This document shows positions 1 through 64,000 of a stretch of 64,000 nucleotides of DNA, one piece after another; the first letter of the stretch is position 1; every line of letters begins with the position of its first letter. Source of the stretch: Planctomycetota bacterium (GTDB taxonomy: Bacteria; Planctomycetota; Planctomycetia; Planctomycetales; Planctomycetaceae); the NCBI GenBank assembly GCA_027618475.1, contig JAQCEJ010000013.1, positions 1 to 64,000 of the forward strand, given 5' to 3'. The notes beneath the pieces were generated by a model. The model made no database searches. It worked only from the letters and a program-made list of their open reading frames with translations, and was not told the DNA's origin. The position numbers and the translations under genes were made by a program.

Positions 1-166
1 GGGCCACATACCCACATCTTACATCTGGGATGTGATACCACTCACGCTGAGGCCATGATGAGTATCAATCGCATGCACCGGAGCGGCCGTGGCCAGCGGA
101 TCTTGAAATCAAAGTCAACTCCCGCCGCCCGGTGATGCGGGTCGTTATGCCAGAGTATCGAAATCA

Positions 167-532
167 ATGAAGCCGCAGATTTACAAAGACTTTATTGATC
201 GGTTAGTAGACGAATGCCACAGCGGTCAGGGGGCGATAGGGCCAACTCGCGCTCGCAGCGGAATCTGGAATCAAAACGCAACTGCGGATTTTCTGGTAGA
301 CCAATACAAAATCAATCAATTGTTGGCATCTCTCGATGGCGACCGACGCGAAGTAATTGCCGGCATGCTCGCACATGCTTTCCAGGACGGTGTGTTTGAG
401 ACACTGAAGGCGCTTGAGACGTTCGAGATAGAACCATTTCTAGATGGCTACGAAGGCAGCCCATATCACGATTTCGTCGGACGAGTAGCCGCAGACCAAT
501 GGCAATGGCCGGAAGACGAAGAACTGGCATAA
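167..532 (+). CDS. Small conserved hypothetical protein, possibly DUF6547-like
   Basis: This is a 121-residue soluble, acidic protein with no signal peptide or membrane segment. The N-terminal half carries an 'LVDECHSGQG..GPTRARSG.WNQN' stretch, and the C-terminal part an 'EIEPFLDGYEGSPYHDFVGR' stretch. From memory this pattern resembles the uncharacterised DUF6547 family, whose members are about the same length. The start is the first ATG of the frame and has no strong Shine-Dalgarno sequence in front of it. The 166 bases before it hold no gene I can support. It might belong to a toxin or immunity locus cut by the left edge, but nothing in the window proves this. Function unknown. Confidence 0.6.
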   Translation: MKPQIYKDFIDRLVDECHSGQGAIGPTRARSGIWNQNATADFLVDQYKINQLLASLDGDRREVIAGMLAHAFQDGVFETLKALETFEIEPFLDGYEGSPYHDFVGRVAADQWQWPEDEELA

Positions 533-652
533 CATCTATATGGCATTCCTCTGTCAAGAGAGCGCAAGGTAATTGTGGTGAGGGTTTTTGGAAATTCATC
601 CTCACAGGTATCGGTGACAGAGGTCTGAGATTATTCAGCGAACGGACGCCGG

Positions 653-892
653 GTGACATTGCCGAATGGCTCTGCATTCAGTAGTGTTCCTGTCGATTTC
701 AGAGAAAATGCACTGCTGACCCAAAGCTGTCAGCAGTGGCACCACGCATCTGACTGGATCAAGTGGAAGCGAGAGAACGAAATCGACCCCATTCGCCTTC
801 GTCCGCATCCCTTTGAATTCGATCTGTATTACAACGGGTCATTGAGACGATTGTTTGTTTGCGGAATGGATTTCATAATCGAAGCCGGATGA
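653..892 (+). CDS. Small hypothetical protein or gene remnant ending in a terminator
   Basis: A 79-codon frame starts with GTG and is open upstream back to a stop at 626-628. Its C-terminal half (residues 25-79) is rich in Trp, Arg and Tyr and looks protein-like: '[14 protein letters not shown]' followed by '[15 protein letters not shown]'. The first 20 residues look less convincing. The stop codon lies inside the left arm of a strong hairpin at 882-913, which supports a real gene end here. It may be an intact small gene or the 3' remnant of a longer one. I recognise no family. Confidence 0.35.
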
Positions 893-920
893 AGGGAAAC
901 TTTCATCCGGCTTTGTTATT
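882..920 (+). terminator. Probable intrinsic terminator
   Basis: A perfect 12-bp stem, AAGCCGGATGAA at 882-893 pairing with TTCATCCGGCTT at 902-913, has an 8-nt loop and is followed by TTGTTATT. It closes the small gene ending at 892 and separates it from the GntR gene. The right-hand tail is only moderately T-rich, so efficiency is uncertain. Confidence 0.65.
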
Positions 921-1051
921 GATCGAATGCGGTCATCAGGGCGAGAGATGCTTTGATTGTGTCCGAGGCCCCTCTCATCAATCACCACTAAAGCATTGTC
1001 GGACATCGCTGTTTTATTGCTCCTGACCGTATGACGAAACGTCGATCGAGG

Positions 1052-1082
1052 TTGCATCACGCCGTCTCGATTGTATACAATC
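1052..1082 (+). promoter_or_regulatory. GntR/FCD operator palindrome over a likely promoter
   Basis: GATTGTATACAATC at 1069-1082 is a perfect 14-bp palindrome centred 48 bp before the ATG of the GntR gene. FCD-type GntR repressors commonly bind sites of the TTGTATACAA type. A TTGCAT hexamer at 1052-1057 and a TATACA hexamer at 1074-1079, 16 bp apart, could be the -35 and -10 elements, so the operator would cover the -10. The palindrome is seen directly; promoter and autorepression are inferred. Confidence 0.7.
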
Positions 1083-1123
1083 AGAAGAGTTGATGTATGC
1101 ATTCTCTCTGAGGAGTCTTCACG

Positions 1124-1822
1124 ATGGCCCTCCTTCAGCCTCCCCGGCGACGGTCTTCGGATGCTTCCCCTGAGCAAACGTTGTCGCATCAGGTCGCGAA
1201 TACGTTGCGGGAAGAGATTATTGCCGGAGAACTTGCCCCCGGGGCGATGGTTGCAGAGATTCCCACGGCTGAACGGCTTGGTGTGAGTCGCTTGCCGGTT
1301 CGAGAGGCAACGCTCATGCTCGAACGCGAAGGATTGCTGGTCTTTGAAGGGCGCGGGCGTCGAAGGATACGATCACTCACGGCCCGCGATCTGCAAGAAA
1401 TTCTCGACATTCGCTTGATGCTCGAACCCAAATTGACCGCGCTGGCTGCCGAGTTTCACACGCCCGCTGATCTGAAACTGCTGGAGGCAAACTTACAGCG
1501 ACTCGCCAGTGCGAAAAAACTCAGCCATGTGTCGTTGCTCGATATCGAATTTCACGATTTGATCGCGTCGGCGGCATGCCATTCACGACTGACACATTTG
1601 TGGCAGATCATGCGCGGACAAATTCAATTGTTTACCGCGGCGATGCAACGTCAGCAACAAAGTAAGACTCGAGCCGTTCGCGAATCGACGGCGCGCAGTC
1701 ACGATGAAATTGTCGATCAGATACGGGGACGAAATGCGTCCGGTGCCGCCGCGTGTGTGAAGAAGCATTTGCGGTCGTGGAAAAATGTGCTTCAAGCGTA
1801 TGACTGGGGGGATACCGTGTGA
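1124..1822 (+). CDS. GntR family transcriptional regulator, FCD subfamily
   Basis: This 232-residue DNA-binding regulator has the FadR/FCD architecture. Residues ~22-90 form the winged helix, with the recognition region 'SRLPVREATLMLEREGLL'. Residues ~96-215 form an all-helical FCD ligand domain, with acidic and histidine residues in the expected pattern ('DIEFHDLI', a later 'HDEI' and 'KKHLRSW') that could bind a metal and an organic acid. Family members usually respond to sugar acids or related carboxylates. A perfect palindrome lies just upstream, so it probably controls itself and perhaps the genes that follow. The gap to the DUF1501 gene is 84 bp. The ligand cannot be read from sequence; the DgoD-like gene at 25.1 kb is a conceivable target. 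Confidence 0.92.
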   Translation: MALLQPPRRRSSDASPEQTLSHQVANTLREEIIAGELAPGAMVAEIPTAERLGVSRLPVREATLMLEREGLLVFEGRGRRRIRSLTARDLQEILDIRLMLEPKLTALAAEFHTPADLKLLEANLQRLASAKKLSHVSLLDIEFHDLIASAACHSRLTHLWQIMRGQIQLFTAAMQRQQQSKTRAVRESTARSHDEIVDQIRGRNASGAAACVKKHLRSWKNVLQAYDWGDTV

Positions 1823-1906
1823 ATCGTCGATACTGTCTCTTTTCGGCTCAGCTTTCAGGTGCATGAACATGGCGTTCAACCGAACTGAGCATAACGTCCC
1901 TGGAGT

Positions 1907-3325
1907 ATGATGGTGATTCCTGAAATTCATACGCACGAATTAACACGCCGACGGTTTCTCCAGTTCGGCGGGGCAGGGGCCTTGTCGTTGGGAGGCATGT
2001 GGCAAGCCCAGATGCTCGCGGCCGAAGCGGTGGCGACGTCGGAGTCGAAAATTCGCTCGTGCATCTTTGTGTTTTATTATGGAGGGCCGAGCCATCTCGA
2101 CACGTACGATCCCAAACCCCATGCTCCGGATACGGTTCGAGGTGAGTTTCAATCGATTACGACATCGGTGCCGGGGTTGCATATCAGCGAACATCTGCCG
2201 CACATGTCGCAGGTGATGCATCATTGTGCATTGATTCGCAGCATGCATCATACGAATCGATTGCACGATTCAGCGTCGATCGAAACACACACCGGTCGTC
2301 AGGCGGCTCAAGGGGACCGCGAAGAGTTTGCCCCGATCGAACAGTTCTTTCCTTGCCACGGCGGGGTATTGAGTTATTTACGCCGCGATGAAGGGATGAT
2401 CGTCCCTCATGCAGCGCTCCCCTTTGTTTTTCAAAATGTGATACCGGTCCCGTGCCAGGGTGGCGGATTTCTTGGCAAGGCCTTCGATCCGTTTCGAGTG
2501 TCGGTCGATCCTGAAAAGCAAAGTTATACCGTCGAAGAGCTCATCTTGCGCGATGAACTGCCGACCCGGCGTATCGGTTTGCGGCGCAATCTGCTTGCAT
2601 CACTGCAAGCCAACGTGAACGTTGTACCGGCGATCTCGACGGGAATTGAACATTATTACGATCGAGCATTTCAGTTGTTGAACTCTGAGAACGTCCGCCG
2701 CGCTCTCGATCTTGACGAAGAAGAACCGGCACTTCGAGAACGATATGGTGTCTATCCCACGACTTCGCGTGGCGGCATGAATGGCGGAGAACAAGGCTTC
2801 GCCCGCCACATGCGCGGTCAGAATCTGTTGATCGCCCGACGGCTGGTGGAAGCCGGCGTGCCGTTCGTGAATGTATACGATTTTAAGCAACAGGGGCAAA
2901 ACTGGGACAGCCATTCCCAGAATTTCGTGCAGCATAAGGAATTTCTGTTGCCCCCTGCCGATAAAGCGCTCGCCACCCTCATCAGCGATCTTGATGATCG
3001 CGGACTGCTTGATTCGACGCTCGTTGTGGCGACGGGAGAATTCGGACGCACGCCGACAATTAACGGTAACGCGGGACGCGATCATTGGCCCGATTGTTAT
3101 ACGGTGCTGCTCGCAGGGGGTGGTGTTCGAGGTGGAGCGATACATGGTGCCAGCGATGCCACTGGTTCTTACCCCGAACGAGACCCCGCAACGCCGGCTG
3201 ATCTCGCGGCGACGATTTATTGGAGATTCGGCTTCGATTCAGCACAACATATTATCGATCGGACGTTACGTCCCTGGCATCTGGCAAACGGTGAACCGTT
3301 AAGTGACCTTTTCGATGCGACTTGA
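1907..3325 (+). CDS. DUF1501 family protein with Tat-like leader
   Basis: This 472-residue protein starts with a twin-arginine-type leader (residues ~14-30, 'RRRFLQFGGAGALSLGG') and is probably exported folded. The body has DUF1501 hallmarks: 'GGPSHLDTYDPKP' near the N terminus and 'GEFGRTPTIN..GRDHWPD' followed by a glycine-rich 'LLAGGGVRGG' near the C terminus. The fold is related to the sulfatase/alkaline-phosphatase superfamily, and the physiological reaction is unknown. It precedes a DUF1592-type protein by 31 bp, so the two are probably co-transcribed. DUF1501 usually pairs with DUF1549/1553, as it does at 47-51 kb, so pairing with a DUF1592 protein is less usual. A second ATG lies one codon in. 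Confidence 0.93.
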   Translation: MMVIPEIHTHELTRRRFLQFGGAGALSLGGMWQAQMLAAEAVATSESKIRSCIFVFYYGGPSHLDTYDPKPHAPDTVRGEFQSITTSVPGLHISEHLPHMSQVMHHCALIRSMHHTNRLHDSASIETHTGRQAAQGDREEFAPIEQFFPCHGGVLSYLRRDEGMIVPHAALPFVFQNVIPVPCQGGGFLGKAFDPFRVSVDPEKQSYTVEELILRDELPTRRIGLRRNLLASLQANVNVVPAISTGIEHYYDRAFQLLNSENVRRALDLDEEEPALRERYGVYPTTSRGGMNGGEQGFARHMRGQNLLIARRLVEAGVPFVNVYDFKQQGQNWDSHSQNFVQHKEFLLPPADKALATLISDLDDRGLLDSTLVVATGEFGRTPTINGNAGRDHWPDCYTVLLAGGGVRGGAIHGASDATGSYPERDPATPADLAATIYWRFGFDSAQHIIDRTLRPWHLANGEPLSDLFDAT

Positions 3326-3356
3326 AGTCGATTATGAGTTTTCGGAGACGTAACCG

Positions 3357-6300
3357 ATGAAAATATTCGTGCTGACAATCACGATCGTCGCGGTGAGCGG
3401 GGTCATCGATGGCGATGTCAGAGTTCGAGCTGACGACTCCGAATCATTCGACACTCTGACTGCAGAGTATGTGAGCGATATTCGCCCGCTGTTGAAAACA
3501 TTTTGTCTCGATTGTCATTCGACAGAACGGCGACAAGGCGATTTCGATCTTGAGCGATTTGCCGTACTTTCCGATGTTCGAACGGCACCCAGGGCCTGGC
3601 AGAAAGTCGCTGAGCAACTCGATGTCGGTGAGATGCCTCCAGAAGATGCCGGTCAACCCACTGCAGAACAGCACATGTTGTTGGTTGGTTGGATCACGCG
3701 GTATCTTCACGCCGAGGCGCTGGCCAATGCCGGCGACCCCGGCTCCGTTGTGTTACGTCGGCTCAATAACGCGGAATACACCTACACGATTCGCGATCTG
3801 ACGCATGTCGATTTTCATCCCGCGAGCGAATTTCCCTCCGACAGTGCGGCAGGAGAGGGGTTTACAAATGCGGGGAATGCGCTATCGATGTCACCCGCGA
3901 TGTTGGCTAAATATTTCGACGCGGGACGAGAAATCGCGGCGCACGCCGTGTTGTTGCCGGACGGTTTTCGTTTTTCAAAACATCGTACGCGCAGCGACTG
4001 GACAGACGAAATTCTGAGTGAGATCAAGTCTTTCTATCTTGAACGAGTCGAGGTGTCAGAGCTGGGATTGGGAGAATCGGTTGGCGTGATGAATCTTCAC
4101 ACTGACTGCCGATTGGGTCAACTCGGTTTTCTGCCGTGGGAACAATATCTCGCTGCTGCAATCGCATGGCGCAATTCGCCGCCAGACGGACGAACCACAC
4201 TCGATGTATTTGCCCAAGAACGCGGTTTGAACAAAAAATATCTGAGCGAACTCTGGACGCAGCTGAATGCCGATGAACCCTCATTGTTACTCGATGATCT
4301 TCGAACTCGATGGCGACATGCCGAGGAGAGTGACGCCGCCGAGCTTGCTCGGTGGGTGGCTGAATGGCAACGTGGATTGTGGACGTTTAACCCTATCGCT
4401 TTGAAGGGAAGGACAGGAAGCAGACCGCGCTGGCAGGAACCGGTCGACCCGCTGGTGATGAGTCAGGAGCTTCGCTTTAGTATTCCCGCCGTTCCCGAAG
4501 GTACGGAACCGTCCGATGTCACCGTTTCTCTGGTGATTGGTGACGCCGGCGATGGTCATGAGCACGATTACGTGTTACTGCATCAACCTCGTCTCGTGGC
4601 CGAAGGTCAACCTGATGTACTGCTGCGCGACATCGATTCACTCACGGGAATCGATCGAGAGGCGTTTGGACGACATCCGGACGGTCGTGAAATTGACGAC
4701 GCATCGCTCTGCCTCCAGGCTCCGGTGGTGTTCACTTTGAAGCTTCCTCATGATCTTGCCGTTGGACGCGATCTCGTCACGACGGCGACACTGCATGAGG
4801 AAACCGGGAAAGAGGGAAGTGTTCAGCTCGACCTGGTATCCGGTGAAGCAAGTCAACCACAGGGATTACAACCTGCGCGAGTCACCGTCACGTTGTCGCA
4901 GGTGACGGTTCTGTTTGCTGACCATCGTACTGTTACATGGAATCGTCCCTTGTTGATCGCCCCCGACAGTCCGCTTCAGGAGCGACTTATTGCGTCACTG
5001 GATGACCTTCGGCGACTCTTTCCCCCTTCGTTGTGCTATCCGCAGGTCGTTCCCGCCGATGAAGTCCTCACAATGACGCAGTTTTATCGAGAAGATGATC
5101 ACCTGGTGCGGTTACTGCTCAGTAGTGAAGAACAGCAGCAGCTCGATCGTCTGTGGTCAGAATTACGATACGTAAGCCAGGAACCGATAAAACTGTTGGC
5201 CGTCCTTGATTCATTAATCGAGTCGATGAGAGGCCAAACTCAGGACGGCGCCTTCGACCAGTTGGTCGAACCTTTTCAAGAGCAAGTGGCGGCCTATCGA
5301 AAGTATGCGCAGGAACATGAGTCGGTTCAATTGGATGCCTTGGTGGCGTTCGCCGCTCAGGCTTATCGGCGACCGTTAACCGACGAAGAAGTCGGTGAAC
5401 TCCGTGAATTGTATCGCCAGCTTCGCAGCGAAGGCCTCTCGCATGACGAAACCTTTCGCATGACGCTTGCACGTGTGCTGATCGCCTCGCCGTTTTTGTT
5501 TCGATTGGAAACCGCACCGAAGGGGGTTGATGCAGCCCCGGTTACCGATTGGGAACTTGCCAGCCGGCTTAGTTATTTTCTCTGGTCATCGCAGCCCGAT
5601 GATGAACTCCGAACGATTGCTGCAGCAGGGATGTTGCAACGTCCGGACATTCTAGTGCAGCAGACACAACGTTTGCTCCGGGATAATCGAGTACGTCGGC
5701 TTGCCACCGAATTCGGCTGTCAGTGGCTGCATATTCACGAATTTGACGTCGTTGAAAAAAAGAATCACGCTTTGTTTCCAGAATTTGACGAACTTCGTGG
5801 TGCCATGTATGAAGAAGCGATTCTCTTCTTTACCGATATGTTTCAACATGATGGCTCGTTGCTCGATCTTCTTGATGCCGATCACACATTCCTGAACGAG
5901 AATCTGGCGGCATTTTATGGCATCGAAGGAATTTCCGGATCCGAGTGGCGACGAGTCGACGGTATCCAGCACCACCGACGAGGAGGAATTCTTGGTTTCT
6001 CGGCGACATTGGCGAAGCAGTCGGGGGCGTCACGGACAAGTCCGATTCTGCGTGGGAACTGGATCAGTGAAGTGCTACTTGGTGAGAAGCTTCCCCGCCC
6101 TCCTCCGGATGTCCCGCAGTTGGCCGAAGAGATTCCCGCAGGGCTGACCGAGCGGCAACTCATCGAACGACACAGCAGCGACGCAGCGTGCGCGAAATGT
6201 CACCGTCGCATCGATCCCTACGGATTCGCTCTCGAAGGATTCGACGCGATTGGACGTCGTCGCGACATGATGTCAGCGGGAATCCCCGTCGACACAAAAA

Positions 6301-6560
6301 CCATTCTTCCAGAGGGAACCGTAATCGACGGCATCGACGGGTTGCGCCGTTATCTGCTCGAGCAACGCCGCGACGATGTCTTGCGACAATTCTGCCAAAA
6401 ACTTCTAGGTTATGCATTGGGTCGCGAAGTACAATTGAGCGACGAACCTCTGCTTGATGAAATTCAGCAATCGCTTGCAGAAAATGACTATCGGTTTTCG
6501 GTCGTTGTTGAGAAAATCGTACTCAGCAGACAGTTTCGCGAAAAGCGATCCGAAGAATAG
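3357..6560 (+). CDS. PSCyt/DUF1587-DUF1592-DUF1588-DUF1585 cytochrome-like protein
   Basis: This 1067-residue secreted protein has an N-terminal hydrophobic leader (residues 1-25). A planctomycete cytochrome-type motif C50-x-x-C53-H54 suggests haem c binding. DUF1587 follows at ~125-190 ('RRLNNAEYTYTIRDLT'). After a long variable region come DUF1595 ('AYRRPLTDEEVGELRELY'), DUF1592 ('ELASRLSYFLWSSQPDDEL') and DUF1588/1585, with a second CxxCH at C945-C948-H949 ('CHRRIDPYGFALEGFD'). The family is widespread in Planctomycetes. A redox role in periplasmic degradation is often proposed but not shown. Domain order and length are normal. The next two genes are unrelated, and the usual DUF1552 partner appears only after them. 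Confidence 0.93.
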   Translation: MKIFVLTITIVAVSGVIDGDVRVRADDSESFDTLTAEYVSDIRPLLKTFCLDCHSTERRQGDFDLERFAVLSDVRTAPRAWQKVAEQLDVGEMPPEDAGQPTAEQHMLLVGWITRYLHAEALANAGDPGSVVLRRLNNAEYTYTIRDLTHVDFHPASEFPSDSAAGEGFTNAGNALSMSPAMLAKYFDAGREIAAHAVLLPDGFRFSKHRTRSDWTDEILSEIKSFYLERVEVSELGLGESVGVMNLHTDCRLGQLGFLPWEQYLAAAIAWRNSPPDGRTTLDVFAQERGLNKKYLSELWTQLNADEPSLLLDDLRTRWRHAEESDAAELARWVAEWQRGLWTFNPIALKGRTGSRPRWQEPVDPLVMSQELRFSIPAVPEGTEPSDVTVSLVIGDAGDGHEHDYVLLHQPRLVAEGQPDVLLRDIDSLTGIDREAFGRHPDGREIDDASLCLQAPVVFTLKLPHDLAVGRDLVTTATLHEETGKEGSVQLDLVSGEASQPQGLQPARVTVTLSQVTVLFADHRTVTWNRPLLIAPDSPLQERLIASLDDLRRLFPPSLCYPQVVPADEVLTMTQFYREDDHLVRLLLSSEEQQQLDRLWSELRYVSQEPIKLLAVLDSLIESMRGQTQDGAFDQLVEPFQEQVAAYRKYAQEHESVQLDALVAFAAQAYRRPLTDEEVGELRELYRQLRSEGLSHDETFRMTLARVLIASPFLFRLETAPKGVDAAPVTDWELASRLSYFLWSSQPDDELRTIAAAGMLQRPDILVQQTQRLLRDNRVRRLATEFGCQWLHIHEFDVVEKKNHALFPEFDELRGAMYEEAILFFTDMFQHDGSLLDLLDADHTFLNENLAAFYGIEGISGSEWRRVDGIQHHRRGGILGFSATLAKQSGASRTSPILRGNWISEVLLGEKLPRPPPDVPQLAEEIPAGLTERQLIERHSSDAACAKCHRRIDPYGFALEGFDAIGRRRDMMSAGIPVDTKTILPEGTVIDGIDGLRRYLLEQRRDDVLRQFCQKLLGYALGREVQLSDEPLLDEIQQSLAENDYRFSVVVEKIVLSRQFREKRSEE

Positions 6561-6585
6561 CACGACGTGAGTGAGAGATACGAAT

Positions 6586-6798
6586 ATGTTGCACAAAGAA
6601 ACGCTGGCCGAATATCGCCGGATGACGCCCAGTCAACGATTGCAGTTGACGTTGGAGATGATCGAAGAAAACACGCCGTATTTGTTTCTTGGCACGTCCG
6701 ATCAGGTGGATCGCAAATTTGAATTACTGCGCAAAGAAAATGACGAACGAAACCGAAGCATGTTGGAAGCCCTGGCTCAATGGAAAGAGTCAAGATGA
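6586..6798 (+). CDS. Small protein partnered with a nucleotidyltransferase
   Basis: This 70-residue charged, helical protein (from the ATG at 6586; an upstream GTG at 6571 would add five residues) carries 'LAEYRRMTPSQRLQLTLEMI' and 'FELLRKENDERNRSMLEAL'. Small proteins of this type occur in front of AbiEii/DUF6036-like nucleotidyltransferase genes. Its stop overlaps the ATG of the next gene as ATGA at 6795-6798, which indicates translational coupling. Size and position would fit an antitoxin or small subunit, but no function is proven. It starts 25 bp after the DUF1592 gene, so it is probably transcribed with that operon. Confidence 0.7.
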   Translation: MLHKETLAEYRRMTPSQRLQLTLEMIEENTPYLFLGTSDQVDRKFELLRKENDERNRSMLEALAQWKESR

Positions 6799-7367
6799 AT
6801 GAATTCGGTCTTGCGCTGAGAAATATGGCCGATACATTCGAACGCATGGGCATTTCGTATGCTGTTATTGAAGGTATTGCCGTACGTGCTTATGGAATTC
6901 CGAGACCCACGTACGATGTCGATTTCATTTTGTCGGTATCAAGAGAGGGTTTCTCAGATGTCTTCGATGCGATTGAAGAACAGGAGTTTTCGGTTCCCGA
7001 AGTCTATCGTACGGGCAGGGTGGATCAAGTGGCCGAGATGCCGCTAGTAAAGATTCGATTTTACCTCAAAGACCGAGGTGTAGATGCTGATATATTTCTC
7101 GCTGAAACACCATTTCAGCAGGAGATATTGACTCGTCGCCAACGTGCTGAAACGATGGATGGAACACTCTGGTTAGCCAGCCCGGAAGATATTGTGTTGT
7201 TGAAATTGCTAGCCAACCGTACGCGCGATCGATCTGATGTCCAAGACATCTTGTTCACACAAGGCCAACTCGACGATGCCTATATGAAGAAGTGGGCGGC
7301 GGAACCTGGTGTGCTTCCTTTGCTTGAAAAAACCTTAGCCGACTCTCGAGCCTCAGAGGAGAATTAG
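6795..7367 (+). CDS. AbiEii/DUF6036-like nucleotidyltransferase
   Basis: The 190-residue protein has a nucleotidyltransferase signature near the N terminus: 'GIAVRAYGIPRPTYDVDF', with the D-x-D metal pair, and a third acidic strand 'DADIFL' further on. 'LASPEDIVLLKLLANRTRD' follows, typical of this group. One difference is an EG where many relatives have GG. The start at 6795 is chosen because it makes the ATGA overlap with the small gene before it; an ATG at 6780 is possible. Related proteins act as toxins in type IV toxin-antitoxin or abortive-infection systems, though many are uncharacterised. The gene lies between a cytochrome-like gene and DUF1552 and looks like a cassette inserted in an operon. 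Confidence 0.82.
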   Translation: MNEFGLALRNMADTFERMGISYAVIEGIAVRAYGIPRPTYDVDFILSVSREGFSDVFDAIEEQEFSVPEVYRTGRVDQVAEMPLVKIRFYLKDRGVDADIFLAETPFQQEILTRRQRAETMDGTLWLASPEDIVLLKLLANRTRDRSDVQDILFTQGQLDDAYMKKWAAEPGVLPLLEKTLADSRASEEN

Positions 7368-7370
7368 CAC

Positions 7371-8684
7371 ATGAGTCGATCAACCGGCCATTCTTTTTCC
7401 CGTCGAACGTTTCTACGAGGCGTCGGCGTCACGATGGCTCTTCCCTGGATGGAGTCGTTCAATGTCTGGGGAGACCAATCCTCCCCGTCATCACGGTCGG
7501 AGAGTCGGGCACCGATTCGGCTGGCTGTGTTATTTTCCGGAAATGGTTTCCACAGCGGGGAATTCTGGGCCGAAGGGGAAGGAGCCGACATCAAGCTCGG
7601 TCAGGTGCTTTCGTCATTGACCCCGTTCCGCGAACGGATGGTTTTTATCCGCGGGCTGTTCAATGCCGAAGCGCTCAAGGGGAATATTCACAGTTCTCAA
7701 ACGGGGAATCTGTTGTCCGGCGCCCCGCTGGCCTCCGGGGGTGAGATCCATTCGGGGACGAGTTTCGATCAACTGATCGCTCAGCAGTACGGACATTCGA
7801 CGAAAGTCCCGAGCCTTGTGCTCGGTTGCGAACGCTCTAATCCGGGAATTCACAAGAATTATTCGATGCTTTACAGCTCACACATCTCGTGGAGCTCGCC
7901 GACGGCCCCGACACCGCTCGAACTCTATCCCGCTCTGGCGTTCGACCGCTTGTTTAAAGATTCTTCGCAGCGCGGAGATCGAAGCGTACTTGATGCCGTA
8001 CTTGGTGAGGCGGACCGTTTTCGCCGGCAGATCAGCAAAAGCGATCGACAGAAGCTCGATGAGTATTTGAACTCGGTCCGCGAAATCGAGCAACGGCTCG
8101 ACCGAGCGGGAAAACAAGGCGAACTTCAGGGGTGGAGGCCCACACTTGATGGTCCGAACATAGCTCGTCCGGCCGACGGCATCCCGCAAAATCTCGCCGA
8201 ACACATGAAGCTCATGTGCGATATCGTCGTTCTGGCGTTTCAAACCGATTCGACACGGGTCTGTACCTTGAAGCTGAATAACGATCACAGTTATCTGCAA
8301 TTTCCTCATTTGAATATCAACGTGGGACATCACGAACTCTCGCATCGCAACGATGCCGATTACCTGAAAGTCAATCAATCGTTCTTCGAGCAATTCGCTT
8401 ATATCGCGACAAAGCTCGATGCCATTCAGGAAGGAGAGCAAACGGCTCTTGACAATTCATTGCTGATGTACTGCTCGAGCATGCTTTCAGGAAGTCACGA
8501 CGCGACCAATTTGCCATGCGTGCTCGTCGGGGGAGCCGGTGGCCGGCTGAAGGGAGGCCGCGTACTCGAATACCGCGACAAACCGAACCGCAAGATGTGC
8601 AGTTTGTACTTGACTCTGTTGGAAAAATACGGAATAGCGCAGGAAGCATTTGGTGATGCCACCGAGCGATTGGTTGAGGTTTAA
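7371..8684 (+). CDS. DUF1552 family protein with Tat-like leader
   Basis: A 437-residue exported protein with a twin-arginine-type leader ('SRRTFLRGVGVTMALPWMES', residues 10-29) and a DUF1552 body ('ARPADGIPQNLAEHMKLMCD', 'RVCTLKLNNDHSY', 'LLMYCSSMLSGSHDATNLP', 'VGGAGGRLKGGR'). A clear ribosome-binding site AGAGGAG (7355-7361) lies inside the end of the nucleotidyltransferase gene, which supports the start. DUF1552 genes usually follow DUF1592-type genes directly; here two foreign-looking genes intervene. Function of the family is unknown. It ends 22 bp before a small conserved gene. Confidence 0.93.
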   Translation: MSRSTGHSFSRRTFLRGVGVTMALPWMESFNVWGDQSSPSSRSESRAPIRLAVLFSGNGFHSGEFWAEGEGADIKLGQVLSSLTPFRERMVFIRGLFNAEALKGNIHSSQTGNLLSGAPLASGGEIHSGTSFDQLIAQQYGHSTKVPSLVLGCERSNPGIHKNYSMLYSSHISWSSPTAPTPLELYPALAFDRLFKDSSQRGDRSVLDAVLGEADRFRRQISKSDRQKLDEYLNSVREIEQRLDRAGKQGELQGWRPTLDGPNIARPADGIPQNLAEHMKLMCDIVVLAFQTDSTRVCTLKLNNDHSYLQFPHLNINVGHHELSHRNDADYLKVNQSFFEQFAYIATKLDAIQEGEQTALDNSLLMYCSSMLSGSHDATNLPCVLVGGAGGRLKGGRVLEYRDKPNRKMCSLYLTLLEKYGIAQEAFGDATERLVEV

Positions 8685-8706
8685 CTCTGTGTGGAAATGA
8701 GACAAA

Positions 8707-8916
8707 ATGCAACAAGTGAAAATCTTCAAGAGTGTCGAATCGGAAGTCGCGTCATTGGAGAATGAAGTGAACGAGTGGATTCGAGCGAATGGCTGCCGCG
8801 TCATCAATGTCGTCGCCAACATCGCCCCGCAGTCCGATGCTTTGCAGGCCGGTATCCAGGGACGATATGCTCCCTCCGACGTGCTGTTGGTCGTCTTGTA
8901 CGAGACAGAGGGATAA
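8707..8916 (+). CDS. Small conserved hypothetical protein
   Basis: This 69-residue soluble protein has a predicted helix ('SLENEVNEWIRANG'), a strand ('RVINVVANIAP') and a C-terminal 'APSDVLLVVLYET'. The alternation suggests a compact alpha/beta fold. It starts 22 bp after the DUF1552 stop and may be the last gene of that operon. I believe similar small proteins occur elsewhere as stand-alone hypotheticals, but I cannot name a family. Confidence 0.65.
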   Translation: MQQVKIFKSVESEVASLENEVNEWIRANGCRVINVVANIAPQSDALQAGIQGRYAPSDVLLVVLYETEG

Positions 8917-9014
8917 CTTGACGTGGGAAATCTGTGACAAGACGAACGGAATGATGTCGGCATGTCGCGCCGTCGCAATGACAAGAGGGTCTTTTTAGTA
9001 TCTCAGGTCGACAC

Positions 9015-11945
9015 ATGAAATTCAGATGGCAACCGATGACCAGGGTCTTATTGTTGTTCTTTGGTCTGTGTTGTGCATGGACGTCTACATCACCGGTTGC
9101 AGGACAAGAATCCGAGTTACAATCCGCGCGGGTTCATCTGCTTAGAGGACGATATGAAGAAGCCCGCGACGCATTGGAGCGGCTGGAAAAATCCTTCCAA
9201 GAGGACGAATCGCTCGACGGAGAAGTCGTCGAATTCGTGATCCTGGCGAGTCATCTGCATCAGTCGCTCGGCGAGTGGAGCGAGGCGATATCGATTCTCG
9301 AAACCGACCGGCTCGCCCGCGTAAAATCACCGAAGTTGTTTGCCCGGAAAGCCGAGTTAGCGTTTCTGACAGGTCAATACGGCGCAGCAGAAAAGTTGGC
9401 TCAATCGGCGCTCGATCTGGAGAAGAATCAGCCGCTGGCAACCCTCGTCCTCGGAGATGTCTTCACGGAAACCGGTCGCCTGAAGGATGCCGAAGAAAAA
9501 TATCGCGATCTGGTGCGGTATTACAATCAGACGCAACCGACCGATGCCGAGACGTTGTTGATTGTTGCTCGCGGTGCGGCTCAATACGCGCGCTGGAACG
9601 GTTCAACGCAGATCTTCGAATTTATCGTCAATACGCTTTGTCCCGATGCCATTGCCGACGATAAGAATTATTGGCCGGCGTATTACTTTTCGGGTCTGAT
9701 GTTTCTCGAAAAATACAACGAACCCGACGCGATTGCCGAATTTCAGTCAGCATTGGCGATAAATTTTCAGTCGGCTGAGACACTGACGGCAATAGCCAGG
9801 TCTCGGTTGATCAAATTCGATTACGAAGCCGCCGAACAATCTGCAAAACAAGCACTCGAAATCAATCCTCGGTATCCGCCGGCGCTGACCATTCTCGCCG
9901 ATGTGGCACTGTGGCGCGGAAATCCGGACGACGCACTCGATGCCTTGCGGCAGGCTCTGGACGTCAATCCCTGCGATCAATTCCTGCTGGCGCGCGAAGC
10001 GTTCTGCGATATGCTGAAAACGGGATGGCCGACTGTCGAAGAGCTTGAATCTCTGTGTTCGCATCTTGAAGTGATCGACGACTATAAAGTCGAAAACATT
10101 AAGGTGTATCAGCAAATATTCATCGACCTTGCGAGACGAAATTCTCATCCTGGGGACGCGCTTGCCGAATTGGGGCGTTTGTTCGTGTCACATAGACGTT
10201 ATCCGCAGGCGGAGGTCTGTTTCGTGTGGGCCAACCGTTTGTTTCCGAAACTCCCTGCCCCGAAAGCCGATCTTGCCGAATTGTACCTTCGTGTCGGTCG
10301 ACTGGATGAAGGACAAGCGTTACTCGATGAAGCGTTCAAGGCCGATCCCTACCATGTGCGAATCAGTAACCTGCGCAAGGTGCTCGATCAGCTGAACCAA
10401 TATCGTACAATCACGACCGAACATTTTATTATTCGTGTTGACGGCGAACGCGACGGTATTTATGGCGAAGCCCTCGCCGATTATCTGGAAGACATTTATC
10501 CCGAACTCACTCAGGCCTTTGGTTTTGAACCACCGGAGCGAACGCAAGTTGACGTCTTTCATGAGGGAAGCGGTGAATCGGCGCAAGCGTGGTTCAGCGC
10601 ACGCATGACCGGCTTACCTTGGTTGCACACGATCGGTGCATCAACCGGCAATGTCATATCGATGGTGTCTCCGACGGCGACTGCCAAACCGTACAACTGG
10701 GCTCACGTGGCGAGACATGAATTCGTACACGTGCTCACGCTTCAACAGACCGATTTTGCAATACCGCATTGGCTTACCGAAGCGTTGGCGGTGAAGTACG
10801 AATCGTCCGTCATGCCGTGGCAGTGGCAGGAACTACTTTCCCGACGTTTTTCTGCGGGAAAGCTCTTCGAACTCACCACGCTGAACGACGGATTTCAGCG
10901 CGCGAAATCGCCCGAAGACTGGCAGATGGCGTACTGCCAAAGTCGTCTGTATCTCGAGTTTCTGGAACAGAATTTCGGACCTCAGGTAGCTCTCGACCTG
11001 ATCAAGTCGTATCGACTTAATCTGACAACACAGGATGCCGTCAGGAAAGCGTGTGGCATTGAAGTCATCGAGTTGGAAGCGTCATTCGAGACGTTTGTGC
11101 GCAGTAAGATCGACAAATGGGGACAATCAACGTTTGCAGCAGGTACTGTCGCCGAATGGGAGCAACGGCACGAGCAATTCCCCGAAGACCTCGATGTTCA
11201 GATCTTTCTGGCGCGGGTGCTTTGGGAATCTGGAGAGCAGAAGCGGGCCACGGCTATTATTCGCGACGTTCTGGCATTCAACGATCGACATGAAACGGCG
11301 AACCTCTTTCTCGCCGACACTGAAATCAAGGAGAAACAACTTGACGCCGCACGAGATCGATTGCTCAAGTTGTGGAATCCTCAATCGCCATCGTTACCCG
11401 TACTGTTGCGACTCACGGCATATCATATTCTGAATGACGATCGCAGACAGGCTGCTGAAATGTGCCGAATCGGGCTTGGCAGGTGGCCAGAAAATGTCCC
11501 GCTGATGAAAATGTGTCTTGAAAACACCGGTGACAAGCAGCAGAAAGAAAAGATTCTCGAATCGCTGGTTGCCTATGAAAACAACACGTCTTCCTACTCG
11601 CGTCAGTTGTGTCAACTCGCCTGGGACAAAATGGACTACCCTGCCGTTGTGCGTCACGGCAAGAACGTGCTGCACATCGACGTGCTCGATGCCTCGATTT
11701 ATCCGATGTTGGGAGAAAGTTATCGAAAGCAGAACGAACCGACCAAAGCCGCGAAGGCGTTTGCCACGGCGTGGGAACTTGACGGCGAGAACTTCACATT
11801 CGGCATCAAGGCGGCTGAATGTTTTCGAGATGCCGGCGCTAAGCAGCACGCTCTCGAAATGATCGATGCCGTACTGAAAGATCACCCTGATGACGATAAC
11901 GCAATTGCATTTCGACAGGCTTTGGACAAGAAAGACACCAGATAA
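9015..11945 (+). CDS. Secreted TPR protein with gluzincin (peptidase MA-like) domain
   Basis: 976 residues with a signal peptide (1-30, ending 'SPVAGQ'). Residues ~35-460 are tetratricopeptide-like helical repeats ('ALEINPRYPPALTILADVAL' and others). A zinc metallopeptidase domain follows at ~470-710: H568-E569-x-x-H572 is the HExxH metal site, and 'HWLTEALAVKYE' about 20 residues later supplies the glutamate expected of gluzincins. A second TPR array fills ~720-976. The layout matches TPR-peptidase MA-like proteins. It should act in the periplasm or at the cell surface, and the substrate is unknown. Gaps of 98 bp before and 194 bp after suggest its own transcript. Confidence 0.88.
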   Translation: MKFRWQPMTRVLLLFFGLCCAWTSTSPVAGQESELQSARVHLLRGRYEEARDALERLEKSFQEDESLDGEVVEFVILASHLHQSLGEWSEAISILETDRLARVKSPKLFARKAELAFLTGQYGAAEKLAQSALDLEKNQPLATLVLGDVFTETGRLKDAEEKYRDLVRYYNQTQPTDAETLLIVARGAAQYARWNGSTQIFEFIVNTLCPDAIADDKNYWPAYYFSGLMFLEKYNEPDAIAEFQSALAINFQSAETLTAIARSRLIKFDYEAAEQSAKQALEINPRYPPALTILADVALWRGNPDDALDALRQALDVNPCDQFLLAREAFCDMLKTGWPTVEELESLCSHLEVIDDYKVENIKVYQQIFIDLARRNSHPGDALAELGRLFVSHRRYPQAEVCFVWANRLFPKLPAPKADLAELYLRVGRLDEGQALLDEAFKADPYHVRISNLRKVLDQLNQYRTITTEHFIIRVDGERDGIYGEALADYLEDIYPELTQAFGFEPPERTQVDVFHEGSGESAQAWFSARMTGLPWLHTIGASTGNVISMVSPTATAKPYNWAHVARHEFVHVLTLQQTDFAIPHWLTEALAVKYESSVMPWQWQELLSRRFSAGKLFELTTLNDGFQRAKSPEDWQMAYCQSRLYLEFLEQNFGPQVALDLIKSYRLNLTTQDAVRKACGIEVIELEASFETFVRSKIDKWGQSTFAAGTVAEWEQRHEQFPEDLDVQIFLARVLWESGEQKRATAIIRDVLAFNDRHETANLFLADTEIKEKQLDAARDRLLKLWNPQSPSLPVLLRLTAYHILNDDRRQAAEMCRIGLGRWPENVPLMKMCLENTGDKQQKEKILESLVAYENNTSSYSRQLCQLAWDKMDYPAVVRHGKNVLHIDVLDASIYPMLGESYRKQNEPTKAAKAFATAWELDGENFTFGIKAAECFRDAGAKQHALEMIDAVLKDHPDDDNAIAFRQALDKKDTR

Positions 11946-12139
11946 GCGAGGGAATGTTCCTCATGTCCTATGATCATCGGAAAAATGCAATTCATGTGTC
12001 GCAAAGTTAATTCTAGCCGCTTCATCTCGATTCGATGTGTGGTACAATTAACATTTCAGTCAGGACGAAACGGCGTAATTTTCATTATGAGTTCCCCTTT
12101 TTTTCAACGGCGATAATGCCATAAAACATTTGTGTTGGA

Positions 12140-12511
12140 ATGTCGATGACCACACCTGATTCTCCGCATCGTTTGGACAAGTCGGTTTCTTCAGCATTAC
12201 CATCGAGTAAGATGACCCTGGGCGAATGGCAATCCATCATTCAAACAATGTACTCGCGTAAGGACGAAACTCGCGGCGTTGATGGTACGTTTATGTGGTT
12301 TATGGAGGAAGTGGGTGAATTGGCCGCTGCGCTGCGCGAAGGGTCGCCGGACGAGTTGGCGGCTGAATTTGCTGACGTTCTCGCCTGGCTGGCGACGCTG
12401 GCTAATATCAGCGACGTCGACCTGGAGCGGGCGATTCGACTAAAATATGGGAATGGTTGCCCCGGGTGCGGACAAAGCGTTTGCCGATGCGACATGGCCG
12501 AGAAGCCATGA
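12140..12511 (+). CDS. MazG-like nucleotide pyrophosphohydrolase with zinc-binding tail
   Basis: A 123-residue protein with a single MazG domain: 'FMWFMEEVGELAAALREG' and 'ELAAEFADVLAWLATLAN' supply the E-E-x-x-E and E-x-x-D metal ligands of the all-alpha NTP pyrophosphatases. Such enzymes hydrolyse NTPs to NMP and pyrophosphate and can act in house-cleaning. The C terminus has a cysteine knuckle ('GCPGCGQSVCRC') that may bind zinc. About 25 residues before the domain are Ser/Thr-rich and may be disordered; a second ATG lies two codons in. It stands alone, with 194 bp before it. Confidence 0.87.
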   Translation: MSMTTPDSPHRLDKSVSSALPSSKMTLGEWQSIIQTMYSRKDETRGVDGTFMWFMEEVGELAAALREGSPDELAAEFADVLAWLATLANISDVDLERAIRLKYGNGCPGCGQSVCRCDMAEKP

Positions 12512-12797
12512 ACAAGAACGTACAAGTACACGCTCGATCAGATGTGCTCTCGATAAGAACATTGCAGGCTGGTTGAATCTGTGCCATGTTCTGTTTATTC
12601 TCACATGTTCTGGCAATCGTTCGGTTGCTTGTTTCATCGTTACAAAATTGACCTTTTGATGCGGCATATCGGAGTAGAATTTCTACATCCGATCATTTCT
12701 TACCCCTTCTGCAAGACAAGTTTTTCAGAACAACTGGGACATTCATGCCGTCGATAACCGATTTGTGAATCCCGATTTTATACAAGTTCGAGGATTG

Positions 12798-13715
12798 ATG
12801 TCTGCTCGTCGCCAATCAATGACACAACACCATCTGCCTCCGCCACCTGTCCTGAAGGTGACTCGCTACGACCTCTTCAGTTCGCAGATGATGGCGATCG
12901 CGATCTTCCTCGGGTTTGGTGTTGCCGTCTTGGGAGCGTACTGGTTCGTCAATCGGTTGCCTCCTCCGCGAGAGGCGATTCCTGTGGAAATGGTGGAATT
13001 GCCCGGCGGCGTGGAAGATGGTGCAATCGACGAGACACTTCAGGTCGATTCGCCCGAGCCGGAAACCGACGACCCTTCGATGGCTGAAGTGGAAGCGGAA
13101 GAAACGCAGATTCAAGAGACGCTCGAAAATGTCGTCGACGTCGCCGAAGAAGCGACCAACCAGGCGGTTCAGCAATTTCAGCAGGATACATTAAATACAG
13201 GAAAAATCGGCAGTGCCGCCGGTTCGGGACGACGAGCGCTGGGCGCCGGGCCAGGTAAGGCCGGCTTTGGTCGTGAAGAACGTTGGTTCGTTCGCTGGGG
13301 TGATCGCGACGCGCTCGAAACCTACGCCGCTCAACTCGATTCTTTCGGAATTGAACTTGGTATTTTACAAAACGACGGACGTATTGTTTATTTGTCTGGT
13401 TTATCGCAAGACGTTCCCAAGTCGCGTGTCGCAACTTCGGGGAAGGGGGAAGTTCGGCTCTTCATGACATGGCAGGGAGGAGACCGCAAAAAAGCAGACT
13501 TGCTGCTTATCGATAAGGCCCGCAATGCCGGTGTACAGGTCGGTGACGGCCTGATCTTTCATTTCTATCCCAAAGAAACAGAAGACATGATGGCCAATCT
13601 CGAAAAGCAATATCGGAACAAACGACCGGAGCAAATCCGCCGGACGTATTTTGCAGTGCGAGGGAGTAGAAATAATTTTGAATTTTACGTTTCAAGACAG
13701 ACGTATTTGCAGTGA
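12798..13715 (+). CDS. One-TM TonB/TolA-like envelope protein (module A)
   Basis: From the ATG at 12798 (GAGGA at 12790-12794; a GTG at 12765 would add 11 residues) the protein has 305 residues. A short cytoplasmic segment with 'LPPPPVL' precedes one TM helix (~residues 33-54). Then come a Pro/Glu/Asp-rich linker (~58-115), a possible coiled coil ('LENVVDVAEEATNQAVQQFQQ'), a glycine-rich hinge and a globular C-terminal domain (~160-305) with no family I recognise. N-in topology and position just before ExbB/ExbD resemble TonB or TolA, but a TonB C-terminal domain is not evident. I infer that it transmits force from the ExbBD motor. Confidence 0.72.
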   Translation: MSARRQSMTQHHLPPPPVLKVTRYDLFSSQMMAIAIFLGFGVAVLGAYWFVNRLPPPREAIPVEMVELPGGVEDGAIDETLQVDSPEPETDDPSMAEVEAEETQIQETLENVVDVAEEATNQAVQQFQQDTLNTGKIGSAAGSGRRALGAGPGKAGFGREERWFVRWGDRDALETYAAQLDSFGIELGILQNDGRIVYLSGLSQDVPKSRVATSGKGEVRLFMTWQGGDRKKADLLLIDKARNAGVQVGDGLIFHFYPKETEDMMANLEKQYRNKRPEQIRRTYFAVRGSRNNFEFYVSRQTYLQ

Positions 13716-13943
13716 ACTTCGAGCCTGTCGCTCCACCGATTCAGAAGAAAAATCAACACTCCCATTTACGAAAAATTACGTGTCAGAGCGTTCGTGGTTG
13801 AATTGCTCATTGAGGGATGGAAAGTTAAAAACAGACAAGGCCCTGTTTACAAGCAATACAATCCTCTCAGAAATCGATGCGACGACGACAAGCACCTCGA
13901 CAATTAAGCCAACTCCGAACCAGCAGAAAAGAAATCAGTCAAC

Positions 13944-14612
13944 ATGGGATACACCTACGAACAGATTTTCAACGTCATCGGAGTGTGCATTTACATTGCG
14001 ATGGGAGGAATGGCATTTTACGGCGCGTATTGCGTCGCGTTGGTGATTCGCCGCATCGCCCAAAAGCGGTTTTCGAGTGAAGAAGCGGGGGAACAATTCC
14101 TCGCCGAGATTCGTGATCGACTGCGTCAGCGAGATTTTGAAGGCCTGGCAAATTTCTGCGACACGCCGCAGCTCTGGAGTAAGGCCGTACCGCAACTGAC
14201 GATCGTCGCGGTCGAAAACCGCGAATTGCCGATTCCAAAACTGCGACGTCTGCTCGCCGACAAATTTGAACGTGATGTGATCGCAGATCTCGAATACCGC
14301 GTGGCATGGATCGCATCAGTGGTCAAGACAGAGCCGATGTTGGGACTCCTGGGAACCGTCCTGGGAATGATCGGGGCGTTTGCCAAGATCGCCTCGATGC
14401 AGAAGGGGGGGGGCGATCCGACGGCTCTCGCGGGTGACATCAGCTTCGCGCTATGGACGACTGCCGTTGGCTTATTTGTCTCGATTCCCCTCGTACTGGC
14501 AGGTTCAGCGATTCATGTCCGTATGGGTAAACTACAGGATGCCGTACAATTTCAACTCGGACGTCTGATCGAAGAACTCGATCTGGCAGTCCATCAGAAC
14601 AAGGGGGACTGA
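13944..14612 (+). CDS. MotA/TolQ/ExbB proton channel protein (module A)
   Basis: A 222-residue membrane protein with three helices: residues ~10-37, ~120-150 and ~160-185. The two conserved helices carry the family signature 'EPMLGLLGTVLGMIGAF' and 'ISFALWTTAVGLFVSIPLVLA'. In this family it forms the proton-conducting pentamer around an ExbD dimer in the inner membrane. The cytoplasmic loop between helices 1 and 2 is ~80 residues, as in ExbB. Nine consecutive G residues at 14405-14413 encode a Gly-Gly-Gly loop between the conserved helices. A 228-bp gap precedes the gene, and an ExbD gene follows 2 bp after the stop. Confidence 0.93.
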   Translation: MGYTYEQIFNVIGVCIYIAMGGMAFYGAYCVALVIRRIAQKRFSSEEAGEQFLAEIRDRLRQRDFEGLANFCDTPQLWSKAVPQLTIVAVENRELPIPKLRRLLADKFERDVIADLEYRVAWIASVVKTEPMLGLLGTVLGMIGAFAKIASMQKGGGDPTALAGDISFALWTTAVGLFVSIPLVLAGSAIHVRMGKLQDAVQFQLGRLIEELDLAVHQNKGD

Positions 14613-14614
14613 GC

Positions 14615-15064
14615 TTGGCCAAGCGAAGTCTTTTCAACGATATCGACGACGGGTTTGCCCCGACTCCTCGCGAACCGGATGAAGCGGATATCGACATCAC
14701 GCCGATGATCGATTGCGTGTTTCAATTGCTTATCTTTTTTATGGTGACGTCGACGATGCAATCGACTCCCGATCTCGACGTCCCCACAGCGAATTATGGA
14801 ACCGGTGTCGAAACCGAAAGTGCATTAATACTTACCATTCTCGCCGGCGACCCGCCTCGAATCATTCAGGGGGACGGCGAAGGTATCGAGGTCACGATCG
14901 ATGGTGTGAGCAAACTCGTATCAGACAACATGCAAAAACAGCAAAATCACGTTATTATCAAGGCGGAACGACAGGTCGCCCATGGTTTTGTGCAATCGGT
15001 GGCTCGTGCCGTTATCGAAGTCGAAGGAGCTCAGTTCTATATTGGCGTAAATGAAGAGAAATAG
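14615..15064 (+). CDS. ExbD/TolR biopolymer transport protein (module A, first copy)
   Basis: A 149-residue protein beginning with TTG two bases after the ExbB stop, so translation is probably coupled. The single TM helix (~residues 28-50) has the classic motif 'DIDITPMIDCVFQLLIFFMV', with the aspartate needed for proton coupling in ExbD and TolR. Residues ~60-149 form the small periplasmic domain. Together with the ExbB before it and a second ExbD after it, it should form the motor of this cluster. Confidence 0.93.
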   Translation: MAKRSLFNDIDDGFAPTPREPDEADIDITPMIDCVFQLLIFFMVTSTMQSTPDLDVPTANYGTGVETESALILTILAGDPPRIIQGDGEGIEVTIDGVSKLVSDNMQKQQNHVIIKAERQVAHGFVQSVARAVIEVEGAQFYIGVNEEK

Positions 15065-15123
15065 CCTGCGTTAGTTCATGACTTGATAATGCGAAACTGT
15101 TTTCTGGATTCGAGTGAAACGCG

Positions 15124-16101
15124 ATGCCTATCCGCTTTCGATGTCCTCAGTGCCGGCAGCTTTCGGGAATTGCCTCTCGCAAGGCGGGGAGTTCCGTTCA
15201 ATGTCCGCGCTGTCAGGCACGAATCATTGTGCCTATGGAGGATATGAAAGAAGCGACATGGGATCCCGACTCACCCGACACAACAGACGGCAGTGCGGAA
15301 GCGCCCGACGCACCTCAAACATCACCAGACGGCGATAAAGCAAAAGAGACCGATGAGTGGGGACGCGTGCGCTGGGACGCGAATGCCACATGGGACGACG
15401 ACTTTGCTTCCGACGAAGGCACCGGCGATTCAGAGTTTCCTGCGGAACCGGGTGCCCCTGTCGATATGGGTTGGGACGAAGAGGATTTTGCAGTTTCTCC
15501 GGAGCCCCGTCCGGTCGCAGAGAAACCTCCGCCACAGATATTAAGACGTTCATCGGAATCAAAACCGTCTGCCGCGGTGCCTGCTTCCGCATCAACTCCC
15601 GTCCGTCCACCCCCGCCTGCGAAATCGGTCTATGTGGCGGGTGCCGATGAAGGAGATGATGAACTGACCATTCGAAAAATGAAGTCAGATTTCGATGAGA
15701 TGGATCTGACACCGATGGTCGATTGCACCTTCCTGTTATTGATCTTCTTCATGATTACGGCGTCTTTCAGTTTGCAGAAAACTATCGAGGTGCCGCCGCC
15801 AAATCCCGACAAGAAGGGGGCGGCACAATCACTGCAGACTCTCGACGATTTTAAAGAAGATTCGATCATCGTCGAAATCGACGAACGAAATGTGATTGTG
15901 ATTGACGACGAGCCGCTTACCGCACTCGCGAGTCTGGCACAAGTCTTATCCAACAAGATGCTGATGGAGAAAAAGACCGAATTGATGCTCATGGCCCACG
16001 ACAATGCGTGGCACGAAACGGTCGTCGCCGTTATCGATTCGGCCAACGAGGTAGGAATGCAGCGAATTCGAATGGCAGCACATGGCGGCAGCGACGACTG
16101 A
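15124..16101 (+). CDS. ExbD protein with N-terminal zinc ribbon (module A, second copy)
   Basis: 325 residues. The first ~40 form a zinc ribbon with two CxxC pairs ('CPQC' and 'CPRC'), of a kind found at the N termini of many planctomycete proteins. A long acidic, Pro-rich, probably disordered cytoplasmic linker follows (~42-185). The ExbD part begins at ~190: 'EMDLTPMVDCTFLLLIFFMI' holds the TM helix and its aspartate, followed by a periplasmic domain. It is more than twice the usual ExbD length because of the cytoplasmic extension, which could let a cytoplasmic signal or partner act on the motor (inference). The next gene, 72 bp on, encodes an FHA protein. Confidence 0.9.
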   Translation: MPIRFRCPQCRQLSGIASRKAGSSVQCPRCQARIIVPMEDMKEATWDPDSPDTTDGSAEAPDAPQTSPDGDKAKETDEWGRVRWDANATWDDDFASDEGTGDSEFPAEPGAPVDMGWDEEDFAVSPEPRPVAEKPPPQILRRSSESKPSAAVPASASTPVRPPPPAKSVYVAGADEGDDELTIRKMKSDFDEMDLTPMVDCTFLLLIFFMITASFSLQKTIEVPPPNPDKKGAAQSLQTLDDFKEDSIIVEIDERNVIVIDDEPLTALASLAQVLSNKMLMEKKTELMLMAHDNAWHETVVAVIDSANEVGMQRIRMAAHGGSDD

Positions 16102-16146
16102 CGCAACAACATTAGATTCAACGTTCACCGCATAGCGTATTGGAGA

Positions 16147-16162
16147 CTTGCGAAGTCGCAAG
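16147..16162 (+). promoter_or_regulatory. Hairpin just before the FHA gene start
   Basis: CTTGCG (16147-16152), AAGT loop, CGCAAG (16157-16162): a perfect 6-bp stem 11 nt before the ATG at 16174, followed by ATGATCATTTT. It lies where a ribosome-binding site would be, and no good Shine-Dalgarno is visible. It could affect translation or act as an attenuator. Confidence 0.4.
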
Positions 16163-16173
16163 ATGATCATTTT

Positions 16174-19100
16174 ATGGCGATTCTTGAAATTCGATACCTG
16201 GATGGCACGACAGAGCAACGCGAGCTGACCAAGCAGATTCCGCTTTCGATCGGGAGCCATTCTTCGAGCGACATACTGATCGCAGATAAGGCCGTTCAAC
16301 CGCTTCATTGCCGTATCGCATGGAAGAAGGATGGGTATGAAGTCACATCGGGATCGAGTCAGGGGATAGAAATCAATGGCAGGTCGGTCAGCTTCTCACC
16401 TCTGAAGGAGGGGGACGTTCTCCAGATCGGCCAGGTCGATATTTGTTTCCTGCAAGACGACACCCTTGAAAGCGGTTCAGCGATTGTCGCAGATCAGGTC
16501 GAACCGCCACTGGAGGGGTTATCTGTGGAGATCGATCTGAAGCCGTTAACGGATGACAAAATTCCTCAATACAGCCCCAAACCTCCACCTGTGAAACCGT
16601 CTTCCGATTCGGCAAACCAGGAAGATAAAGCAGGGATCAAGGGCCTTCAGCCGGAAGAGCCGAAAACATCCAAGCGGAATGCTGATTCGCAGAAAAGCGA
16701 GAACGCTCGAAAGGACGCATCAACAAGAAAGTCGAAAAGCAGTAAGAAATCAAAAGGGGAGCGAAAAGAAGGCTCTTCGGGAAAGAAAAGCCCGTTCATC
16801 GAAGAGGACGACGATAGTACCCCTATCCGCATTCTCGATGAATCTTCGTCTGCTGGTCCGGAACCGACGCTTGTTGATGTGGATCTGGAAATTGTCGATG
16901 AGTCATCTGACGTCGCCGAGAGCGAAATTTTTCTGTCTCGTTCTCATGCACAGGCGGGAGAACCTGAGATTCGCGCGAAGGCGACACCTGAAAAAGACCG
17001 CGACAAACCGTCAAGTTCGACCGAAGCCTCGCCCCAGTCGGCAGCCAAACAAGATGATCAGGCGATTGTCTCGCGGCTCAAAAGAGAATTCGCTTCGGTG
17101 CGGCCGGGCGAGCAGGAATTGCTCCGTTCGCCGCTGGTTTTGGGGTTGGGCGGAGGGTCGTTGGTACTCCTGTTGCTGGGGGCAACATTTTACTTCATTA
17201 TTCTTCGCGACTCGGGCCAACGATTTTATGACGAGGCGTATAGTCGATTCGAACAACGGGATTACAACCAGGCGATTCCGATGTTCGAAAACTTCATCGA
17301 GGCACATGGTCGTCACCGCATGACCCCCGAAGCCCGCTGGAATTTAAGTGTTGCAAAAGTCGACCAGCACATCTCCGGGTCGGTCCCCGACTGGCAAATG
17401 GCCCTCGATGCACTGAACGAGCTGTTGAAAGATCATCGCCGCGATGAGGATTTTTCGGCCCGTAAACCCGCCGTTGTTCAATATGCCGAGACGATTGCAC
17501 TCGAGGCGGCGAAGGCGGCAGGGACACGGCTCGAACGACCATTGTTGCAAACATCGACTGAAGCGTTGGGATTGGTTGACCTTAACAGCGATGACGATCC
17601 GAAAGCTGATTTCAAACAGCAGGTTACATCGGCACAAAATCGTTCTGAATCGTTACTGCGTCGACACGAGGCATTGACGGAAACCCTGCTGAAAATGACG
17701 GCATCTCTCGAAAAACGTGATACGCTCGAGGCGCTGAGGCAACGTCAGCAATTGCTGGATCGTTATCCACGTGATGAATTTATTTCGGGGAATTCCGATT
17801 TACGTAAGGCGTTGAACCGATCACTGGAAATCGAACAGTCTCGTGTTGAACCGTTCGACGAAACGGTTGAAGCGTTGACGTCGATACCCGTCGATTATGA
17901 AGTACCCAGGGTTATTCTTGCGCCAAATGCGCGCTCGCGGACCAATGCGCAATCCGAGAATGAAGTCGCCTTCGTTCTTGCACAGGATGCGGTGTTCGCT
18001 GTCGACACCATGACTGGAATCCCTCAATGGTCACAGACTTTGGGTGACGAAACCCCTTTTTTTCCGATTCCCATGCAGACGTCGAATTCGGGGCTGCTGG
18101 TGTTTCACACAATCGAGCACGAGTTGAGGTATCTATCGCGGAAGGATGGCTCGCTCATCTGGCGGCAGCCACTTGCGGGTGAAATGACAGGAAGCCCGCT
18201 GCTCTTCGAAGGTCAGATCTTTATCGCAACCTCCGGGGGAAATCTGTGGCGCATCGATCAGGAATCAGGGCGATTGAATTACCGGCTGAAATTTCCACAG
18301 GAATTGTCGGGAGCACCCGCCGTTGCTGCGCAGGGAGAGGCTTTGATCGTCGCCGGCAACAAAGGTCTTGTCTATACTTTGGGATTGCGCCCATTACAGT
18401 GCAGTCACGTGACCTATCTGGGACATAAGCCGTCTTCCATCAACGCCCCCTTAATGACACTGGGATCGATGGTGCTTGCGGCGGAAAATGCAACGACAAA
18501 TTCATCGTTGCTGCGTATGTTGTCGGTAACGTCTCCTGATAAACCGTTACGAGTCGCCGGCACCGATAAAGTCGACGGACACGTCCGAGACAACCTTGCT
18601 GTCCGCGGGAATCAATTGTTTGTTCCGTCGAGTGGCGAGCGTGTCACCGTGTTTACCGTATCAGACGAAGCAGGGCAAAAGTCGCTTTCGAAAGTGAGTG
18701 CGTTTCAGGTCGAAGGCGGGAAAGGGGGCCCCATTTACATCGGTGCAGGACCGAATCAACAGTTGTGGATGTCGAGCACGGCGTTTCGACGGCTTGAAGT
18801 CGAAGGAGACACCATCAAACCCGATTCGCATCAACTCGCCGTCGGTTTGAGTTCGCAACCCCTGCAGATGTCTGGTGATTTCGTGTACGTTGGTCGGAAG
18901 CAACCCTACAGTACCGCCGTTTATTTTGCTCAAGTCCAGCGAGAAGCGATGACGAGTCTCTGGCGAACGATTGTGGGTTCGCCGACGATATGTCTCACAC
19001 CGATCGATAACAACTCTGCGGTGATCGTGAACGAGACGGGCGATGTGTTCAAAATCAACAACAGCGAATTTGATTCCGGTGGATTCAAACTGTCAACAAC

Positions 19101-20019
19101 GACCTCGCTGCCATTCCCAGAAACGTTACAGGAACCGCCGCGAGCCGCCGCATTACCGAATGGCCGAACGGCCGTTGTGATTGGAGGGGAAAGTCCCCGT
19201 GCATGGGTGCTGAATGCCGCAGGACAGGTTGAAACGGATCAATTGCTTGAAGCTCCCATCGATTTTAGTCCGATCCCGTGGGCGGGAGGGATTGTCGTTA
19301 CATCAGGAGGACGCATTCGACTCATCCAGCGAACCTCGGGACTTCCGCCCGTGGAGGAGTATGCCGCGACAAGCGGTGCCGATCAGACGGTACACTGGCG
19401 TTCGCTTCTTCCTGTCGACGACGAACATCTGATTGCGATCGACGAAAACGGAAAGATGGTGAAGTTGCAACTTCGTCAGTCCCCCTCGCCGGCTCATCTC
19501 GCTGAAATATCGACGGTTCAGTTGGATCATCCGGTCGACGTCGGACCGGTGATCATCGACGGTCAATTATGCCTCGCCGATGCTGCCGGAGAACTAACGA
19601 TTTGGGATGCCTCGACGTTCGACAAAATTCATTCATTGAAGTTAGCGGTGCCGGCTACACGCGATCTGTGGCTGCCCGGCGGTAAATTGTGTTTACAAGT
19701 GGGAACGCGGGAATTGGCATACTATCAGGTTGGTGACGAACTGAAATCCATCTGGACGCTTCCCCTGAATGGAAACGGGCTGGCGGGGGCACCCCTGGCG
19801 ACCGAGCAGGAGATGGTCATCGCTCAATCGAACGGAACGATCAGCATCGTTGGTATAGACAACGGTCAAGTCAACAAGACGATTTCTCTCAATACACGCC
19901 TCACATCGGGTCCGATCGTTGTAGGAGACGCGACAGTGATACGTTCCGGTGATGGTAGTATTTACCGTATCGATGGCTGGATGAACTCAGAAAATACAAA
20001 TTCGGACGCGACAAAATAA
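16174..20019 (+). CDS. FHA domain, TM, TPR and PQQ-propeller protein (module A)
   Basis: 1281 residues. Residues ~1-95 are an FHA domain ('SIGSHSSSD', 'HCRI', 'INGRSVSF'), a phosphothreonine-binding fold acting in the cytoplasm. Residues ~110-310 are charged and low complexity (Lys/Ser/Glu). One TM helix lies at ~321-344. The periplasmic part has a TPR-like segment (~350-560), then many PQQ-like beta-propeller blades ('VFAVDTMTGIPQWSQTL', 'LSRKDGSLIWRQPL', 'LWRIDQESGRLNY' and more) to the end. The layout suggests a protein that reads a phosphorylated cytoplasmic partner and positions a large periplasmic propeller. It follows ExbB/ExbD/ExbD closely and is probably part of the same assembly. 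I know of no characterised homologue with this architecture. Confidence 0.88.
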   Translation: MAILEIRYLDGTTEQRELTKQIPLSIGSHSSSDILIADKAVQPLHCRIAWKKDGYEVTSGSSQGIEINGRSVSFSPLKEGDVLQIGQVDICFLQDDTLESGSAIVADQVEPPLEGLSVEIDLKPLTDDKIPQYSPKPPPVKPSSDSANQEDKAGIKGLQPEEPKTSKRNADSQKSENARKDASTRKSKSSKKSKGERKEGSSGKKSPFIEEDDDSTPIRILDESSSAGPEPTLVDVDLEIVDESSDVAESEIFLSRSHAQAGEPEIRAKATPEKDRDKPSSSTEASPQSAAKQDDQAIVSRLKREFASVRPGEQELLRSPLVLGLGGGSLVLLLLGATFYFIILRDSGQRFYDEAYSRFEQRDYNQAIPMFENFIEAHGRHRMTPEARWNLSVAKVDQHISGSVPDWQMALDALNELLKDHRRDEDFSARKPAVVQYAETIALEAAKAAGTRLERPLLQTSTEALGLVDLNSDDDPKADFKQQVTSAQNRSESLLRRHEALTETLLKMTASLEKRDTLEALRQRQQLLDRYPRDEFISGNSDLRKALNRSLEIEQSRVEPFDETVEALTSIPVDYEVPRVILAPNARSRTNAQSENEVAFVLAQDAVFAVDTMTGIPQWSQTLGDETPFFPIPMQTSNSGLLVFHTIEHELRYLSRKDGSLIWRQPLAGEMTGSPLLFEGQIFIATSGGNLWRIDQESGRLNYRLKFPQELSGAPAVAAQGEALIVAGNKGLVYTLGLRPLQCSHVTYLGHKPSSINAPLMTLGSMVLAAENATTNSSLLRMLSVTSPDKPLRVAGTDKVDGHVRDNLAVRGNQLFVPSSGERVTVFTVSDEAGQKSLSKVSAFQVEGGKGGPIYIGAGPNQQLWMSSTAFRRLEVEGDTIKPDSHQLAVGLSSQPLQMSGDFVYVGRKQPYSTAVYFAQVQREAMTSLWRTIVGSPTICLTPIDNNSAVIVNETGDVFKINNSEFDSGGFKLSTTTSLPFPETLQEPPRAAALPNGRTAVVIGGESPRAWVLNAAGQVETDQLLEAPIDFSPIPWAGGIVVTSGGRIRLIQRTSGLPPVEEYAATSGADQTVHWRSLLPVDDEHLIAIDENGKMVKLQLRQSPSPAHLAEISTVQLDHPVDVGPVIIDGQLCLADAAGELTIWDASTFDKIHSLKLAVPATRDLWLPGGKLCLQVGTRELAYYQVGDELKSIWTLPLNGNGLAGAPLATEQEMVIAQSNGTISIVGIDNGQVNKTISLNTRLTSGPIVVGDATVIRSGDGSIYRIDGWMNSENTNSDATK

Positions 20020-20111
20020 GAGATTCGAACAGTGCGTTACAAACTGATAGAATGCAATCAGATTCTTCATAATCCAAGGCAATTCGCGACGGTGTAAGAG
20101 TCTCGTAAGAA

Positions 20112-20142
20112 CATTCACCCACTGGAAATTGTGAATGGGGAG
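20112..20142 (+). promoter_or_regulatory. Inverted repeat next to the ribosome-binding site
   Basis: CATTCAC (20112-20118) and GTGAATG (20131-20137) form a perfect 7-bp inverted repeat with a 12-nt loop. The right arm abuts and partly overlaps GGGGAG (20137-20142), the likely ribosome-binding site for the ATG at 20150. Folding of the leader could affect initiation. Confidence 0.4.
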
Positions 20143-20149
20143 CGTGGAA

Positions 20150-23100
20150 ATGTTCAATAAGAATTGGCGATTCTTGATCATTCTGGCAGCTGCGGTTTAC
20201 GCCGGCACTGTTTTCGATGGATCACCGTTTCGTGGGGTTTCTTTACGCACGGCCGGAGCACAGAATCCAGCCGACACGCCCGCTGAAACTCCTGACGCCG
20301 AAGTGCCGGCCGATCCGACGACGCCTTCAGCGGCAGAAGAGGAGTTTCTTTCATCCGATGCGCCCAAATTGCGGAGCGAATTGACGCTGCCGTCGGATGC
20401 GCAACTCTTGAATGGACCGAAAAACGACTGGGTTGTCTTTTATAGTCAGGAGGATACTGGCCCGTTGAATGCGGATTCTCCAATTCCTCCTGACATTCCT
20501 GAATATGCGCTGGTCGTCGAACCTTTGTATCCCCGTCCGGGAACATTGGATTCGATCAGGGCCAGAATCAACGAACGGTTTGATTCCGAAACGTTTGTCG
20601 ATCGTGCACTTTTAGAAGAGTTGCCGATTGAAGAAGGCTTGCTGTATCGCAACCTGATCTACCAGAATATGGAAGCCGACGAGTTGAAGCAACATACGAT
20701 AAACCGCATTCGCAACGCCGATGTTTCCACGATCGAACAGACTCCTCCTGACAGTCGCCTCGACCTTCCCGAGTTAATCATCGATTTTTTTCGTAAAGAA
20801 GCATTTCGCTCGACGAGCGGTCGAAAGTCGAAGGACAAGGATGGAGACAAGTCGGCCCAGCGGGATCTGACCGATCTTCTTAAAGGTAATACATTTAAAA
20901 AAATCCTGATTGAGCAAGTCGAAAAGCTTCCGGCTGCCCGTTATCAGGAACTCCGAAAAACCGTTGTGAAGGATGCTGAAGAACTCGCCGACAAAGATCT
21001 CAGCGCCGACGAACGCCGTGAGATGCGACGCCAGCGTCAGGATGATCGCCGTCAAGCCGCACAAGAATTGCGGGATCTAAAAACCGAGCGTCGTAAAATA
21101 ATGGTCGAAGAGCGAGACAGGCTTGATATGCTCTCGCTGGTTCTGCCGAATGGTGGCGAGCAGCCCGAAGTACGTATTCGTATCCGGTATGTTAAAGAAA
21201 TCGTCTATCACGAAGACCAGATGCTGCTGCGCGTCGATCAATTAATTCAGGAACAACAGCTCGGTATGGCTTTCGAAATGCTGTACATTCTCGAAAAGCA
21301 GTCTCCGCAGTGGCCTGGTCTGACGAACCGCAAGGCCAATCTCATACTCGCGGAATCCATTGCCAAACGGAATGCAAGCGATCTGGTGAATGCCCTGGTT
21401 CTCGTCGAAGAAGTTTATCGGCTTGATCCACAGACTGCGGGGCTCTCCGAACAAGCGGGACGCGTCGTCGACGATCTCATTCAATCGGCTTATGCCGACG
21501 CCGACGAGCGCAGGGCTCGTCACTACCACCGTCGACTGAAAGACCTGTTTCCTGATCATGCCGTCGTTGTGCGGTGGGAAACGGAATGGTCGTCGCAATC
21601 TGAACAGCTGATTGCCGATGCGCAAGCCGCATTTTCTGCTCGCCAGTACGCCGATGCGACTGATATCATCCGTCGCGCCAGCCGGGTCTGGCCGAACGAG
21701 CCCCAACTTCCCAGCGCCTATCGAAAAATTGTGAATCGCAATCAGCGGCTTGAAGTGGGAGTTCTGAGACGGTTTGACGGTGAACCACATCTTCCGTGGC
21801 GTACGATCGTTCAAGAAAGCCATCGTCGTTTGCTGGAAGTTGATCTGTTTGAAGTGACCGCCGTCAATAAGCAGACTCGATTTGCGTCGCGCTATTTCGA
21901 GCGCTGGGATCCTACAAATCTCGGGCGAGAGACCGAATTCTGGCTTCGCCGGGGGCGTCGCATTGATGAATCGTTGCCGCTGATTTCGGCAACCGCTGTG
22001 GCCGATGAATTGCATCGTCGTGTTCAACCCGATTCACCCGACTATGACGAACGACTGGCGAGTTATCTTAAATCCGTTACGGTAAAGTCGCCGTTCGAAC
22101 TCTCAGTAAAATTTTCGCGCATCCCATTTCAGTCGGAGGCACTGTTTCGATTCCCCATCACCGCCGAGAGTTCATCGCTACACGCACCGATGACGGCGGC
22201 AGTCACCTCGTCGAATTCCATCGCGGGGGCTCAAACAGTTCAAACTTCGTCAGAGACTGTGTCGGAACAAGTCGCTACGCAAGCCGATCAACCATTGGCA
22301 CAGCGATTTGTTCTGCATGTGCAGTCAGACGAACGAGTGATCTATCGTCGAGCGATTCCCGAGCCGGATGACTTACCCGAATATCATATGGCAGAGATTT
22401 CGGTGCAACGTTTTCCGGATTCAAAGACGTTACTGCAGGCTCTGTTGCGTGGTGAGATATCGATGATCACCAACCTCGAAAAACCGGACGTCGCAATTTT
22501 GCAAAACGACGATCGATTTACCGTCGGCAAGTACGGTCTGCCGGTCACCCATCTCATTCAGTTTCACCCCGAGAGTGAGCCGCTGAGGAATGTGCAAGTT
22601 CGTCGAGCATTAGCATACGGCATCAATCGTGAAAAAATCTTACAGGACTTGATTCTAAAAGGGGCTGATCCCGCTTGGGGTCGATTGATATCCGCACCTT
22701 TTTCCAGTCAACACGACGCCTACAGCAAGTTGATTTCTACGCGGCCCTACGATTTGACGATGTCGCTTTCACTGTTGTTTTCAGCGAAACGGCAGTTTCC
22801 CGATGGTCTGCCCGTCCTGAAGATGGCGTGTGAACCCGACACAACCTTACGGGCCGCGGCGGAACGTATCGCTCGCGACTGGTCGAGGATGGGGATTCAA
22901 GTCGAACTTCTCCCCATAGAAGTCGACCTGTCTGCAACATCTGACGACGGAAGCCCCCCCTGGGACATCGTCTATCGCACGGCCGTCGTCGAAGATCCGA
23001 TCATGGAACTCTGGCCTCTGGTTTGCCAACAGCCTCATGCAGCTGTCGCATCGCTTTCATTTCTTCCCGACTGGCTTCGTCAGGAATTTATCGAACTCGA

Positions 23101-23311
23101 AAATGCCGCTGATTTCAAGACGGCGATTGGCTGGATGCATCGATTGCACGAACATTTGCAGAATGAAGCCGTCGTCGTTCCTCTTTGGGAAACGGATGAA
23201 TTCTACCTGTATCGCAAGAATATCCGCGGTGTTCCCACACAACCGATCTGGGGTTATCAGGACGTCGAGTCCTGGGCGTTGACACCCTGGTATGCAGTAG
23301 AGACCCCCTAA
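20150..23311 (+). CDS. Secreted TPR protein fused to family 5 extracellular solute-binding domain (module A)
   Basis: From the ATG at 20150 (GGGGAG 8 nt upstream; an ATG at 20135 is also in frame) the protein has 1053 residues. It has a signal peptide (~1-40), an Ala/Pro/Asp/Glu-rich linker, a charged helical part (~220-350) and TPR-like repeats (~360-530). The C-terminal half matches the ABC oligopeptide-binding family (SBP_bac_5): 'VRRALAYGINREKILQDLIL' is its typical substrate-domain helix, followed by 'ERIARDWSRMGIQVELLPI' and a WYA-type end. Ordinary members are ~500-600 residues, free or lipid-anchored. The TPR extension and lack of permease genes suggest a scaffold or ligand sensor rather than an ABC importer (inference). 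Confidence 0.85.
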   Translation: MFNKNWRFLIILAAAVYAGTVFDGSPFRGVSLRTAGAQNPADTPAETPDAEVPADPTTPSAAEEEFLSSDAPKLRSELTLPSDAQLLNGPKNDWVVFYSQEDTGPLNADSPIPPDIPEYALVVEPLYPRPGTLDSIRARINERFDSETFVDRALLEELPIEEGLLYRNLIYQNMEADELKQHTINRIRNADVSTIEQTPPDSRLDLPELIIDFFRKEAFRSTSGRKSKDKDGDKSAQRDLTDLLKGNTFKKILIEQVEKLPAARYQELRKTVVKDAEELADKDLSADERREMRRQRQDDRRQAAQELRDLKTERRKIMVEERDRLDMLSLVLPNGGEQPEVRIRIRYVKEIVYHEDQMLLRVDQLIQEQQLGMAFEMLYILEKQSPQWPGLTNRKANLILAESIAKRNASDLVNALVLVEEVYRLDPQTAGLSEQAGRVVDDLIQSAYADADERRARHYHRRLKDLFPDHAVVVRWETEWSSQSEQLIADAQAAFSARQYADATDIIRRASRVWPNEPQLPSAYRKIVNRNQRLEVGVLRRFDGEPHLPWRTIVQESHRRLLEVDLFEVTAVNKQTRFASRYFERWDPTNLGRETEFWLRRGRRIDESLPLISATAVADELHRRVQPDSPDYDERLASYLKSVTVKSPFELSVKFSRIPFQSEALFRFPITAESSSLHAPMTAAVTSSNSIAGAQTVQTSSETVSEQVATQADQPLAQRFVLHVQSDERVIYRRAIPEPDDLPEYHMAEISVQRFPDSKTLLQALLRGEISMITNLEKPDVAILQNDDRFTVGKYGLPVTHLIQFHPESEPLRNVQVRRALAYGINREKILQDLILKGADPAWGRLISAPFSSQHDAYSKLISTRPYDLTMSLSLLFSAKRQFPDGLPVLKMACEPDTTLRAAAERIARDWSRMGIQVELLPIEVDLSATSDDGSPPWDIVYRTAVVEDPIMELWPLVCQQPHAAVASLSFLPDWLRQEFIELENAADFKTAIGWMHRLHEHLQNEAVVVPLWETDEFYLYRKNIRGVPTQPIWGYQDVESWALTPWYAVETP

Positions 23312-23313
23312 GA

Positions 23314-25047
23314 ATGCAATCACCAGAGATCTGTCCCATGAACGATCAACGCTTCTCTCGTCGAAAAAACTTCGGCTTACGGGATTGTTCCCTTCGTTCG
23401 ACGAGCACCCCAGATAGCATCCGGTCGGTACTCGCAACGGTTTTTGTTCTGACGATTCTAGTTCATTTATCGATCGAACAAGTGTTTGCTCAGGACGCGG
23501 CTGAGCCAACTAACAACCGAGAATCGGACGCATCGACCGACAAACAACAGACTGTACCGGCATCATCCGAGTCTTCTCCCGGTGCCGATGAACCTGTCAT
23601 AAAAACAAAGGCTCCGGTTGTTCCGCTGCCGTACGATTTGACACCGTACCGTGTTCATCTTGGAGTATCATTTCCCATTGGCGGTACGATCAGCCGGGCA
23701 GTGCAGCAACAGGTTCATTCGTCGTTGTCGCATGCCGTGATGCGATCGGTATCGGGAATGTGGGATCACACGGTCGAAGAAAATGATTGGATGTTTCCCG
23801 CGAATGCCGAAGGAGTTCGTCGACTAACGCCTGACGAATTGAAAATTCGATATCGGCGTGGTGACTGGGACAAGGCGTTCTTCATTGCGATTGCTCCATT
23901 GGGAGCGGGCTTTCAGCTTGCCGCGCGGGAATGGGACGTTGTAACCGAATCGTTGGGGCCGGTCTCCGAAACGATTGTTTATGACGAAAGAGAATTGGGC
24001 AATGCGGCATTTCGGCTGTCGATTTCATTGTTTCGTGCCGTTGCCTATGTGACCTCCGCTGATTCCCAACGGGCTGAACTGGTTCTCAGAGCCGGCGAAT
24101 ATCCCCCTCCCGATGACGATTGTCAGCAACTCCATGTCGGAGAATATCTCACTCCCGAATTGCTGATCTATACCCGAGAACGTGACATTAAGGGGATTCA
24201 GCAAGTACCGTGGACATACCTGACGGTCGAATCCATCGAGCGCGGTCGCGTTGTTTGTGAAGTGAAAAGTGGACTTCGAGCCGCTCTGCCGGGAAAGAAA
24301 CGTCGCATAGAAACCGTTGCGCTCGTCTCAAAACCGCATCTGGAGTCCAGCAAGATTCACCTCACGCTTTCCAAAAACGATCGACGAAATCTTGTCGGAT
24401 ATCACGTGACGCTCACATCGGTGCATCCGCGGGAAATTGCGGCCTGGGAACGTGCATTGGAGAAAGCACGAGAAGAGAACCCTGATGCCACTCCCGATTC
24501 GCCCCCGCCGGGCGAGCTACAATTCTTCCTTTCAGACCGTGAAGGAAACGTCGGCATTCCGCATACGCCTGAGCATCCGCTGATCTGGCTGACGGTTCGC
24601 AGCGGAAAGTTGCTGCTGGCTCGCGTTCCCTATATTCCCGGAGTGGTTCCCGTCACCGATCTTGAATTGCCAGACGATACCATTCGTCTGATGGCCGAGG
24701 GAGACCTGTCGATTCTGCAAGGTCGTCTTATCGACACCGTTGCACAAGGTGCGGTATTGCGTGCAAAAGCGATCGCCGCGCTTAAAGACGGCAAGCCTGA
24801 AGAGGCTGCCGTCTCAAAACAGAAGTGGGAAGCGCTCGACAAACGCGATAATTTTCTGGCCGATCTCTCATCAATTCGTGTCACCGGTGTGGAAGCCGCC
24901 CGTGCCGACAAAGACAAACTGACCGAAGCACGAGTCCGGGCGATCTGCAAAGAGACTGAAGAGTTAATCAATCGCTATCTTGACCCGAAAAAGGTGTCCG
25001 ATTTCGAGTCTGAATATGCAGAATTCAAGTCACTTAAAACCGAATGA
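23314..25047 (+). CDS. Secreted protein of unknown function (module A)
   Basis: 577 residues starting two bases after the previous stop; an ATG at 23338 would shorten it by eight. A hydrophobic segment at ~36-58 ending 'VFAQ' acts as signal peptide or anchor. A Ser/Asp/Glu-rich linker (60-95) follows, then a long mixed alpha/beta region (~100-450) rich in Arg and Glu, and a helical C terminus (~460-577) with heptad-like charged residues. I recognise no family. Tight spacing to the solute-binding fusion puts it in the same operon, and it ends 24 bp from a convergent gene. Confidence 0.8.
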   Translation: MQSPEICPMNDQRFSRRKNFGLRDCSLRSTSTPDSIRSVLATVFVLTILVHLSIEQVFAQDAAEPTNNRESDASTDKQQTVPASSESSPGADEPVIKTKAPVVPLPYDLTPYRVHLGVSFPIGGTISRAVQQQVHSSLSHAVMRSVSGMWDHTVEENDWMFPANAEGVRRLTPDELKIRYRRGDWDKAFFIAIAPLGAGFQLAAREWDVVTESLGPVSETIVYDERELGNAAFRLSISLFRAVAYVTSADSQRAELVLRAGEYPPPDDDCQQLHVGEYLTPELLIYTRERDIKGIQQVPWTYLTVESIERGRVVCEVKSGLRAALPGKKRRIETVALVSKPHLESSKIHLTLSKNDRRNLVGYHVTLTSVHPREIAAWERALEKAREENPDATPDSPPPGELQFFLSDREGNVGIPHTPEHPLIWLTVRSGKLLLARVPYIPGVVPVTDLELPDDTIRLMAEGDLSILQGRLIDTVAQGAVLRAKAIAALKDGKPEEAAVSKQKWEALDKRDNFLADLSSIRVTGVEAARADKDKLTEARVRAICKETEELINRYLDPKKVSDFESEYAEFKSLKTE

Positions 25048-25071
25048 TATGTTGAAGCCTGGTTCTTCCGC

Positions 25072-26295
25072 TTAATAATCGGCGATCGATCCATCTTCGA
25101 GTTTGATCTCGGGCCACTTCCATTCGTAATTCGGGTCGGCGGCGATGGCCTGCATTTTCTCGACGTCGAATGTCACGCCTAATCCTGGTCCGTCCGGCAG
25201 TGTCGCGTAAGCCGTTGTGTCGTCAACGCTCCACGGACGATTCATAAACTGTTCGCCCCACTTCAGCGCCCCCGGTGCGGTTTCGTGGATCAACAGGAAC
25301 GGAATGGATGCTCCCACGCTTAGACTCGCCGTTGCTCCGAGTGGTGACGTGGTGCAATGCGGTGCAAGCGGAACATGATACGCTTCGGCGAGTACGGCAA
25401 TCTTTTTCATCTGTGTGATCCCGCCGCAGTGAGCCACATCGGGTTGCAGAACATCGATTGCTGCTTCGTGCAGATAGGGGATAAATTCCCAGATCGTGTG
25501 ATCGCGCTCTCCGGTCGCCAGTGGAATGTCGATCGCGGCTTTCAGTCGCTTGAAGACCTCGATATTTCCTGGTACGGCCACCTCTTCCATGAACAACACA
25601 TCGTACGCCTTGACGGCAGCCGCCAATTGAATGAGTGCCGCCGGAGGCACCGCGCAATGGGCATCGAACATGACGGTTCCGTCGGGGCCGACCTGATCGC
25701 GCGTTCGTTTGATCGCATTGACCATTCGCTCGACTTCGTCGGGGTTGATGGCATGTCCGTAGACCCCATGAGGCGGAACTTTGTGCGATTTCGATGTCGG
25801 ATAGACCTTCACTTTGTCGCGGCATGGTCCTCCGAGCAGGCGATACACGGGAACGCCCCATAATTTCCCTGTGAGATCCCAAAGTGCCATGTCGATTCCC
25901 GCGATGGTATGACTCATGAACGGCCCGCCACGCATATCGCGGTGCGCCCGGAATAGTTTCTGCCAGAGGAATTCAATCCGTGTCGGATTTTCGCCTTTGA
26001 GTAAGTCGAACATTTTTCGGGCGAGCACTTCGGCTGCTGTCGGCACCAGAGCGCTCACTTCACCCCAGCCGGTGACTCCCATGTTTGTCATCAATTCTAC
26101 GTAGACTTTATGCTGCACGAGATGCGTGCGCATTTCGGTCAGTCGAATCTCGGAAGCCGAATCGGCCACGTGCTCTGCAGGGTTGTTCTCCTGCGCGACC
26201 GCGTGATTCAGCACCATCATCCCGCCGACGGTGGCTCCCAGTGTTCCCAACAGATCCCGGCGATTGAGGGTTGTCGTCTTTTTCGTCTTGCTCAT
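25072..26295 (-). CDS. Enolase-superfamily dehydratase, D-galactonate dehydratase-like, with Tat-like leader
   Basis: 407 residues. Residues 12-35 are a twin-arginine-type leader ('NRRDLLGTLGATVGGMM'). The rest is a mandelate racemase/muconate lactonising barrel. Metal ligands are D211, E237 and E263; H213 (in D-x-H) and H313 would be the acid/base residues. As I remember them, these match E. coli DgoD D183, H185, E209, E235 and H285 with a constant shift of 28, the size of the leader. The enzyme would dehydrate a sugar acid to a 2-keto-3-deoxy acid. Substrate is not certain, and export is unusual for a catabolic enzyme, though common in Planctomycetes. AGGAG (26306-26310 on the minus strand) supports the start. 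Confidence 0.88.
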   Translation of the reverse strand: MSKTKKTTTLNRRDLLGTLGATVGGMMVLNHAVAQENNPAEHVADSASEIRLTEMRTHLVQHKVYVELMTNMGVTGWGEVSALVPTAAEVLARKMFDLLKGENPTRIEFLWQKLFRAHRDMRGGPFMSHTIAGIDMALWDLTGKLWGVPVYRLLGGPCRDKVKVYPTSKSHKVPPHGVYGHAINPDEVERMVNAIKRTRDQVGPDGTVMFDAHCAVPPAALIQLAAAVKAYDVLFMEEVAVPGNIEVFKRLKAAIDIPLATGERDHTIWEFIPYLHEAAIDVLQPDVAHCGGITQMKKIAVLAEAYHVPLAPHCTTSPLGATASLSVGASIPFLLIHETAPGALKWGEQFMNRPWSVDDTTAYATLPDGPGLGVTFDVEKMQAIAADPNYEWKWPEIKLEDGSIADY

Positions 26296-26518
26296 GGTTC
26301 GAATTCTCCTACGAACGGCCTTGTTATCTGTTATGTCTATACAAGTCGTTTCATAACCCTCTGGATGACGGAGTTCTCGTTGTCATTTGAACGATCATTC
26401 CATCGCTAACCGGGTTATGAAACCAGTTCTATCTCAATTCCTGAACGTGCTTCCGAGTGGAGCATATTGTGCGGGAATTCCGATGAATCTGCAAATCGAC
26501 TGAAGGGTGACTGATATT

Positions 26519-26923
26519 TCAGCAGGCACTCCATGCGAAGACGGTGGTAAAAAACAAAAATAGTAACGTCAGCCCGTGATAGCCGAGTTTTAACCACCAT
26601 GTCGTCAGGTGTTCCTTCACATCAAGTATCGCTTGCAGGCCGAGCCGGATACCCCAGAAGAATGCCGCGTAGAGGTTAAAGCCTCGTGCCAATCCCTCTC
26701 CTTCGGCGAGTTCGCTGGCGTTAAACACGCTGATCAGTCCCAGCGCCACGATCGACAGTACGACATAGCCGCCATACACCCAGTACATTTGACGATGGAG
26801 CTTGGACAGCGATTGAAACTCTTTTTTCCAGTTGAGCTGAGAAGGAACCAGTGACGATGCCACAAGGACCGATAATTGCCCGATGCCCGCAAGAAAAATG
26901 AGGTCGGCGAGTGAGATATTCAT
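26519..26923 (-). CDS. Small polytopic membrane protein of unknown function
   Basis: From the ATG at 26923 (AAGG seven bases before it; longer starts at 26929 and 27001 exist) the protein has 134 residues and four hydrophobic helices: 'LADLIFLAGIGQLSVLVASSL', one around 'VYGGYVVLSIVALGLI', one around 'LYAAFFWGIRLGLQAIL' and a C-terminal 'LTLLFLFFTTVFAW'. Loops are short. I recognise no family. It lies 87 bp after the acyltransferase gene on the same strand and may be a partner in that operon. Confidence 0.7.
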   Translation of the reverse strand: MNISLADLIFLAGIGQLSVLVASSLVPSQLNWKKEFQSLSKLHRQMYWVYGGYVVLSIVALGLISVFNASELAEGEGLARGFNLYAAFFWGIRLGLQAILDVKEHLTTWWLKLGYHGLTLLFLFFTTVFAWSAC

Positions 26924-27010
26924 CGTCATGCCTTTCGGAGAATGATTGTTTCCGGCCTCATAATAACCGTCGGCGAACACTTGTATTAACGGTGACGTCA
27001 CCGAACACCG

Positions 27011-27916
27011 CTAAAATACTCGCATCGCTTCGAGAAACGGGACGATGATCGTCAACACAAAAGGGCGATGAAACAGCAATGTGACCGGGGTGATCAACAC
27101 GGCGATGGTGAAGAGGCGTCCCTTCATGCCACGCCCATATCCTTCACGTCGGCCGCGCGGCGAACGTTCGACGAACATTGCCGCAGCTTGGAGCATAAAG
27201 AAGAGGGTCGGACCGCCATAACCTCCACCGGCGGGATAAGAAATGACGGCGTCGTGAACGAGACCGCTGAAGAGGAAGCCCACAACAAGAGCCCAGCGGG
27301 GACCGAGTTTCGCCGTGAGTGGCCGAAAAAGAAAACGGTGCGTCAAATCTCGGAAGGCGCGATTCCATCGCCGACCCCAGAATTCGCTGACGCTGACGGA
27401 TGCAATTGGCCAATCCATCAGCGGCGGTGCGTTGACGCCGAAGGTGCGCCACGTACAGGAGAGAAGATGAAAAATGCCGAAATGCAGAGTCATCACAAGG
27501 CCGATCATGCCGACCCATCCGGCGGCATAGGGTGAGTCGGTCGGAATGAGTCGAACGACTCCCCAGATGAGCGAGACGCCGCATAAAAGTTTAAGCGATG
27601 CCAAACTCCATTCTTTGGCGTCGGGTCTTGATATCGCGACATCGTCAGACGAATGAAGAAAAGCCGCCGCATCGAGACCGGGCCAGGCGAACAGATAGCC
27701 GAATTTTCGTCCGATCGAAGCCGTCGTCGGTGTTCGCCGCCATGTCAGCCATTTGCAGCCGAGATAGATAGCAAACGAGAGCGACCACATGAATGCCCAT
27801 CGTGGCCACGCTGGGGGAAACATAGAAATTGGAATTGCGGGGAGAAGGAGAATGGGAAGCCAGCCCTGATACCAGACAACGGTCGAGACCGGCGACGAGG
27901 CGGGCTTGTTTGTCAT
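27011..27916 (-). CDS. MBOAT/wax-synthase-like membrane O-acyltransferase
   Basis: 301 residues with about seven TM helices. 'SVSEFWGRRWNRAFRDL' is the FWxRRWN-type motif of the wax synthase/MBOAT_2 group, and 'LFSGLVHDAV' holds the histidine expected at the active site. Members move acyl chains to hydroxyls of lipids, alcohols or polysaccharides in the membrane. The start overlaps the stop of the Spherulin-4-like gene as ATGA (27913-27916, minus strand), so the two are translationally coupled. I infer that it acylates a glycan or lipid handled by the neighbouring secreted protein. Acceptor unknown. Confidence 0.85.
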   Translation of the reverse strand: MTNKPASSPVSTVVWYQGWLPILLLPAIPISMFPPAWPRWAFMWSLSFAIYLGCKWLTWRRTPTTASIGRKFGYLFAWPGLDAAAFLHSSDDVAISRPDAKEWSLASLKLLCGVSLIWGVVRLIPTDSPYAAGWVGMIGLVMTLHFGIFHLLSCTWRTFGVNAPPLMDWPIASVSVSEFWGRRWNRAFRDLTHRFLFRPLTAKLGPRWALVVGFLFSGLVHDAVISYPAGGGYGGPTLFFMLQAAAMFVERSPRGRREGYGRGMKGRLFTIAVLITPVTLLFHRPFVLTIIVPFLEAMRVF

Positions 27917-28806
27917 TTCCCATTAGCCAATGTTTCACACAACGTCTCTAAATGGACTGACAATCGATCCCACGGATTGGCGAGCTTTGGATCATCAGGT
28001 TTAAAGAGTCCCTCGGTTACATAAACCCAGCGAACATATTTGCGGGTCATCTGTAACGATGGAACATCGCATTGTGTCTGTGAATGAACGAGCACCGCGC
28101 GCGTAAACGGAGGATAGTCGGAATAGCCGCCGAAGTAGTCACCTTTGAGGGTCTTCTCCTGGGGCCAGTCGTTTCCTTCGTGTACGACAATGACATCTGC
28201 CGCATCGGCAGCAAAGTATCGTCCAGGAGTTTCGGCACCGGGGTTCGCAACGGTCGGCCAGCAACCATGTTCGTGAGCGTAACGATTGAGATCGGCCTGA
28301 TACGCTGCGCCCGTTTCGGTATCTTCATAAATCATCTCGTCGAAGAAGATTCCCTGAATGCGCGGGTACATTGTCAACCACTGGTCAATATGACCGGTAA
28401 CGTCCTGCCTTTTTCGTTGACCGTAGCTCGTACTGACATAACCCATCACCACACAACCGGCCCCTTGCAGGCGGTCGATCGCTTTGGTGTAGTTGGCATC
28501 AATTTCGGTGCCAGGGCCCGAGGCGGGATTAACGATCACCCATATCGGCACGGTTTCGTATCGACGTTTGATGTCGATCAATCGGTTGTACGTCTTGTTG
28601 AGGTGGACATCCGCAGGATACACATAGAGTGGGACGATAACACCGGTTTTTTCTTGTGCGCGGAGATGAAACTCCATCGCTTTTTGTCGGCGGCTCGCTG
28701 CATCCGGTTTTTCTGCTCCCAGGGTTATATGGTGATGCAACGCCGGCAAGAGAGTTGCCAGCACCAGGACGCACCAATGACGATTCAACATCGCGTGTGA
28801 TTTCAT
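27913..28806 (-). CDS. Spherulation-specific family 4 (Spherulin4) glycosidase-like protein
   Basis: From the ATG at 28806 the protein has 297 residues with a signal peptide (~1-30, 'VLVLATLLPALHHHITLGA'). The body matches the Spherulin-4 group: 'VPLYVYPADVHLNKTYNRL', 'PIWVIVNPASGPG', 'GYVSTSYGQR' and 'IQGIFFDEMI', a TIM-barrel-like pattern with conserved acidic residues at strand ends. Some relatives cleave galactosaminogalactan-type glycans. A start at 28839 would overlap the preceding M28 gene by 17 bp. It is coupled to the acyltransferase by an ATGA overlap. Polysaccharide degradation or remodelling outside the inner membrane is the likely role. Confidence 0.85.
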   Translation of the reverse strand: MKSHAMLNRHWCVLVLATLLPALHHHITLGAEKPDAASRRQKAMEFHLRAQEKTGVIVPLYVYPADVHLNKTYNRLIDIKRRYETVPIWVIVNPASGPGTEIDANYTKAIDRLQGAGCVVMGYVSTSYGQRKRQDVTGHIDQWLTMYPRIQGIFFDEMIYEDTETGAAYQADLNRYAHEHGCWPTVANPGAETPGRYFAADAADVIVVHEGNDWPQEKTLKGDYFGGYSDYPPFTRAVLVHSQTQCDVPSLQMTRKYVRWVYVTEGLFKPDDPKLANPWDRLSVHLETLCETLANGK

Positions 28807-28822
28807 TGTGAATGACAACCGA

Positions 28823-30835
28823 TCAACGTGGTTTTGCAAGTGTCACCTGCAGCGTGATGTCTTCCCCTTTGCGTTTCACGACGACATCGATCGTATCCCC
28901 CGCAGAGAATTTTCGAAGCGCCAGGTCGAAATCATCGAGGCCGGTGATTTTGTGGGTTCCAAGTTTGATGATCAAATCGCCGCTCTTTAAACCGGCTTTT
29001 TCTGCGGGACTGTTGGGAGCCGCGGCCGAGATGGCATATCCCGGTTCTTCATTACCGAAATCGGGAATGCTGCCGAAATAGGGGCGATTGCCTCCTCGAC
29101 CAAGTGTGACAGGGGTTTGCACCTCGATATACTCAGGGCGCTCGGTGGTGTTTGCTGTTTCGATGATCAATTCTTCGAGAATGTCGGCGACCCGGTTCAT
29201 GTCAGCGAGATTGATTTTCTCCCAGTCGTCGCTGGGGCGATGGTAGTCGTTGTGCGTACCCGTAAAAAAGTGCAGCACGGGAATCTTTTTGGCATAAAAC
29301 GATGAGTGATCGCTCGGTCCGAACCCTTCCGGCTTCTTGGTGACGTGTACGTTGTATTTCTCGGCCAGTGCATCGACGGCGACATCCCAGCGTGTTGACG
29401 TCCCGGTGCCGAAGATTTGCATTTTGTCATCCTGCATGCGGCCGACCATATCCATATTGAACATCGCAACGGTATTTTCGAGCGGGAAAATCGGTTCCTT
29501 CGTGTAGCGGGCCGACCCGATTAAACCACGCTCTTCGGCGGTGAAAGCGATAAAGACAAGTCGTCGCGGAAGCTTCTCTTCGCGGACGGCAAAACGGCGG
29601 GCCAGTTCCAACAGCGTGACCGTTCCCGAGGCGTTGTCGTCGGCACCGTTATGAATTTCGTTCGAACCGGGAGTCAATGAACCTTCACCACCTCGACCCA
29701 GATGGTCGTAATGCGCACCGATAACAATCGTTTCATCGGCGAGAGGGCCGTTTCCTTCAATCACAGCGACGACGTTTTTTACTTCAGCAACCACGCGATT
29801 GATGGATGTCGTTCCCTTGACGGTAACTCCTTCAAGGATGGCGCTGTGGGGCTTGAGGTCGCGATCGATTGCTGTTTCGAGTTCGTCGACCGACTGATTG
29901 ATGGTCGCCTTCAACAATTGGTTGCAGAGACTCTGTGAGATATGAAACACAGGAATTTGATCGGCGTTCCCGATGCCGGCGTAACCGAACTCAATCAGCA
30001 CGTCGTGATTGACGGTCTTTTGCTTTTCCATTTGAAAGGTCTGAACGGCTTCCGTCAGTTTCTTGCGAGCCACTGCAGCGTCGTCTGCATTCTGAGGATC
30101 GGCGGCTTCGAATGACGTCGCAGCTTCGACAACGGCGTAGGCGAGCGCATCGAGTTCCTTTTGCCGTGCTTTTTCTGCGGTGTGGATCATCTGAGGATCG
30201 TTGACAAAGAAAACCGCCACCGCTCCGGCACTCGCGGCATTATTCAGCTTCGACCGCAAATCGGCATAGATGCCGAATCCCGTATGCGGATCGGAATGCT
30301 TGTCATCTTGACGCGGGTTGCGTCGCATAATGATCGCGACCTTTCCGGTGAGATCGATTCCAGCAAAATCATCGTATTGTAAATCTTCGGCCTGGATTCC
30401 GTAGCCGCAGAAGGCGACCTGTCCGGAAAATGATCCGCTACCCCCAAACGAGCAAGTACGAAAGTCGTCGCCGTAGACGGGTTCGAGTTTGTGATCTTCG
30501 GGGAGTCCGATTGTGAGCGTGTTTGTTTCACCGAGTGTGGCACCGGTTGTGTAATCGAATTCCTGAAAGGCATCCCCTCCGGCTTTGGTTACGTCGAGCC
30601 CGATTTTCTCAAAGGTCGACTGCAGATAATCGGCGGCAAGATTGATTCCTTTCGTTCCCAGTCCGCGTCCTTCAAGTTCATCCGAAGCGAGATATTGAAT
30701 ATCGACCTTCATTCGGGCGATTCGCTCTTCAGAGGAAGAGTTGTCGTTCGCATAAGTGAAAGCCGAAGCTACAACAAAAGCGGCGATCACGAACGCTATT
30801 GCAAAGTTGCGATGAGCAACAGATCGAGGATTCAT
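28823..30835 (-). CDS. M28 family metallopeptidase with PA and PDZ domains
   Basis: From the ATG at 30835 (an upstream start at 30925 would add 30 residues) the protein has 670 residues with a signal peptide (~10-33). A protease-associated insert lies around 'KVAIIMRRNPRQDDKHSDPH' to 'AGAVAVFFVNDP'. The M28 di-zinc centre is complete: 'GAHYDHLG', 'GADDNASG', 'TAEERGLIG', 'NMDMVGR' and 'DYHRPSDDW'. A PDZ domain closes the protein ('AAPNSPAEKAGLKSGDLIIKLG'). It should be a secreted aminopeptidase. It is the first gene of a minus-strand run with the Spherulin-4-like and acyltransferase genes. Confidence 0.93.
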   Translation of the reverse strand: MNPRSVAHRNFAIAFVIAAFVVASAFTYANDNSSSEERIARMKVDIQYLASDELEGRGLGTKGINLAADYLQSTFEKIGLDVTKAGGDAFQEFDYTTGATLGETNTLTIGLPEDHKLEPVYGDDFRTCSFGGSGSFSGQVAFCGYGIQAEDLQYDDFAGIDLTGKVAIIMRRNPRQDDKHSDPHTGFGIYADLRSKLNNAASAGAVAVFFVNDPQMIHTAEKARQKELDALAYAVVEAATSFEAADPQNADDAAVARKKLTEAVQTFQMEKQKTVNHDVLIEFGYAGIGNADQIPVFHISQSLCNQLLKATINQSVDELETAIDRDLKPHSAILEGVTVKGTTSINRVVAEVKNVVAVIEGNGPLADETIVIGAHYDHLGRGGEGSLTPGSNEIHNGADDNASGTVTLLELARRFAVREEKLPRRLVFIAFTAEERGLIGSARYTKEPIFPLENTVAMFNMDMVGRMQDDKMQIFGTGTSTRWDVAVDALAEKYNVHVTKKPEGFGPSDHSSFYAKKIPVLHFFTGTHNDYHRPSDDWEKINLADMNRVADILEELIIETANTTERPEYIEVQTPVTLGRGGNRPYFGSIPDFGNEEPGYAISAAAPNSPAEKAGLKSGDLIIKLGTHKITGLDDFDLALRKFSAGDTIDVVVKRKGEDITLQVTLAKPR

Positions 30836-31099
30836 CGTGTTCTTTACCCTTTGTAAATGTGATTTCGCAGGTATTGTCCTGTTATTACCACGCATGGTGG
30901 ACGACTGAATTGTATGCAACGTCAACTCGGCAAGCCATCGAGAGACCTCGTCCGTTCCAGAAATTCAACGATTTGAAGGCTGATACGGTCATCCCCAAAG
31001 GGAGGACTTCTTCACAATTGCCCTGCCGGTTGTGTTCTGCGATACTTTGCCCTGATTCAACACTTTCCGACATCCGCGAGATTGAAGTCGATTACGATA

Positions 31100-32344
31100 A
31101 TGCACCATCAGGAACTCAATGTTCATCGCCTCGCTAATGGCATGACGCTCGTCGTCGAGACGATGCGAAATGTGCAATCGGCAGCTTTTACGCTGTTATT
31201 GCCGTCTGGGAGCGTGTTCGATCCGCCGGATCAGAACGGGGTCGCTTCGGTTCTGGCGACCTGGTTGTTGAAAGGAGCGGGAAAACGCGGCAGTCAAGAG
31301 TTGACGACCGATCTCGATAATCTCGGCGTGCAACGGAGTGAATCGGTCGGGGTCAGCCATCTGATGCTGAACGGCGCGACGCTAAGTCATATCCTTCATC
31401 CGACATTGGAGATTTACGCCGACATCGTACGTTCTCCCCATTTAGCCGACGAGCATTTTGAATCGTCCACGGCTTACGTCGAACAGATGTTGGGGTCGAT
31501 TGAAGACGAGCCGCGACAAAAGGTGATGCAGGAATTGCGCCGCCGCACCTTCAAGCGTCCCTGGGGGCTGCCTCCGGAAGGATCTCTCGACGACCTTCCT
31601 CGCATCGATCCCGATGATGTGAGGCAGAACTGGGGTAAATGCGTGCGCCCTCAAGAGACAATTCTAGGTATCGCCGGGAACGTCGAATTCGAAGCTGTTA
31701 AAAGTTGGGTTGAAGAATTGTTCGGTGACTGGGATAACCCGCTGAGTGCTGAATTCAAAGAACTCGATAGCGGTCCGACGTTCGATCATTTGCAGCAGGA
31801 ATCGACCCAGACTCAGATTGGAATCGCTTACCCCAGCGTTCCCTACCGCCATCCCGATTATTACACGGCCTGGGCAGCTGTCGGCGTACTCAGCGGTGGG
31901 ATGAGTTCGAGACTGTTCACCGAAGTTCGTGAAAAGCGGGGATTGTGTTACTCGGTCTATGCGTCGCTCAACAGTTTGCCGCACGACGGCCGGGTTATCT
32001 GTTATGCCGGTACGACGAACGAGCGGGCACAGGAAACGCTGGATGTGACGTTACAGGTGATTCGAGAATTGAAAAACGGAATTGGCGAAGATGAACTGGC
32101 CCGCTGCAAAGCGCGTGCAAAGAGTTCACTGATTATGCAGCAGGAATCGACGATGGCGCGTTCGTCGAGTGTGGCTCGCGACTGGTTTCATCTGGGAGAG
32201 GTGCAGACTCTGAACGACATTCATAAAAGGATCGAAGAACTGACTCCTCAAGCCGTGCTCGAACACGTGCATCAATTTCCGGCCCAAGACTTCACAATTC
32301 TGACGATCGGACCCGAGATGCTGGAGATTCCAAATGATCTTTAA
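31100..32344 (+). CDS. M16 peptidase homologue lacking the zinc site
   Basis: 414 residues from the ATG at 31100 (a TTG at 31082 is in frame). The fold is that of M16 proteins (insulinase/PqqF/processing peptidase), with the C-terminal half marked by '[19 protein letters not shown]'. Where active members have HxxEH this one reads '[13 protein letters not shown]', so the metal ligands are missing. Such inactive subunits pair with an active M16 partner. That partner is the next gene, overlapping by 11 bp. No signal peptide is seen, so the pair may be cytoplasmic. Confidence 0.9.
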
Positions 32345-33560
32345 CAAGACCCAACTGGATAACGGTCTCGAGATCATTGCGGAGATTAATCCCAGCGTTC
32401 ACAGCGTCGCTGTCGGTTTTTTCGTAAAGGCCGGTTCGCGTGATGAATCGCAAGATGTCTCGGGAGTCAGCCATTTCCTCGAACATATGATGTTCAAAGG
32501 GACCGAAGACCTGACGGCGGAAGATGTGAACCGAATCTTCGACGAAGTCGGTGCCAACTACAATGCCGCGACAGGCGAAGAGTCGACGTTTTACTACGCT
32601 GCCGTGTTGCCGGAATACTGGCGTCGGACTGCGGAGTTGCTCGCGGCCATACTGTATCCATCACTGCGAAACGACGACTTTGAGATGGAAAAGCAGGTGA
32701 TTCTCGAAGAAATCGGCATGTATGAAGATCAGCCGTCGTTTGTGTTATACGACAGACTGATGCAGTCGCATTTTGCCGGACATCCGCTCGGGCAGAGCAT
32801 TCTTGGATCCAGTGATTCGGTGCGGCGACTTACTGCCGACCAGATGAGACAGTACCATCACGATCATTATCGTGCTGGTAATATTGTTCTTGCTGTTGCG
32901 GGAAATACGACTTGGAATGAAGTCGAAGATTTTGCCCGAACCTGCTGTCAACATTGGCCCGCCGGCGGTACATCGCGTTCGGCGGAACTGCCCCGACCAC
33001 CCTCGACGCGGGAACTGCTCGTGCGTGAGTCGGCGTTTCAGGAACAACTGATGCTGATGACTCCCGCTCCCGCAGCGGACAGCCCATTGCGATTTGCCGC
33101 CGAATTGCTCACGGTTGTTGTCGGCGATGATTCGGGAAGTCGCTTTTATTGGAAGCTGGTCGATTCGGGACTGGCCGAAGTCGCCGAGCTTTCGTTTCAG
33201 GATTACGAAGACTGTGGCGGATTCATGACGTATTTAACATGCGATCCGGAACAGGTTGGAGCGAATCTTGAACATATCCGCGAGATTTTTGACGACGTCA
33301 ATCGCCACGGTGTTTCTGAAGAAGAACTCAGCCGTGCGAAGAACAAAACAGCGGCTCGAATTGTGCTTCGCAGCGAACGCCCGATGGAACGTCTTTCGTC
33401 GCTCGGAGGAAACTGGATTTATCGCAAGGAATACCGCAGTGTGACCGACGATCTGCAGGCCATCGAACAAGTGACACGAGATCAAATCCGCGAAGTCATC
33501 GACCGCTATCCCCTGACACAATGGACAACCACGGCGATCGGTCCGCGAACGGCGTGGTGA
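32334..33560 (+). CDS. M16 family zinc peptidase, active subunit
   Basis: 408 residues. H47-F-L-E50-H51 is the inverted zinc motif HxxEH, and the third ligand is the glutamate about 76 residues later in '[18 protein letters not shown]' (E126). The C-terminal half has the usual '[18 protein letters not shown]' and '[12 protein letters not shown]'. It overlaps the preceding inactive homologue by 11 bp, the arrangement of alpha/beta processing peptidases. The enzyme should cut peptides inside a closed two-subunit chamber; substrate unknown. It converges with the next gene with a gap of 9 bp. Confidence 0.93.
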
Positions 33561-33569
33561 CCGTTCGCG

Positions 33570-34040
33570 TTACAAGCCGGCGGTTGCCAAGTCGGGTCGT
33601 TCTTGCAGTCGAATCCAATACCAGCATTCGTTTTCAGACTGGCGAATGTAGAATTCACGACCGGGAAGATTCGCCGGGATATTTTCGCGGGTCAGCCATT
33701 CTGGCGTGACGGCGACTGTCGCCGAAACGCCATTCGTATTGACGACTCGGTAAAACCCCGTCGTCAAATCGGCAGGGATCGCAATCGATGGGATCGACCT
33801 CTGCGTTGTACCCGTCGTTGCGACTTGATGGACGTCGACCGAGGCACGCTTTCTGGTGGCTGTAAAGGTAGATACGCCGGATCGATGAATAGGGAGCTGT
33901 CGATTTAGCCTGCCTATTGCAAATGTCTCGATGCGATGGCGAGCCGCATAGTCCTGACGGATAGCCGGTTGATCGGACGACCAGATTCCGACAAACAACA
34001 TCAAGGCCAATGCCAGCACCGTCACACGTCCGTAAACCAT
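33570..34040 (-). CDS. Hypothetical protein with N-terminal membrane anchor
   Basis: 156 residues with a hydrophobic N terminus (~5-23, 'VTVLALALMLFVGIW') that is a signal peptide or anchor. A basic linker (~30-80) follows. The C-terminal ~70 residues look folded ('ADLTTGFYRVVNTNGV', 'PGREFYIRQSENECWYW'), probably beta-rich. No family is recognised. It converges with the M16 pair and diverges from galE. Confidence 0.65.
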   Translation of the reverse strand: MVYGRVTVLALALMLFVGIWSSDQPAIRQDYAARHRIETFAIGRLNRQLPIHRSGVSTFTATRKRASVDVHQVATTGTTQRSIPSIAIPADLTTGFYRVVNTNGVSATVAVTPEWLTRENIPANLPGREFYIRQSENECWYWIRLQERPDLATAGL

Positions 34041-34328
34041 GAATCCATCCTACTTTCGGAAAATCTGTCGATCTGAGGGTGTTAGTTCCTGGACATCGAG
34101 TCTTTTGGATTTCGCTCTACAAGTGATATCGGAAAACGGTTTCGATTCACTGTGTTCGATCGTTCGATGTTTTTCTTAAAACAGGGTCTCTAGGTAGCTG
34201 GTTCGGATTGTGACGAATGAATGGCCGGCTGGATCGCATGATGGAATTGGGATATAGTCTGATTTCAAAAACATGAACCGACTTTCTACATAACGCCGTA
34301 CATTTCACCAAACGGGAGAGAATTGAGG

Positions 34329-35321
34329 ATGACGATTTTGGTCACCGGGGGGGCAGGTTACATTGGTTCGCATGTGACGCGCCAATTGATCGAGCAGGGA
34401 CACGATGTCGTCGTTGTAGATAACCTGAATCGTGGACACCGTTGTGCAGTCGATTCCCGATGCATTTTTTACGAGGTCGCGCTGAACGAAACGGAACGAC
34501 TCGTCGAGGTGATGACGAATCACTCGGTCGAGGCGGTACTGCACTTTGCCGCCCTGGCGTATGTTCCCGAGTCAGTCGCCCAGCCACTCTGGTATTACGA
34601 GAACAACGTTTCAGGATCCATCAGTCTACTCAAGGCGATGCATCAGGCCGATGTCGGCAAGCTCATCTTCAGTTCGTCCTGTGCCACCTACGGGATCCCC
34701 GATTCTCTTCCCATTACCGAAGAAACGCCTCAGATGCCGATCCATCCCTACGGGTGGAGCAAGCTTGTCTTTGAGCAGGTTCTGAAAGATTATCACGCGG
34801 CTCATCCTGATTTCGCCGTTACGTTTTTGCGATATTTCAACGTTGCCGGCTGTTCAACGGACGGAAGTCTGGGGGAAGATCACGATCCGGAAACGCATCT
34901 CATTCCCATCGTGTTGCAGGTTGCGTTGGGGCAACGCGAATGTGTTACAGTATACGGTACCGATTATCCCACACCGGATGGCACATGTGTTCGTGATTAC
35001 GTTCACGTCGATGACCTCGCCGCCGCACATATTCTTGCATTGAACTCGCTGCAGGCGGGTGACTGCCGGACGTACAATCTTGGCAATGGACAAGGGTTTT
35101 CGGTCAAGCAGATTATCGCCGCGGTCGAGCAGGTAACAGGTCGATCGATTCCCGTGAAATATGGAGAGCGACGGGCCGGCGATCCGCCATCGCTCTATGC
35201 GAGTGCAGAACTCATCCGTCAAGAATTGGGCTGGACGCCTCGTTACGCCGAGGTATCAGAAATTATTCAGACGGCATGGGACTGGTTTCGGAACCATCCG
35301 CACGGCTATACGCCTGAATGA
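34329..35321 (+). CDS. galE: UDP-glucose 4-epimerase
   Basis: 330 residues, the usual GalE length. The NAD-binding motif GGAGYIG is at ~6-12, 'SSSCATYG' holds the catalytic Ser, and 'YGWSK' the Tyr-x-x-x-Lys. 'RYFNVAGCSTDGSLGED' and 'VRDYVHVDDL' are typical of UDP-galactose/UDP-glucose 4-epimerases. The start is the ATG at 34329, with GGGAG at 34314-34318; a TTG six bases earlier is less likely. It interconverts UDP-glucose and UDP-galactose in the cytoplasm for glycan synthesis or galactose use. Its 3' end overlaps the convergent histidine kinase gene by 16 bp. Confidence 0.96.
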   Translation: MTILVTGGAGYIGSHVTRQLIEQGHDVVVVDNLNRGHRCAVDSRCIFYEVALNETERLVEVMTNHSVEAVLHFAALAYVPESVAQPLWYYENNVSGSISLLKAMHQADVGKLIFSSSCATYGIPDSLPITEETPQMPIHPYGWSKLVFEQVLKDYHAAHPDFAVTFLRYFNVAGCSTDGSLGEDHDPETHLIPIVLQVALGQRECVTVYGTDYPTPDGTCVRDYVHVDDLAAAHILALNSLQAGDCRTYNLGNGQGFSVKQIIAAVEQVTGRSIPVKYGERRAGDPPSLYASAELIRQELGWTPRYAEVSEIIQTAWDWFRNHPHGYTPE

Positions 35322-36721
35322 GATATATCGTTTTCTCCGCGCGGCAGTCGAACCGTGAAACATGTACCCGACTCTGATGAACTGTGACAGGTGATCGATC
35401 CTTTATGGGCTGAGACCACCGCTTGACAGATGCTGAGTCCAAGTCCTGTTCCGACGATTTCCTGTTGTCGCGTGCGAGACCGTTCTGCTCGAAAAAAACG
35501 GTCGAAAACGTGCGGCAGATCTTCGGGGGCAATACCGATGCCGTTATCCTGCACGTCGAGATGAATCAGATTCGCGTGGGGAGCCGTAAGAGTCACAGTG
35601 ACCTTGCCTCCCGTCGGTGTATATTTGATGGCATTATCGATCAGGTTATTTACCAGTTGCCTCAAATGACCACGAATTCCGGGAACCGTCAGCGGCTTTT
35701 CGATACGAGCCTCCAACGTGATCTCGCGAGTTTCGGCCACACCGACAAACATGTCGATCGCTTTTTGAACCACTTCGTGAAACATGACAGTGCCGAAATC
35801 GCTGTTGATTTTTTCCGCTTCGGTTTCGGAAATTAATAACAGCTGATTGACAAGAGTCTCAAGTGCCGAGCCTTCGTCGATGATGTCGATCAGCAATTCC
35901 TGATACTCTTCGACAGAACGATTACTGTTAAGCGCGACTTCGACCGAACTTCGTATCGCCGCCAGTGGTGTCCGCAGTTCGTGCGCGGCGTTAGCAAGAA
36001 AGTCTCGTTTCTGTTGCAGATAGGTCGCGATGCGATCGAGTAGGCCGTTGACCGTCTTGGCCAATTGATCGAGTTCATCTTCAGTTCCACGCAACGGCAA
36101 GCGTTCGTCAAGATGGCTGGGTCTTAATCGGGCGGCGGTCTGAATGATATCTCCGATCGATCTTACCGTGCGTCCGGCTAGCAGAAAACCACTTAACGGA
36201 GCCAGTACCAGCACAAAACCGGCAGCCATCAACACGAAGCGGTCGATAATCGCCAAATCTTCGCTCAAAAAGGTCAATGACGATCCGACGCGAATCGCTT
36301 CCACATTGTGAATCGGCGATTTCAACTGGCGGACCACCAGCCGATAATTCTCAAACGTATAAGGCTTGCGGGAATCGACTTTAAGTGCAGGAAACGGAAG
36401 TGCCGTTTCGGGGGTCGCGACGCTTTTCCACAGGAGTGTCTGATCGCGCGAAAGCAACTCAACAAACCATCCGTGATGCCGATGCACAATCGCTTTGCGG
36501 TTGAGTTCTTCGGTATAATTGTCGAATTCGGCAGCCGAAAGTTCCTTCAGAGTGAGCGTTATTTCTTCAATGTCTTCGATGAGCAGCTGATCCATCTCAT
36601 GAAGAAGCGCCCAACGAACTCCCTGTTGCAGACCAATCAACGTTACCATCGCCGTAAGAATCACAGCCCCGGCATTCCAGATGGCTAAGCGTACGCGAAG
36701 AGTTTTCCAGAAGCGTTTCAT
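35306..36721 (-). CDS. Two-component sensor histidine kinase
   Basis: 471 residues from the ATG at 36721 (a start at 36763 would add 14). TM helix 1 is at ~15-35; a ~125-residue periplasmic sensor region follows; TM helix 2 is at ~160-185. HAMP then leads to a HisKA domain with phospho-acceptor H247 in 'NAAHELRTPLAAI'. The HATPase domain has 'NNLIDNAIKYTPTGG', 'DNGIGIAPEDLPHVFDRFF' and 'GTGLGLSI'. It autophosphorylates and passes phosphate to the OmpR-type regulator encoded just upstream on the same strand. The signal is unknown. Confidence 0.95.
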   Translation of the reverse strand: MKRFWKTLRVRLAIWNAGAVILTAMVTLIGLQQGVRWALLHEMDQLLIEDIEEITLTLKELSAAEFDNYTEELNRKAIVHRHHGWFVELLSRDQTLLWKSVATPETALPFPALKVDSRKPYTFENYRLVVRQLKSPIHNVEAIRVGSSLTFLSEDLAIIDRFVLMAAGFVLVLAPLSGFLLAGRTVRSIGDIIQTAARLRPSHLDERLPLRGTEDELDQLAKTVNGLLDRIATYLQQKRDFLANAAHELRTPLAAIRSSVEVALNSNRSVEEYQELLIDIIDEGSALETLVNQLLLISETEAEKINSDFGTVMFHEVVQKAIDMFVGVAETREITLEARIEKPLTVPGIRGHLRQLVNNLIDNAIKYTPTGGKVTVTLTAPHANLIHLDVQDNGIGIAPEDLPHVFDRFFRAERSRTRQQEIVGTGLGLSICQAVVSAHKGSITCHSSSESGTCFTVRLPRGENDISHSGV

Positions 36722-36909
36722 GGGGCGCGATGCTGCTCGCTGAAAGGCAATGTTGTGTCGCAATTCAATAATATCATTTTGTGGATCATCTGGCTATTGA
36801 GTCTCTTGGCGTGCATTCAACGCATTTCAACAGTCATTCTGCGACCTGGAAGACGACAGTCTTGCCACACATGCGAGATGCGGGAGTTGAACGCCTATCG
36901 GCAGATCTC

Positions 36910-37635
36910 TCAACTGACTCTCAACACATATCCACGACCGCGGACGGTGAGCAAAAGGGACGCATCGAAATCGCGATCGATCTTCCCGCGAAGACGGTTG
37001 ATGTGTACCTCGATGACATTGGTCACACCTTCCCAGTCTGCTTCCCACAAATGTTCGCAGAGCATTCGACGCGTGACGACTTCGCCGGCATGTCGCATCA
37101 TGAATTCAAGCAGGCTGAATTCAGTGGGGGTGAGTACGATTTCTTTATGATCACGCGTGACTTTTCGTGTCGAGAGGTCGAGCACGAGCGGACCTGCCGA
37201 CAGCGACTGGGAACCGAGTTTTCGGGTTCGCCTGGTAATAGCCGTCAATCGGGCCAGCAGTTCAGGAAAGGCGAACGGTTTGATGAGATAATCGTCGGCA
37301 CCGTAATTGAGCCCTTTAACGCGCTCTTCAACCGAGCCGAGTGCTGTCAACACGAGAACCGGTGTATGTATGCCGTGCTGTCGAATTTGTCGTAAGACCT
37401 CGAGTCCCGAAAGATCGGGAAGCATCAGATCGAGAACGACGACATCCGATTTTTGCGACAGAGCCTGCTCGAGACCGAGTTGACCGCTACGGACACGATT
37501 GCAGGAATGTCCCGTTTCTTCGAGCCCCCGTTGCAAGGCTTTTCCGAGAATATCGTCATCCTCGACGACAAGGACATTCAGCGGGTCTGTCGTTAAAGCG
37601 TCGGCCGGTGAATCCATAGATTTATCATTTGCCAT
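36910..37635 (-). CDS. OmpR/PhoB-type response regulator
   Basis: 241 residues. The receiver domain (~20-135) has the acidic pocket 'VEDDD', phospho-acceptor D69 ('VVVLDLMLPDLSG') and the 'LVLTALG' and 'DDYLIKPF' switch residues. The C-terminal winged helix (~150-241) has 'LTPTEFSLLEFMMRHAGEVV' and 'NVIEVHINRLRGKID'. It should control transcription when phosphorylated by the kinase encoded 188 bp downstream. The 16 residues before the receiver are variable. The 266-bp gap to the divergent gene at 37902 holds its promoter. Confidence 0.96.
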   Translation of the reverse strand: MANDKSMDSPADALTTDPLNVLVVEDDDILGKALQRGLEETGHSCNRVRSGQLGLEQALSQKSDVVVLDLMLPDLSGLEVLRQIRQHGIHTPVLVLTALGSVEERVKGLNYGADDYLIKPFAFPELLARLTAITRRTRKLGSQSLSAGPLVLDLSTRKVTRDHKEIVLTPTEFSLLEFMMRHAGEVVTRRMLCEHLWEADWEGVTNVIEVHINRLRGKIDRDFDASLLLTVRGRGYVLRVS

Positions 37636-37901
37636 TGAGTCAATCGAATCTCAAATGAAGGAACTGTGCCGGATTCTCGATTCGTCAGTGGTGTTATTAT
37701 CGGAAATCAAATTGGTTGCCAGTCTACGCCATCACACATTGCAAGATTGTAATAAAAACGACATGCTCACGCAGTTTTTAGCAACAAAATATATCCGGTG
37801 TTATTACAGTCGATGACTCTCATGTCGACGCAAAATGACTGGCGATAAGTCGACATGTTCAGTATTGTGGCGAGAACATATATCTTTGACCGAGTGCTCT
37901 C

Positions 37902-38399
37902 ATGGCGCGTAACGAATCTGATCGTGAAGACATTTTTGCTGAGGCAACGGCCTTCGTACATCGTATCGAATTCTCATGCGAGGCACGAAATGAGCCGAAC
38001 ATCATCGCCGGGTACCGCCGAGACGGCGTGTTCACGATCTATTTTTCTTCTGACGAGATGTATCAAATGACATCCGAAGGGCATCTGCGACGGGCGTTGT
38101 GGGGCGATGTCTTGTTTCGGACACAAGGGAATACACTCGCTCAATTGGTTCGTCGGCGTACACCCGAGATAACCGAACTTGTGCGACACGATCTGACGCC
38201 GGAGGAATTAGAAAAATTCATCCGCCGAACGAATGATCGATTGAAGGTATTGTTCGACGATCTCGAACAGGGACGGCTGCACATCGTGCGTCAATCGCCT
38301 GACGGTGCCGAAATTGTGACTGACATGATGCGATCACTACGAGCAATTCTCTCATCGGGTTTGCAACTGGCTCCGGCATTGCCCACGAAACGACGTTGA
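37902..38399 (+). CDS. Conserved hypothetical protein
   Basis: 165 residues, soluble, no signal. The N-terminal half is beta-rich ('FVHRIEFSCEARNEPNIIAGYR', 'GVFTIYFSSDEMYQMTSEGH'). The C-terminal half is helical and charged ('TPEELEKFIRRTNDRLKVLFDDLEQG'). I believe similar proteins exist in other planctomycetes, but I can name no family and propose no function. It is divergent from the response regulator and 95 bp before the aldolase. Confidence 0.7.
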   Translation: MARNESDREDIFAEATAFVHRIEFSCEARNEPNIIAGYRRDGVFTIYFSSDEMYQMTSEGHLRRALWGDVLFRTQGNTLAQLVRRRTPEITELVRHDLTPEELEKFIRRTNDRLKVLFDDLEQGRLHIVRQSPDGAEIVTDMMRSLRAILSSGLQLAPALPTKRR

Positions 38400-38494
38400 A
38401 CGAATATCGGGCTGGTAGGCATTCGATCTCGAATCGATTAAGATGACGATACCAGTCTAAATCTTTATGGTCCTTATGAACAAGAATTATTTTC

Positions 38495-39280
38495 ATGATG
38501 AACATCGACGTCCGTCCGAATCCCGTGAAAGAAAAACTGCAGAACGGCCAGACTGTATTTTCCAGTTCGCTTCGACTTCCTGAGCCCGGAATCTGCGAAG
38601 TGCTCGGATACGCCGGGTGGGACTTTGTGTTGTTGGATGGCGAACACGGGGCACTCGATCATACGACGATCGATCGTATGGTGCAGAGTTGTTTCGCTTC
38701 CGGAACTGTTCCCATGGTGCGGGTTCCGAAGAATGACGATCCTGAATCTGTGATGCTCGCACTCGATCTGGGAGTGCAGGGTGTATTGATTCCGCATTGC
38801 CGGACGGCCGACGATGCTCGTCGGTTAAAAGAGGCGGCGTTTTACGCACCAGAGGGGAAGCGGGGTTTTGGACCGGGGCGAGGGACGATGTGGGGTCGGA
38901 TTCCCCTTGATCGTTATTTCGAACGAATCAACGATTCCATCGTTCTGTTGGCACTGGTGGAAGATATCGAAGCCCTCGACAATATTGATGAAATCGCCGC
39001 GGCAGGACTCGATGTATTGTGGGTAGGAACCGGTGACCTCGCGATGGCATACGGTGTTCCGGGACAACGCAATCATCCCCTGGTTCAGGAGGCAGCCGAC
39101 AAGATTCTGGCAGCGTGCCAGAAACACGGCGTCTGTGCGGGTTATCCCGCCAAAGATGCACAGGATGCACTGTGGGCCGTGGAGAAGGGATACCGCGCGG
39201 TCGGTTTTGGATGCGCCGAGCAATACATCATGCAGCAGTCGAGGCAATTTCTGGAAACGGTTAGCAGTGCGAAATCGTGA
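38495..39280 (+). CDS. HpcH/HpaI family class II aldolase
   Basis: 261 residues. Family features: 'FVLLDGEHGALDHTTIDRMV' with the acid-base histidine; 'RVPKNDDPESVMLALDLGVQGVLIPH' with the substrate-binding region; 'GPGRGTMWGRI'; and a metal-binding acidic pair around 'LVEDIEALDNIDEIA'. Members cleave 4-hydroxy-2-keto acids (2-dehydro-3-deoxyglucarate, 2-keto-3-deoxy-rhamnonate and relatives) to pyruvate and an aldehyde in a metal-dependent reaction. It could act downstream of a sugar-acid dehydratase such as the DgoD-like gene at 25 kb, although they are far apart. A second ATG lies one codon in. The epimerase gene follows after 31 bp. Confidence 0.9.
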   Translation: MMNIDVRPNPVKEKLQNGQTVFSSSLRLPEPGICEVLGYAGWDFVLLDGEHGALDHTTIDRMVQSCFASGTVPMVRVPKNDDPESVMLALDLGVQGVLIPHCRTADDARRLKEAAFYAPEGKRGFGPGRGTMWGRIPLDRYFERINDSIVLLALVEDIEALDNIDEIAAAGLDVLWVGTGDLAMAYGVPGQRNHPLVQEAADKILAACQKHGVCAGYPAKDAQDALWAVEKGYRAVGFGCAEQYIMQQSRQFLETVSSAKS

Positions 39281-39311
39281 CCGGTCATTTGTCGACTCCA
39301 GCGGAAATCAC

Positions 39312-40187
39312 ATGAAACGACTCATCATCGGCTGTGGCTACCTCGGCAGACGCGTCGCCGACGCCTGGCGGCGTGCGGGAGACGAAGTGTGGGGACTCAC
39401 TCGATCTGACGAACACGCCAGTGATTTCCAGGCGAACGGAATTCATCCGCTGGTTGGCGATGTGTTGGATGTCGCATCGCTGACGTGCTTGAATTCCGAC
39501 GATAACCGACCGTTTGACACGCTCTTGTATGCCGTGGCACGCGACCGAGAATCGACGATAACCATGCGAGATTTGTATCTTCGAGGTTTAGAGAATGTTC
39601 TCTCTCGAATTGTGCCGATGCCGCAACGCCTAATTTATATTTCGAGCACCAGTGTTTATGGTCAAGATTCCGGTGAGTGGGTTGATGAATCTTCGATTTG
39701 CCATCCGACACAGGAGAACGGCCGAATTTGTCATGCAGCGGAAGAATTGCTGTGGAATATGCTGCGTTCACATCCGGAATGCCGTGGAACGGTTTTACGG
39801 CTAGCCGGAATTTACGGACCCGGCCGACTCATTGCCCGTGCCGCGGCGATCAAAGCGGGGGAGCCGATTCGAGGCAATCCCGAGGCATGGCTGAATCTCG
39901 TTCACGTCGATGACGCTGTTCGCGCAGTAATGATGGTGGATAAACAGGTCTCAGCCAGAGAGACCTATCTTGTTGTCGACAACGCGCCGTTGAAGAGACA
40001 GGATTATTATCGTACTCTTGCGAAACTGCTGAACGCTCCCGAACCGCATTTCGAGAACGCCGACAATGTACCGCAGAGTGGCACGAACAAGCGCTGTTCG
40101 AATCGGAAGCTGCGTGAAACGTTGCGATTCGAATTCGAGCGGCCGAACGCTCTTGCCGCTTTGGCGAACGTGCTTTTCGATGCATGA
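39312..40187 (+). CDS. Atypical SDR / NAD-dependent epimerase family protein
   Basis: 291 residues from the ATG at 39312; the frame is open further upstream only because it overlaps the aldolase gene. The Rossmann fold starts with 'IIGCGYLGRRVADAWRRAG', and 'LIYISSTSVYGQDSGEWVDE' and 'GTVLRLAGIYGPGRL' are epimerase-like. The usual Tyr-x-x-x-Lys pair is not evident where expected ('RICHAAEELLW'), so this is an atypical SDR with uncertain catalysis. It follows the aldolase by 31 bp and is probably co-transcribed. A nucleotide-sugar or oxidoreductase role is possible. Confidence 0.85.
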   Translation: MKRLIIGCGYLGRRVADAWRRAGDEVWGLTRSDEHASDFQANGIHPLVGDVLDVASLTCLNSDDNRPFDTLLYAVARDRESTITMRDLYLRGLENVLSRIVPMPQRLIYISSTSVYGQDSGEWVDESSICHPTQENGRICHAAEELLWNMLRSHPECRGTVLRLAGIYGPGRLIARAAAIKAGEPIRGNPEAWLNLVHVDDAVRAVMMVDKQVSARETYLVVDNAPLKRQDYYRTLAKLLNAPEPHFENADNVPQSGTNKRCSNRKLRETLRFEFERPNALAALANVLFDA

Positions 40188-40860
40188 GTCTTCAACGAGA
40201 TAGAGAACGGGTAACGGGTCTTCCATCACGCTCTAAGAATCGCCCCGAACGTCGTTTTCCATCGTATCCGAAATCACGTGATGACATCGCTTTCTTCGTC
40301 GATTCGATAACGTGACAGTGGAAAACCTGCTGCACTCTCGATCACGTCTAACGCCGGGATGATCAGGCGGTTCGTCGCTGGAATCAGGCGAATGACACGT
40401 TATGAACAATTCTTAAGAAAAGATTTAGCGACCTCGTCTTACGATCATCAGAATCGTGTCAATTGCTGTTTCGTGCGCAGCAAATCGGCGGATCACGTAT
40501 GTTGATCCACCGATGCTGTGTTGGTTTCGTTGAGATAAGTCATCGTTTTCACAAAGTCTAAACCGGTTGTCGAATGGAGATTACATTGTTTTATCGCATT
40601 TGTTTTTTTGATGACACGATTAGCGCAAACCGATCGTGACGGAAGTGGTTACCCCTTGCAATCTTAAGAACAGAAAACTGTCAGAAATCCCCGGTTCACA
40701 TTAGCAAAAGTGAGTCTGAATAATTTCCGATAACGCCACTATGGTGTTGTTGCTATTTGTTGCGAGTCAACCTGTATTCGCCGGTGATCAATAAGCACCC
40801 AACGAACACGAGCAATAAGATCGCATCGACCGTTTGGAGCGTGTCACTTCGGAAATCGTT
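40188..40860. other. 673-bp intergenic region with a long hairpin
   Basis: No gene is supported here. Most of the stretch is AT-richer than the genes around it and probably holds the leader and promoter of the HD-GYP gene. The one clear structure is a long imperfect hairpin at 40478-40518. I looked for a c-di-GMP riboswitch core, given the downstream gene, and did not recognise one. Confidence 0.6.
40478..40518 (+). repeat. Long imperfect hairpin (inverted repeat)
   Basis: Arms: CAGC (40478-40481), two-base bulge, ATCGG (40484-40488), one mismatch, GGATCA (40490-40495), 7-nt loop, then TGATCC (40503-40508), mismatch, CCGAT (40510-40514) and GCTG (40515-40518). Fifteen of sixteen arm positions pair. 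It is not followed by a T tract, so it does not look like an intrinsic terminator. It may be a structured RNA or a protein-binding palindrome. Confidence 0.6.
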
Positions 40861-42576
40861 ATGAGCCGCTGGAACAAGAACAATTCGATTGCCGAATGGT
40901 CCGGCTCAACGGCAGTGGTTCCGATTGCCCCGTTTGATCTCTGGCAGGATGCACATTCCGAATTACTGCAGTACTCCCAATGGACACGACTTCCCTTTTT
41001 CTGTGTCGATGCCGAAACCGGCATTGTTATCTCTCGTTCGAACGATGAAGTGATACCGGTTCTTCCCGAAGTCATTCATGCCCGTCTGACGGACATCCGG
41101 AAACTGGAGGTCGTCGAATTAAATTCTGAGATCGTGCTTTCGTTATTTCCCATGACGCCCATCGATGAACGCCCTGTGGTCGGCGTGGCGTATGCTCGTA
41201 CGGCCTGTGAATCGTGCCCTGCTGCGTTGAGTCTTGCGGCCGCCGAGTACGATCTTTCCATCGACGAGATGAACTGTTGGTGGCGTCAGGTTCCTGTAAT
41301 CGACTGCGACCTGATGTTCGACCTGATGCAGAACATTGTTCATCGCATGGATCTGCTGCGACGCACGTTCCATTCGGAAAATGAAGCATCGCGTGCGACG
41401 CAACAGCTTGAGCGGTTGCACGATGAGATGGACATCATGCATTCGCTGACGTTAAATCTGCAAATGTCCCATTCACCTGCTGAAATGGCCCGGCTTTGTC
41501 TGCTGAAAATGAACGGTGTCATCCGGTCGGAATGCACTGCCATCTGGCTTGCCGATCACCACGACGAAGCCGTTTTCTATTGCGACGGTGAGCCGCTGTT
41601 GAGTGAAATTGACCTGGCCCGGTTGATCTCTTATTTCGATACACACGACTGGAATCGTCCTGTCATTCAGAATCATCAAAAGGAAACATGGATCGAAGAG
41701 CAGTTTCCTCAACTCCAAAACTTCATTATCGTTCCAGTCTCGGAACGGAATCATCGGTTCGGTTGGATCATCAGTTGCAACGTGCAAGAGGCAACCGGTT
41801 TTGGTCCGGTCGAATCGAATCTGCTCAAGTCGATTGCGATCATTCTAGGGACACAGGTTCGCAATATTGCCTTGTATGCAAAGCACGATGAGTTGCTCGT
41901 CAGTTTCGTGACATCTCTTGTTTCGACACTCGACGCTAAAGATCCATATACCCGAGGGCATAGCGAACGGGTCGCACTGGTGGCTCGTTGTCTTGCAGAT
42001 GAACTTGGCCTTCCCAATTCAGAGAGGGATGATATCTATCTCGCCGGAATGCTGCACGACATTGGTAAGATCGGCGTCGATGACCGCGTTCTTCGTAAAG
42101 ATGATGCGCTGACACCGGAAGAATTCGAGCATATTCAACAACACCCCATTATTGGATATAACATTCTGGCAGGGCTCAAAAACCTGCATCGCATCCTGCC
42201 CGGCGTCCGCAATCATCACGAAAACTTCAACGGTCAGGGATATCCAGACAAGTTGAAGGGGACTGAAATCTCGTTGATGGCGCGTATTCTGGCCGTGGCC
42301 GATAGTTTCGATGCGATGGGAAGCGACCGTCCTTACCGCAAAGGAATGCCGCTGGAAAAGGTTGAAGCGATTTTTCGTCAAGGGGCGGGTGAACAATGGG
42401 ATGCAACCGTGATCGATGCGTATTTTAGAGCCCGCGACGACGTGATTGCCGTTTGTGAACAATATAACTTAGACGAACAGAACAGAATGAAGCGGGTCGG
42501 TCGTACCCGATTGCACGCATGGATGCCGACAACACCTCATGAACCGTCGATCAAATCGTGCATCGATGCCTGCTGA
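40861..42576 (+). CDS. GAF and HD-GYP domain protein, probable c-di-GMP phosphodiesterase
   Basis: 571 residues from the ATG at 40861 (a TTG at 40834 adds nine). Residues ~1-175 are an unassigned sensor-like domain with a 'CESCPAAL' cysteine pair. Residues ~195-345 look like a GAF domain. The C terminus (~350-535) is HD-GYP: 'DAKDPYTRGHSERVA', 'GMLHDIGKIG' with H399-D400, 'HHENFNGQGYPDKLKG', and 'ARILAVADSFDAM'. The HHE and GYP elements are complete, although N replaces the usual D in 'DGxGYP'. Cleavage of c-di-GMP is the likely reaction; GAF may sense a small ligand. No output or diguanylate cyclase gene is nearby. Confidence 0.92.
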   Translation: MSRWNKNNSIAEWSGSTAVVPIAPFDLWQDAHSELLQYSQWTRLPFFCVDAETGIVISRSNDEVIPVLPEVIHARLTDIRKLEVVELNSEIVLSLFPMTPIDERPVVGVAYARTACESCPAALSLAAAEYDLSIDEMNCWWRQVPVIDCDLMFDLMQNIVHRMDLLRRTFHSENEASRATQQLERLHDEMDIMHSLTLNLQMSHSPAEMARLCLLKMNGVIRSECTAIWLADHHDEAVFYCDGEPLLSEIDLARLISYFDTHDWNRPVIQNHQKETWIEEQFPQLQNFIIVPVSERNHRFGWIISCNVQEATGFGPVESNLLKSIAIILGTQVRNIALYAKHDELLVSFVTSLVSTLDAKDPYTRGHSERVALVARCLADELGLPNSERDDIYLAGMLHDIGKIGVDDRVLRKDDALTPEEFEHIQQHPIIGYNILAGLKNLHRILPGVRNHHENFNGQGYPDKLKGTEISLMARILAVADSFDAMGSDRPYRKGMPLEKVEAIFRQGAGEQWDATVIDAYFRARDDVIAVCEQYNLDEQNRMKRVGRTRLHAWMPTTPHEPSIKSCIDAC

Positions 42577-42611
42577 AACGATTCCCGCCAGGCTATTGCG
42601 GATTGAATTTT

Positions 42612-43376
42612 TCAACCGTTCAGCGATCGGGCGTTTTCCCAGCGAATCGCAGCGTTGATCGTCTCCCCCAGTTCCGATTCTTGAAACTTGAGCAGATTGG
42701 CTTCCAGAATGAAGAACGGAAAATGGGAACCGAACAACAGACGCTCATAGGGGACAATCTTAATCAGTTTGTCCAACGATCCAATCGATTCAGCGTGCGA
42801 AATATCGGCATAAACATTTCCCGCTGCGATCAGCTCGCTTAATGTGGGGGGGCCGACAATGCTGCTGTTGAGCAGAATCAGCTTGAGGCGGGGACGTTCT
42901 TCGATAAGCTGTTTCAGCGGTCCCGGCTGGACGTGGGGAATCTGCACCAGCTTGTGTTGAGTTCGTGGATCCTCCATATAAAAGGCAAGTTGCACGATCA
43001 AACTGAATGACTCGGCAAGGGACAACAGCTCGGCAAATCGAGGATCGTCGAGCATATAGCCGTGATAATTGGGATGCAGTCGGATACCAGCCATGCCATA
43101 TTCTTCGTGGCATCGTCGTATGTCATCCTGCCAGTCGGGAAGCGTTGGATTCACCGAACCCATCGGCTTCAGCAGACCCGCACCGTGCCGTTCGCACTCA
43201 CTGACTAATTCGGCATTCACGCGGGCGATATCTTCGTGGAACAGCCCATCGAAGCTGCCAACCCAGGCCTCGGTGAAATCCGATTGGTGCAACCGTTCCA
43301 CGAGGGCTGGTGTGTCGTCAAACGGAAGCCGACGGAACGGCCAGCGCGAGACATAAGCATTCACATCAATAATCAC
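42612..43376 (-). CDS. Amidohydrolase-2-like protein without metal ligands
   Basis: 254 residues starting with GTG; the start overlaps the preceding gene as GTGA (43373-43376, minus strand). The fold follows the amidohydrolase-related TIM barrel ('GMAGIRLHPNYHGYM', 'GNVYADISHAESIGSL', 'ERLLFGSHFPF'). All usual metal positions are replaced: N6 and Y8 stand in for HxH, the second and third barrel histidines are absent, and 'GSHFP' replaces 'GSDxP'. It is probably not a normal metal hydrolase and may be a structural or regulatory partner of its neighbour. Confidence 0.82.
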   Translation of the reverse strand: MIIDVNAYVSRWPFRRLPFDDTPALVERLHQSDFTEAWVGSFDGLFHEDIARVNAELVSECERHGAGLLKPMGSVNPTLPDWQDDIRRCHEEYGMAGIRLHPNYHGYMLDDPRFAELLSLAESFSLIVQLAFYMEDPRTQHKLVQIPHVQPGPLKQLIEERPRLKLILLNSSIVGPPTLSELIAAGNVYADISHAESIGSLDKLIKIVPYERLLFGSHFPFFILEANLLKFQESELGETINAAIRWENARSLNG

Positions 43377-44155
43377 GGCTTGACTCCTTTGATGCGCAAG
43401 ATCGGTTCCATCATACGACGCAGATTTTTTCCGAGGATTAACTTCTTTTCGACGTTCGAAATTTTGGCACCGTAAACCTTGGCAAGCTGCGTTGAAAAAC
43501 TACGGCCGCCGACATCACTTCCATAAATGACACGTTCTGCCCCAAGTTCACGTACGGCCATTTCGACGAATCCGGCTGTTGGTTCCGAACCGGCGAGGTC
43601 GACCGATACGTTTTTGTGGACACGAATGGCACGGATCCCCTGTTCCCAATCCCCCCCTGTGTGACCGCAAATCAATGGTGTATCGGGATGCCTGGCGGCG
43701 AGAACGGCCATGTCCATCGGCGTCGATTCTCCTTCGAGATTGCCGTTGGATTTCAACCACGTGTGCTGAAAAATAACCGCTTTCAATTCGGCACATCGAT
43801 GGATGATCTCGTCCAATCGTGGGTCGTTACACCGCAGGGCAACCCAGAGTTTGATACCGACCATGGGGCCATTGACGATACAGCGATCGATTTCCTGCAG
43901 GCATGCTTCAGGGTATTTGGGGTTGAGATATGCGAACCCGAACGCCCTGTGATGCCAATGAGAAAGTGCCTGCAAGACTTCGTCGTTCTGTCTGCGAAAC
44001 TCCTCTGGATCGGGATCGGTAGAAAAGTTGGTTCCCATGTAAAAGACCATCCGCTCGACCCCCATACGATCGGCATATGTCATCATCGCGGCTATTTTTT
44101 CATCGGGAGTTGTTCCTTCAACGTTTGAGATATGGCAATGCAGATCCCAGATCAT
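43373..44155 (-). CDS. Amidohydrolase-2 family metal-dependent hydrolase
   Basis: 260 residues from the ATG at 44155. Metal residues are present: H6-C-H8 near the N terminus, histidines in 'FQHTWLKS' and 'CGHTGGDW', and the aspartate in 'VIYGSDVGGRS'. The lysine-containing 'GIKLWVAL' strand is also typical. Such enzymes hydrolyse or decarboxylate small cyclic or aromatic substrates or lactones in the cytoplasm. It lies 5 bp after the TIM-barrel epimerase gene and overlaps the degenerate amidohydrolase, so the three form one minus-strand operon. A lactonase or sugar-acid role would suit the context but is inferred. Confidence 0.88.
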   Translation of the reverse strand: MIWDLHCHISNVEGTTPDEKIAAMMTYADRMGVERMVFYMGTNFSTDPDPEEFRRQNDEVLQALSHWHHRAFGFAYLNPKYPEACLQEIDRCIVNGPMVGIKLWVALRCNDPRLDEIIHRCAELKAVIFQHTWLKSNGNLEGESTPMDMAVLAARHPDTPLICGHTGGDWEQGIRAIRVHKNVSVDLAGSEPTAGFVEMAVRELGAERVIYGSDVGGRSFSTQLAKVYGAKISNVEKKLILGKNLRRMMEPILRIKGVKP

Positions 44156-44160
44156 ATCTG

Positions 44161-45060
44161 TCACTTTCCACCTGCAAACCCGTTGTTTTTCATCCATGCC
44201 ACATAGGTAGAGGCAAAGCGATCGAGATTCTCAAGACTGCCGCCGCCACGAATCGGCGAACACATTTCGTAATTTGCAATTCCGTTAAAGCCTCCTTCAT
44301 GCAGTCCGCTGAAGAAGGCTTTGTAATCGATGAACCCGGTCCCAAATGGGACGGCACGCACGGCATCGGGTTCCGCTTTTTCGTAGTTGATCAAATCGGG
44401 ACGATATCGAAACCGCGACAGCCTCACATAATCGGCATTTGTCGTAATTGCGGTATGCGGAGCGGCCAGGTATGCCGCTTGATACAAATCCTCTCCGCGA
44501 AGCGCCGGAGACCAGGCATCGAAGCCGAGTTTGCAGTTATCGCGATTCACGTCGTGCAAGAATTCCACCAATGATGTTGTTTCGACAGCGAGATCATGAT
44601 GATTCTGCACGGCAATGACAATCCCCCTATCCTTTGCGAAATCGCAAATCTCTTGAATCGCTGTTACCGATTTCGTCCATGTGGCGAAATACGACTGCTG
44701 GTCGCTTTCATACGAAGTAAATAGCCGCACTGCGGTTGCACCGAGTGTAGCTGCAATTTCAGTCAGGCGATTCACGAAATGGATCTGCATTTCCTGATAC
44801 GGTACTTCCGCTGCAACCGGGCTGCCGAAATCGGTGTAGGCAGCGATCACAGAACACTTCAATCTGTGCTGCTGCAACGTCATGCTCAAACTGTCGAGTT
44901 GTTCGGAGGTGACGTCCAGAGGCGAGAGATGTGGCCGCTTGCCGGCGATCATCACCGATTCGTAACCGAGCTTGGCGGCCTTTTCGATGAAATCAGTGAT
45001 CCCCAACGACTGTTGTCCCCAATATCCAGCGTAACTGACCGAAAACAGGCTTAATTCCAT
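44161..45060 (-). CDS. Sugar phosphate isomerase/epimerase (AP endonuclease family 2 fold)
   Basis: 299 residues from the ATG at 45060; the frame continues upstream to 45432 but that part has no protein-like character and overlaps the divergent M24 gene. The xylose-isomerase-like TIM barrel is seen in 'LGYESVMIAGKRPHLSP', 'LGATAVRLFTSYESD', 'VIAVQNHHDLAVETTSLVEF', 'CKLGFDAWSPALRGEDLYQ' and 'GFNGIANYEMCSPIRGGG', with the His/Glu/Asp ligands of this family in their usual places. It probably isomerises a sugar or cyclitol. First gene of the operon with the two amidohydrolase genes. Confidence 0.88.
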   Translation of the reverse strand: MELSLFSVSYAGYWGQQSLGITDFIEKAAKLGYESVMIAGKRPHLSPLDVTSEQLDSLSMTLQQHRLKCSVIAAYTDFGSPVAAEVPYQEMQIHFVNRLTEIAATLGATAVRLFTSYESDQQSYFATWTKSVTAIQEICDFAKDRGIVIAVQNHHDLAVETTSLVEFLHDVNRDNCKLGFDAWSPALRGEDLYQAAYLAAPHTAITTNADYVRLSRFRYRPDLINYEKAEPDAVRAVPFGTGFIDYKAFFSGLHEGGFNGIANYEMCSPIRGGGSLENLDRFASTYVAWMKNNGFAGGK

Positions 45061-45279
45061 CGATGCTTTCCTCCGAGAACTCAGAATTCGTGTCGCGCAT
45101 GGAATGATAGTCGAACCGTCACTGATTATACTGTGCGCAAAATTGAATCGAAAGGACGTGATCGGCGTGAATCTGCCCGTGAATGAGAAGAGGTCGTTCG
45201 TGCATTGAACGTCCGAACTTCGAACAACCTCACTCTGGGGACCGACGCCTGAGAACATGGTCATCAGGAAGTTAAGAAC

Positions 45280-46416
45280 ATGACAGGATTCGCAACGCCC
45301 CTGAATCTCGATGTGTCGACGTGCCGCGATCGACAAAATCGATTGACAGACTGGATGCAACAGCAAGGCGTCGATCACGTCTGGTTGGTGACAGCCGAGA
45401 ATGTGCAGTATTTCACCAGCTATCGTACCCATCGATTGCTGTCGACGGGGCTGTTAGTTTCATCCAATGGACACTGCACGCTGTTCACACCGAATGAAGT
45501 TCCCACGAACGTTGCCGCTGATGAAATTGTCTCGTTCGTCGCGCAGCACAATGCGACATTGCGGCAAGATCAAACGAGTGCTATTTCTGAAAAACTCATG
45601 GAATGCGTCGACACCGTTTCAACTTCCAGTCGATGGGGAATTGAATTTGGTGCCTGCCCCGCTGAATTCGTCATCCCTCTTGGGAAAACCAGGACCGGAG
45701 CTCTGGTCGACGCCGATCCTATTCTCAGGAAACTTCGCCGTCGCAAAGATGCCGACGAACTGGCCATGATTCGCCGCGCGATTGCCTGTTCGGAAGCGAT
45801 GTATCAGCGTGCTCGAGAAATCATTCGCCCGGGCATTTCAGAAATTGAAGTGTACAGCGCGCTGCAATCAGCAGCTGTAGAGGTTGCGGGGGAACCACTC
45901 ACCGCATTCGGTAATGATTTTCAATGCGGTACACCTGGCGGCCCCCCTCGACCTCGCCTTGCGGAAGCAGGGGAGTTATTCATTCTCGATCTGGGGCCGG
46001 CCTACCGCGGGTATTATGCCGACAGTTGCCGTACGTTTGCCGTCAGTCCGACGTTGAGTACCGAACAAGAACAGGCATGGGAAAAAATCGTCTCGGTTTT
46101 GAAATGGGTCGAAGAGACCGTCAAACCAGGCGTCAGCTGCAAAGAGTTGTTTCTCAAAGCGCAGGAGATCCTGGAGGAATACCGTCCTGGCGGGTTCATA
46201 CATCATCTTGGTCACGGCGTCGGCTTGTATCCCCATGAGACGCCGCATTTGAATTCGGCATGGGACGACGTGTTTGAAGAAGGGGACGTTTTCACCGCCG
46301 AGCCCGGTCTTTACGGGCCTGAACTCCGAGGTGGAATTCGTCTCGAACATATGTATCGCGTGACGAGAACCGGCATTGAGCGTCTGATACAATTTCCGCT
46401 GGAAATGATCGGTTAA
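45280..46416 (+). CDS. M24 family Xaa-Pro aminopeptidase-like peptidase
   Basis: 378 residues. The creatinase-like N domain spans ~1-145. The catalytic pita-bread domain follows, with metal ligands in 'ILDLGPAYRGYYADSCRTF' (two Asp), 'HHLGHGVGLYPHE' (His), 'TAEPGLYGP' (Glu) and 'IRLEHMYRV' (Glu). AGGAAG at 45266-45271 supports the start. It should remove N-terminal residues next to proline in the cytoplasm. It is divergent from the TIM-barrel gene across 219 bp, which must hold both promoters, and it ends in a shared terminator. Confidence 0.94.
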   Translation: MTGFATPLNLDVSTCRDRQNRLTDWMQQQGVDHVWLVTAENVQYFTSYRTHRLLSTGLLVSSNGHCTLFTPNEVPTNVAADEIVSFVAQHNATLRQDQTSAISEKLMECVDTVSTSSRWGIEFGACPAEFVIPLGKTRTGALVDADPILRKLRRRKDADELAMIRRAIACSEAMYQRAREIIRPGISEIEVYSALQSAAVEVAGEPLTAFGNDFQCGTPGGPPRPRLAEAGELFILDLGPAYRGYYADSCRTFAVSPTLSTEQEQAWEKIVSVLKWVEETVKPGVSCKELFLKAQEILEEYRPGGFIHHLGHGVGLYPHETPHLNSAWDDVFEEGDVFTAEPGLYGPELRGGIRLEHMYRVTRTGIERLIQFPLEMIG

Positions 46417-46436
46417 CCCACGGCTGAAATTCGGAG

Positions 46437-46474
46437 AAAAAAAACGCCCACGAGGTCGATGACCCGTGGGCGTT
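46437..46474 (-). terminator. Intrinsic terminator between convergent genes
   Basis: A perfect 10-bp stem, AACGCCCACG (46443-46452) with CGTGGGCGTT (46465-46474), has a 12-nt loop. On the minus strand it is followed by eight T (A run at 46437-46444), a strong terminator for the HMA-like gene. For the M24 gene on the plus strand it is weaker, with only GTTGTG after it. Confidence 0.9.
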
Positions 46475-46501
46475 GTGTACGTTGAATTCAGTTGTGGGAG
46501 G

Positions 46502-47035
46502 TCACTCAGCAACTTTGCCGAAAAATCCCCCTTTGTTGAGCGCGGCTACGGCATCCGTTACAACAATTCCCGTTCCTGCCAAAGTAACGCTTCCTGCTTC
46601 ACGATCGACGTCGATCTTCGTCGTGCCTTTGACATCCTGCAGTGTCTTTTGCACGTCCTTCACGCATGCGCCACAGCAGAGATGCACGCCCGTCAATGTG
46701 ATTTTGTCGGATTTTGCATCCTCTTCAGCACCGGATTCTGGAAATTCAATATCTTTCTTGCCATGTTTCGCGGAGCCAAAGAATCCTCCTTTTGCCAAGG
46801 CGTCGACGCCCCGTTGTGCGGCATCATCGTCAGCCGCTTTGAATGCGACGACTTTGGTATTGCGATCGACCTGAACATCAGAAACACCATCAACACCAGT
46901 CAGCGCCTCATTGACTCCATCAACACATGCACCACAGCAAAGGTGCACCCCTTTGACGGTAACGTCTCCTGCGAGCAAAGAACTTGCAGAAAGACCCAGG
47001 AAAAGGACTGCGGTCGCAATGGGAAGGGACTTCAT
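46502..47035 (-). CDS. Secreted tandem HMA-like protein with two CCGAC sites
   Basis: 177 residues with a signal peptide (1-22, cut after 'SLLAG'). Two copies of a ~75-residue unit follow (~24-90 and ~110-177). Each begins with 'GVHLCCGACV' (C33, C34, C37 and C120, C121, C124) and ends with 'KGGFFG'. The units resemble heavy-metal-associated domains, but with CCxxC in place of the usual MxCxxC. An acidic linker joins them. The protein should bind a soft metal such as copper or cobalt outside the cytoplasm (inference). It has a strong terminator and a 387-bp upstream gap. Confidence 0.85.
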   Translation of the reverse strand: MKSLPIATAVLFLGLSASSLLAGDVTVKGVHLCCGACVDGVNEALTGVDGVSDVQVDRNTKVVAFKAADDDAAQRGVDALAKGGFFGSAKHGKKDIEFPESGAEEDAKSDKITLTGVHLCCGACVKDVQKTLQDVKGTTKIDVDREAGSVTLAGTGIVVTDAVAALNKGGFFGKVAE

Positions 47036-47422
47036 AATGCGGTCTCCTCAACGAACGGAAAGGGGTGAAATCATACGGCGATCAACACAGATGATAATAC
47101 ACAACATTCGTAGTGTAAATAGTTTGATACATAAATGTAAAGCGATGCGAGAATATGAATGAAAGGAAGCGGTTCATTTGTTTACTGTTTTATCGAGCAC
47201 GATTGAGTTATAGGCGTATAGAAAGTCTGTGGTCGCTGGCTAAAAGTTCAAGGCCTAAACAACATCGAGGCCCGGAAACAAATAAAATAATTTTTATGGC
47301 AATTATGGCCCGAATGTTTTGCAATCAGGTATGGGTTTAATGTTAAGATAAGGCGACATAGGTCGGATTCCGGATTCAAGTTCTGGTTGTGCGCCAACTC
47401 ACTTTCAAAAAGGATTTCGAGC
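47036..47422. other. 387-bp AT-rich divergent intergenic region
   Basis: No gene is supported. The region is clearly AT-richer than its surroundings and lies between two divergent genes, so it should hold promoters for both the HMA-like gene and the DUF1549/1553 gene. An AAAAAGGA element at 47407-47414 is the likely ribosome-binding site of the latter. A weak GGCCT/AGGCC pair (47252-47272) has no obvious role. Confidence 0.55.
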
Positions 47423-49708
47423 GTGGCAAAACTTGTGCGTAGAAATTTCAACTGGCTGAGGTTGTCGAGTTCTTGCCTGCTTCCTTTCGTCGTTTTGCAG
47501 GCGATGTGGATCACCTCGGAATATTCCCTGGTCAAGGCGGCAGAAAAGAAGTCGGGCAAATCCTCCTCATCTGATGTGCTCAAGGCTGCGACAAACGAGC
47601 TTTCCGCCGACCATGTCTCAGGCGGATCGATCGATGAAGTGCTGAATCAGGAAAATGTCACGCGAGGCGTTAAAACAGCACCTCTTCCGCTGGTGTCGGA
47701 CCTTGCCTTCATTCGGCGTTTATCGGTCGATCTTATTGGGCGTATTCCGACGACCGCTGAAATTGAAGAATTTGAGAGTTGGCCCGAAGCGGAACGTCGC
47801 ACGATGCTTGTCGATCAATTGATGAGCGATGACCGCTTTGTCGATCGTTGGACGACCTTCTATGCAGATCTCTTGCGGCTGCGCTCTAACGCAGAAGGGG
47901 GAGCAGCGGCAATCGCATACATTCATCGGTCTCTGGCCGACGAAGTCCCCTACGATGAATTGTGTCGACAACTGATCTCGAAGAACGGTAAAGCGGGTGC
48001 AGTCCCTGAAGTTGGTTTCATTCTTGGTGATGGGGCCGATCCGATGGCGATGGCTGGTGTAACGTCACAGGTCTTCCTCGGTATTCGCGTCGCTTGTGCC
48101 CAGTGCCACGACCATCCGTTCGATGTCTGGAAACGAGAAGATTTTTACGGATTAGCCGCGTTTTTCGGAAAGACCCGTCGTGTCGAAAACCAGTTCACCA
48201 ACACGATTTACACGACCGAAGCCGGAGATACACTGGTCCTCTGGCCCCCTGAGGGCGTCGGTAAACCGGAAGAGCGCAAACCGATGGAGCCCCGTTTTCC
48301 ATTTGCGATGTTGCCGGAAGATCATCCGAGCGTCGTTCGCTTGAATGCGCGCCGCAAAGCGCTCGCCGCCGAAAAAGCTGCTCTATTGGCGCAGCAAAGT
48401 GCCGAAGTCGATACCGATGACGTCTTGGACGATCTGCTGGCAGATGCCGACAAAAAAGTCGAACAACAGACGCGAAAAGAGGGTATCGATGAGTCACTCG
48501 AAGAGGCCCGCACCGAGGTTCGTAAGATCGGCAGAACGGGTGGGCGTAATACCACGAGTGAATGGCGGACAGAACTGGCTGAAGAAATCACCAGTCCCCG
48601 CAATCGTTATTTCTCGCGCTGTTTCGTTAACCGCGTCTGGAACGAACTGATCGGCCGCGGATTTGTCAATCCTCTCGATGACTTCAACCAGAACAATCCC
48701 CCGAGCCATCCTCAGTCACTCGATTATCTTGCCGATGAATTTGTCGCCAATGGTTACGATCTGAAGACCCTTGTCCGAATGATCGTCACCAGCGATATTT
48801 ATCAGCGAGGTCACACCGACATCGCCGAAGAATCGGTGCGGAACGAACTGGAAGAATCGTTCCTCGCACTCCCTCACCGCCGCATGAATAGCGAAGCGCT
48901 GTACGACAGCATTGTTATCGCCGGACATTTGTTTGGGGTGAAGCATGAAGCGGGCAAGAACATGAAGACGGTCTGGACCGAAACCCGAGTTCCCAAACAG
49001 CCGGGAGGTTTGAATTCTCCATTGCTCGCCGGGGGCGACGGAAAATCGATGAAGCGAGAAATGGCTGCCGCCGACTCAGAAGAGCCGTTGCCCGGTTATA
49101 GTCTTGAAAGTGCTGTCGAACTCGACTTTGACGCATTGCTCGAAGAAAATCCCGAGGATCTCGTTGCTGCTGACGACGAGGGTGAAGGGGTCAAAGTCGA
49201 ACAAATGCGTGCCATGTCGAAAGAAGAAATTGAAGCCGAGCGGATGCGGATGCAGGCTCAGCAGAATTCCTTTTCGTATATCGAACGATTTGTGCGGCAG
49301 AGGATCGACGACAATCCCTCCTTTATCAGTTCATTCCGAATGGCATCCCCTGCGGATTCCGAACACTTTCTGAGAGTATTTGGTCAGCCGGAGCGCATTC
49401 AACTGGGTGAAACGCGAGATCATGCCCCATCGATGCGGCAAGCCTTGATGTTGCTCAATGGTCGCCTGAGTCACGAGGCCGCTCGAGTGGGCGAACTCGA
49501 ACCCATTTTTGAATACCTCGTTGGTCCCAGGAAGAATATCGAAAAGGCCGTCGAACTGGCTTATGTCGAAGTACTGACCCGCAAACCGACCAGCCAGGAA
49601 GTCGAAGAGGGGGTTGAAATCGTCAATACGGCTGACAACTCTCTCAATGGTGTCGCCGACTTGCGTTGGGTACTGCTGAACTGCAACGAGTTTCGTTTTG
49701 TTCCCTGA
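47423..49708 (+). CDS. DUF1549/DUF1553 (PSD) domain cytochrome-like protein
   Basis: 761 residues from the GTG at 47423, chosen for AAGGA just upstream and because the signal peptide (~1-40) then has normal length; a TTG at 47387 is possible. DUF1549 spans ~50-265 ('FIRRLSVDLIGRIPTTAEI', 'EVPYDELCRQLI') and includes C225-A-Q-C228-H229, a CxxCH site. A charged Ala/Glu/Asp-rich coiled segment (~300-385) follows. DUF1553 then covers most of the rest ('RYFSRCFVNRVWNELIGRG', 'LDYLADEFVANGYDLKTLVR'). The family is typical of Planctomycetes and its role is unknown. Its usual DUF1501 partner follows after 81 bp. Confidence 0.93.
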   Translation: MAKLVRRNFNWLRLSSSCLLPFVVLQAMWITSEYSLVKAAEKKSGKSSSSDVLKAATNELSADHVSGGSIDEVLNQENVTRGVKTAPLPLVSDLAFIRRLSVDLIGRIPTTAEIEEFESWPEAERRTMLVDQLMSDDRFVDRWTTFYADLLRLRSNAEGGAAAIAYIHRSLADEVPYDELCRQLISKNGKAGAVPEVGFILGDGADPMAMAGVTSQVFLGIRVACAQCHDHPFDVWKREDFYGLAAFFGKTRRVENQFTNTIYTTEAGDTLVLWPPEGVGKPEERKPMEPRFPFAMLPEDHPSVVRLNARRKALAAEKAALLAQQSAEVDTDDVLDDLLADADKKVEQQTRKEGIDESLEEARTEVRKIGRTGGRNTTSEWRTELAEEITSPRNRYFSRCFVNRVWNELIGRGFVNPLDDFNQNNPPSHPQSLDYLADEFVANGYDLKTLVRMIVTSDIYQRGHTDIAEESVRNELEESFLALPHRRMNSEALYDSIVIAGHLFGVKHEAGKNMKTVWTETRVPKQPGGLNSPLLAGGDGKSMKREMAAADSEEPLPGYSLESAVELDFDALLEENPEDLVAADDEGEGVKVEQMRAMSKEEIEAERMRMQAQQNSFSYIERFVRQRIDDNPSFISSFRMASPADSEHFLRVFGQPERIQLGETRDHAPSMRQALMLLNGRLSHEAARVGELEPIFEYLVGPRKNIEKAVELAYVEVLTRKPTSQEVEEGVEIVNTADNSLNGVADLRWVLLNCNEFRFVP

Positions 49709-49789
49709 TATAGACATTAGGTTGTTCCCGCATTGTGTTCTGTGCATCGAAAAAACTACTATTTTAGACGTTGAACAAGGAGTTCGCTG

Positions 49790-51046
49790 ATGAAATCTTG
49801 TCCCGACTATCGCATGACTCGCCGGACGATGCTGGGAGCAACCGGTGCCACGTTGTTCGGCCTGCAGCTTCGCGAATTGCTCGCGTATGCCGACACGGCA
49901 TCGCAGACCAAAGCCGAACACGTCATTCTGTTCTGGAACGGTGGCGGGATGACGCATCTCGATACATGGGATCCCAAACCGGGTCGCCCGACTCAGGGCG
50001 AATTCAACCCGATCGACACGTCAGTGCCGGGAATTCAGATTTCCGAGATCTTCCCACAACTTGCTCAACAAATGCATCATTGTGCGTTGGTCCGTTCGAT
50101 CGCCGGTACTCAGGGAGATCACGGTCGCGGTACATATAATGTGCAGACCAGCTATCAAATGACGCCGAATCTCATTCATCCCGGTTTCGGTTCGGTCGTC
50201 GTTCACGAAAAAGATAAAATGAGCGAGTTGCCGTCATTCGTTTCAATCAGCGGTCGTGCTCCGAGAGCCAGTTATCTCGGTCAGACGTGCGAAGCGTATT
50301 TCGTCGGTGCCCCCGGCGAAAAAGACCCGTATCTTGCCTTCCCTGAAGGGATTACGCAGGTCCGTGGCAACAGCCGGCTCGAAGTTCTCGAACGCTTTAA
50401 TCAGCGTTACAGTCAGAAGAACCCCGGAGAGTCGAATGTCGCCACAAAAACAGCGATCGGCGACGCCGTCAAATTGATGCGCAGTCCGGCGCTGTCGGCG
50501 TTCGAACTCGATAAGGTTCCGACCACGATGCTTAACCGATACGGCGACAATACGTTTGGTCGGGGAGTCATGCTTGCGAAACAGCTTGTCGAAACGGGTG
50601 TTCGTTTCGTGCAGGTCAATCGTGGTGGATTTGATACTCACTCCGCCAACTTCCCGGCGATGCAGGCACATGGCGATGTGATGGACCCGGCTCTCGCTTC
50701 GCTTGTCGAAGATCTCGCCGAATCGGGTCTGTTGAAGAAGACGCTGATTGTCATGCTCAGTGAATTCGGACGCACGCCAATGATCAATGAAGACGCAGGT
50801 CGCGATCACTGGGCCAACGTATTCAGTTGCTTTATTGCCGGAGGGGGTATTACCGGTGGAACGGTCATCGGTTCTTCTGATGAAGACGGCTATGAACCGA
50901 AAGACCGTCCGGTTCAGGTCGCCGATCTGCACGCGACGTTCTGTCAGACGCTCGGAATTGACCCGGCGAAGGAAGTGATGACGCCGCTCCGTCGACCGAT
51001 GAAACTTGTCGACAACGGTACACCGATTGCGGAACTGTTTGCGTGA
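49790..51046 (+). CDS. DUF1501 family protein
   Basis: 418 residues with a twin-arginine-type leader ('TRRTMLGATGATLFGLQLRE', ~10-29). Family features: 'LFWNGGGMTHLDTWDPKPG', 'GVRFVQVNRGGFDTHS', 'MLSEFGRTPMINEDAGRDH' and 'CFIAGGGITGG'. AAGGAG at 49777-49782 supports the start. It forms the standard pair with the DUF1549/1553 gene before it, unlike the DUF1501 gene at 1907. The two DUF1501 proteins share key motifs but differ in length and in the central region. Confidence 0.94.
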   Translation: MKSCPDYRMTRRTMLGATGATLFGLQLRELLAYADTASQTKAEHVILFWNGGGMTHLDTWDPKPGRPTQGEFNPIDTSVPGIQISEIFPQLAQQMHHCALVRSIAGTQGDHGRGTYNVQTSYQMTPNLIHPGFGSVVVHEKDKMSELPSFVSISGRAPRASYLGQTCEAYFVGAPGEKDPYLAFPEGITQVRGNSRLEVLERFNQRYSQKNPGESNVATKTAIGDAVKLMRSPALSAFELDKVPTTMLNRYGDNTFGRGVMLAKQLVETGVRFVQVNRGGFDTHSANFPAMQAHGDVMDPALASLVEDLAESGLLKKTLIVMLSEFGRTPMINEDAGRDHWANVFSCFIAGGGITGGTVIGSSDEDGYEPKDRPVQVADLHATFCQTLGIDPAKEVMTPLRRPMKLVDNGTPIAELFA

Positions 51047-51425
51047 TGAGCGATGATTTCCGGTTCCCTGCCTGAACGCGAAAGGTGGATTTCACCGGCA
51101 TCGCAGGTTTTTTGACTATGTTCCGTGCCTTTATGTTAATTATGCTATGAACAATAGAGGTCGGCTCGACATCTCGACGGGTCGACCTTTTCATATTTCG
51201 GGATGTCGGCATGCGATGAGTCTGTCGACCCAATTCGCAAATTCGTTACCGCAAACACGGTTGGAATTGGCTTGAAAACGTCACGACGACAAAAGCCGAT
51301 ATCCTGTTGACCGAACCAGACGCCCTGATTTAGGTTGGAAAGGATGCCAGCTTATCAGTCGACGAAAAAAATTCAGATATCCGAGGCGGGCAGGATAGGA
51401 CTTGCCGGCCGCAAAGGGGGACGTC
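51047..51425. other. 379-bp intergenic region before module B
   Basis: No gene is supported. It contains a probable terminator hairpin near 51158-51191 and must contain the promoter of the large plus-strand cluster that follows. AAAGGGGG at 51413-51420 is the likely ribosome-binding site of the TPR gene. Confidence 0.5.
51158..51191 (+). terminator. Possible intrinsic terminator
   Basis: AGGTCG (51158-51163) pairs with CGACCT (51183-51188), with an inner TCGA/TCGA pairing, and is followed by TTT. It lies 112 bp after the DUF1501 stop. The stem is short and the tail only fair. Confidence 0.45.
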
Positions 51426-53930
51426 GTGATCGTCATTCGCCAATCGCTGAAATCATTGTTGGTGCTGCTCACGATCGGCACCGGTTTCCTGCTTTTCGGC
51501 TTGGAACTCTCCCGTTCCCAGGATTCCGCCAATGAGGCTGCGCCTGACGAGTCGACATCAGGTTTGCGCGGCTCGATTATCGAAGATCGAACCGCATCCA
51601 AACTGATCGAAGCGGGCGATTCCCGCATGGATGCCAACGAAGCCGACAAGGCCGTTGAGATTTGGGAATCGGTTCTCGAACGATATCCCCGCAGCCGTTA
51701 TCGTTTCGTCGCCCATATGCGCTTGGGTGATTATTACCTTCAGCGCGACCGCTCGTACGATAAAGCCCGCCTGCATTTCGAAGCTGCCGCCAGCGAAGAA
51801 AACTCCGACGAAGAACAGCGGGCCGAAGCCACGCTCCGTCTCGGTGTCGCACATTTCGAATCGCGCAATCACGGGAAATGCTTTCAGGCGATGCGAGACG
51901 TCATCGAAAAATTTCCCGTCAGCCCTCAGGTGAATCACGCGTATTACTACATCGGCCTGGCTCACTTTCAATTGGGACATTACAGCCGTGCTATCGCCGC
52001 TCTGGAAAAAGTAGGAACGAATGTTTCCGAAGAAGACGGTATGACCCCTAAAGTGGAAGCCGGCAAACGGTTTTTCGTCAAAATTGAAGATGCCGATCTC
52101 GCCGTACTCGAATCCAATCAGGCAATTGATGTCAAATGTACTACGAAAAGTGGCGACTCTGAACTCGTAAAGTGCTATCCGGTGGGGCGAAACGTTCGTA
52201 TCGCACTCGGAAGCATTCCCACGGCATTGGGAAAGACGGTGCAGGGGAATGGCCGACTCGAAGTCATCGGCAACGACGAAGTACATATCACTTACATCGA
52301 TTCGCACACAGCCGACCGCACATTCGATCGACCTGTCGACAAGCAGATAATGATCGTAAGTAACGCTATGGTGCAGGTCATGGACGGCGCATTCAACGAA
52401 GCTCTGCAGGGGGTCGTCCTTGATAAATCGATGAATCTACAGATCATCGATCTCGATCGGGATCTCGGTGACGACGCCGATACATTGACGGCAATCGTCG
52501 AAGTCTTTCGCGTCAAGACCGAAGAAGAGCTCGAGAATGAAGCAATTGCCCTGCAACAACAGGCGGCGACTCAACCTCCTGTGGAGAAAGCAGAGGATGA
52601 TATCGACATCCCGGGTGACGAAGAGGAAGTCGATCGTCTGAAACGTGTCGACCGACTGGAAGTGACTCTCACCGAAGCAAAGATCAAAGTGACATCCTCT
52701 CCAACGCTTCCCTCGCCCGATGATGATGATGAGTCGAGATCTGCCGCTCAGTCCGAAGACGAGAAATCGAAAACCGAATCCAGAAAAACAGCCGATGATA
52801 AGAAGGCCGAAAAAGTCAAAAAAGAGGACGTAGGGGATCAACCGTCACCGGCAAGTGACGAGCCCGAATCACCGCTGAATGCTTCTGCCGAACCGGTTGA
52901 TGATGGTTCTGTACATAGCGGAGTCTTTCGCGGCAACGTGCAACTGACGAAAGCAGACGAGGTCGTCGAAAATGACGATCAATTGCAGGCTCGTCCCGGT
53001 GATCTTGTAAGAATCAGTTATATCGACGACCGAAACCTCTCACCCGATTCGCAAATTGTGCTCGGCGAAGTCCGATGCATCGAAGGCAATCTGGGAGGGG
53101 TTCGCGTGACGCGCGCGATGATTTCCAATGAAGAGCTTCGGGTCCGCACGAAATTAAAGACCGCCGATGCTCTGATGAACATTGGCAATCGTTATAAAGA
53201 ATTCGGTCTCGGCGAGAATGCGACGCGAAAATATGAAAATGCATTGCAGGTTTGCGAAGAAATCATGCAGGAAGCAACCCAGACGGGAGGTGCGCTGCTT
53301 GAAGAAACGTACGTGCAACTCTGGCAGATTTATTTTGCAATGGATCAGCTTGATCTCGCCGCAGTAATGGCGTCGAGACTTCAACGAGAGTTTCCACAAA
53401 GCGGTTTTGTCGACGATGCTTTGCTGCAGCTTGCCGACGTTGCCCGGAAGCAGAAAAACTACAATCGGGCGATCGGTATTTATACTCGGCTGGTCAATAT
53501 GCAGACGAGTCAACTCCGTGGTGACGCACAATTCGGAATTGCCGAATGTTACGACGAAATGGCCGCAGTCGCTTCGGAACTGCAGGGCAATCAACTCTAC
53601 GATCGGGCATTTCAAGAATACAAAAAGGTCTTCGATCAATATCCCGAAAGCGGTCGGGTTGGCGAAGCGGTTGCCAAAATGGCCAATTACTATTACCGCC
53701 AGAAGGACTATACGCGGGCGATCGATACCTTTGAAACCGTCCTCGCCAGCCATCCAGATGCGAAATTTCTTGATGTCATTCTCTTTAACTATGGGCGATG
53801 TCTCTACCGCATGAATCGTCGGGACGATGCCCGGCGACGGTTCGATCAATTGATTTCCGATTATCCGGAAAGTCCGCTCGCTGTCGATGCGAAGAAAATA
53901 TCGGAAGCGCTGGCAAAAGCCTCGAACTAG
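51426..53930 (+). CDS. Secreted TPR protein with repeated beta modules (module B)
   Basis: 834 residues from the GTG at 51426, chosen for AAAGGGGG just upstream; a TTG at 51402 is in frame. Signal peptide or anchor at ~4-26. TPR-like repeats (~50-195) are followed by two copies of a beta module: one at ~215-335 ('FFVKIEDADL', 'EVHITYIDSHTADR'), and one beginning at ~335 ('LQIIDLDRDLGDDADTL') and ending with 'VHSGVFRGNVQL' and 'DLVRISYIDDRN' at ~495-545. The second copy is split by a ~75-residue Lys/Glu/Asp-rich insert (~421-495). A second TPR array (~575-830) closes the protein. The same modules occur in the next, giant protein. It is probably a periplasmic or surface scaffold. Confidence 0.85.
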   Translation: MIVIRQSLKSLLVLLTIGTGFLLFGLELSRSQDSANEAAPDESTSGLRGSIIEDRTASKLIEAGDSRMDANEADKAVEIWESVLERYPRSRYRFVAHMRLGDYYLQRDRSYDKARLHFEAAASEENSDEEQRAEATLRLGVAHFESRNHGKCFQAMRDVIEKFPVSPQVNHAYYYIGLAHFQLGHYSRAIAALEKVGTNVSEEDGMTPKVEAGKRFFVKIEDADLAVLESNQAIDVKCTTKSGDSELVKCYPVGRNVRIALGSIPTALGKTVQGNGRLEVIGNDEVHITYIDSHTADRTFDRPVDKQIMIVSNAMVQVMDGAFNEALQGVVLDKSMNLQIIDLDRDLGDDADTLTAIVEVFRVKTEEELENEAIALQQQAATQPPVEKAEDDIDIPGDEEEVDRLKRVDRLEVTLTEAKIKVTSSPTLPSPDDDDESRSAAQSEDEKSKTESRKTADDKKAEKVKKEDVGDQPSPASDEPESPLNASAEPVDDGSVHSGVFRGNVQLTKADEVVENDDQLQARPGDLVRISYIDDRNLSPDSQIVLGEVRCIEGNLGGVRVTRAMISNEELRVRTKLKTADALMNIGNRYKEFGLGENATRKYENALQVCEEIMQEATQTGGALLEETYVQLWQIYFAMDQLDLAAVMASRLQREFPQSGFVDDALLQLADVARKQKNYNRAIGIYTRLVNMQTSQLRGDAQFGIAECYDEMAAVASELQGNQLYDRAFQEYKKVFDQYPESGRVGEAVAKMANYYYRQKDYTRAIDTFETVLASHPDAKFLDVILFNYGRCLYRMNRRDDARRRFDQLISDYPESPLAVDAKKISEALAKASN

Positions 53931-54007
53931 ATTCCACACTTGAATTTCAATCGCTGACGAGAAGCGATCTCAGTTTCCACTGAACCATCTCGTGAAAGGA
54001 TTTCCGT

Positions 54008-57000
54008 ATGAAACGCCCTGGAACCCTAACGCTGTTCGTCTTGGCGATTTTAAGCGGTCTCTTCTGTCTAAACCTTTACGGTCAGGCCAAACCGGATCAG
54101 GCCGATTCGCAAACCTCGTCGTCCGAAGTCGTCGACGAGGTCTCGCGGCAAGCCATGATTCTGGAAACCGAACTAAGCAAGTATAAGGCAACGGCCCCCG
54201 AAGCAGCTGATGTGATGGTGGAGTTGGCCGACCTGTACCACGCAAACGGTCGCGCTTTTGGTCTGATTCGTGTTACCCAACGCTTTGTCGGTGCGCATCC
54301 CGATGACAATCGGCATCAGCAGATGATGCTGAAATTGATCGACGGTCTCGACGCGGTTTCGCGGAATAAAGAAGTCACTGCAGCGTGTCGTCAATTCCTG
54401 TCGAATTACCCCGACGCAGCGGAATGCCCGGCGATTGAAATCCGTCTGGCCGATGCCCTGTTGCAGATGCCCAACGAACAGGACGCCACCGGCGACGCCT
54501 GTCGTGCTGTCTGGAAACGTCAGCCTCAGACCGATCTTGGTAAGCGTTATGCGCTGCTGTCGCAAACGTATTATGCATCGTCATACGACAAAAATGTCTA
54601 CACCAAGGGGGCGATGCTTGCCGACGAAATGCTCGATGAGATGCCGGCCGATGGGTTCCTCGATGAAATTGCCTGGCAGGGAGTTGCTCAATGGCGTCGC
54701 GGCAGCGAGTGGGCAAAGAGCATCGGTACGGCTCAAAAGATGATTGCGAAGGGAATCCCCACAGACAAGCAACGACTTCGGCAAATTCATTACTGGATCG
54801 CTCAAAGTTATAGCTCGCTCGGTCAATGGGCCAACGCGGTTGCCAGTTTCAAACAGGCACGCGCGATGTTGGATGATATGGATATCCATTATCAAATCGT
54901 GAACGTGATGTACAACGATGCGGCGATCAAAGCCGCCGAAATGGATCCGGTCGTCACCGAGTTCTTTCAAAAGTATCCCGACAAAACCGACCGGTACTTA
55001 TTGCGCGGCCTGCTCGCTCTCAAGTACGAACGGGAAGGGGAAAAGGCAACGGCTCATCGGTTGTTCGGAGAACTGTTGAGTTTTGATGCCGCCCGCAACA
55101 ATCACGCTTCGGCCTTTCTTCGGACGGATCCCAATAACAGCGATCCGAATGTTCCGCCGAATTACTCGGCATTGGAATCGACCCTCGTTCAGGCGATAGC
55201 GAATAATCCCACCGATTACGACCGCGCCTACCTCCGGTATGTATTGGCGTATGAGTTGTATCGCGACCGTATGAAGGACGATGCCAAAATGCGAGCGACG
55301 CTGCGCGAGCTTATCGTGCAGTCACCCACAAATGACAGCTACACTCGCAGTGCAATCGAAACATTACTTTACACTCCAGAGAGCGAGCAATCCTTTCAAG
55401 CCGACGTCGGGTTAATTCTCAAGTCACGCCGCGATCATGTCGAACTGGCGACCTTTCGCAATATGCCCGTGAACTGGGCCGATCAGGCCGTCAAGAACGA
55501 CATGCACAAAGCTCATGCCGAATACATGACGGCGCAACTCGCTCAGGCCGATCAGGACATTGTCATGCGACATTGGATCATCGGCGAATCGAATGATGCA
55601 GCCGCTCCTCAGTCGCGCGATCATCTGATTCTCACACAACTTGGTGCTCTCAACGATAAACAGTTTCAGCAGATTGTTTCTCAACAGGCGTACTGGCTAC
55701 GCTATTCAGCTCCGGCCGATCAGCGTCCGAACTGTGTGGCAATGTACGGTCGACTGATTCAGAAATTCCCCAAGGACGAAAACTTTGCGCTGGCGTATCT
55801 TCAAGCTGCCACCGATTATGGTCCTGTCGAAATCGCCAAAGCGGCGACCGAGCATATGCTCACGCTGATTCCTGTCGCTCATAATGCAGAAACGTATCGT
55901 CGCTTGGCTTTGGCCGTCGATCAGAATAAAGACCCCGAACTGATGAAGAAGGTGCTTAACTGGATCGCCGCCCAGGAACAACGTCTGGGACAAAGCGTCG
56001 GTTATGCCTACTACATCGGCGACGTATTGGCCAATCTGGAACTACTCTCCGACGCGATGGCGTACTGGCGTTCGCATCTGGCGACCGATTTGAATCAATC
56101 GGATTCTTATAATTGTGCGTTGCGAATTGCCCGCAATCTGGCCGATGCCGAGCGAATGCAGTTCCTCACCGAACTCACGCAGCTCGACACCATTTATCAT
56201 GGCACTTACGCCACGTGGCTCGCGGATGAGTATTTGAAACTGAACGATCTCCCGAAATTCCAGGCAACATTACAAGCCGCTCGCAAAAAACAGGACGCCA
56301 TATTCTATCGAACCTGGGCTGTCGATTCGAATCCGGCGATATCGTGGATCCATAATTGGCGCAACAACGCTGAAGCGGCTGAGGCCGACAAGAAATTGAT
56401 CTACTCGGCCGTTCGCGACTTTAACGCCGGACTCCCCTCTGCCGTCGCCGAACTGGCACTTTGGGAATTGACGCTGAAAGATGACGTTGCTCCGATGGCG
56501 TATTTACTCGCACTTCAGAATGCGACCCGTACAGCCGGTGATAGTACGTACGACTGGGATCAGATGAATATCTACGCCCAATCGGCTCTTTCTCGGAAAG
56601 ACTACATTACCGCCGCGACGTTGCTTACTGGCATGCTATCGAATATTCCCGCCGTTGATGAAGGGCGAAAGCAATCGGGTCGGGAGTTCGTAGCGCAGAG
56701 TTATTCGCGCATCGGTGGCGTCGGTGTCACGATTGACGAAAAAAGTGAAATTGCACCCCTTCTACAAGCCGGTCTTCATTTGCGATTGGGGGATGAAGAT
56801 TTGGCGTGGCAAACCTATTTGAACAATCTTGCTTTGTTTGATGCCCACCGTTACGAAGTTCCCGTCGATCTGATGTTATTCGTTTGCCAGCGGCACATCG
56901 TGGCCGGCGGCGACGATAATCATAATCGAGTCGAAGATATTCTACGTGGGTGGCTGGTGAAGTACGGAGAAGCGAAGGAATTCGACACATCGATTACGGC

Positions 57001-60000
57001 CGAAGTTCAACTGCTGCTGGCGAAGAATTTCTTCCAGGCTAAACGATTTGATGTTGCTCGCTCCGAATACTCAACGGTGATGAACCGATATCCCGAAACG
57101 CCGCAGGCAGTCGAAGCCGAATTCGGTATCGGTGAATCGTTCATGGCACAAAAGGTCTACGATCAGGCCGAATCGGTGTTTGAAAAGCTTTCGAACAGCC
57201 GCGATACCGACATTGTCGTCCGCGCCGAATTTCTCCGCGGCGTGCTCGCTCATCGTCGCGGTGACCCGGACGAAGCACGCAACATTTTCCGTGCGGTGCT
57301 CGACAAAGTCCCCAGTATCGAACTGGCAAACCAGGCGTTGTATCAGCTTGCCGAAGTGTATCGGGAAGAAGAACGTTATATGGATCAGCTTAATCTGCTC
57401 AACACCGTCGGCAGGTTAGGTCGCGCCAGCAAACGGACGCATCGTCCCGGTACGTCGTTGTCGGTCGTCGTTCAAGACAGCGACCTCGGGATCAGCCGTG
57501 GTCAAAATAAGGTTCCTGTCATCGTCACGACCGAACCTGGAGGGGACCGTGAGATCGTTTATCTGACATCGGGCGGCGCGGGGCGAGGCCTGTTCCGAGC
57601 CGATCTTGATACACGTCTCGGTGAAGTCGTACAAGGCGACCACGTATTACAACTCACGGGAAAGGATATTATCCGTTGCGATTATCCCGATGAATTCAAG
57701 AAAGAATTCCGCAAAGTGCCGCTGTCGGACGTCGAAATCCACATGGCGGCTGACGGAAAATTTGAAATGGCGAGCAGTCGTATCGTCGATCAGAAACAAG
57801 AATCGTTCAGCGACCAGCTTCAAAAAGAAGTCGACGACAGTCCCGAAGCGATCGAGCGGCGGGCTTCGCAGATTCGTCCGGCGTGGCAGGTCAAACCGGG
57901 GAATCAGATTTATCTACGCGTTGAAGATGCAGATCGCGATAACTCGAACGAACCCGATGAAATCGTCGTCCGACTGAATGCCGAGAGTGGCGATTCGTTG
58001 CAGGTTACCATGACCGAAACGGGACCGCATACGGGGATTTTCGAGGGGACAGCGCCGACCGGAGAGCTTCCAGCCGGGGCACTCGCCAGTGATACCGCGA
58101 TACAGCATAGTCCGCTGATGGCGATCGACCGGGATCCGAATACGTTCTGGATCAGTGAACCCGATGGAGCAACTCCCAAGTTTCTCACCGTGGATATGAA
58201 GGATTTGAAAACGGTCAATCGATTACGAATCAGTTCGCCCCGTGCCGACCAGCATATTCCGATTCGCGGTGATATTCTCGGTAGCAACGACGGACAATTC
58301 TGGTTCCGTATGGCGTCGCATCCTCTTCCCGACCCGACACCGCCGGTCACCGAAGAATTTGGCCATATGAAACGCCGCGTCTTTGCCGGCAATTATACCG
58401 GCTATTCGAACTGGCAGCAGATTCTTAATCTCAGCCGTAATATTCAACCGGTCGAAGAGGACGAGGTAACAGAACTGTTATGGTCGCGTCCTGCCGATGC
58501 TGAAGATGCGGCGGAACCATATACTGTGATCTGGGAAGGATTGCTCGTTCAAGACCGCCCGGGAGCAGCACGCATTTATGTGCAGGGTGTCCGCACAGCC
58601 GTCTGGATCGATGGAAATCTCGAACTTCCCGTAGGACAGGGTAACCGTTCGGTTGATGTCTGGCTCGAAGCGGGAACTCATCCGCTGACGATCTTCGCTG
58701 CGACGACCAATGCTGCTCAGGGAGTTGGTGCCACGATAGCCAGGGAAGATCACCGTGCCGACAGCATTGTGGCATTGCCATTCCGGGCTGCCGATTTTGA
58801 TCTCGATCGAGCCGATCTCAAACCGGCAACGCCTCGGGCTCCGATTCGAAGTGATTTTGGCCGCACCGAATGGACGATGGAATTCGAACCGATGGAACTT
58901 CGGTACGTCAAACTGATGATTCACGAATTCCTCGGTGAGGCCGTCGCCATCAATCATGTCGAAATCGCCGGCGAGGACGATGAAATCTTTATTCCGACCG
59001 AGTACGACATTCTGACGCTTCCCGATAACGATATTCTCGAAATTGCGGGAGGCGATATCATCACCGGTACGTATACCGATGAATTTACGCAAGGTGAACT
59101 TGAACACAGTCGACTGCTTTCAAGCCAGTTGACCGCCACGTATTATAACGCATCGGTGACCCCGATTACGTACGAATTTCAGCGAAATACCAACGGCAAT
59201 GTCTTTACCATTCGTAAAACATTAAAACGAATCGAACCGGGCGAACGGTTCATCGTCGAGATCGTCGATTTTGATCACGACCAGACCGATGAACCCGACA
59301 CTCTTCCCTTCGAGCTGATTGCATCGAATGGAGACGTTGTCGAATACATCGCTACGGAAACCAACCCCAACACCGGTATCTTCACAAAGGAAATCGACAC
59401 GTCAGCCGTAAAAGAAAATGGCAAGATACACGTACAAAAAGGAGATCGACTTTATCTCCGATATATCGATACGCAAAATACGTTCCCCGGACACGCCGTT
59501 CCGCGTGAAACCGCAGTGTATGTCAATCAGCCCTCAGAAGGGCAGATTCGAATTCTCGAGTCGCGAGTCATTCCTGCTGCGGATCCGCAATTAGGACCGC
59601 CGCAGTTCATTTATCAGGTGACGGACGACCGGCCGGCGACGGCATCGGTTGCCTTTGAGGCCCCACTGACCATCGAGGTCATCGATCCCGACTCGGCGAA
59701 GGATAGCGGCAGCAAAGTGACGGTCTCGGTGAAAACGACAGACGGCGCGATTGTCGATGTCGAATGCGTCGTCTCTGGTGCCTTTACGCGAACGGCGTCT
59801 CAGGTTTCCGGAGCGGCTGCCGATGCGATTGCACTCGAAGACGGACGCTTTGTTGGGCAGGTCATCCTGCAGCTCGGCAGTAAGGCGAGCCCCACCCTCG
59901 TGCCGGTCCATTCCGAAATGCCTCGGAATCTCATCGGGGGACCGAACGTGGATGACGAAAACGGTAAAACATCAGCCGTCGATCGAAGTCTGGTGACAAA

Positions 60001-61333
60001 GGTTCTCAACCTCACCGGTAAAGATCGCATCACCGGCATCTACAAAGACGAACTTCGACCGAAGGGTAAAGCACAAAGTCTCGCGGCGAACGCCCGTTTG
60101 GTTACTACGGGAAAACTCGCCTGTACCGACCGCGAATACAACAAACTGGTGACCCAGTTACATGTCGGCGAACGATTGTTTCTTCGTGTCGACGACGCCG
60201 ATCGAGATGTGACCGATGATCGCGACGCCATTGAAGTCGAAATCACAACCGAGTTCGGTGATAAAGAGCTGATTCCGCTGTTTGAAACGCTTCAGCACAG
60301 CGGTCAATTTACGGGGTCACTCACGCTCAAACCGAGTGAAAAACCAACTCCGAATAACATTTCCGCCGATGATCCGGCGATCGAATGCTTTTTCGGCGAT
60401 ACGCTGTCGATCCGGTATTTCGATCCGTCCGCCAGCACCGAACAGGGAAAACTCGAACTGCTCGAAGAAATTCCGGTCGTCATCGGCACCGATGGTCTGG
60501 TCACCGCGTTCAGCAAAACGTTCAACAACGAACAACTCGCGGTCGAAACGAAATTTCATATCGCCGAGAGCTATTTTGAACTCTTTAAGAGTCACCAGGA
60601 ACTGGGTCGTAAGGCCGATTTCCAGACCGATCTCGAAGCCGGTCGACGGGTGCTTAAGGAAGTTATGGAGGATTACCCCGATCCGAAGTACGTCCCACGC
60701 ATTGCTTATCTATTGGGGCAGTTCTCGCAAGAGCTGAAGCAATGGCACGAGGCGATTCAATCGTACGATTTGATCGTGCGTCAGTATTCCGATCATTCGC
60801 TCGCCGCCGATGCGCAGTACAAGCTGGCACAATGCCACGAAGAAGCGGGCGATTTCGATCAGGCACTGGAAGCGTACGTCACTCTCGCTGCGACATATCC
60901 GAAGAGCCCGCTCATCGCCAGCGTGATGATCCGCATCAGTGATTACTTCTATAAAAACGGACGGTTCGAGGTCGCGGCGCAGGTCGGCGAAAAATTCCTC
61001 GAACAGTTCGAGGGACATCAACATTCATCACGCATGGCATTCCGTAACGGCCAATGTTATTTCAAAGCCGAAAGCTTCGTAAAAGCAGGAATTTCATTTG
61101 ACCAGTTTTCCAAGCGGTTCCCCGATGATGCTCTCTGTTCAGACGCGATGTTCTGGTCAGGCGAAAGTTTTCGCAAGGCGAACAACAATGTCGAAGCCTT
61201 TCGGCGTTATAACCGCTGTCGCTGGGATTTCCCCGCCAGCGAAGCGGCGAAATTCGCTCGTGGCCGATTGGCCCTTCCCGAGATGTTGCAACAATTCGAA
61301 TCCGAAGCCAGCGCAGTTGAGAACGATAACTAA
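54008..61333 (+). CDS. Giant secreted TPR / beta-module / discoidin-like protein (module B)
   Basis: 2441 residues. Signal peptide 1-27. TPR-like repeats fill ~40-1125. Repeated beta modules follow from ~1147 to ~2110: the best copies are at ~1298-1356 ('LRVEDADRDNSNEPDEI', 'TETGPHTGIFEG'), ~1744-1800 ('VDFDHDQTDEPDTL', 'TETNPNTGIFTK') and ~2054-2111 ('LRVDDADRDVTDDRDAI', 'LQHSGQFTGS'). Each is linked to a 'GKDxIxxxYxDEF'-like segment. Two inserted regions at ~1360-1440 and ~1621-1670 look like halves of an F5/8-type (discoidin) domain, with a PA14-like region between (~1503-1574). TPR repeats resume at ~2171-2441. Aspartates in the modules may bind calcium. Its stop overlaps the ExbB start (TAATG), so it is probably made in step with the motor. 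Confidence 0.88.
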   Translation: MKRPGTLTLFVLAILSGLFCLNLYGQAKPDQADSQTSSSEVVDEVSRQAMILETELSKYKATAPEAADVMVELADLYHANGRAFGLIRVTQRFVGAHPDDNRHQQMMLKLIDGLDAVSRNKEVTAACRQFLSNYPDAAECPAIEIRLADALLQMPNEQDATGDACRAVWKRQPQTDLGKRYALLSQTYYASSYDKNVYTKGAMLADEMLDEMPADGFLDEIAWQGVAQWRRGSEWAKSIGTAQKMIAKGIPTDKQRLRQIHYWIAQSYSSLGQWANAVASFKQARAMLDDMDIHYQIVNVMYNDAAIKAAEMDPVVTEFFQKYPDKTDRYLLRGLLALKYEREGEKATAHRLFGELLSFDAARNNHASAFLRTDPNNSDPNVPPNYSALESTLVQAIANNPTDYDRAYLRYVLAYELYRDRMKDDAKMRATLRELIVQSPTNDSYTRSAIETLLYTPESEQSFQADVGLILKSRRDHVELATFRNMPVNWADQAVKNDMHKAHAEYMTAQLAQADQDIVMRHWIIGESNDAAAPQSRDHLILTQLGALNDKQFQQIVSQQAYWLRYSAPADQRPNCVAMYGRLIQKFPKDENFALAYLQAATDYGPVEIAKAATEHMLTLIPVAHNAETYRRLALAVDQNKDPELMKKVLNWIAAQEQRLGQSVGYAYYIGDVLANLELLSDAMAYWRSHLATDLNQSDSYNCALRIARNLADAERMQFLTELTQLDTIYHGTYATWLADEYLKLNDLPKFQATLQAARKKQDAIFYRTWAVDSNPAISWIHNWRNNAEAAEADKKLIYSAVRDFNAGLPSAVAELALWELTLKDDVAPMAYLLALQNATRTAGDSTYDWDQMNIYAQSALSRKDYITAATLLTGMLSNIPAVDEGRKQSGREFVAQSYSRIGGVGVTIDEKSEIAPLLQAGLHLRLGDEDLAWQTYLNNLALFDAHRYEVPVDLMLFVCQRHIVAGGDDNHNRVEDILRGWLVKYGEAKEFDTSITAEVQLLLAKNFFQAKRFDVARSEYSTVMNRYPETPQAVEAEFGIGESFMAQKVYDQAESVFEKLSNSRDTDIVVRAEFLRGVLAHRRGDPDEARNIFRAVLDKVPSIELANQALYQLAEVYREEERYMDQLNLLNTVGRLGRASKRTHRPGTSLSVVVQDSDLGISRGQNKVPVIVTTEPGGDREIVYLTSGGAGRGLFRADLDTRLGEVVQGDHVLQLTGKDIIRCDYPDEFKKEFRKVPLSDVEIHMAADGKFEMASSRIVDQKQESFSDQLQKEVDDSPEAIERRASQIRPAWQVKPGNQIYLRVEDADRDNSNEPDEIVVRLNAESGDSLQVTMTETGPHTGIFEGTAPTGELPAGALASDTAIQHSPLMAIDRDPNTFWISEPDGATPKFLTVDMKDLKTVNRLRISSPRADQHIPIRGDILGSNDGQFWFRMASHPLPDPTPPVTEEFGHMKRRVFAGNYTGYSNWQQILNLSRNIQPVEEDEVTELLWSRPADAEDAAEPYTVIWEGLLVQDRPGAARIYVQGVRTAVWIDGNLELPVGQGNRSVDVWLEAGTHPLTIFAATTNAAQGVGATIAREDHRADSIVALPFRAADFDLDRADLKPATPRAPIRSDFGRTEWTMEFEPMELRYVKLMIHEFLGEAVAINHVEIAGEDDEIFIPTEYDILTLPDNDILEIAGGDIITGTYTDEFTQGELEHSRLLSSQLTATYYNASVTPITYEFQRNTNGNVFTIRKTLKRIEPGERFIVEIVDFDHDQTDEPDTLPFELIASNGDVVEYIATETNPNTGIFTKEIDTSAVKENGKIHVQKGDRLYLRYIDTQNTFPGHAVPRETAVYVNQPSEGQIRILESRVIPAADPQLGPPQFIYQVTDDRPATASVAFEAPLTIEVIDPDSAKDSGSKVTVSVKTTDGAIVDVECVVSGAFTRTASQVSGAAADAIALEDGRFVGQVILQLGSKASPTLVPVHSEMPRNLIGGPNVDDENGKTSAVDRSLVTKVLNLTGKDRITGIYKDELRPKGKAQSLAANARLVTTGKLACTDREYNKLVTQLHVGERLFLRVDDADRDVTDDRDAIEVEITTEFGDKELIPLFETLQHSGQFTGSLTLKPSEKPTPNNISADDPAIECFFGDTLSIRYFDPSASTEQGKLELLEEIPVVIGTDGLVTAFSKTFNNEQLAVETKFHIAESYFELFKSHQELGRKADFQTDLEAGRRVLKEVMEDYPDPKYVPRIAYLLGQFSQELKQWHEAIQSYDLIVRQYSDHSLAADAQYKLAQCHEEAGDFDQALEAYVTLAATYPKSPLIASVMIRISDYFYKNGRFEVAAQVGEKFLEQFEGHQHSSRMAFRNGQCYFKAESFVKAGISFDQFSKRFPDDALCSDAMFWSGESFRKANNNVEAFRRYNRCRWDFPASEAAKFARGRLALPEMLQQFESEASAVENDN

Positions 61334-62265
61334 TGATACGCATACTATTGATTCTGACGACTTTCATGGGATTCTGGTCGATTTCTGTTCCCGCTGTATT
61401 TGCACAGGATGAGGCGGATTCCACCTCTCCGGCTGCGTCACCGGAGGATTCATCCGTGAATTCGTCGGCAGTCAGTGACGGCACAGCTAAAGGCGATGGT
61501 ACAGCACCGTCCGATGAATCTATGGAAACAGTTGACTCTGCAACCGACGATTCCGGATTCATGAGTCGTTTCAGTGAGATGCTGCATTCCGGTGCGATGG
61601 GTCTGATGTTGAAGGGGGGGCTCTTTATGTGGCCCATTCTTCTCATGGGAATTGCGGCATTCGGCGTAATGATCGAGCGATATCGCAGTCTGAAAATGCT
61701 GGCGACCGATACACAGGCCCTGCGATCGCAAGTCCGATCGTTTCTCGAACAGGACCAGGTCGAGGAAGCACTGGAATTGTGCGAAAATCAACCGGGCCCG
61801 GTCCCCGCGATTCTCTCTGCCGGTTTGCGCAAGTACGTTGTTCTTCGACGACTGGGGTACGACGCCGCTCGCATTGAAGAGCAGGTTGTCAAGGCGATGG
61901 ATGATTACGGCATCCACGTCGTCGCTGCTCTTGAGAAACATTTGCCGAGTCTGGCGACTGTTGCCAGTGTCGCTCCCATGCTCGGTTTTCTTGGGACGGT
62001 CTCGGGCATGGTAAATTCGTTCGACACCATTGTTGCTCAAATGGGGGAAACAAATATCGTTGAAGCCGCGGCAGGGGGAATCAGCGAAGCGTTGCTGACG
62101 ACCGCATTCGGGCTCATCGTCGGAATTCCCGCTTATGTGACATTCAATTATTTTACGAGCGTCATCAATCGGTTCGTCCTCGAAGTCGAGGAATCGGCAA
62201 CCGAACTCATCGAAACGGTGACGCTGCAGATGGCATTGAGACAACGCGAATCCACAGAGGCCTGA
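61333..62265 (+). CDS. MotA/TolQ/ExbB proton channel protein with signal peptide (module B)
   Basis: 310 residues. Unlike the copy in module A it begins with a cleavable-looking signal or extra TM (~1-25) and a Ser/Asp/Glu-rich linker (~26-85). TM helix at ~95-117 ('GGLFMWPILLMGIAAFGVMI'). The conserved pair is 'VAPMLGFLGTVSGMVNSFD' and 'GISEALLTTAFGLIVGIPAYV'. It forms the proton channel with ExbD in the inner membrane. The ATG at 61333 shares a base with the previous stop. Seven consecutive G at 61614-61620 encode the Lys-Gly-Gly just before the TM helix. Confidence 0.92.
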   Translation: MIRILLILTTFMGFWSISVPAVFAQDEADSTSPAASPEDSSVNSSAVSDGTAKGDGTAPSDESMETVDSATDDSGFMSRFSEMLHSGAMGLMLKGGLFMWPILLMGIAAFGVMIERYRSLKMLATDTQALRSQVRSFLEQDQVEEALELCENQPGPVPAILSAGLRKYVVLRRLGYDAARIEEQVVKAMDDYGIHVVAALEKHLPSLATVASVAPMLGFLGTVSGMVNSFDTIVAQMGETNIVEAAAGGISEALLTTAFGLIVGIPAYVTFNYFTSVINRFVLEVEESATELIETVTLQMALRQRESTEA

Positions 62266-62330
62266 AGTGGCGATGAGCAGAATGATCCCGATGATTTTTC
62301 GACGACACGAAATATGAGCTGATCAGTAAT

Positions 62331-62768
62331 ATGCTTCAGAAACTCAAACGATCGAATCGGTTGCTCGTTGAGCCTCCCGCTGCGGCATCCGGAGATATTG
62401 CGTTCAATCTGATTGTGTTCTTTCTGGTTTGCGCGTCGATTCAGCCCGATCGTGGTTTCAAGCAGACGATTCCGCGTAGTGAAACACAGAACGAACAGAA
62501 ACAGGACGAACCACAGAACATCGAAATCCAGTTGACGCGAACAGCCGTGCTGATTAACGGTACAAACGTTCCGATTGCCGAGTTCGTCGGCCGGCTGCGG
62601 TCGCAACTCAGCGGTAAGACGCGCCCCGAAGATCGCGTCGTCATCGTCAAGAGTCAAAAGGATACCCCCTACAAACATTGGATTGACGTCACCACCCGTA
62701 TTGAAGAAGCGGGTGGAATCGTCACGCTGCAAATGGAAGAAGAACGAACCGTAACGCTGCCGCAATAA
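62331..62768 (+). CDS. ExbD-like protein with GDIAFNL motif (module B, first copy)
   Basis: 145 residues. A short basic N terminus is followed by one TM helix (~22-42). D22 in 'SGDIAFNLIVFFLVC' lines up with the proton-coupling aspartate of ExbD (the D of the 'LIDVMLVLLI' type motif), but the residues around it differ from classic ExbD. The periplasmic domain (~60-145) has 'PIAEFVGRLRSQLSG' and 'VVIVKSQKDTPYKHWIDV', which fit ExbD. A 65-bp gap separates it from ExbB, and a second copy follows 2 bp after the stop. The two probably form a heterodimer in the motor. Confidence 0.85.
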   Translation: MLQKLKRSNRLLVEPPAAASGDIAFNLIVFFLVCASIQPDRGFKQTIPRSETQNEQKQDEPQNIEIQLTRTAVLINGTNVPIAEFVGRLRSQLSGKTRPEDRVVIVKSQKDTPYKHWIDVTTRIEEAGGIVTLQMEEERTVTLPQ

Positions 62769-62770
62769 TT

Positions 62771-63187
62771 ATGAAGATTTCCCGTCGAACAATGCGATGC
62801 GATGTGCCGAACACGGCGATGGGGGATATTGCGTTCAATTTGCTCATCTTTTTTGTGATTCTCGCCCGCGCGCAAGACGACAGCCATCTGCATTGGAATC
62901 CGGCACAGGCTGAAAAACTCGAATCGTCAGGAAACTCGGTCGTCAGCGTTCTCGTCGATTCTGAAAACAAATTGTATCTTAATGGCTCCGAAATCGGCAT
63001 TTCGCAACTCGCAGATCGAATCGAAGAACTCCTCGGTAATATGCCGGCGGGAAAACGAATCGTGCTTCTGAAAGTGCATCAGGATATTCTCGCCCAACGG
63101 TTCGAACCGATTTTAGAGGCGATTAGTGAAGCGGGAGGCGATCTGGTGCATATTCTGGAAGAGAATAAAACGTCAACCCCGAAATGA
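62771..63187 (+). CDS. ExbD-like protein with GDIAFNL motif (module B, second copy)
   Basis: 138 residues, starting 2 bp after the first copy. TM helix ~19-38 with D19 in 'MGDIAFNLLIFFVILA', the same seven-residue motif as in the previous gene. The periplasmic part keeps the pattern 'ISQLADRIEELLGNM' and 'IVLLKVHQDILAQRFEPI'. The two genes look like an old tandem duplication, still similar in DNA around the motif, that diverged outside the TM region. It should be a second ExbD subunit. Confidence 0.84.
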   Translation: MKISRRTMRCDVPNTAMGDIAFNLLIFFVILARAQDDSHLHWNPAQAEKLESSGNSVVSVLVDSENKLYLNGSEIGISQLADRIEELLGNMPAGKRIVLLKVHQDILAQRFEPILEAISEAGGDLVHILEENKTSTPK

Positions 63188-63211
63188 TTTAATGAATTAC
63201 GAGAAGAACTC

Positions 63212-63667
63212 ATGACACAACAGAATCCATCCGGGCTGCGTGGTGACATCAGTCGTCTAAAGGAACATGGCGGCACGACGGTCGCCGAACTCCAGGACTT
63301 TGTCCGCCAATTGCATGGTCGAAGTCCCAGTGAAGTGCTGGGGATCGTTTCCGGGAACCTGCTGATTCGCTCGTTACTTGAAGCCACGGCTTATATGGCG
63401 GTCCTCATTGCCCTCTTGACGGTGATACCTTTCATGCTGAAGTCTGACGCGCCTCCCAAGGCCGCAGCGACGCCCGCCGCCGTTAACGCGCCGGCCAGCA
63501 CGACTGATGCGACTGCGCCGGTGAGTCCGACCACGTCGGATGACGACCTCAGCGAAGAGAACGCGCAAAAAGCGGTCGAAGTCATGGGGCTGGGCGAGAC
63601 GAAAACGGCCGACCCAGATAAAAATCCGCTCGATAATCTCGATAACCTTTTGGATGATGTGAAATAA
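63212..63667 (+). CDS. One-TM protein with Pro/Ala/Thr-rich tail (module B)
   Basis: 151 residues. A charged N-terminal part (1-50) with 'VAELQDFVRQLHGRSPSEVLG' precedes one TM helix at ~54-76 ('LLEATAYMAVLIALLTVIPFML'). Then come a Pro/Ala/Thr/Ser-rich linker (~80-113) and an acidic end ('NPLDNLDNLLDDVK'). No family is recognised. Its size, single TM and extended linker resemble TonB/TolA-like couplers without a C-terminal domain, so a link between motor and partner is conceivable. It starts 24 bp after the second ExbD. Confidence 0.75.
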   Translation: MTQQNPSGLRGDISRLKEHGGTTVAELQDFVRQLHGRSPSEVLGIVSGNLLIRSLLEATAYMAVLIALLTVIPFMLKSDAPPKAAATPAAVNAPASTTDATAPVSPTTSDDDLSEENAQKAVEVMGLGETKTADPDKNPLDNLDNLLDDVK

Positions 63668-63700
63668 CCGTTTGCACTTTAGCACATATTCAGTAACCGC

Positions 63701-64000
63701 ATGCTACCAAGTCTTTCCAGAATCCGGTCGAACATCGACACCATCACGGCGAGCGTCCTAGCCGTATGGATGGTCGCGATCGCCGACTGGTTTTTGACGA
63801 AACGCCTGCCAGCCGTGGTGACAGCGTTATTTATGCTTGCTGCCGTGGGTTATCTCGGCCGTCTTGCGTTTCAGACGTCGAGACAACCGATACGGGCGAT
63901 CCGCACGTTGAATTTACAACTGTCGGCATTGTTTATAGTGACGTGGCCGTTCGTGGTCTGGGTGTTGGACATGCTCGAACTCCGCGAGGCGAGTGCGATT
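63701..64000 (+). CDS. Membrane protein, 3' end cut by the window edge
   Basis: An ATG at 63701 opens a frame with no stop to the end of the window (100 codons). The product has at least three hydrophobic helices ('ITASVLAVWMVAIADWFL', 'VVTALFMLAAVGYLG', 'LSALFIVTWPFVVWVLDML') joined by short basic loops. It lies 33 bp after the one-TM protein and belongs to the same cluster. No family is recognised from this part. Confidence 0.65.
   Translation, partial: MLPSLSRIRSNIDTITASVLAVWMVAIADWFLTKRLPAVVTALFMLAAVGYLGRLAFQTSRQPIRAIRTLNLQLSALFIVTWPFVVWVLDMLELREASAI

Follow-up and report, generated by a model that had tools for sequence, protein, structure and literature searches.

A run of seven genes in a planctomycete genome encodes an ExbB/ExbD-type motor together with transducer-like, beta-propeller and solute-binding proteins, and in some relatives a complete Ser/Thr kinase is joined in one protein to one of the motor subunits. 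ExbB/ExbD-type motors drive TonB-dependent uptake, Tol-Pal and gliding. We give about even chances to the reading that this module is a PMF-driven trans-envelope machine resembling Tol and Agl-Glt, with its cytoplasmic side coupled to Ser/Thr-kinase signalling; it is the architecture, as deduced from sequence, that suggests the coupling of motor and kinase.

A seven-gene operon with a predicted proton-driven motor

The window, a 64,000-nucleotide stretch of one contig, contains seven plus-strand ORFs at 12765–25047, in the sequence g1, ExbB, ExbD, zinc-ribbon ExbD, FHA-TM-TPR-propeller protein, TPR-SBP_5 protein and secreted protein (Table 1). The gene list and order of the original prediction were correct: all the ORFs are present and their domains were confirmed by Pfam/NCBIfam, with MotA_ExbB in g2 (E 9e-21), the two ExbDs (7e-17 and 7e-23), FHA (4e-11) and a PQQ_2/BamB-like propeller (1e-18) in g5, and SBP_bac_5 in g6 (5e-22). 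The predicted periplasmic beta-propeller of g5 and the solute-binding fold on TPR repeats of g6 are supported by these matches, those to TPR being weak; g1 and g7 matched no family in the same libraries. As also predicted, no ABC permease is found among the seven genes. The module contains no outer-membrane beta-barrel or Pal gene either, which counts against a trans-envelope machine.

Table 1 Genes of the module, with positions in the window
Gene	Position	Strand	Features
g1	12798..13715	+	Single N-in TM segment; linker, helical or disordered; conserved domain at the C-terminus; topology like that of TolA/TonB
g2	13944..14612	+	ExbB/TolQ/MotA-type motor subunit; pore Thr motifs present, TM3 Glu missing
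g3	14615..15064	+	ExbD 1; TM Asp conserved
g4	15124..16101	+	ExbD 2; cytoplasmic zinc ribbon at N-terminus
g5	16174..20019	+	Cytoplasmic degenerate FHA; juxtamembrane RPGEQ motif; TM; TPR; periplasmic PQQ/BamB-like beta-propeller
g6	20135..23311	+	Secreted; TPR and SBP family 5
g7	23314..25047	+	Secreted; modelled TolB-N/FlgT-like domains, then Ig-like domain and C-terminal helical bundle

The first start codon of g1 is a GTG at 12765 (316 aa), and the ATG at 12798, which is also available, is the likelier start. Intergenic gaps are 2–116 bases long, except for one of 228 ahead of g2, and the gene downstream of g7 (25072–26295) is convergent; promoter and terminator scans gave results near chance. 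The proteins g5, g6 and g7 are 1281, 1058 and 577 aa long.

Elsewhere in the window, a MazG-like gene lies upstream of g1 (12140–12511) and has homologues upstream of the module at three other loci (L046, L050, L056), and a TPR and peptidase-MA protein (9015–11945) has a relative at the same place in L056 (2215–5157). A second ExbB/ExbD region (51402–62884) comprises a TPR protein, a 2441-aa TPR protein, an ExbB (61333–62265) and a weak ExbD-like ORF, and is possibly of the TPR-TolQ-TolR kind (PMC12204202).

The pore Thr motifs of ExbB, GLLGTV and TTA, are conserved in g2, and the proton-binding TM Asp, in a D(L/I)TPMxD-type motif, is found in both ExbDs as well as in the kinase fusions described below. 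The TM3 Glu present in E. coli ExbB and TolQ is missing from g2; its absence was rejected as a module-specific trait because some ExbB paralogues also lack it. In g4, the zinc ribbon gave a sub-threshold Pfam match (0.003), and its CxxC...CxxC pattern is conserved.

The module recurs across Planctomycetia

Of 40 regions retrieved from relatives, ~20 keep g1 to g7 in order and on one strand, and several others are truncated by contig ends. Of 80 named loci, 37 show the full order if those with an extra match are included, and most of the others stop at contig edges; the two sets overlap. The named loci come from Schlesneria, Gimesia, Planctomicrobium, Thalassoglobus, Fuerstiella and uncultured Planctomycetaceae, and at some of them, mostly in Schlesneria, g1 stands alone. 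Homologues of g6 were found in 51 of 59 relatives.

Several lineages depart from this order. One variant, in family f2 (L045), keeps g1-g5-g6-g7 together with the motor genes elsewhere, and this lack of adjacency counts against the reading of the seven genes as one machine. Another, in f4, keeps g5-g6-g7 together with g1–g4 elsewhere; L042 has a divergent arrangement of its own, and f3 genomes lack g6. Detached motor clusters hold g2 and g3 together, mostly with g4 too. Across 17 genomes, chosen to have the module with detached motor genes, the module in place, or no g6 found, a full-length g2-type ExbB (119–248 bits) was present in all 13 module-bearing genomes, including those with a detached motor, and the four genomes without g6 gave ExbB matches of at most 49 bits, which are weak paralogues.

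The order is recurrent across much of the class Planctomycetia and is not due to chance, and in the split lineages the pieces co-occur in the genome. The expected conservation of the seven-gene order is therefore mostly seen, with the exception that some lineages have split it while keeping all the pieces; nor was the FHA protein seen paired elsewhere with an unrelated kinase cluster, an arrangement that the original prediction had named as evidence against it. A g1 profile searched against 294 genomes of the phylum (one genome per species) gave strong matches restricted to the same class, and within the searches made the module is specific to Planctomycetia.

The FHA domain of g5 is degenerate and often lost or replaced

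An FHA domain was recovered in 51 of 79 distinct g5 homologues, a few of them partial. The structural His is kept in 26/29, and among the same number of domains the residues that contact phosphothreonine are rarely found (Arg in 8, Ser/Thr in 2, both in 1); g5 of the window has Ser and Gln at these positions. The RPGEQ juxtamembrane motif is found in 55/72. A model of OdhI matched the FHA domain of g5 (E 1e-5), and a model of GltG matched it below cut-off (E 0.0012), over the FHA and linker stretch only.

At L041–L043, g5 begins without an FHA domain, which was verified on the DNA for L041. In family f5 (L069, L070 and L072), a helical domain takes its place and aligns with the N-terminus of a Ser/Thr kinase adjoining g7 (hhalign E 7.6e-8). 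A single-sequence search with this alternative N-terminus reached no kinases in the genomes searched, and profile comparison did reach them. The kinase gene with the resembling N-terminal domain is convergent with g7 and lies at 2006–3415 in L069, 15406–16803 in L070 and 2971–4380 in L072. With its contacts degenerate and the domain frequently lost or exchanged, the idea of a phosphothreonine-reading FHA is not supported.

A Ser/Thr kinase is fused to ExbD2 in one clade

The N-terminal part of g4 (ExbD2) differs by lineage: some have a zinc ribbon, others an entire Ser/Thr kinase, and others again a GYF_2-like domain with weak support. In g5 this part is an FHA domain, is missing, or shares homology with the N-terminus of the neighbouring kinase. 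ExbD2 and g5 pair constant motor and periplasmic parts with exchangeable cytoplasmic parts, all of them of signalling or protein-docking kinds.

At 13 named loci, the g4 slot is occupied by a protein of 499–575 residues with Ser/Thr kinase and ExbD domains in one frame. The four fusions scanned matched Pkinase PF00069 at E 1e-49 to 1e-52 and ExbD at E 1e-17 to 1e-20, and the catalytic Lys, HRD, DFG and SPE (APE-type) motifs are intact in all 13. Among 150 genomes searched in the family, at least 16, from five or more genera, have a full-length fusion; shorter alignments pointed to a sixth genus, for which the locus itself (G005) gave confirmation. Examples of complete modules with the fusion are those of the single-contig genome G344 (L235) and of G029, G370, G349 and G005, and in G014 the contig with the fusion shows g1 to g6. 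At two further places (L210, 12278–13797, and G415:C133:53537–55053) kinase and ExbD parts lie on separate neighbouring ORFs, either a real split or a sequence error.

On the g1 tree, the fusions mostly form one clade; the exceptions are rows with a contig that stops short of g4, and loci where g1 is duplicated. All ten typed fusion modules lack an FHA domain (KIN+FHA 0, KIN+none 10), which counts as little more than one event because they belong to one clade. The operon of the window genome has the zinc-ribbon form of ExbD2 and no kinase; the kinase link is drawn from relatives, essentially from one clade, plus adjacent genes in another. It had been proposed that ligand sensing outside and phosphorylation inside gate the motor. 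The fused ExbD2 and, in one family, the domain of g5 that resembles the N-terminus of the adjacent kinase give unexpected support to the broader idea of a link between phosphorylation and motor.

These domains would also suit an outside-to-inside sensor, in which g6 and the propeller bind a ligand and the energised complex alters the output of the ExbD2-linked kinase, zinc ribbon or FHA domain in the manner of GlnH-GlnX-PknG-OdhI/GarA. This main rival, which we hold to be unlikely, draws on the presence of an orphan SBP with TPR, a zinc ribbon, an FHA domain and a Ser/Thr kinase in one system, on the OdhI match and on the precedent of an SBP that controls a Ser/Thr kinase (PMC6069109, PMC9769921). 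The actinobacterial system shares a permease-less SBP, TPR, a Ser/Thr kinase and an FHA protein with the module, but these are separate proteins with no ExbB/ExbD motor. Sensing has no need of a proton motor, however, and both the degenerate FHA contacts and the absence of FHA where the kinase is fused argue against such a relay. A Tol/Glt-like machine with kinase coupling is the parsimonious reading and the likeliest of those considered.

Periplasmic parts and genome context

The earlier description of g1 as TonB/TolA-like holds for its topology and fails for its sequence, which has no SHLS histidine and no detected TonB_C. Its C-terminal globular domain was modelled with pLDDT above 80. Pfam detected neither TonB_C nor TolA domain III in it, and the confident model had no counterpart in the PDB (Foldseek E 0.54 and VIA Z 3.6 at best). 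The protein is laid out like a transducer, a candidate role against which count this missing fold match and the lack of a His at the motor-box position of the aligned g1 TM segments. No plasmid match was found for g1, and no meaningful PDB sequence match for g1 or g7. At L207, L221 and L239, two adjacent copies of g1 precede the motor genes.

The SBP part of g6 includes both lobes, its profile aligning to NikA 25–488 over positions 348–799 of 819. For g7 (model pLDDT 89, pTM 0.77), the best Foldseek matches were FlgT (E 3.6e-9) and TolB (1e-6), with VIA Z scores, of middling size, of 9.0 over 206 residues and 8.5 over 114 residues, and were confined to its two N-terminal domains. This confident model, by structure only, points to a TolB-N/FlgT-like fold.

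In the window genome (G000), neither PF07715 (plug) nor PF03544 (TonB_C) had a match, and TonB-type transport is therefore unlikely here. TolB_N (PF04052) was found in none of 21 genomes, the window genome included, where classical TolB was not detected. OmpA-domain proteins are present in the genome, none of them in the module, and say little about Pal. Given that TolB_N, TonB_C and plug are all undetectable in this genome, the module may be the trans-envelope machine otherwise missing from Planctomycetia.

ExbBD-energised uptake of a ligand or macromolecule, with g6 as the carrier, seems improbable to us: a family 5 SBP, ExbBD and secreted periplasmic parts would serve it, and planctomycetes do take up macromolecules (PMC5394234), but the operon has no permease and no outer-membrane receptor, the genome has no detected plug or TonB_C, and the sequence of g1 is not TonB-like.

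Discussion

The Tol/Glt-like reading draws in part on likeness to systems that each differ from the module in some respects. With Tol-Pal, it shares a TolQ/TolR-type motor, a single-TM transducer-like protein, a beta-propeller, a TolB-N-like domain and TPR in one operon; unlike in Tol-Pal, the propeller belongs to g5 and the TolB-N-like domain to another protein, g7, g5 is membrane-anchored, PF04052 has no match, no Pal lies in the module, and there are two ExbDs, an extra SBP and cytoplasmic signalling domains.

The zinc ribbon of g4 parallels the zinc and GYF domains of GltJ, which speaks for a machine of the Agl-Glt kind serving surface motility or a fibre or crateriform structure. The Agl-Glt gliding and sporulation system of Myxococcus xanthus (AglRQS, GltG, GltJ) likewise combines one TolQ-type with two TolR-type motor proteins, which together with the FHA domain also speaks for the main reading, and has an inner-membrane protein with a cytoplasmic FHA domain and a periplasmic part (GltG), and TPR proteins (PMC3169522); in contrast to the module, GltG has TonB_C, the published core has no SBP, propeller or TolB-N/FlgT-like protein, and by the models run g1 and g5 are not homologues of GltG and GltJ. 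Such a motility or crateriform role is very improbable, although the one ExbB, two ExbDs and FHA parallel Agl-Glt and crateriform structures join the inner and outer membranes (PMC5394234), since the operon has no Glt outer-membrane proteins, GltG matches weakly and over the FHA stretch, and f3 lacks g6, so that the link fails if Gemmata, in which crateriform structures occur, belongs to f3. Crateriform structures as the product of the module were set low for lack of evidence.

The vWA force-transducer modules of PVC bacteria (PMC12204202) also occur in Planctomycetes and have a TPR protein, one TolQ, two heterologous TolRs and a transducer-like protein. They are a separate kind: their transducer family keeps the SHLS histidine that g1 lacks, the present module has no vWA, and FHA, SBP and kinase are not described for them.

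Gene order, domain calls, co-occurrence, domain swaps, the kinase fusion with its intact motifs and the predicted g7 fold come from the analysis itself; how the Tol/Glt-like machine would assemble, transmit force and pass signals, and what it would do in the envelope, we infer along the following lines. ExbB would form a pentamer with the two different ExbDs as its heterodimeric axle, and g1 and the membrane-anchored propeller of g5 would bring the work of the motor to the periplasmic side and there make contact with g6 and g7. The cytoplasmic ends of ExbD2 (zinc ribbon, GYF-like domain or Ser/Thr kinase) and of g5 (FHA, kinase-N-terminus-like domain or none) would be exchangeable control modules, through which the motor might be positioned or switched by Ser/Thr-kinase signalling, or might drive that signalling.

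We found no description of the module or of the kinase–ExbD fusion in the open papers searched, and no paper joining kinase, ExbD and Planctomycetes within the open literature searched; ExbD goes unmentioned in the main text of a paper surveying planctomycete kinase architectures (PMC11032199). A TraDIS data set for Planctopirus limnophila may hold essentiality data if that species has the module; the main text of its paper does not mention ExbB, ExbD or Tol (PMC10632474).

More tentatively, and with a doubtful chance of being right in full, the module may be a class-wide planctomycete envelope machine that replaces Tol-Pal and whose motor has a direct link to Ser/Thr-kinase signalling, made in one clade by a kinase within the axle subunit. 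The kinase-fused ExbD, undescribed in the papers searched, would then tie a proton motor physically and directly to phosphosignalling, and, if a kinase does sit in the axle subunit, the state of the motor and the state of phosphorylation would be physically linked.

What the first reader, a model, noticed from the sequence alone, without database searches (positions are those of the whole stretch)
51426..64000. Module B: giant secreted TPR proteins coupled to an ExbB/ExbD/ExbD motor without TonB
Seven closely spaced plus-strand genes encode an 834- and a 2441-residue exported protein, then ExbB, two ExbD-like proteins and two membrane proteins. The giant gene and exbB overlap (TAATG). ExbB/ExbD normally drive TonB or Tol (established); here no TonB or receptor gene is visible in the cluster. 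I infer that the PMF-driven motor acts on a giant periplasmic or surface scaffold, perhaps for macromolecule uptake, envelope remodelling or movement. I know of no described system with this set.
Basis: partly seen in the sequence, partly recalled or inferred. Interest (0 to 1): 0.8.

Follow-up and report, generated by a model that had tools for sequence, protein, structure and literature searches.

The report
Giant TPR scaffold with proton motor
A conserved block of about ten genes in Planctomycetota and Verrucomicrobiota pairs a proton-driven membrane motor of the ExbB/ExbD type with a giant, probably sugar-binding periplasmic protein, which makes it a good candidate for the unknown machine by which these bacteria handle large molecules such as polysaccharides.

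Summary
The 834-aa protein, the 2441-aa giant, ExbB, two ExbD and two membrane proteins lie where stated, and giant/exbB overlap in TAATG. The unit is larger than reported: it starts with a PSCyt2/PSD1 + DUF1501 pair (47387-51046) and runs past the window through a DUF4159 membrane protein and another TPR protein.

The giant-motor link is supported by comparative genomics. Gene order is conserved in most of 80 named loci, nearly all Planctomycetota/Verrucomicrobiota. In 60 same-family genomes giant and DUF4159 protein co-occur (16 both, 2 giant only, 0 DUF4159 only, 42 neither). In 8 of 9 distinct split-operon genomes the giant sits elsewhere. Motor Thr/Asp residues are conserved.

'Without TonB' needs qualification. 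The genome has no TonB domain or TolB. But the DUF4159 protein has TonB/TolA-like topology, and in a sister clade it and the 151-aa protein carry a TonB-type transmembrane His that the window's clade lacks. The giant has a predicted CBM32 fold with a PA14-like insertion and a CpoB-like TPR end.

Best reading: a PMF-driven trans-envelope machine with a glycan-binding scaffold, probably for polysaccharide handling or uptake (inferred). Closest published: PVC TolQ-TolR-TolR-vWA loci and AglRQS-Glt. New variant of a known kind.

The parts
47387..49708 (+). PSCyt2/PSD1 (DUF1549/DUF1553) protein, 773 aa; upstream member of the conserved unit
   Evidence: Pfam 9e-37/9e-48; directly upstream of DUF1501 + protein A in 6 of 7 same-family contigs that reach far enough, and in L077
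49790..51046 (+). DUF1501 protein, 418 aa, RR-type N-terminus (MTRRTML)
   Evidence: Pfam 4e-99; one ortholog stands out at 61-86% identity (next paralog <=41%) in 11 of 12 genomes, at a position consistent with just upstream of A in 10; own genome has 127 DUF1501 matches
51426..53930 (+). Protein A, 834 aa, exported; TPR - beta - TPR; partner of the giant
   Evidence: CpoB/YbgF model TIGR02795 120 bits, over cut-off 90
54008..61333 (+). Protein B, the giant, 2441 aa, exported scaffold
   Evidence: orthologs
58067..58984 (+). Giant residues ~1354-1659: CBM32/discoidin-type carbohydrate-binding fold
   Evidence: AF2 model pLDDT 76.8; VIA-align Z 17.2, 121 aa, 2.0 A to 4zz5; F5/8C Pfam in 24 of 25 orthologs
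58385..58792 (+). Giant residues ~1460-1595: PA14-like beta domain inserted in the CBM32 fold (approximate limits)
   Evidence: Foldseek 6x8a and other PA14 sugar-binding domains, E ~1e-6
60485..61297 (+). Giant residues ~2160-2430: C-terminal CpoB/YbgF-like TPR domain
   Evidence: TIGR02795 129 bits, over cut-off 90.1; among the most conserved parts of the giant
61333..62265 (+). ExbB/TolQ-like proton channel, 310 aa, with N-terminal signal-like extension
   Evidence: PF01618; best NCBIfam model TolQ 117.7 bits, under cut-off 221; Thr222 and Thr257 invariant in 71 sequences
62331..62768 (+). ExbD1/TolR-like
   Evidence: PF02472 8e-17; TM Asp22 in 74 of 74
62771..63187 (+). ExbD2/TolR-like
   Evidence: PF02472 2.5e-12; TM Asp19 in 79 of 80
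63212..63667 (+). Protein F, 151 aa: cytosolic N-term, one TM, Pro/Ala-rich periplasmic tail; candidate short transducer or tether
   Evidence: sister-clade orthologs carry a TM His (11 of 11)
63701..64000 (+). Protein G, start of the 478-aa DUF4159 protein (continues to contig position 65137): 4 TM + TM5 + linker + periplasmic GATase-like domain; candidate main transducer
   Evidence: PF13709 7e-32; AF2 of ortholog pLDDT 83; Z 23.4 to 4i66. Protein H (TPR 555 aa, C171:65104-66771) follows outside the window

Best explanation
It is a PVC-lineage, proton-driven trans-envelope machine. Shown by sequence: a TolQ/ExbB-type channel and two different ExbD-type rotors with intact proton-path residues sit in a conserved unit with a giant exported TPR/beta protein, a smaller related TPR protein, a five-TM protein with a periplasmic GATase-like (DUF4159) domain, a short single-pass protein, another TPR protein, and a DUF1501 + PSCyt2 pair. 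Inferred: the ExbB pentamer and ExbD pair move with the PMF; protein G (helpers: F, H) carries the motion into the periplasm, as TonB or TolA do, through its last TM helix, linker and globular domain; the motion acts on the TPR ends of proteins A and B, which lie in the periplasm and hold glycan through the CBM32/PA14 modules of B. The cycle pulls, releases or loads polysaccharide or another glycan-bearing polymer across or along the envelope; uptake into the large planctomycete periplasm is the most likely use.
For: Motor residues: ExbB Thr222 and Thr257 71/71, ExbD1 Asp 74/74, ExbD2 Asp 79/80. Gene order conserved in distant families and, where the contig reaches, exbB 57/62, D1 64/66, D2 67/68, F 70/72, giant 50/59 of named loci. 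Giant kept elsewhere in 8 of 9 distinct split-operon genomes. Co-occurrence 16/2/0/42, Fisher 1e-12 ignoring kinship. Genomes with solo giants have the G protein elsewhere. G: TMH-linker-globular topology, fold of 4i66. TonB-type His in F (11/11) and G (11/13) of the sister clade. Predicted glycan modules in B. CpoB-like TPR in A and B over the curated cut-off. No TonB_C or TolB in the genome. Patchy distribution suits an accessory function. Independent phenotype: planctomycetes take up dextran and GFP into the periplasm, with no dextran uptake in CCCP-treated cells, mechanism unknown (PMC5394234); chondroitin sulphate uptake (PMC5520146).
Against: No experiment links any of these genes to glycan or uptake. 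No outer-membrane barrel, receptor or CAZyme lies in the conserved unit, so how cargo would cross the outer membrane is not explained. CBM32/PA14 folds are also used for cell-surface attachment, and the glycan could be the cell's own. In the window's own clade F and G lack the TonB-type His, so the transducer role of G rests on topology and on the sister clade. Whether A and B sit in the periplasm or on the surface is not shown. DUF1501/PSCyt2 functions are unknown.
Confidence: 0.42

Rival explanations
1. A Tol-Pal substitute: the motor energises envelope stabilisation, with A, B and H as enlarged CpoB-like proteins and G as a TolA analogue that loads a tether at the outer membrane or cell wall.
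For: Closest profile of the ExbB is TolQ; CpoB/YbgF-type TPR over cut-off in A and B; no TolB in the genome; gene order motor - transducer - TPR resembles tol-pal-cpoB.
Against: Patchy: absent from 42 of 60 same-family genomes, odd for an envelope housekeeping system; no Pal or OmpA-like protein in the unit; glycan-binding modules unexplained.
Confidence: 0.22
2. A surface machine like AglRQS-Glt/Nfs: the motor moves the TPR scaffold along or through the envelope to drive gliding or to lay down a surface polymer or stalk/fibre.
For: Same kit: one TolQ-like, two TolR-like, no TonB gene in the motor cluster, TPR proteins of 1191 and 4132 aa (PMC3169522 Table 1); glycan modules would suit polymer handling.
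Against: No Glt family reaches its cut-off (GltE 19 bits against 225); no OM beta-barrel or FHA/TonB (GltG-like) gene in the unit; gliding is not a known planctomycete trait (own knowledge).
Confidence: 0.15
3. Assembly or export of an extracellular matrix or S-layer-like coat: the giant is itself exported to the surface and the motor powers its transport or anchoring.
For: Beta domains give a weak hit to the anammox S-layer model (3.7e-5, far below cut-off); PA14/CBM32 adhesin-like domains.
Against: The TPR domains (CpoB-like at the C-terminus) suit periplasmic protein binding; ExbBD motors are not known as exporters (own knowledge).
Confidence: 0.12

Closest known systems
PVC vWA force-transducer loci (Williams-Jones et al. 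2025, PMC12204202)
   Same: TPR gene, TolQ-like gene, two different TolR-like genes, a TM-tethered periplasmic alpha/beta domain as putative transducer; PVC group; function unknown. The same genome also has such a locus at G000:C50 (L155).
   Different: Transducer domain is DUF4159 (GATase-like, 4i66 fold) behind five TM helices, not a vWA behind one; a 2441-aa CBM32/PA14/TPR giant, a related 834-aa protein, the short F protein and a DUF1501 + PSCyt2 pair are added; the window's clade lacks the TM His.
Myxococcus AglRQS motor with Glt machinery (PMC3169522)
   Same: One TolQ-like + two TolR-like motor; very large TPR proteins (GltD 1191, GltI 4132 aa); TonB protein absent from the motor cluster.
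   Different: No GltA/B/H barrels, no GltG (FHA + TonB_C), no Glt model over cut-off; here the giant carries CBM32/PA14 modules and a DUF4159 protein is present.
Tol-Pal with CpoB (YbgF)
   Same: TolQ-like best match; CpoB-type TPR; transducer-like membrane protein next to the motor.
   Different: No TolB in the genome, no Pal in the unit, two ExbD genes, patchy distribution.
Ton system (ExbB-ExbD-TonB)
   Same: Motor subunits and proton-path residues; TonB-like TM His in sister-clade F and G.
   Different: No TonB C-terminal domain in the genome, no TonB-dependent receptor in the unit.

Membership tests
MotA/TolQ/ExbB-ExbD/TolR proton motor | PF01618 channel with the two pore Thr | tested here: met
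   (9e-27); Thr222 and Thr257 invariant in 71 sequences
MotA/TolQ/ExbB-ExbD/TolR proton motor | PF02472 partner with TM Asp | tested here: met
   74/74 and 79/80
Ton system | TonB C-terminal domain (PF03544) protein | tested here: not met
   none in the whole genome
Ton/Tol-type transducer | TM helix with SxxxH (SHLS) motif | tested here: not met
   absent in F and G of the window and its clade; His present in sister-clade F 11/11 and G 11/13
Ton/Tol-type transducer | TM helix - linker - globular periplasmic C-terminal domain | tested here: met
   G, AF2 of an ortholog with 70% identity; but four extra TM helices precede, and the domain is not the TonB/TolA fold
Tol-Pal | TolB | tested here: not met
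   no PF04052 in the genome
Tol-Pal | TolQ equivalog score | tested here: not met
   117.7 bits against cut-off 221
Tol-Pal | CpoB/YbgF TPR | tested here: met
   TIGR02795 over cut-off in A and B; the model may also match other TPR proteins
AglRQS-Glt | Glt protein families | tested here: not met
   only GltE at 19 bits against 225 in the NCBIfam scan
AglRQS-Glt | One TolQ-like plus two TolR-like subunits | tested here: met
PVC vWA transducer loci | vWA domain in the transducer | tested here: not met
   G matches DUF4159 only in Pfam and the 4i66/class I GATase fold
CBM32 / discoidin fold | fold match of the giant's central region | tested here: met
   Z 17.2; F5/8C in 24/25
CBM32 | sugar binding | not testable with these tools
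   needs a binding assay

The most novel reading that the evidence does not exclude
This is the long-sought energised machine by which Planctomycetota and Verrucomicrobiota take up whole polysaccharides into the periplasm without TonB or SusCD: a proton-driven motor pulls glycan in by working a giant CBM32/PA14 TPR scaffold through a DUF4159 transducer, with the DUF1501/PSCyt2 pair as dedicated partners.
Probability: 0.2. Interest if true: 0.9.

Novelty: new variant of a known kind. Interest (0 to 1): 0.7.

Why it matters
How planctomycetes move macromolecules into their large periplasm is an open question, and their many DUF1501/PSCyt2 genes (127 DUF1501 matches in this genome alone) have no known role. 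This unit gives a defined, conserved gene set with an intact proton motor, a giant with predicted glycan-binding modules and one particular DUF1501/PSCyt2 pair attached, so both questions become testable by single deletions. It also adds a candidate second class (DUF4159) beside the vWA class to the motor-driven force transducers outside Ton and Tol, and shows the TonB-type His missing from both candidate transducers in a whole clade.

Tried and rejected
Horizontal acquisition or mis-binning, suggested when 12 same-family genomes had no giant: set aside after 16 of 60 family members showed orthologs of both proteins and the G tree split cleanly into Planctomycetota and Verrucomicrobiota. Solo giants as evidence against the link: those two genomes hold the G protein elsewhere. 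DUF4159 as an amidotransferase: the Cys position reads DNGG in most of the window's clade, so a catalytic role is unlikely. An alignment of ten diverse G proteins failed as a scan query; a four-sequence alignment worked. The plasmid search gave only general ExbB matches below 60% identity. Papers: no text on DUF4159 or on DUF1501 with ExbD. The Akkermansia mucin-uptake paper (doi 10.1038/s41564-023-01407-w) is not held, so any relation to its MUL1 periplasmic complex is untested. Foldseek also returned weak hits to PLP enzymes and receiver domains for G, which I treat as common-fold noise.

Full report
Observation. The last ORF is cut by the window; on contig C171 (78,485 bases) it ends at 65137 and is a 478-aa DUF4159 protein, followed by a 555-aa TPR protein (34-nt overlap) and a 552-aa lipoprotein-like F5/8C protein.

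The conserved unit. The giant was searched in 246 genomes of the phylum; around the hits the order A - giant - exbB - exbD1 - exbD2 - F - G (DUF4159) - H (TPR) recurs in distant families at 25-60% identity. A scan of named genomes with four aligned G proteins gave 80 loci, nearly all Planctomycetota and Verrucomicrobiota. Where the contig reaches far enough upstream of G, F is found in 70/72, exbD2 in 67/68, exbD1 in 64/66, exbB in 57/62 and the giant in 50/59. I searched ten handles with a split or missing giant whole; two of them (G250, and G317 of L139) gave identical matches, so they are nine distinct genomes. Eight of the nine held a full or near-full orthologous giant elsewhere, at 34-65% identity per matched piece. 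The exception is Rubritalea profundi (L142), where ExbD2's Asp reads Tyr, H is split, exbB is not found beside a run of N, and the DUF1501 ortholog is absent too: the unit looks decayed. In 60 other same-family genomes G and giant co-occur: 16 both, 2 giant only (fragmented assemblies), 0 G only, 42 neither; Fisher 1e-12, which ignores shared ancestry. Two genomes whose giants stand alone have G elsewhere. The link between giant and motor set is therefore well supported.

Upstream pair. PSCyt2/PSD1 and DUF1501 genes precede A in the window. The same pair precedes A in six of seven same-family contigs that reach far enough, in L077, and DUF1501 alone at the edge of L045. In 11 of 12 genomes reached through named loci, one DUF1501 is far closer to the window's (61-86%) than any long paralog (at most 41%), and in ten of them its coordinates fit the place just upstream of A, judged by me from the contig ranges. 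The own genome has 127 DUF1501 matches. The 379-nt gap before A leaves room for a separate promoter.

Motor. ExbB has both pore Thr in all 71 aligned sequences, ExbD1 its TM Asp in 74/74, ExbD2 in 79/80. The nearest named profile is TolQ, below its cut-off; solved TolQ chains match at 4e-19. The genome has eight PF01618 proteins, one of them MotA beside flagellar genes and one in a vWA-transducer locus, and no TonB_C or TolB_N domain.

Transducer candidates. G is predicted to have four TM helices, a fifth (178-202 in ortholog L131), a linker with low confidence and a periplasmic alpha/beta domain that matches 4i66 (Z 23.4, 186 aa, 1.8 A) and then class I glutamine amidotransferase folds (Z about 8-10). 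The nucleophile position is Asn in the window's protein and its clade consensus, so I read it as a binding domain (inference). In the sister clade the last TM of G has a His (11 of 13, with Ser four residues before in 8) and F has a His in its TM (11 of 11, with Ser 5, Thr 1, Ala 5 at -4), counted by me; this resembles the TonB/TolA motor-binding SHLS pattern described in PMC12204202. In the window's clade both lack it. The tree of G separates the two clades and, within the window's clade, Planctomycetota from Verrucomicrobiota (quick tree, long branches present).

The giant. Its N-terminal third is poorly conserved helical repeat; 900-1260 and 2160-2441 are the best conserved parts. The C-terminal TPR passes the CpoB/YbgF cut-off, as does that of A. 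A and the giant are related over 1009-1233. The model of 1131-1700 (pLDDT 76.8) shows beta domains and, at about 1354-1659, a CBM32/discoidin fold (Z 17.2, 2.0 A over 121 aa) interrupted by a PA14-like domain. F5/8C is found by sequence in 24 of 25 orthologs and weakly in three of four sister-clade giants tested. A fold does not prove sugar binding.

Mechanism. Shown: gene set, conservation, residues, predicted folds. Inferred: that the PMF-driven ExbB/ExbD1/ExbD2 motor moves G (and F), that G acts on the TPR ends of A and B, and that the cargo or anchor is glycan. Planctomycetes take up dextran and GFP into the periplasm by an unexplained route, with no dextran uptake in CCCP-treated cells (PMC5394234), and chondroitin sulphate (PMC5520146); this is an independent reason to favour uptake, not evidence about these genes. 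A Tol-like envelope role and a Glt-like surface role remain open; the patchy distribution speaks against an essential envelope role.

Comparison. The nearest published sets are the PVC TPR-TolQ-TolR-TolR-vWA loci, of unknown function (PMC12204202), one of which the same genome also carries, and AglRQS-Glt (PMC3169522). The present unit shares the motor plan with both and the membership of neither. I rate it a new variant of a known kind; the held papers contain no text on DUF4159 or on DUF1501 with ExbD, but most subscription papers are not held.

Noticed in passing
window 12765-25047: A second ExbB/ExbD/ExbD set (13944-16101; second ExbD fused to a zinc ribbon) with a 316-aa single-pass protein, a 1281-aa FHA/PQQ protein and a family 5 solute-binding protein.
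   Followed up: partly
L155 (G000:C50:62001-80000): Published-type vWA transducer locus in the same genome: 358-aa vWA protein with SAVVH TM helix, TPR 360 aa, ExbB, two ExbD.
   Followed up: partly
L142 (Rubritalea profundi NZ_MQWA01000001): Apparently decayed copy: ExbD2 Asp reads Tyr, H split in two, no orthologous giant or DUF1501 in the genome; a run of N lies where exbB should be.
   Followed up: partly
L056 (G185:C16): Two giants of about 2500 aa in tandem before exbB.
   Followed up: no
L058 (G009:C3): Two DUF4159 G proteins in tandem.
   Followed up: no
G000 whole genome: 127 DUF1501 matches in a 5.9-Mb genome.
   Followed up: no
L157 (G000:C165:1-7016) and L156 (G000:C109): Further TPR + ExbB neighbourhoods: 1205-aa and 353-aa TPR proteins before an ExbB, and a 1051-aa TPR protein before another.
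   Followed up: no
C171:68515-73014 (L009:8515-13014), minus strand: 1499-aa WD40-like repeat protein downstream of the unit.
   Followed up: no
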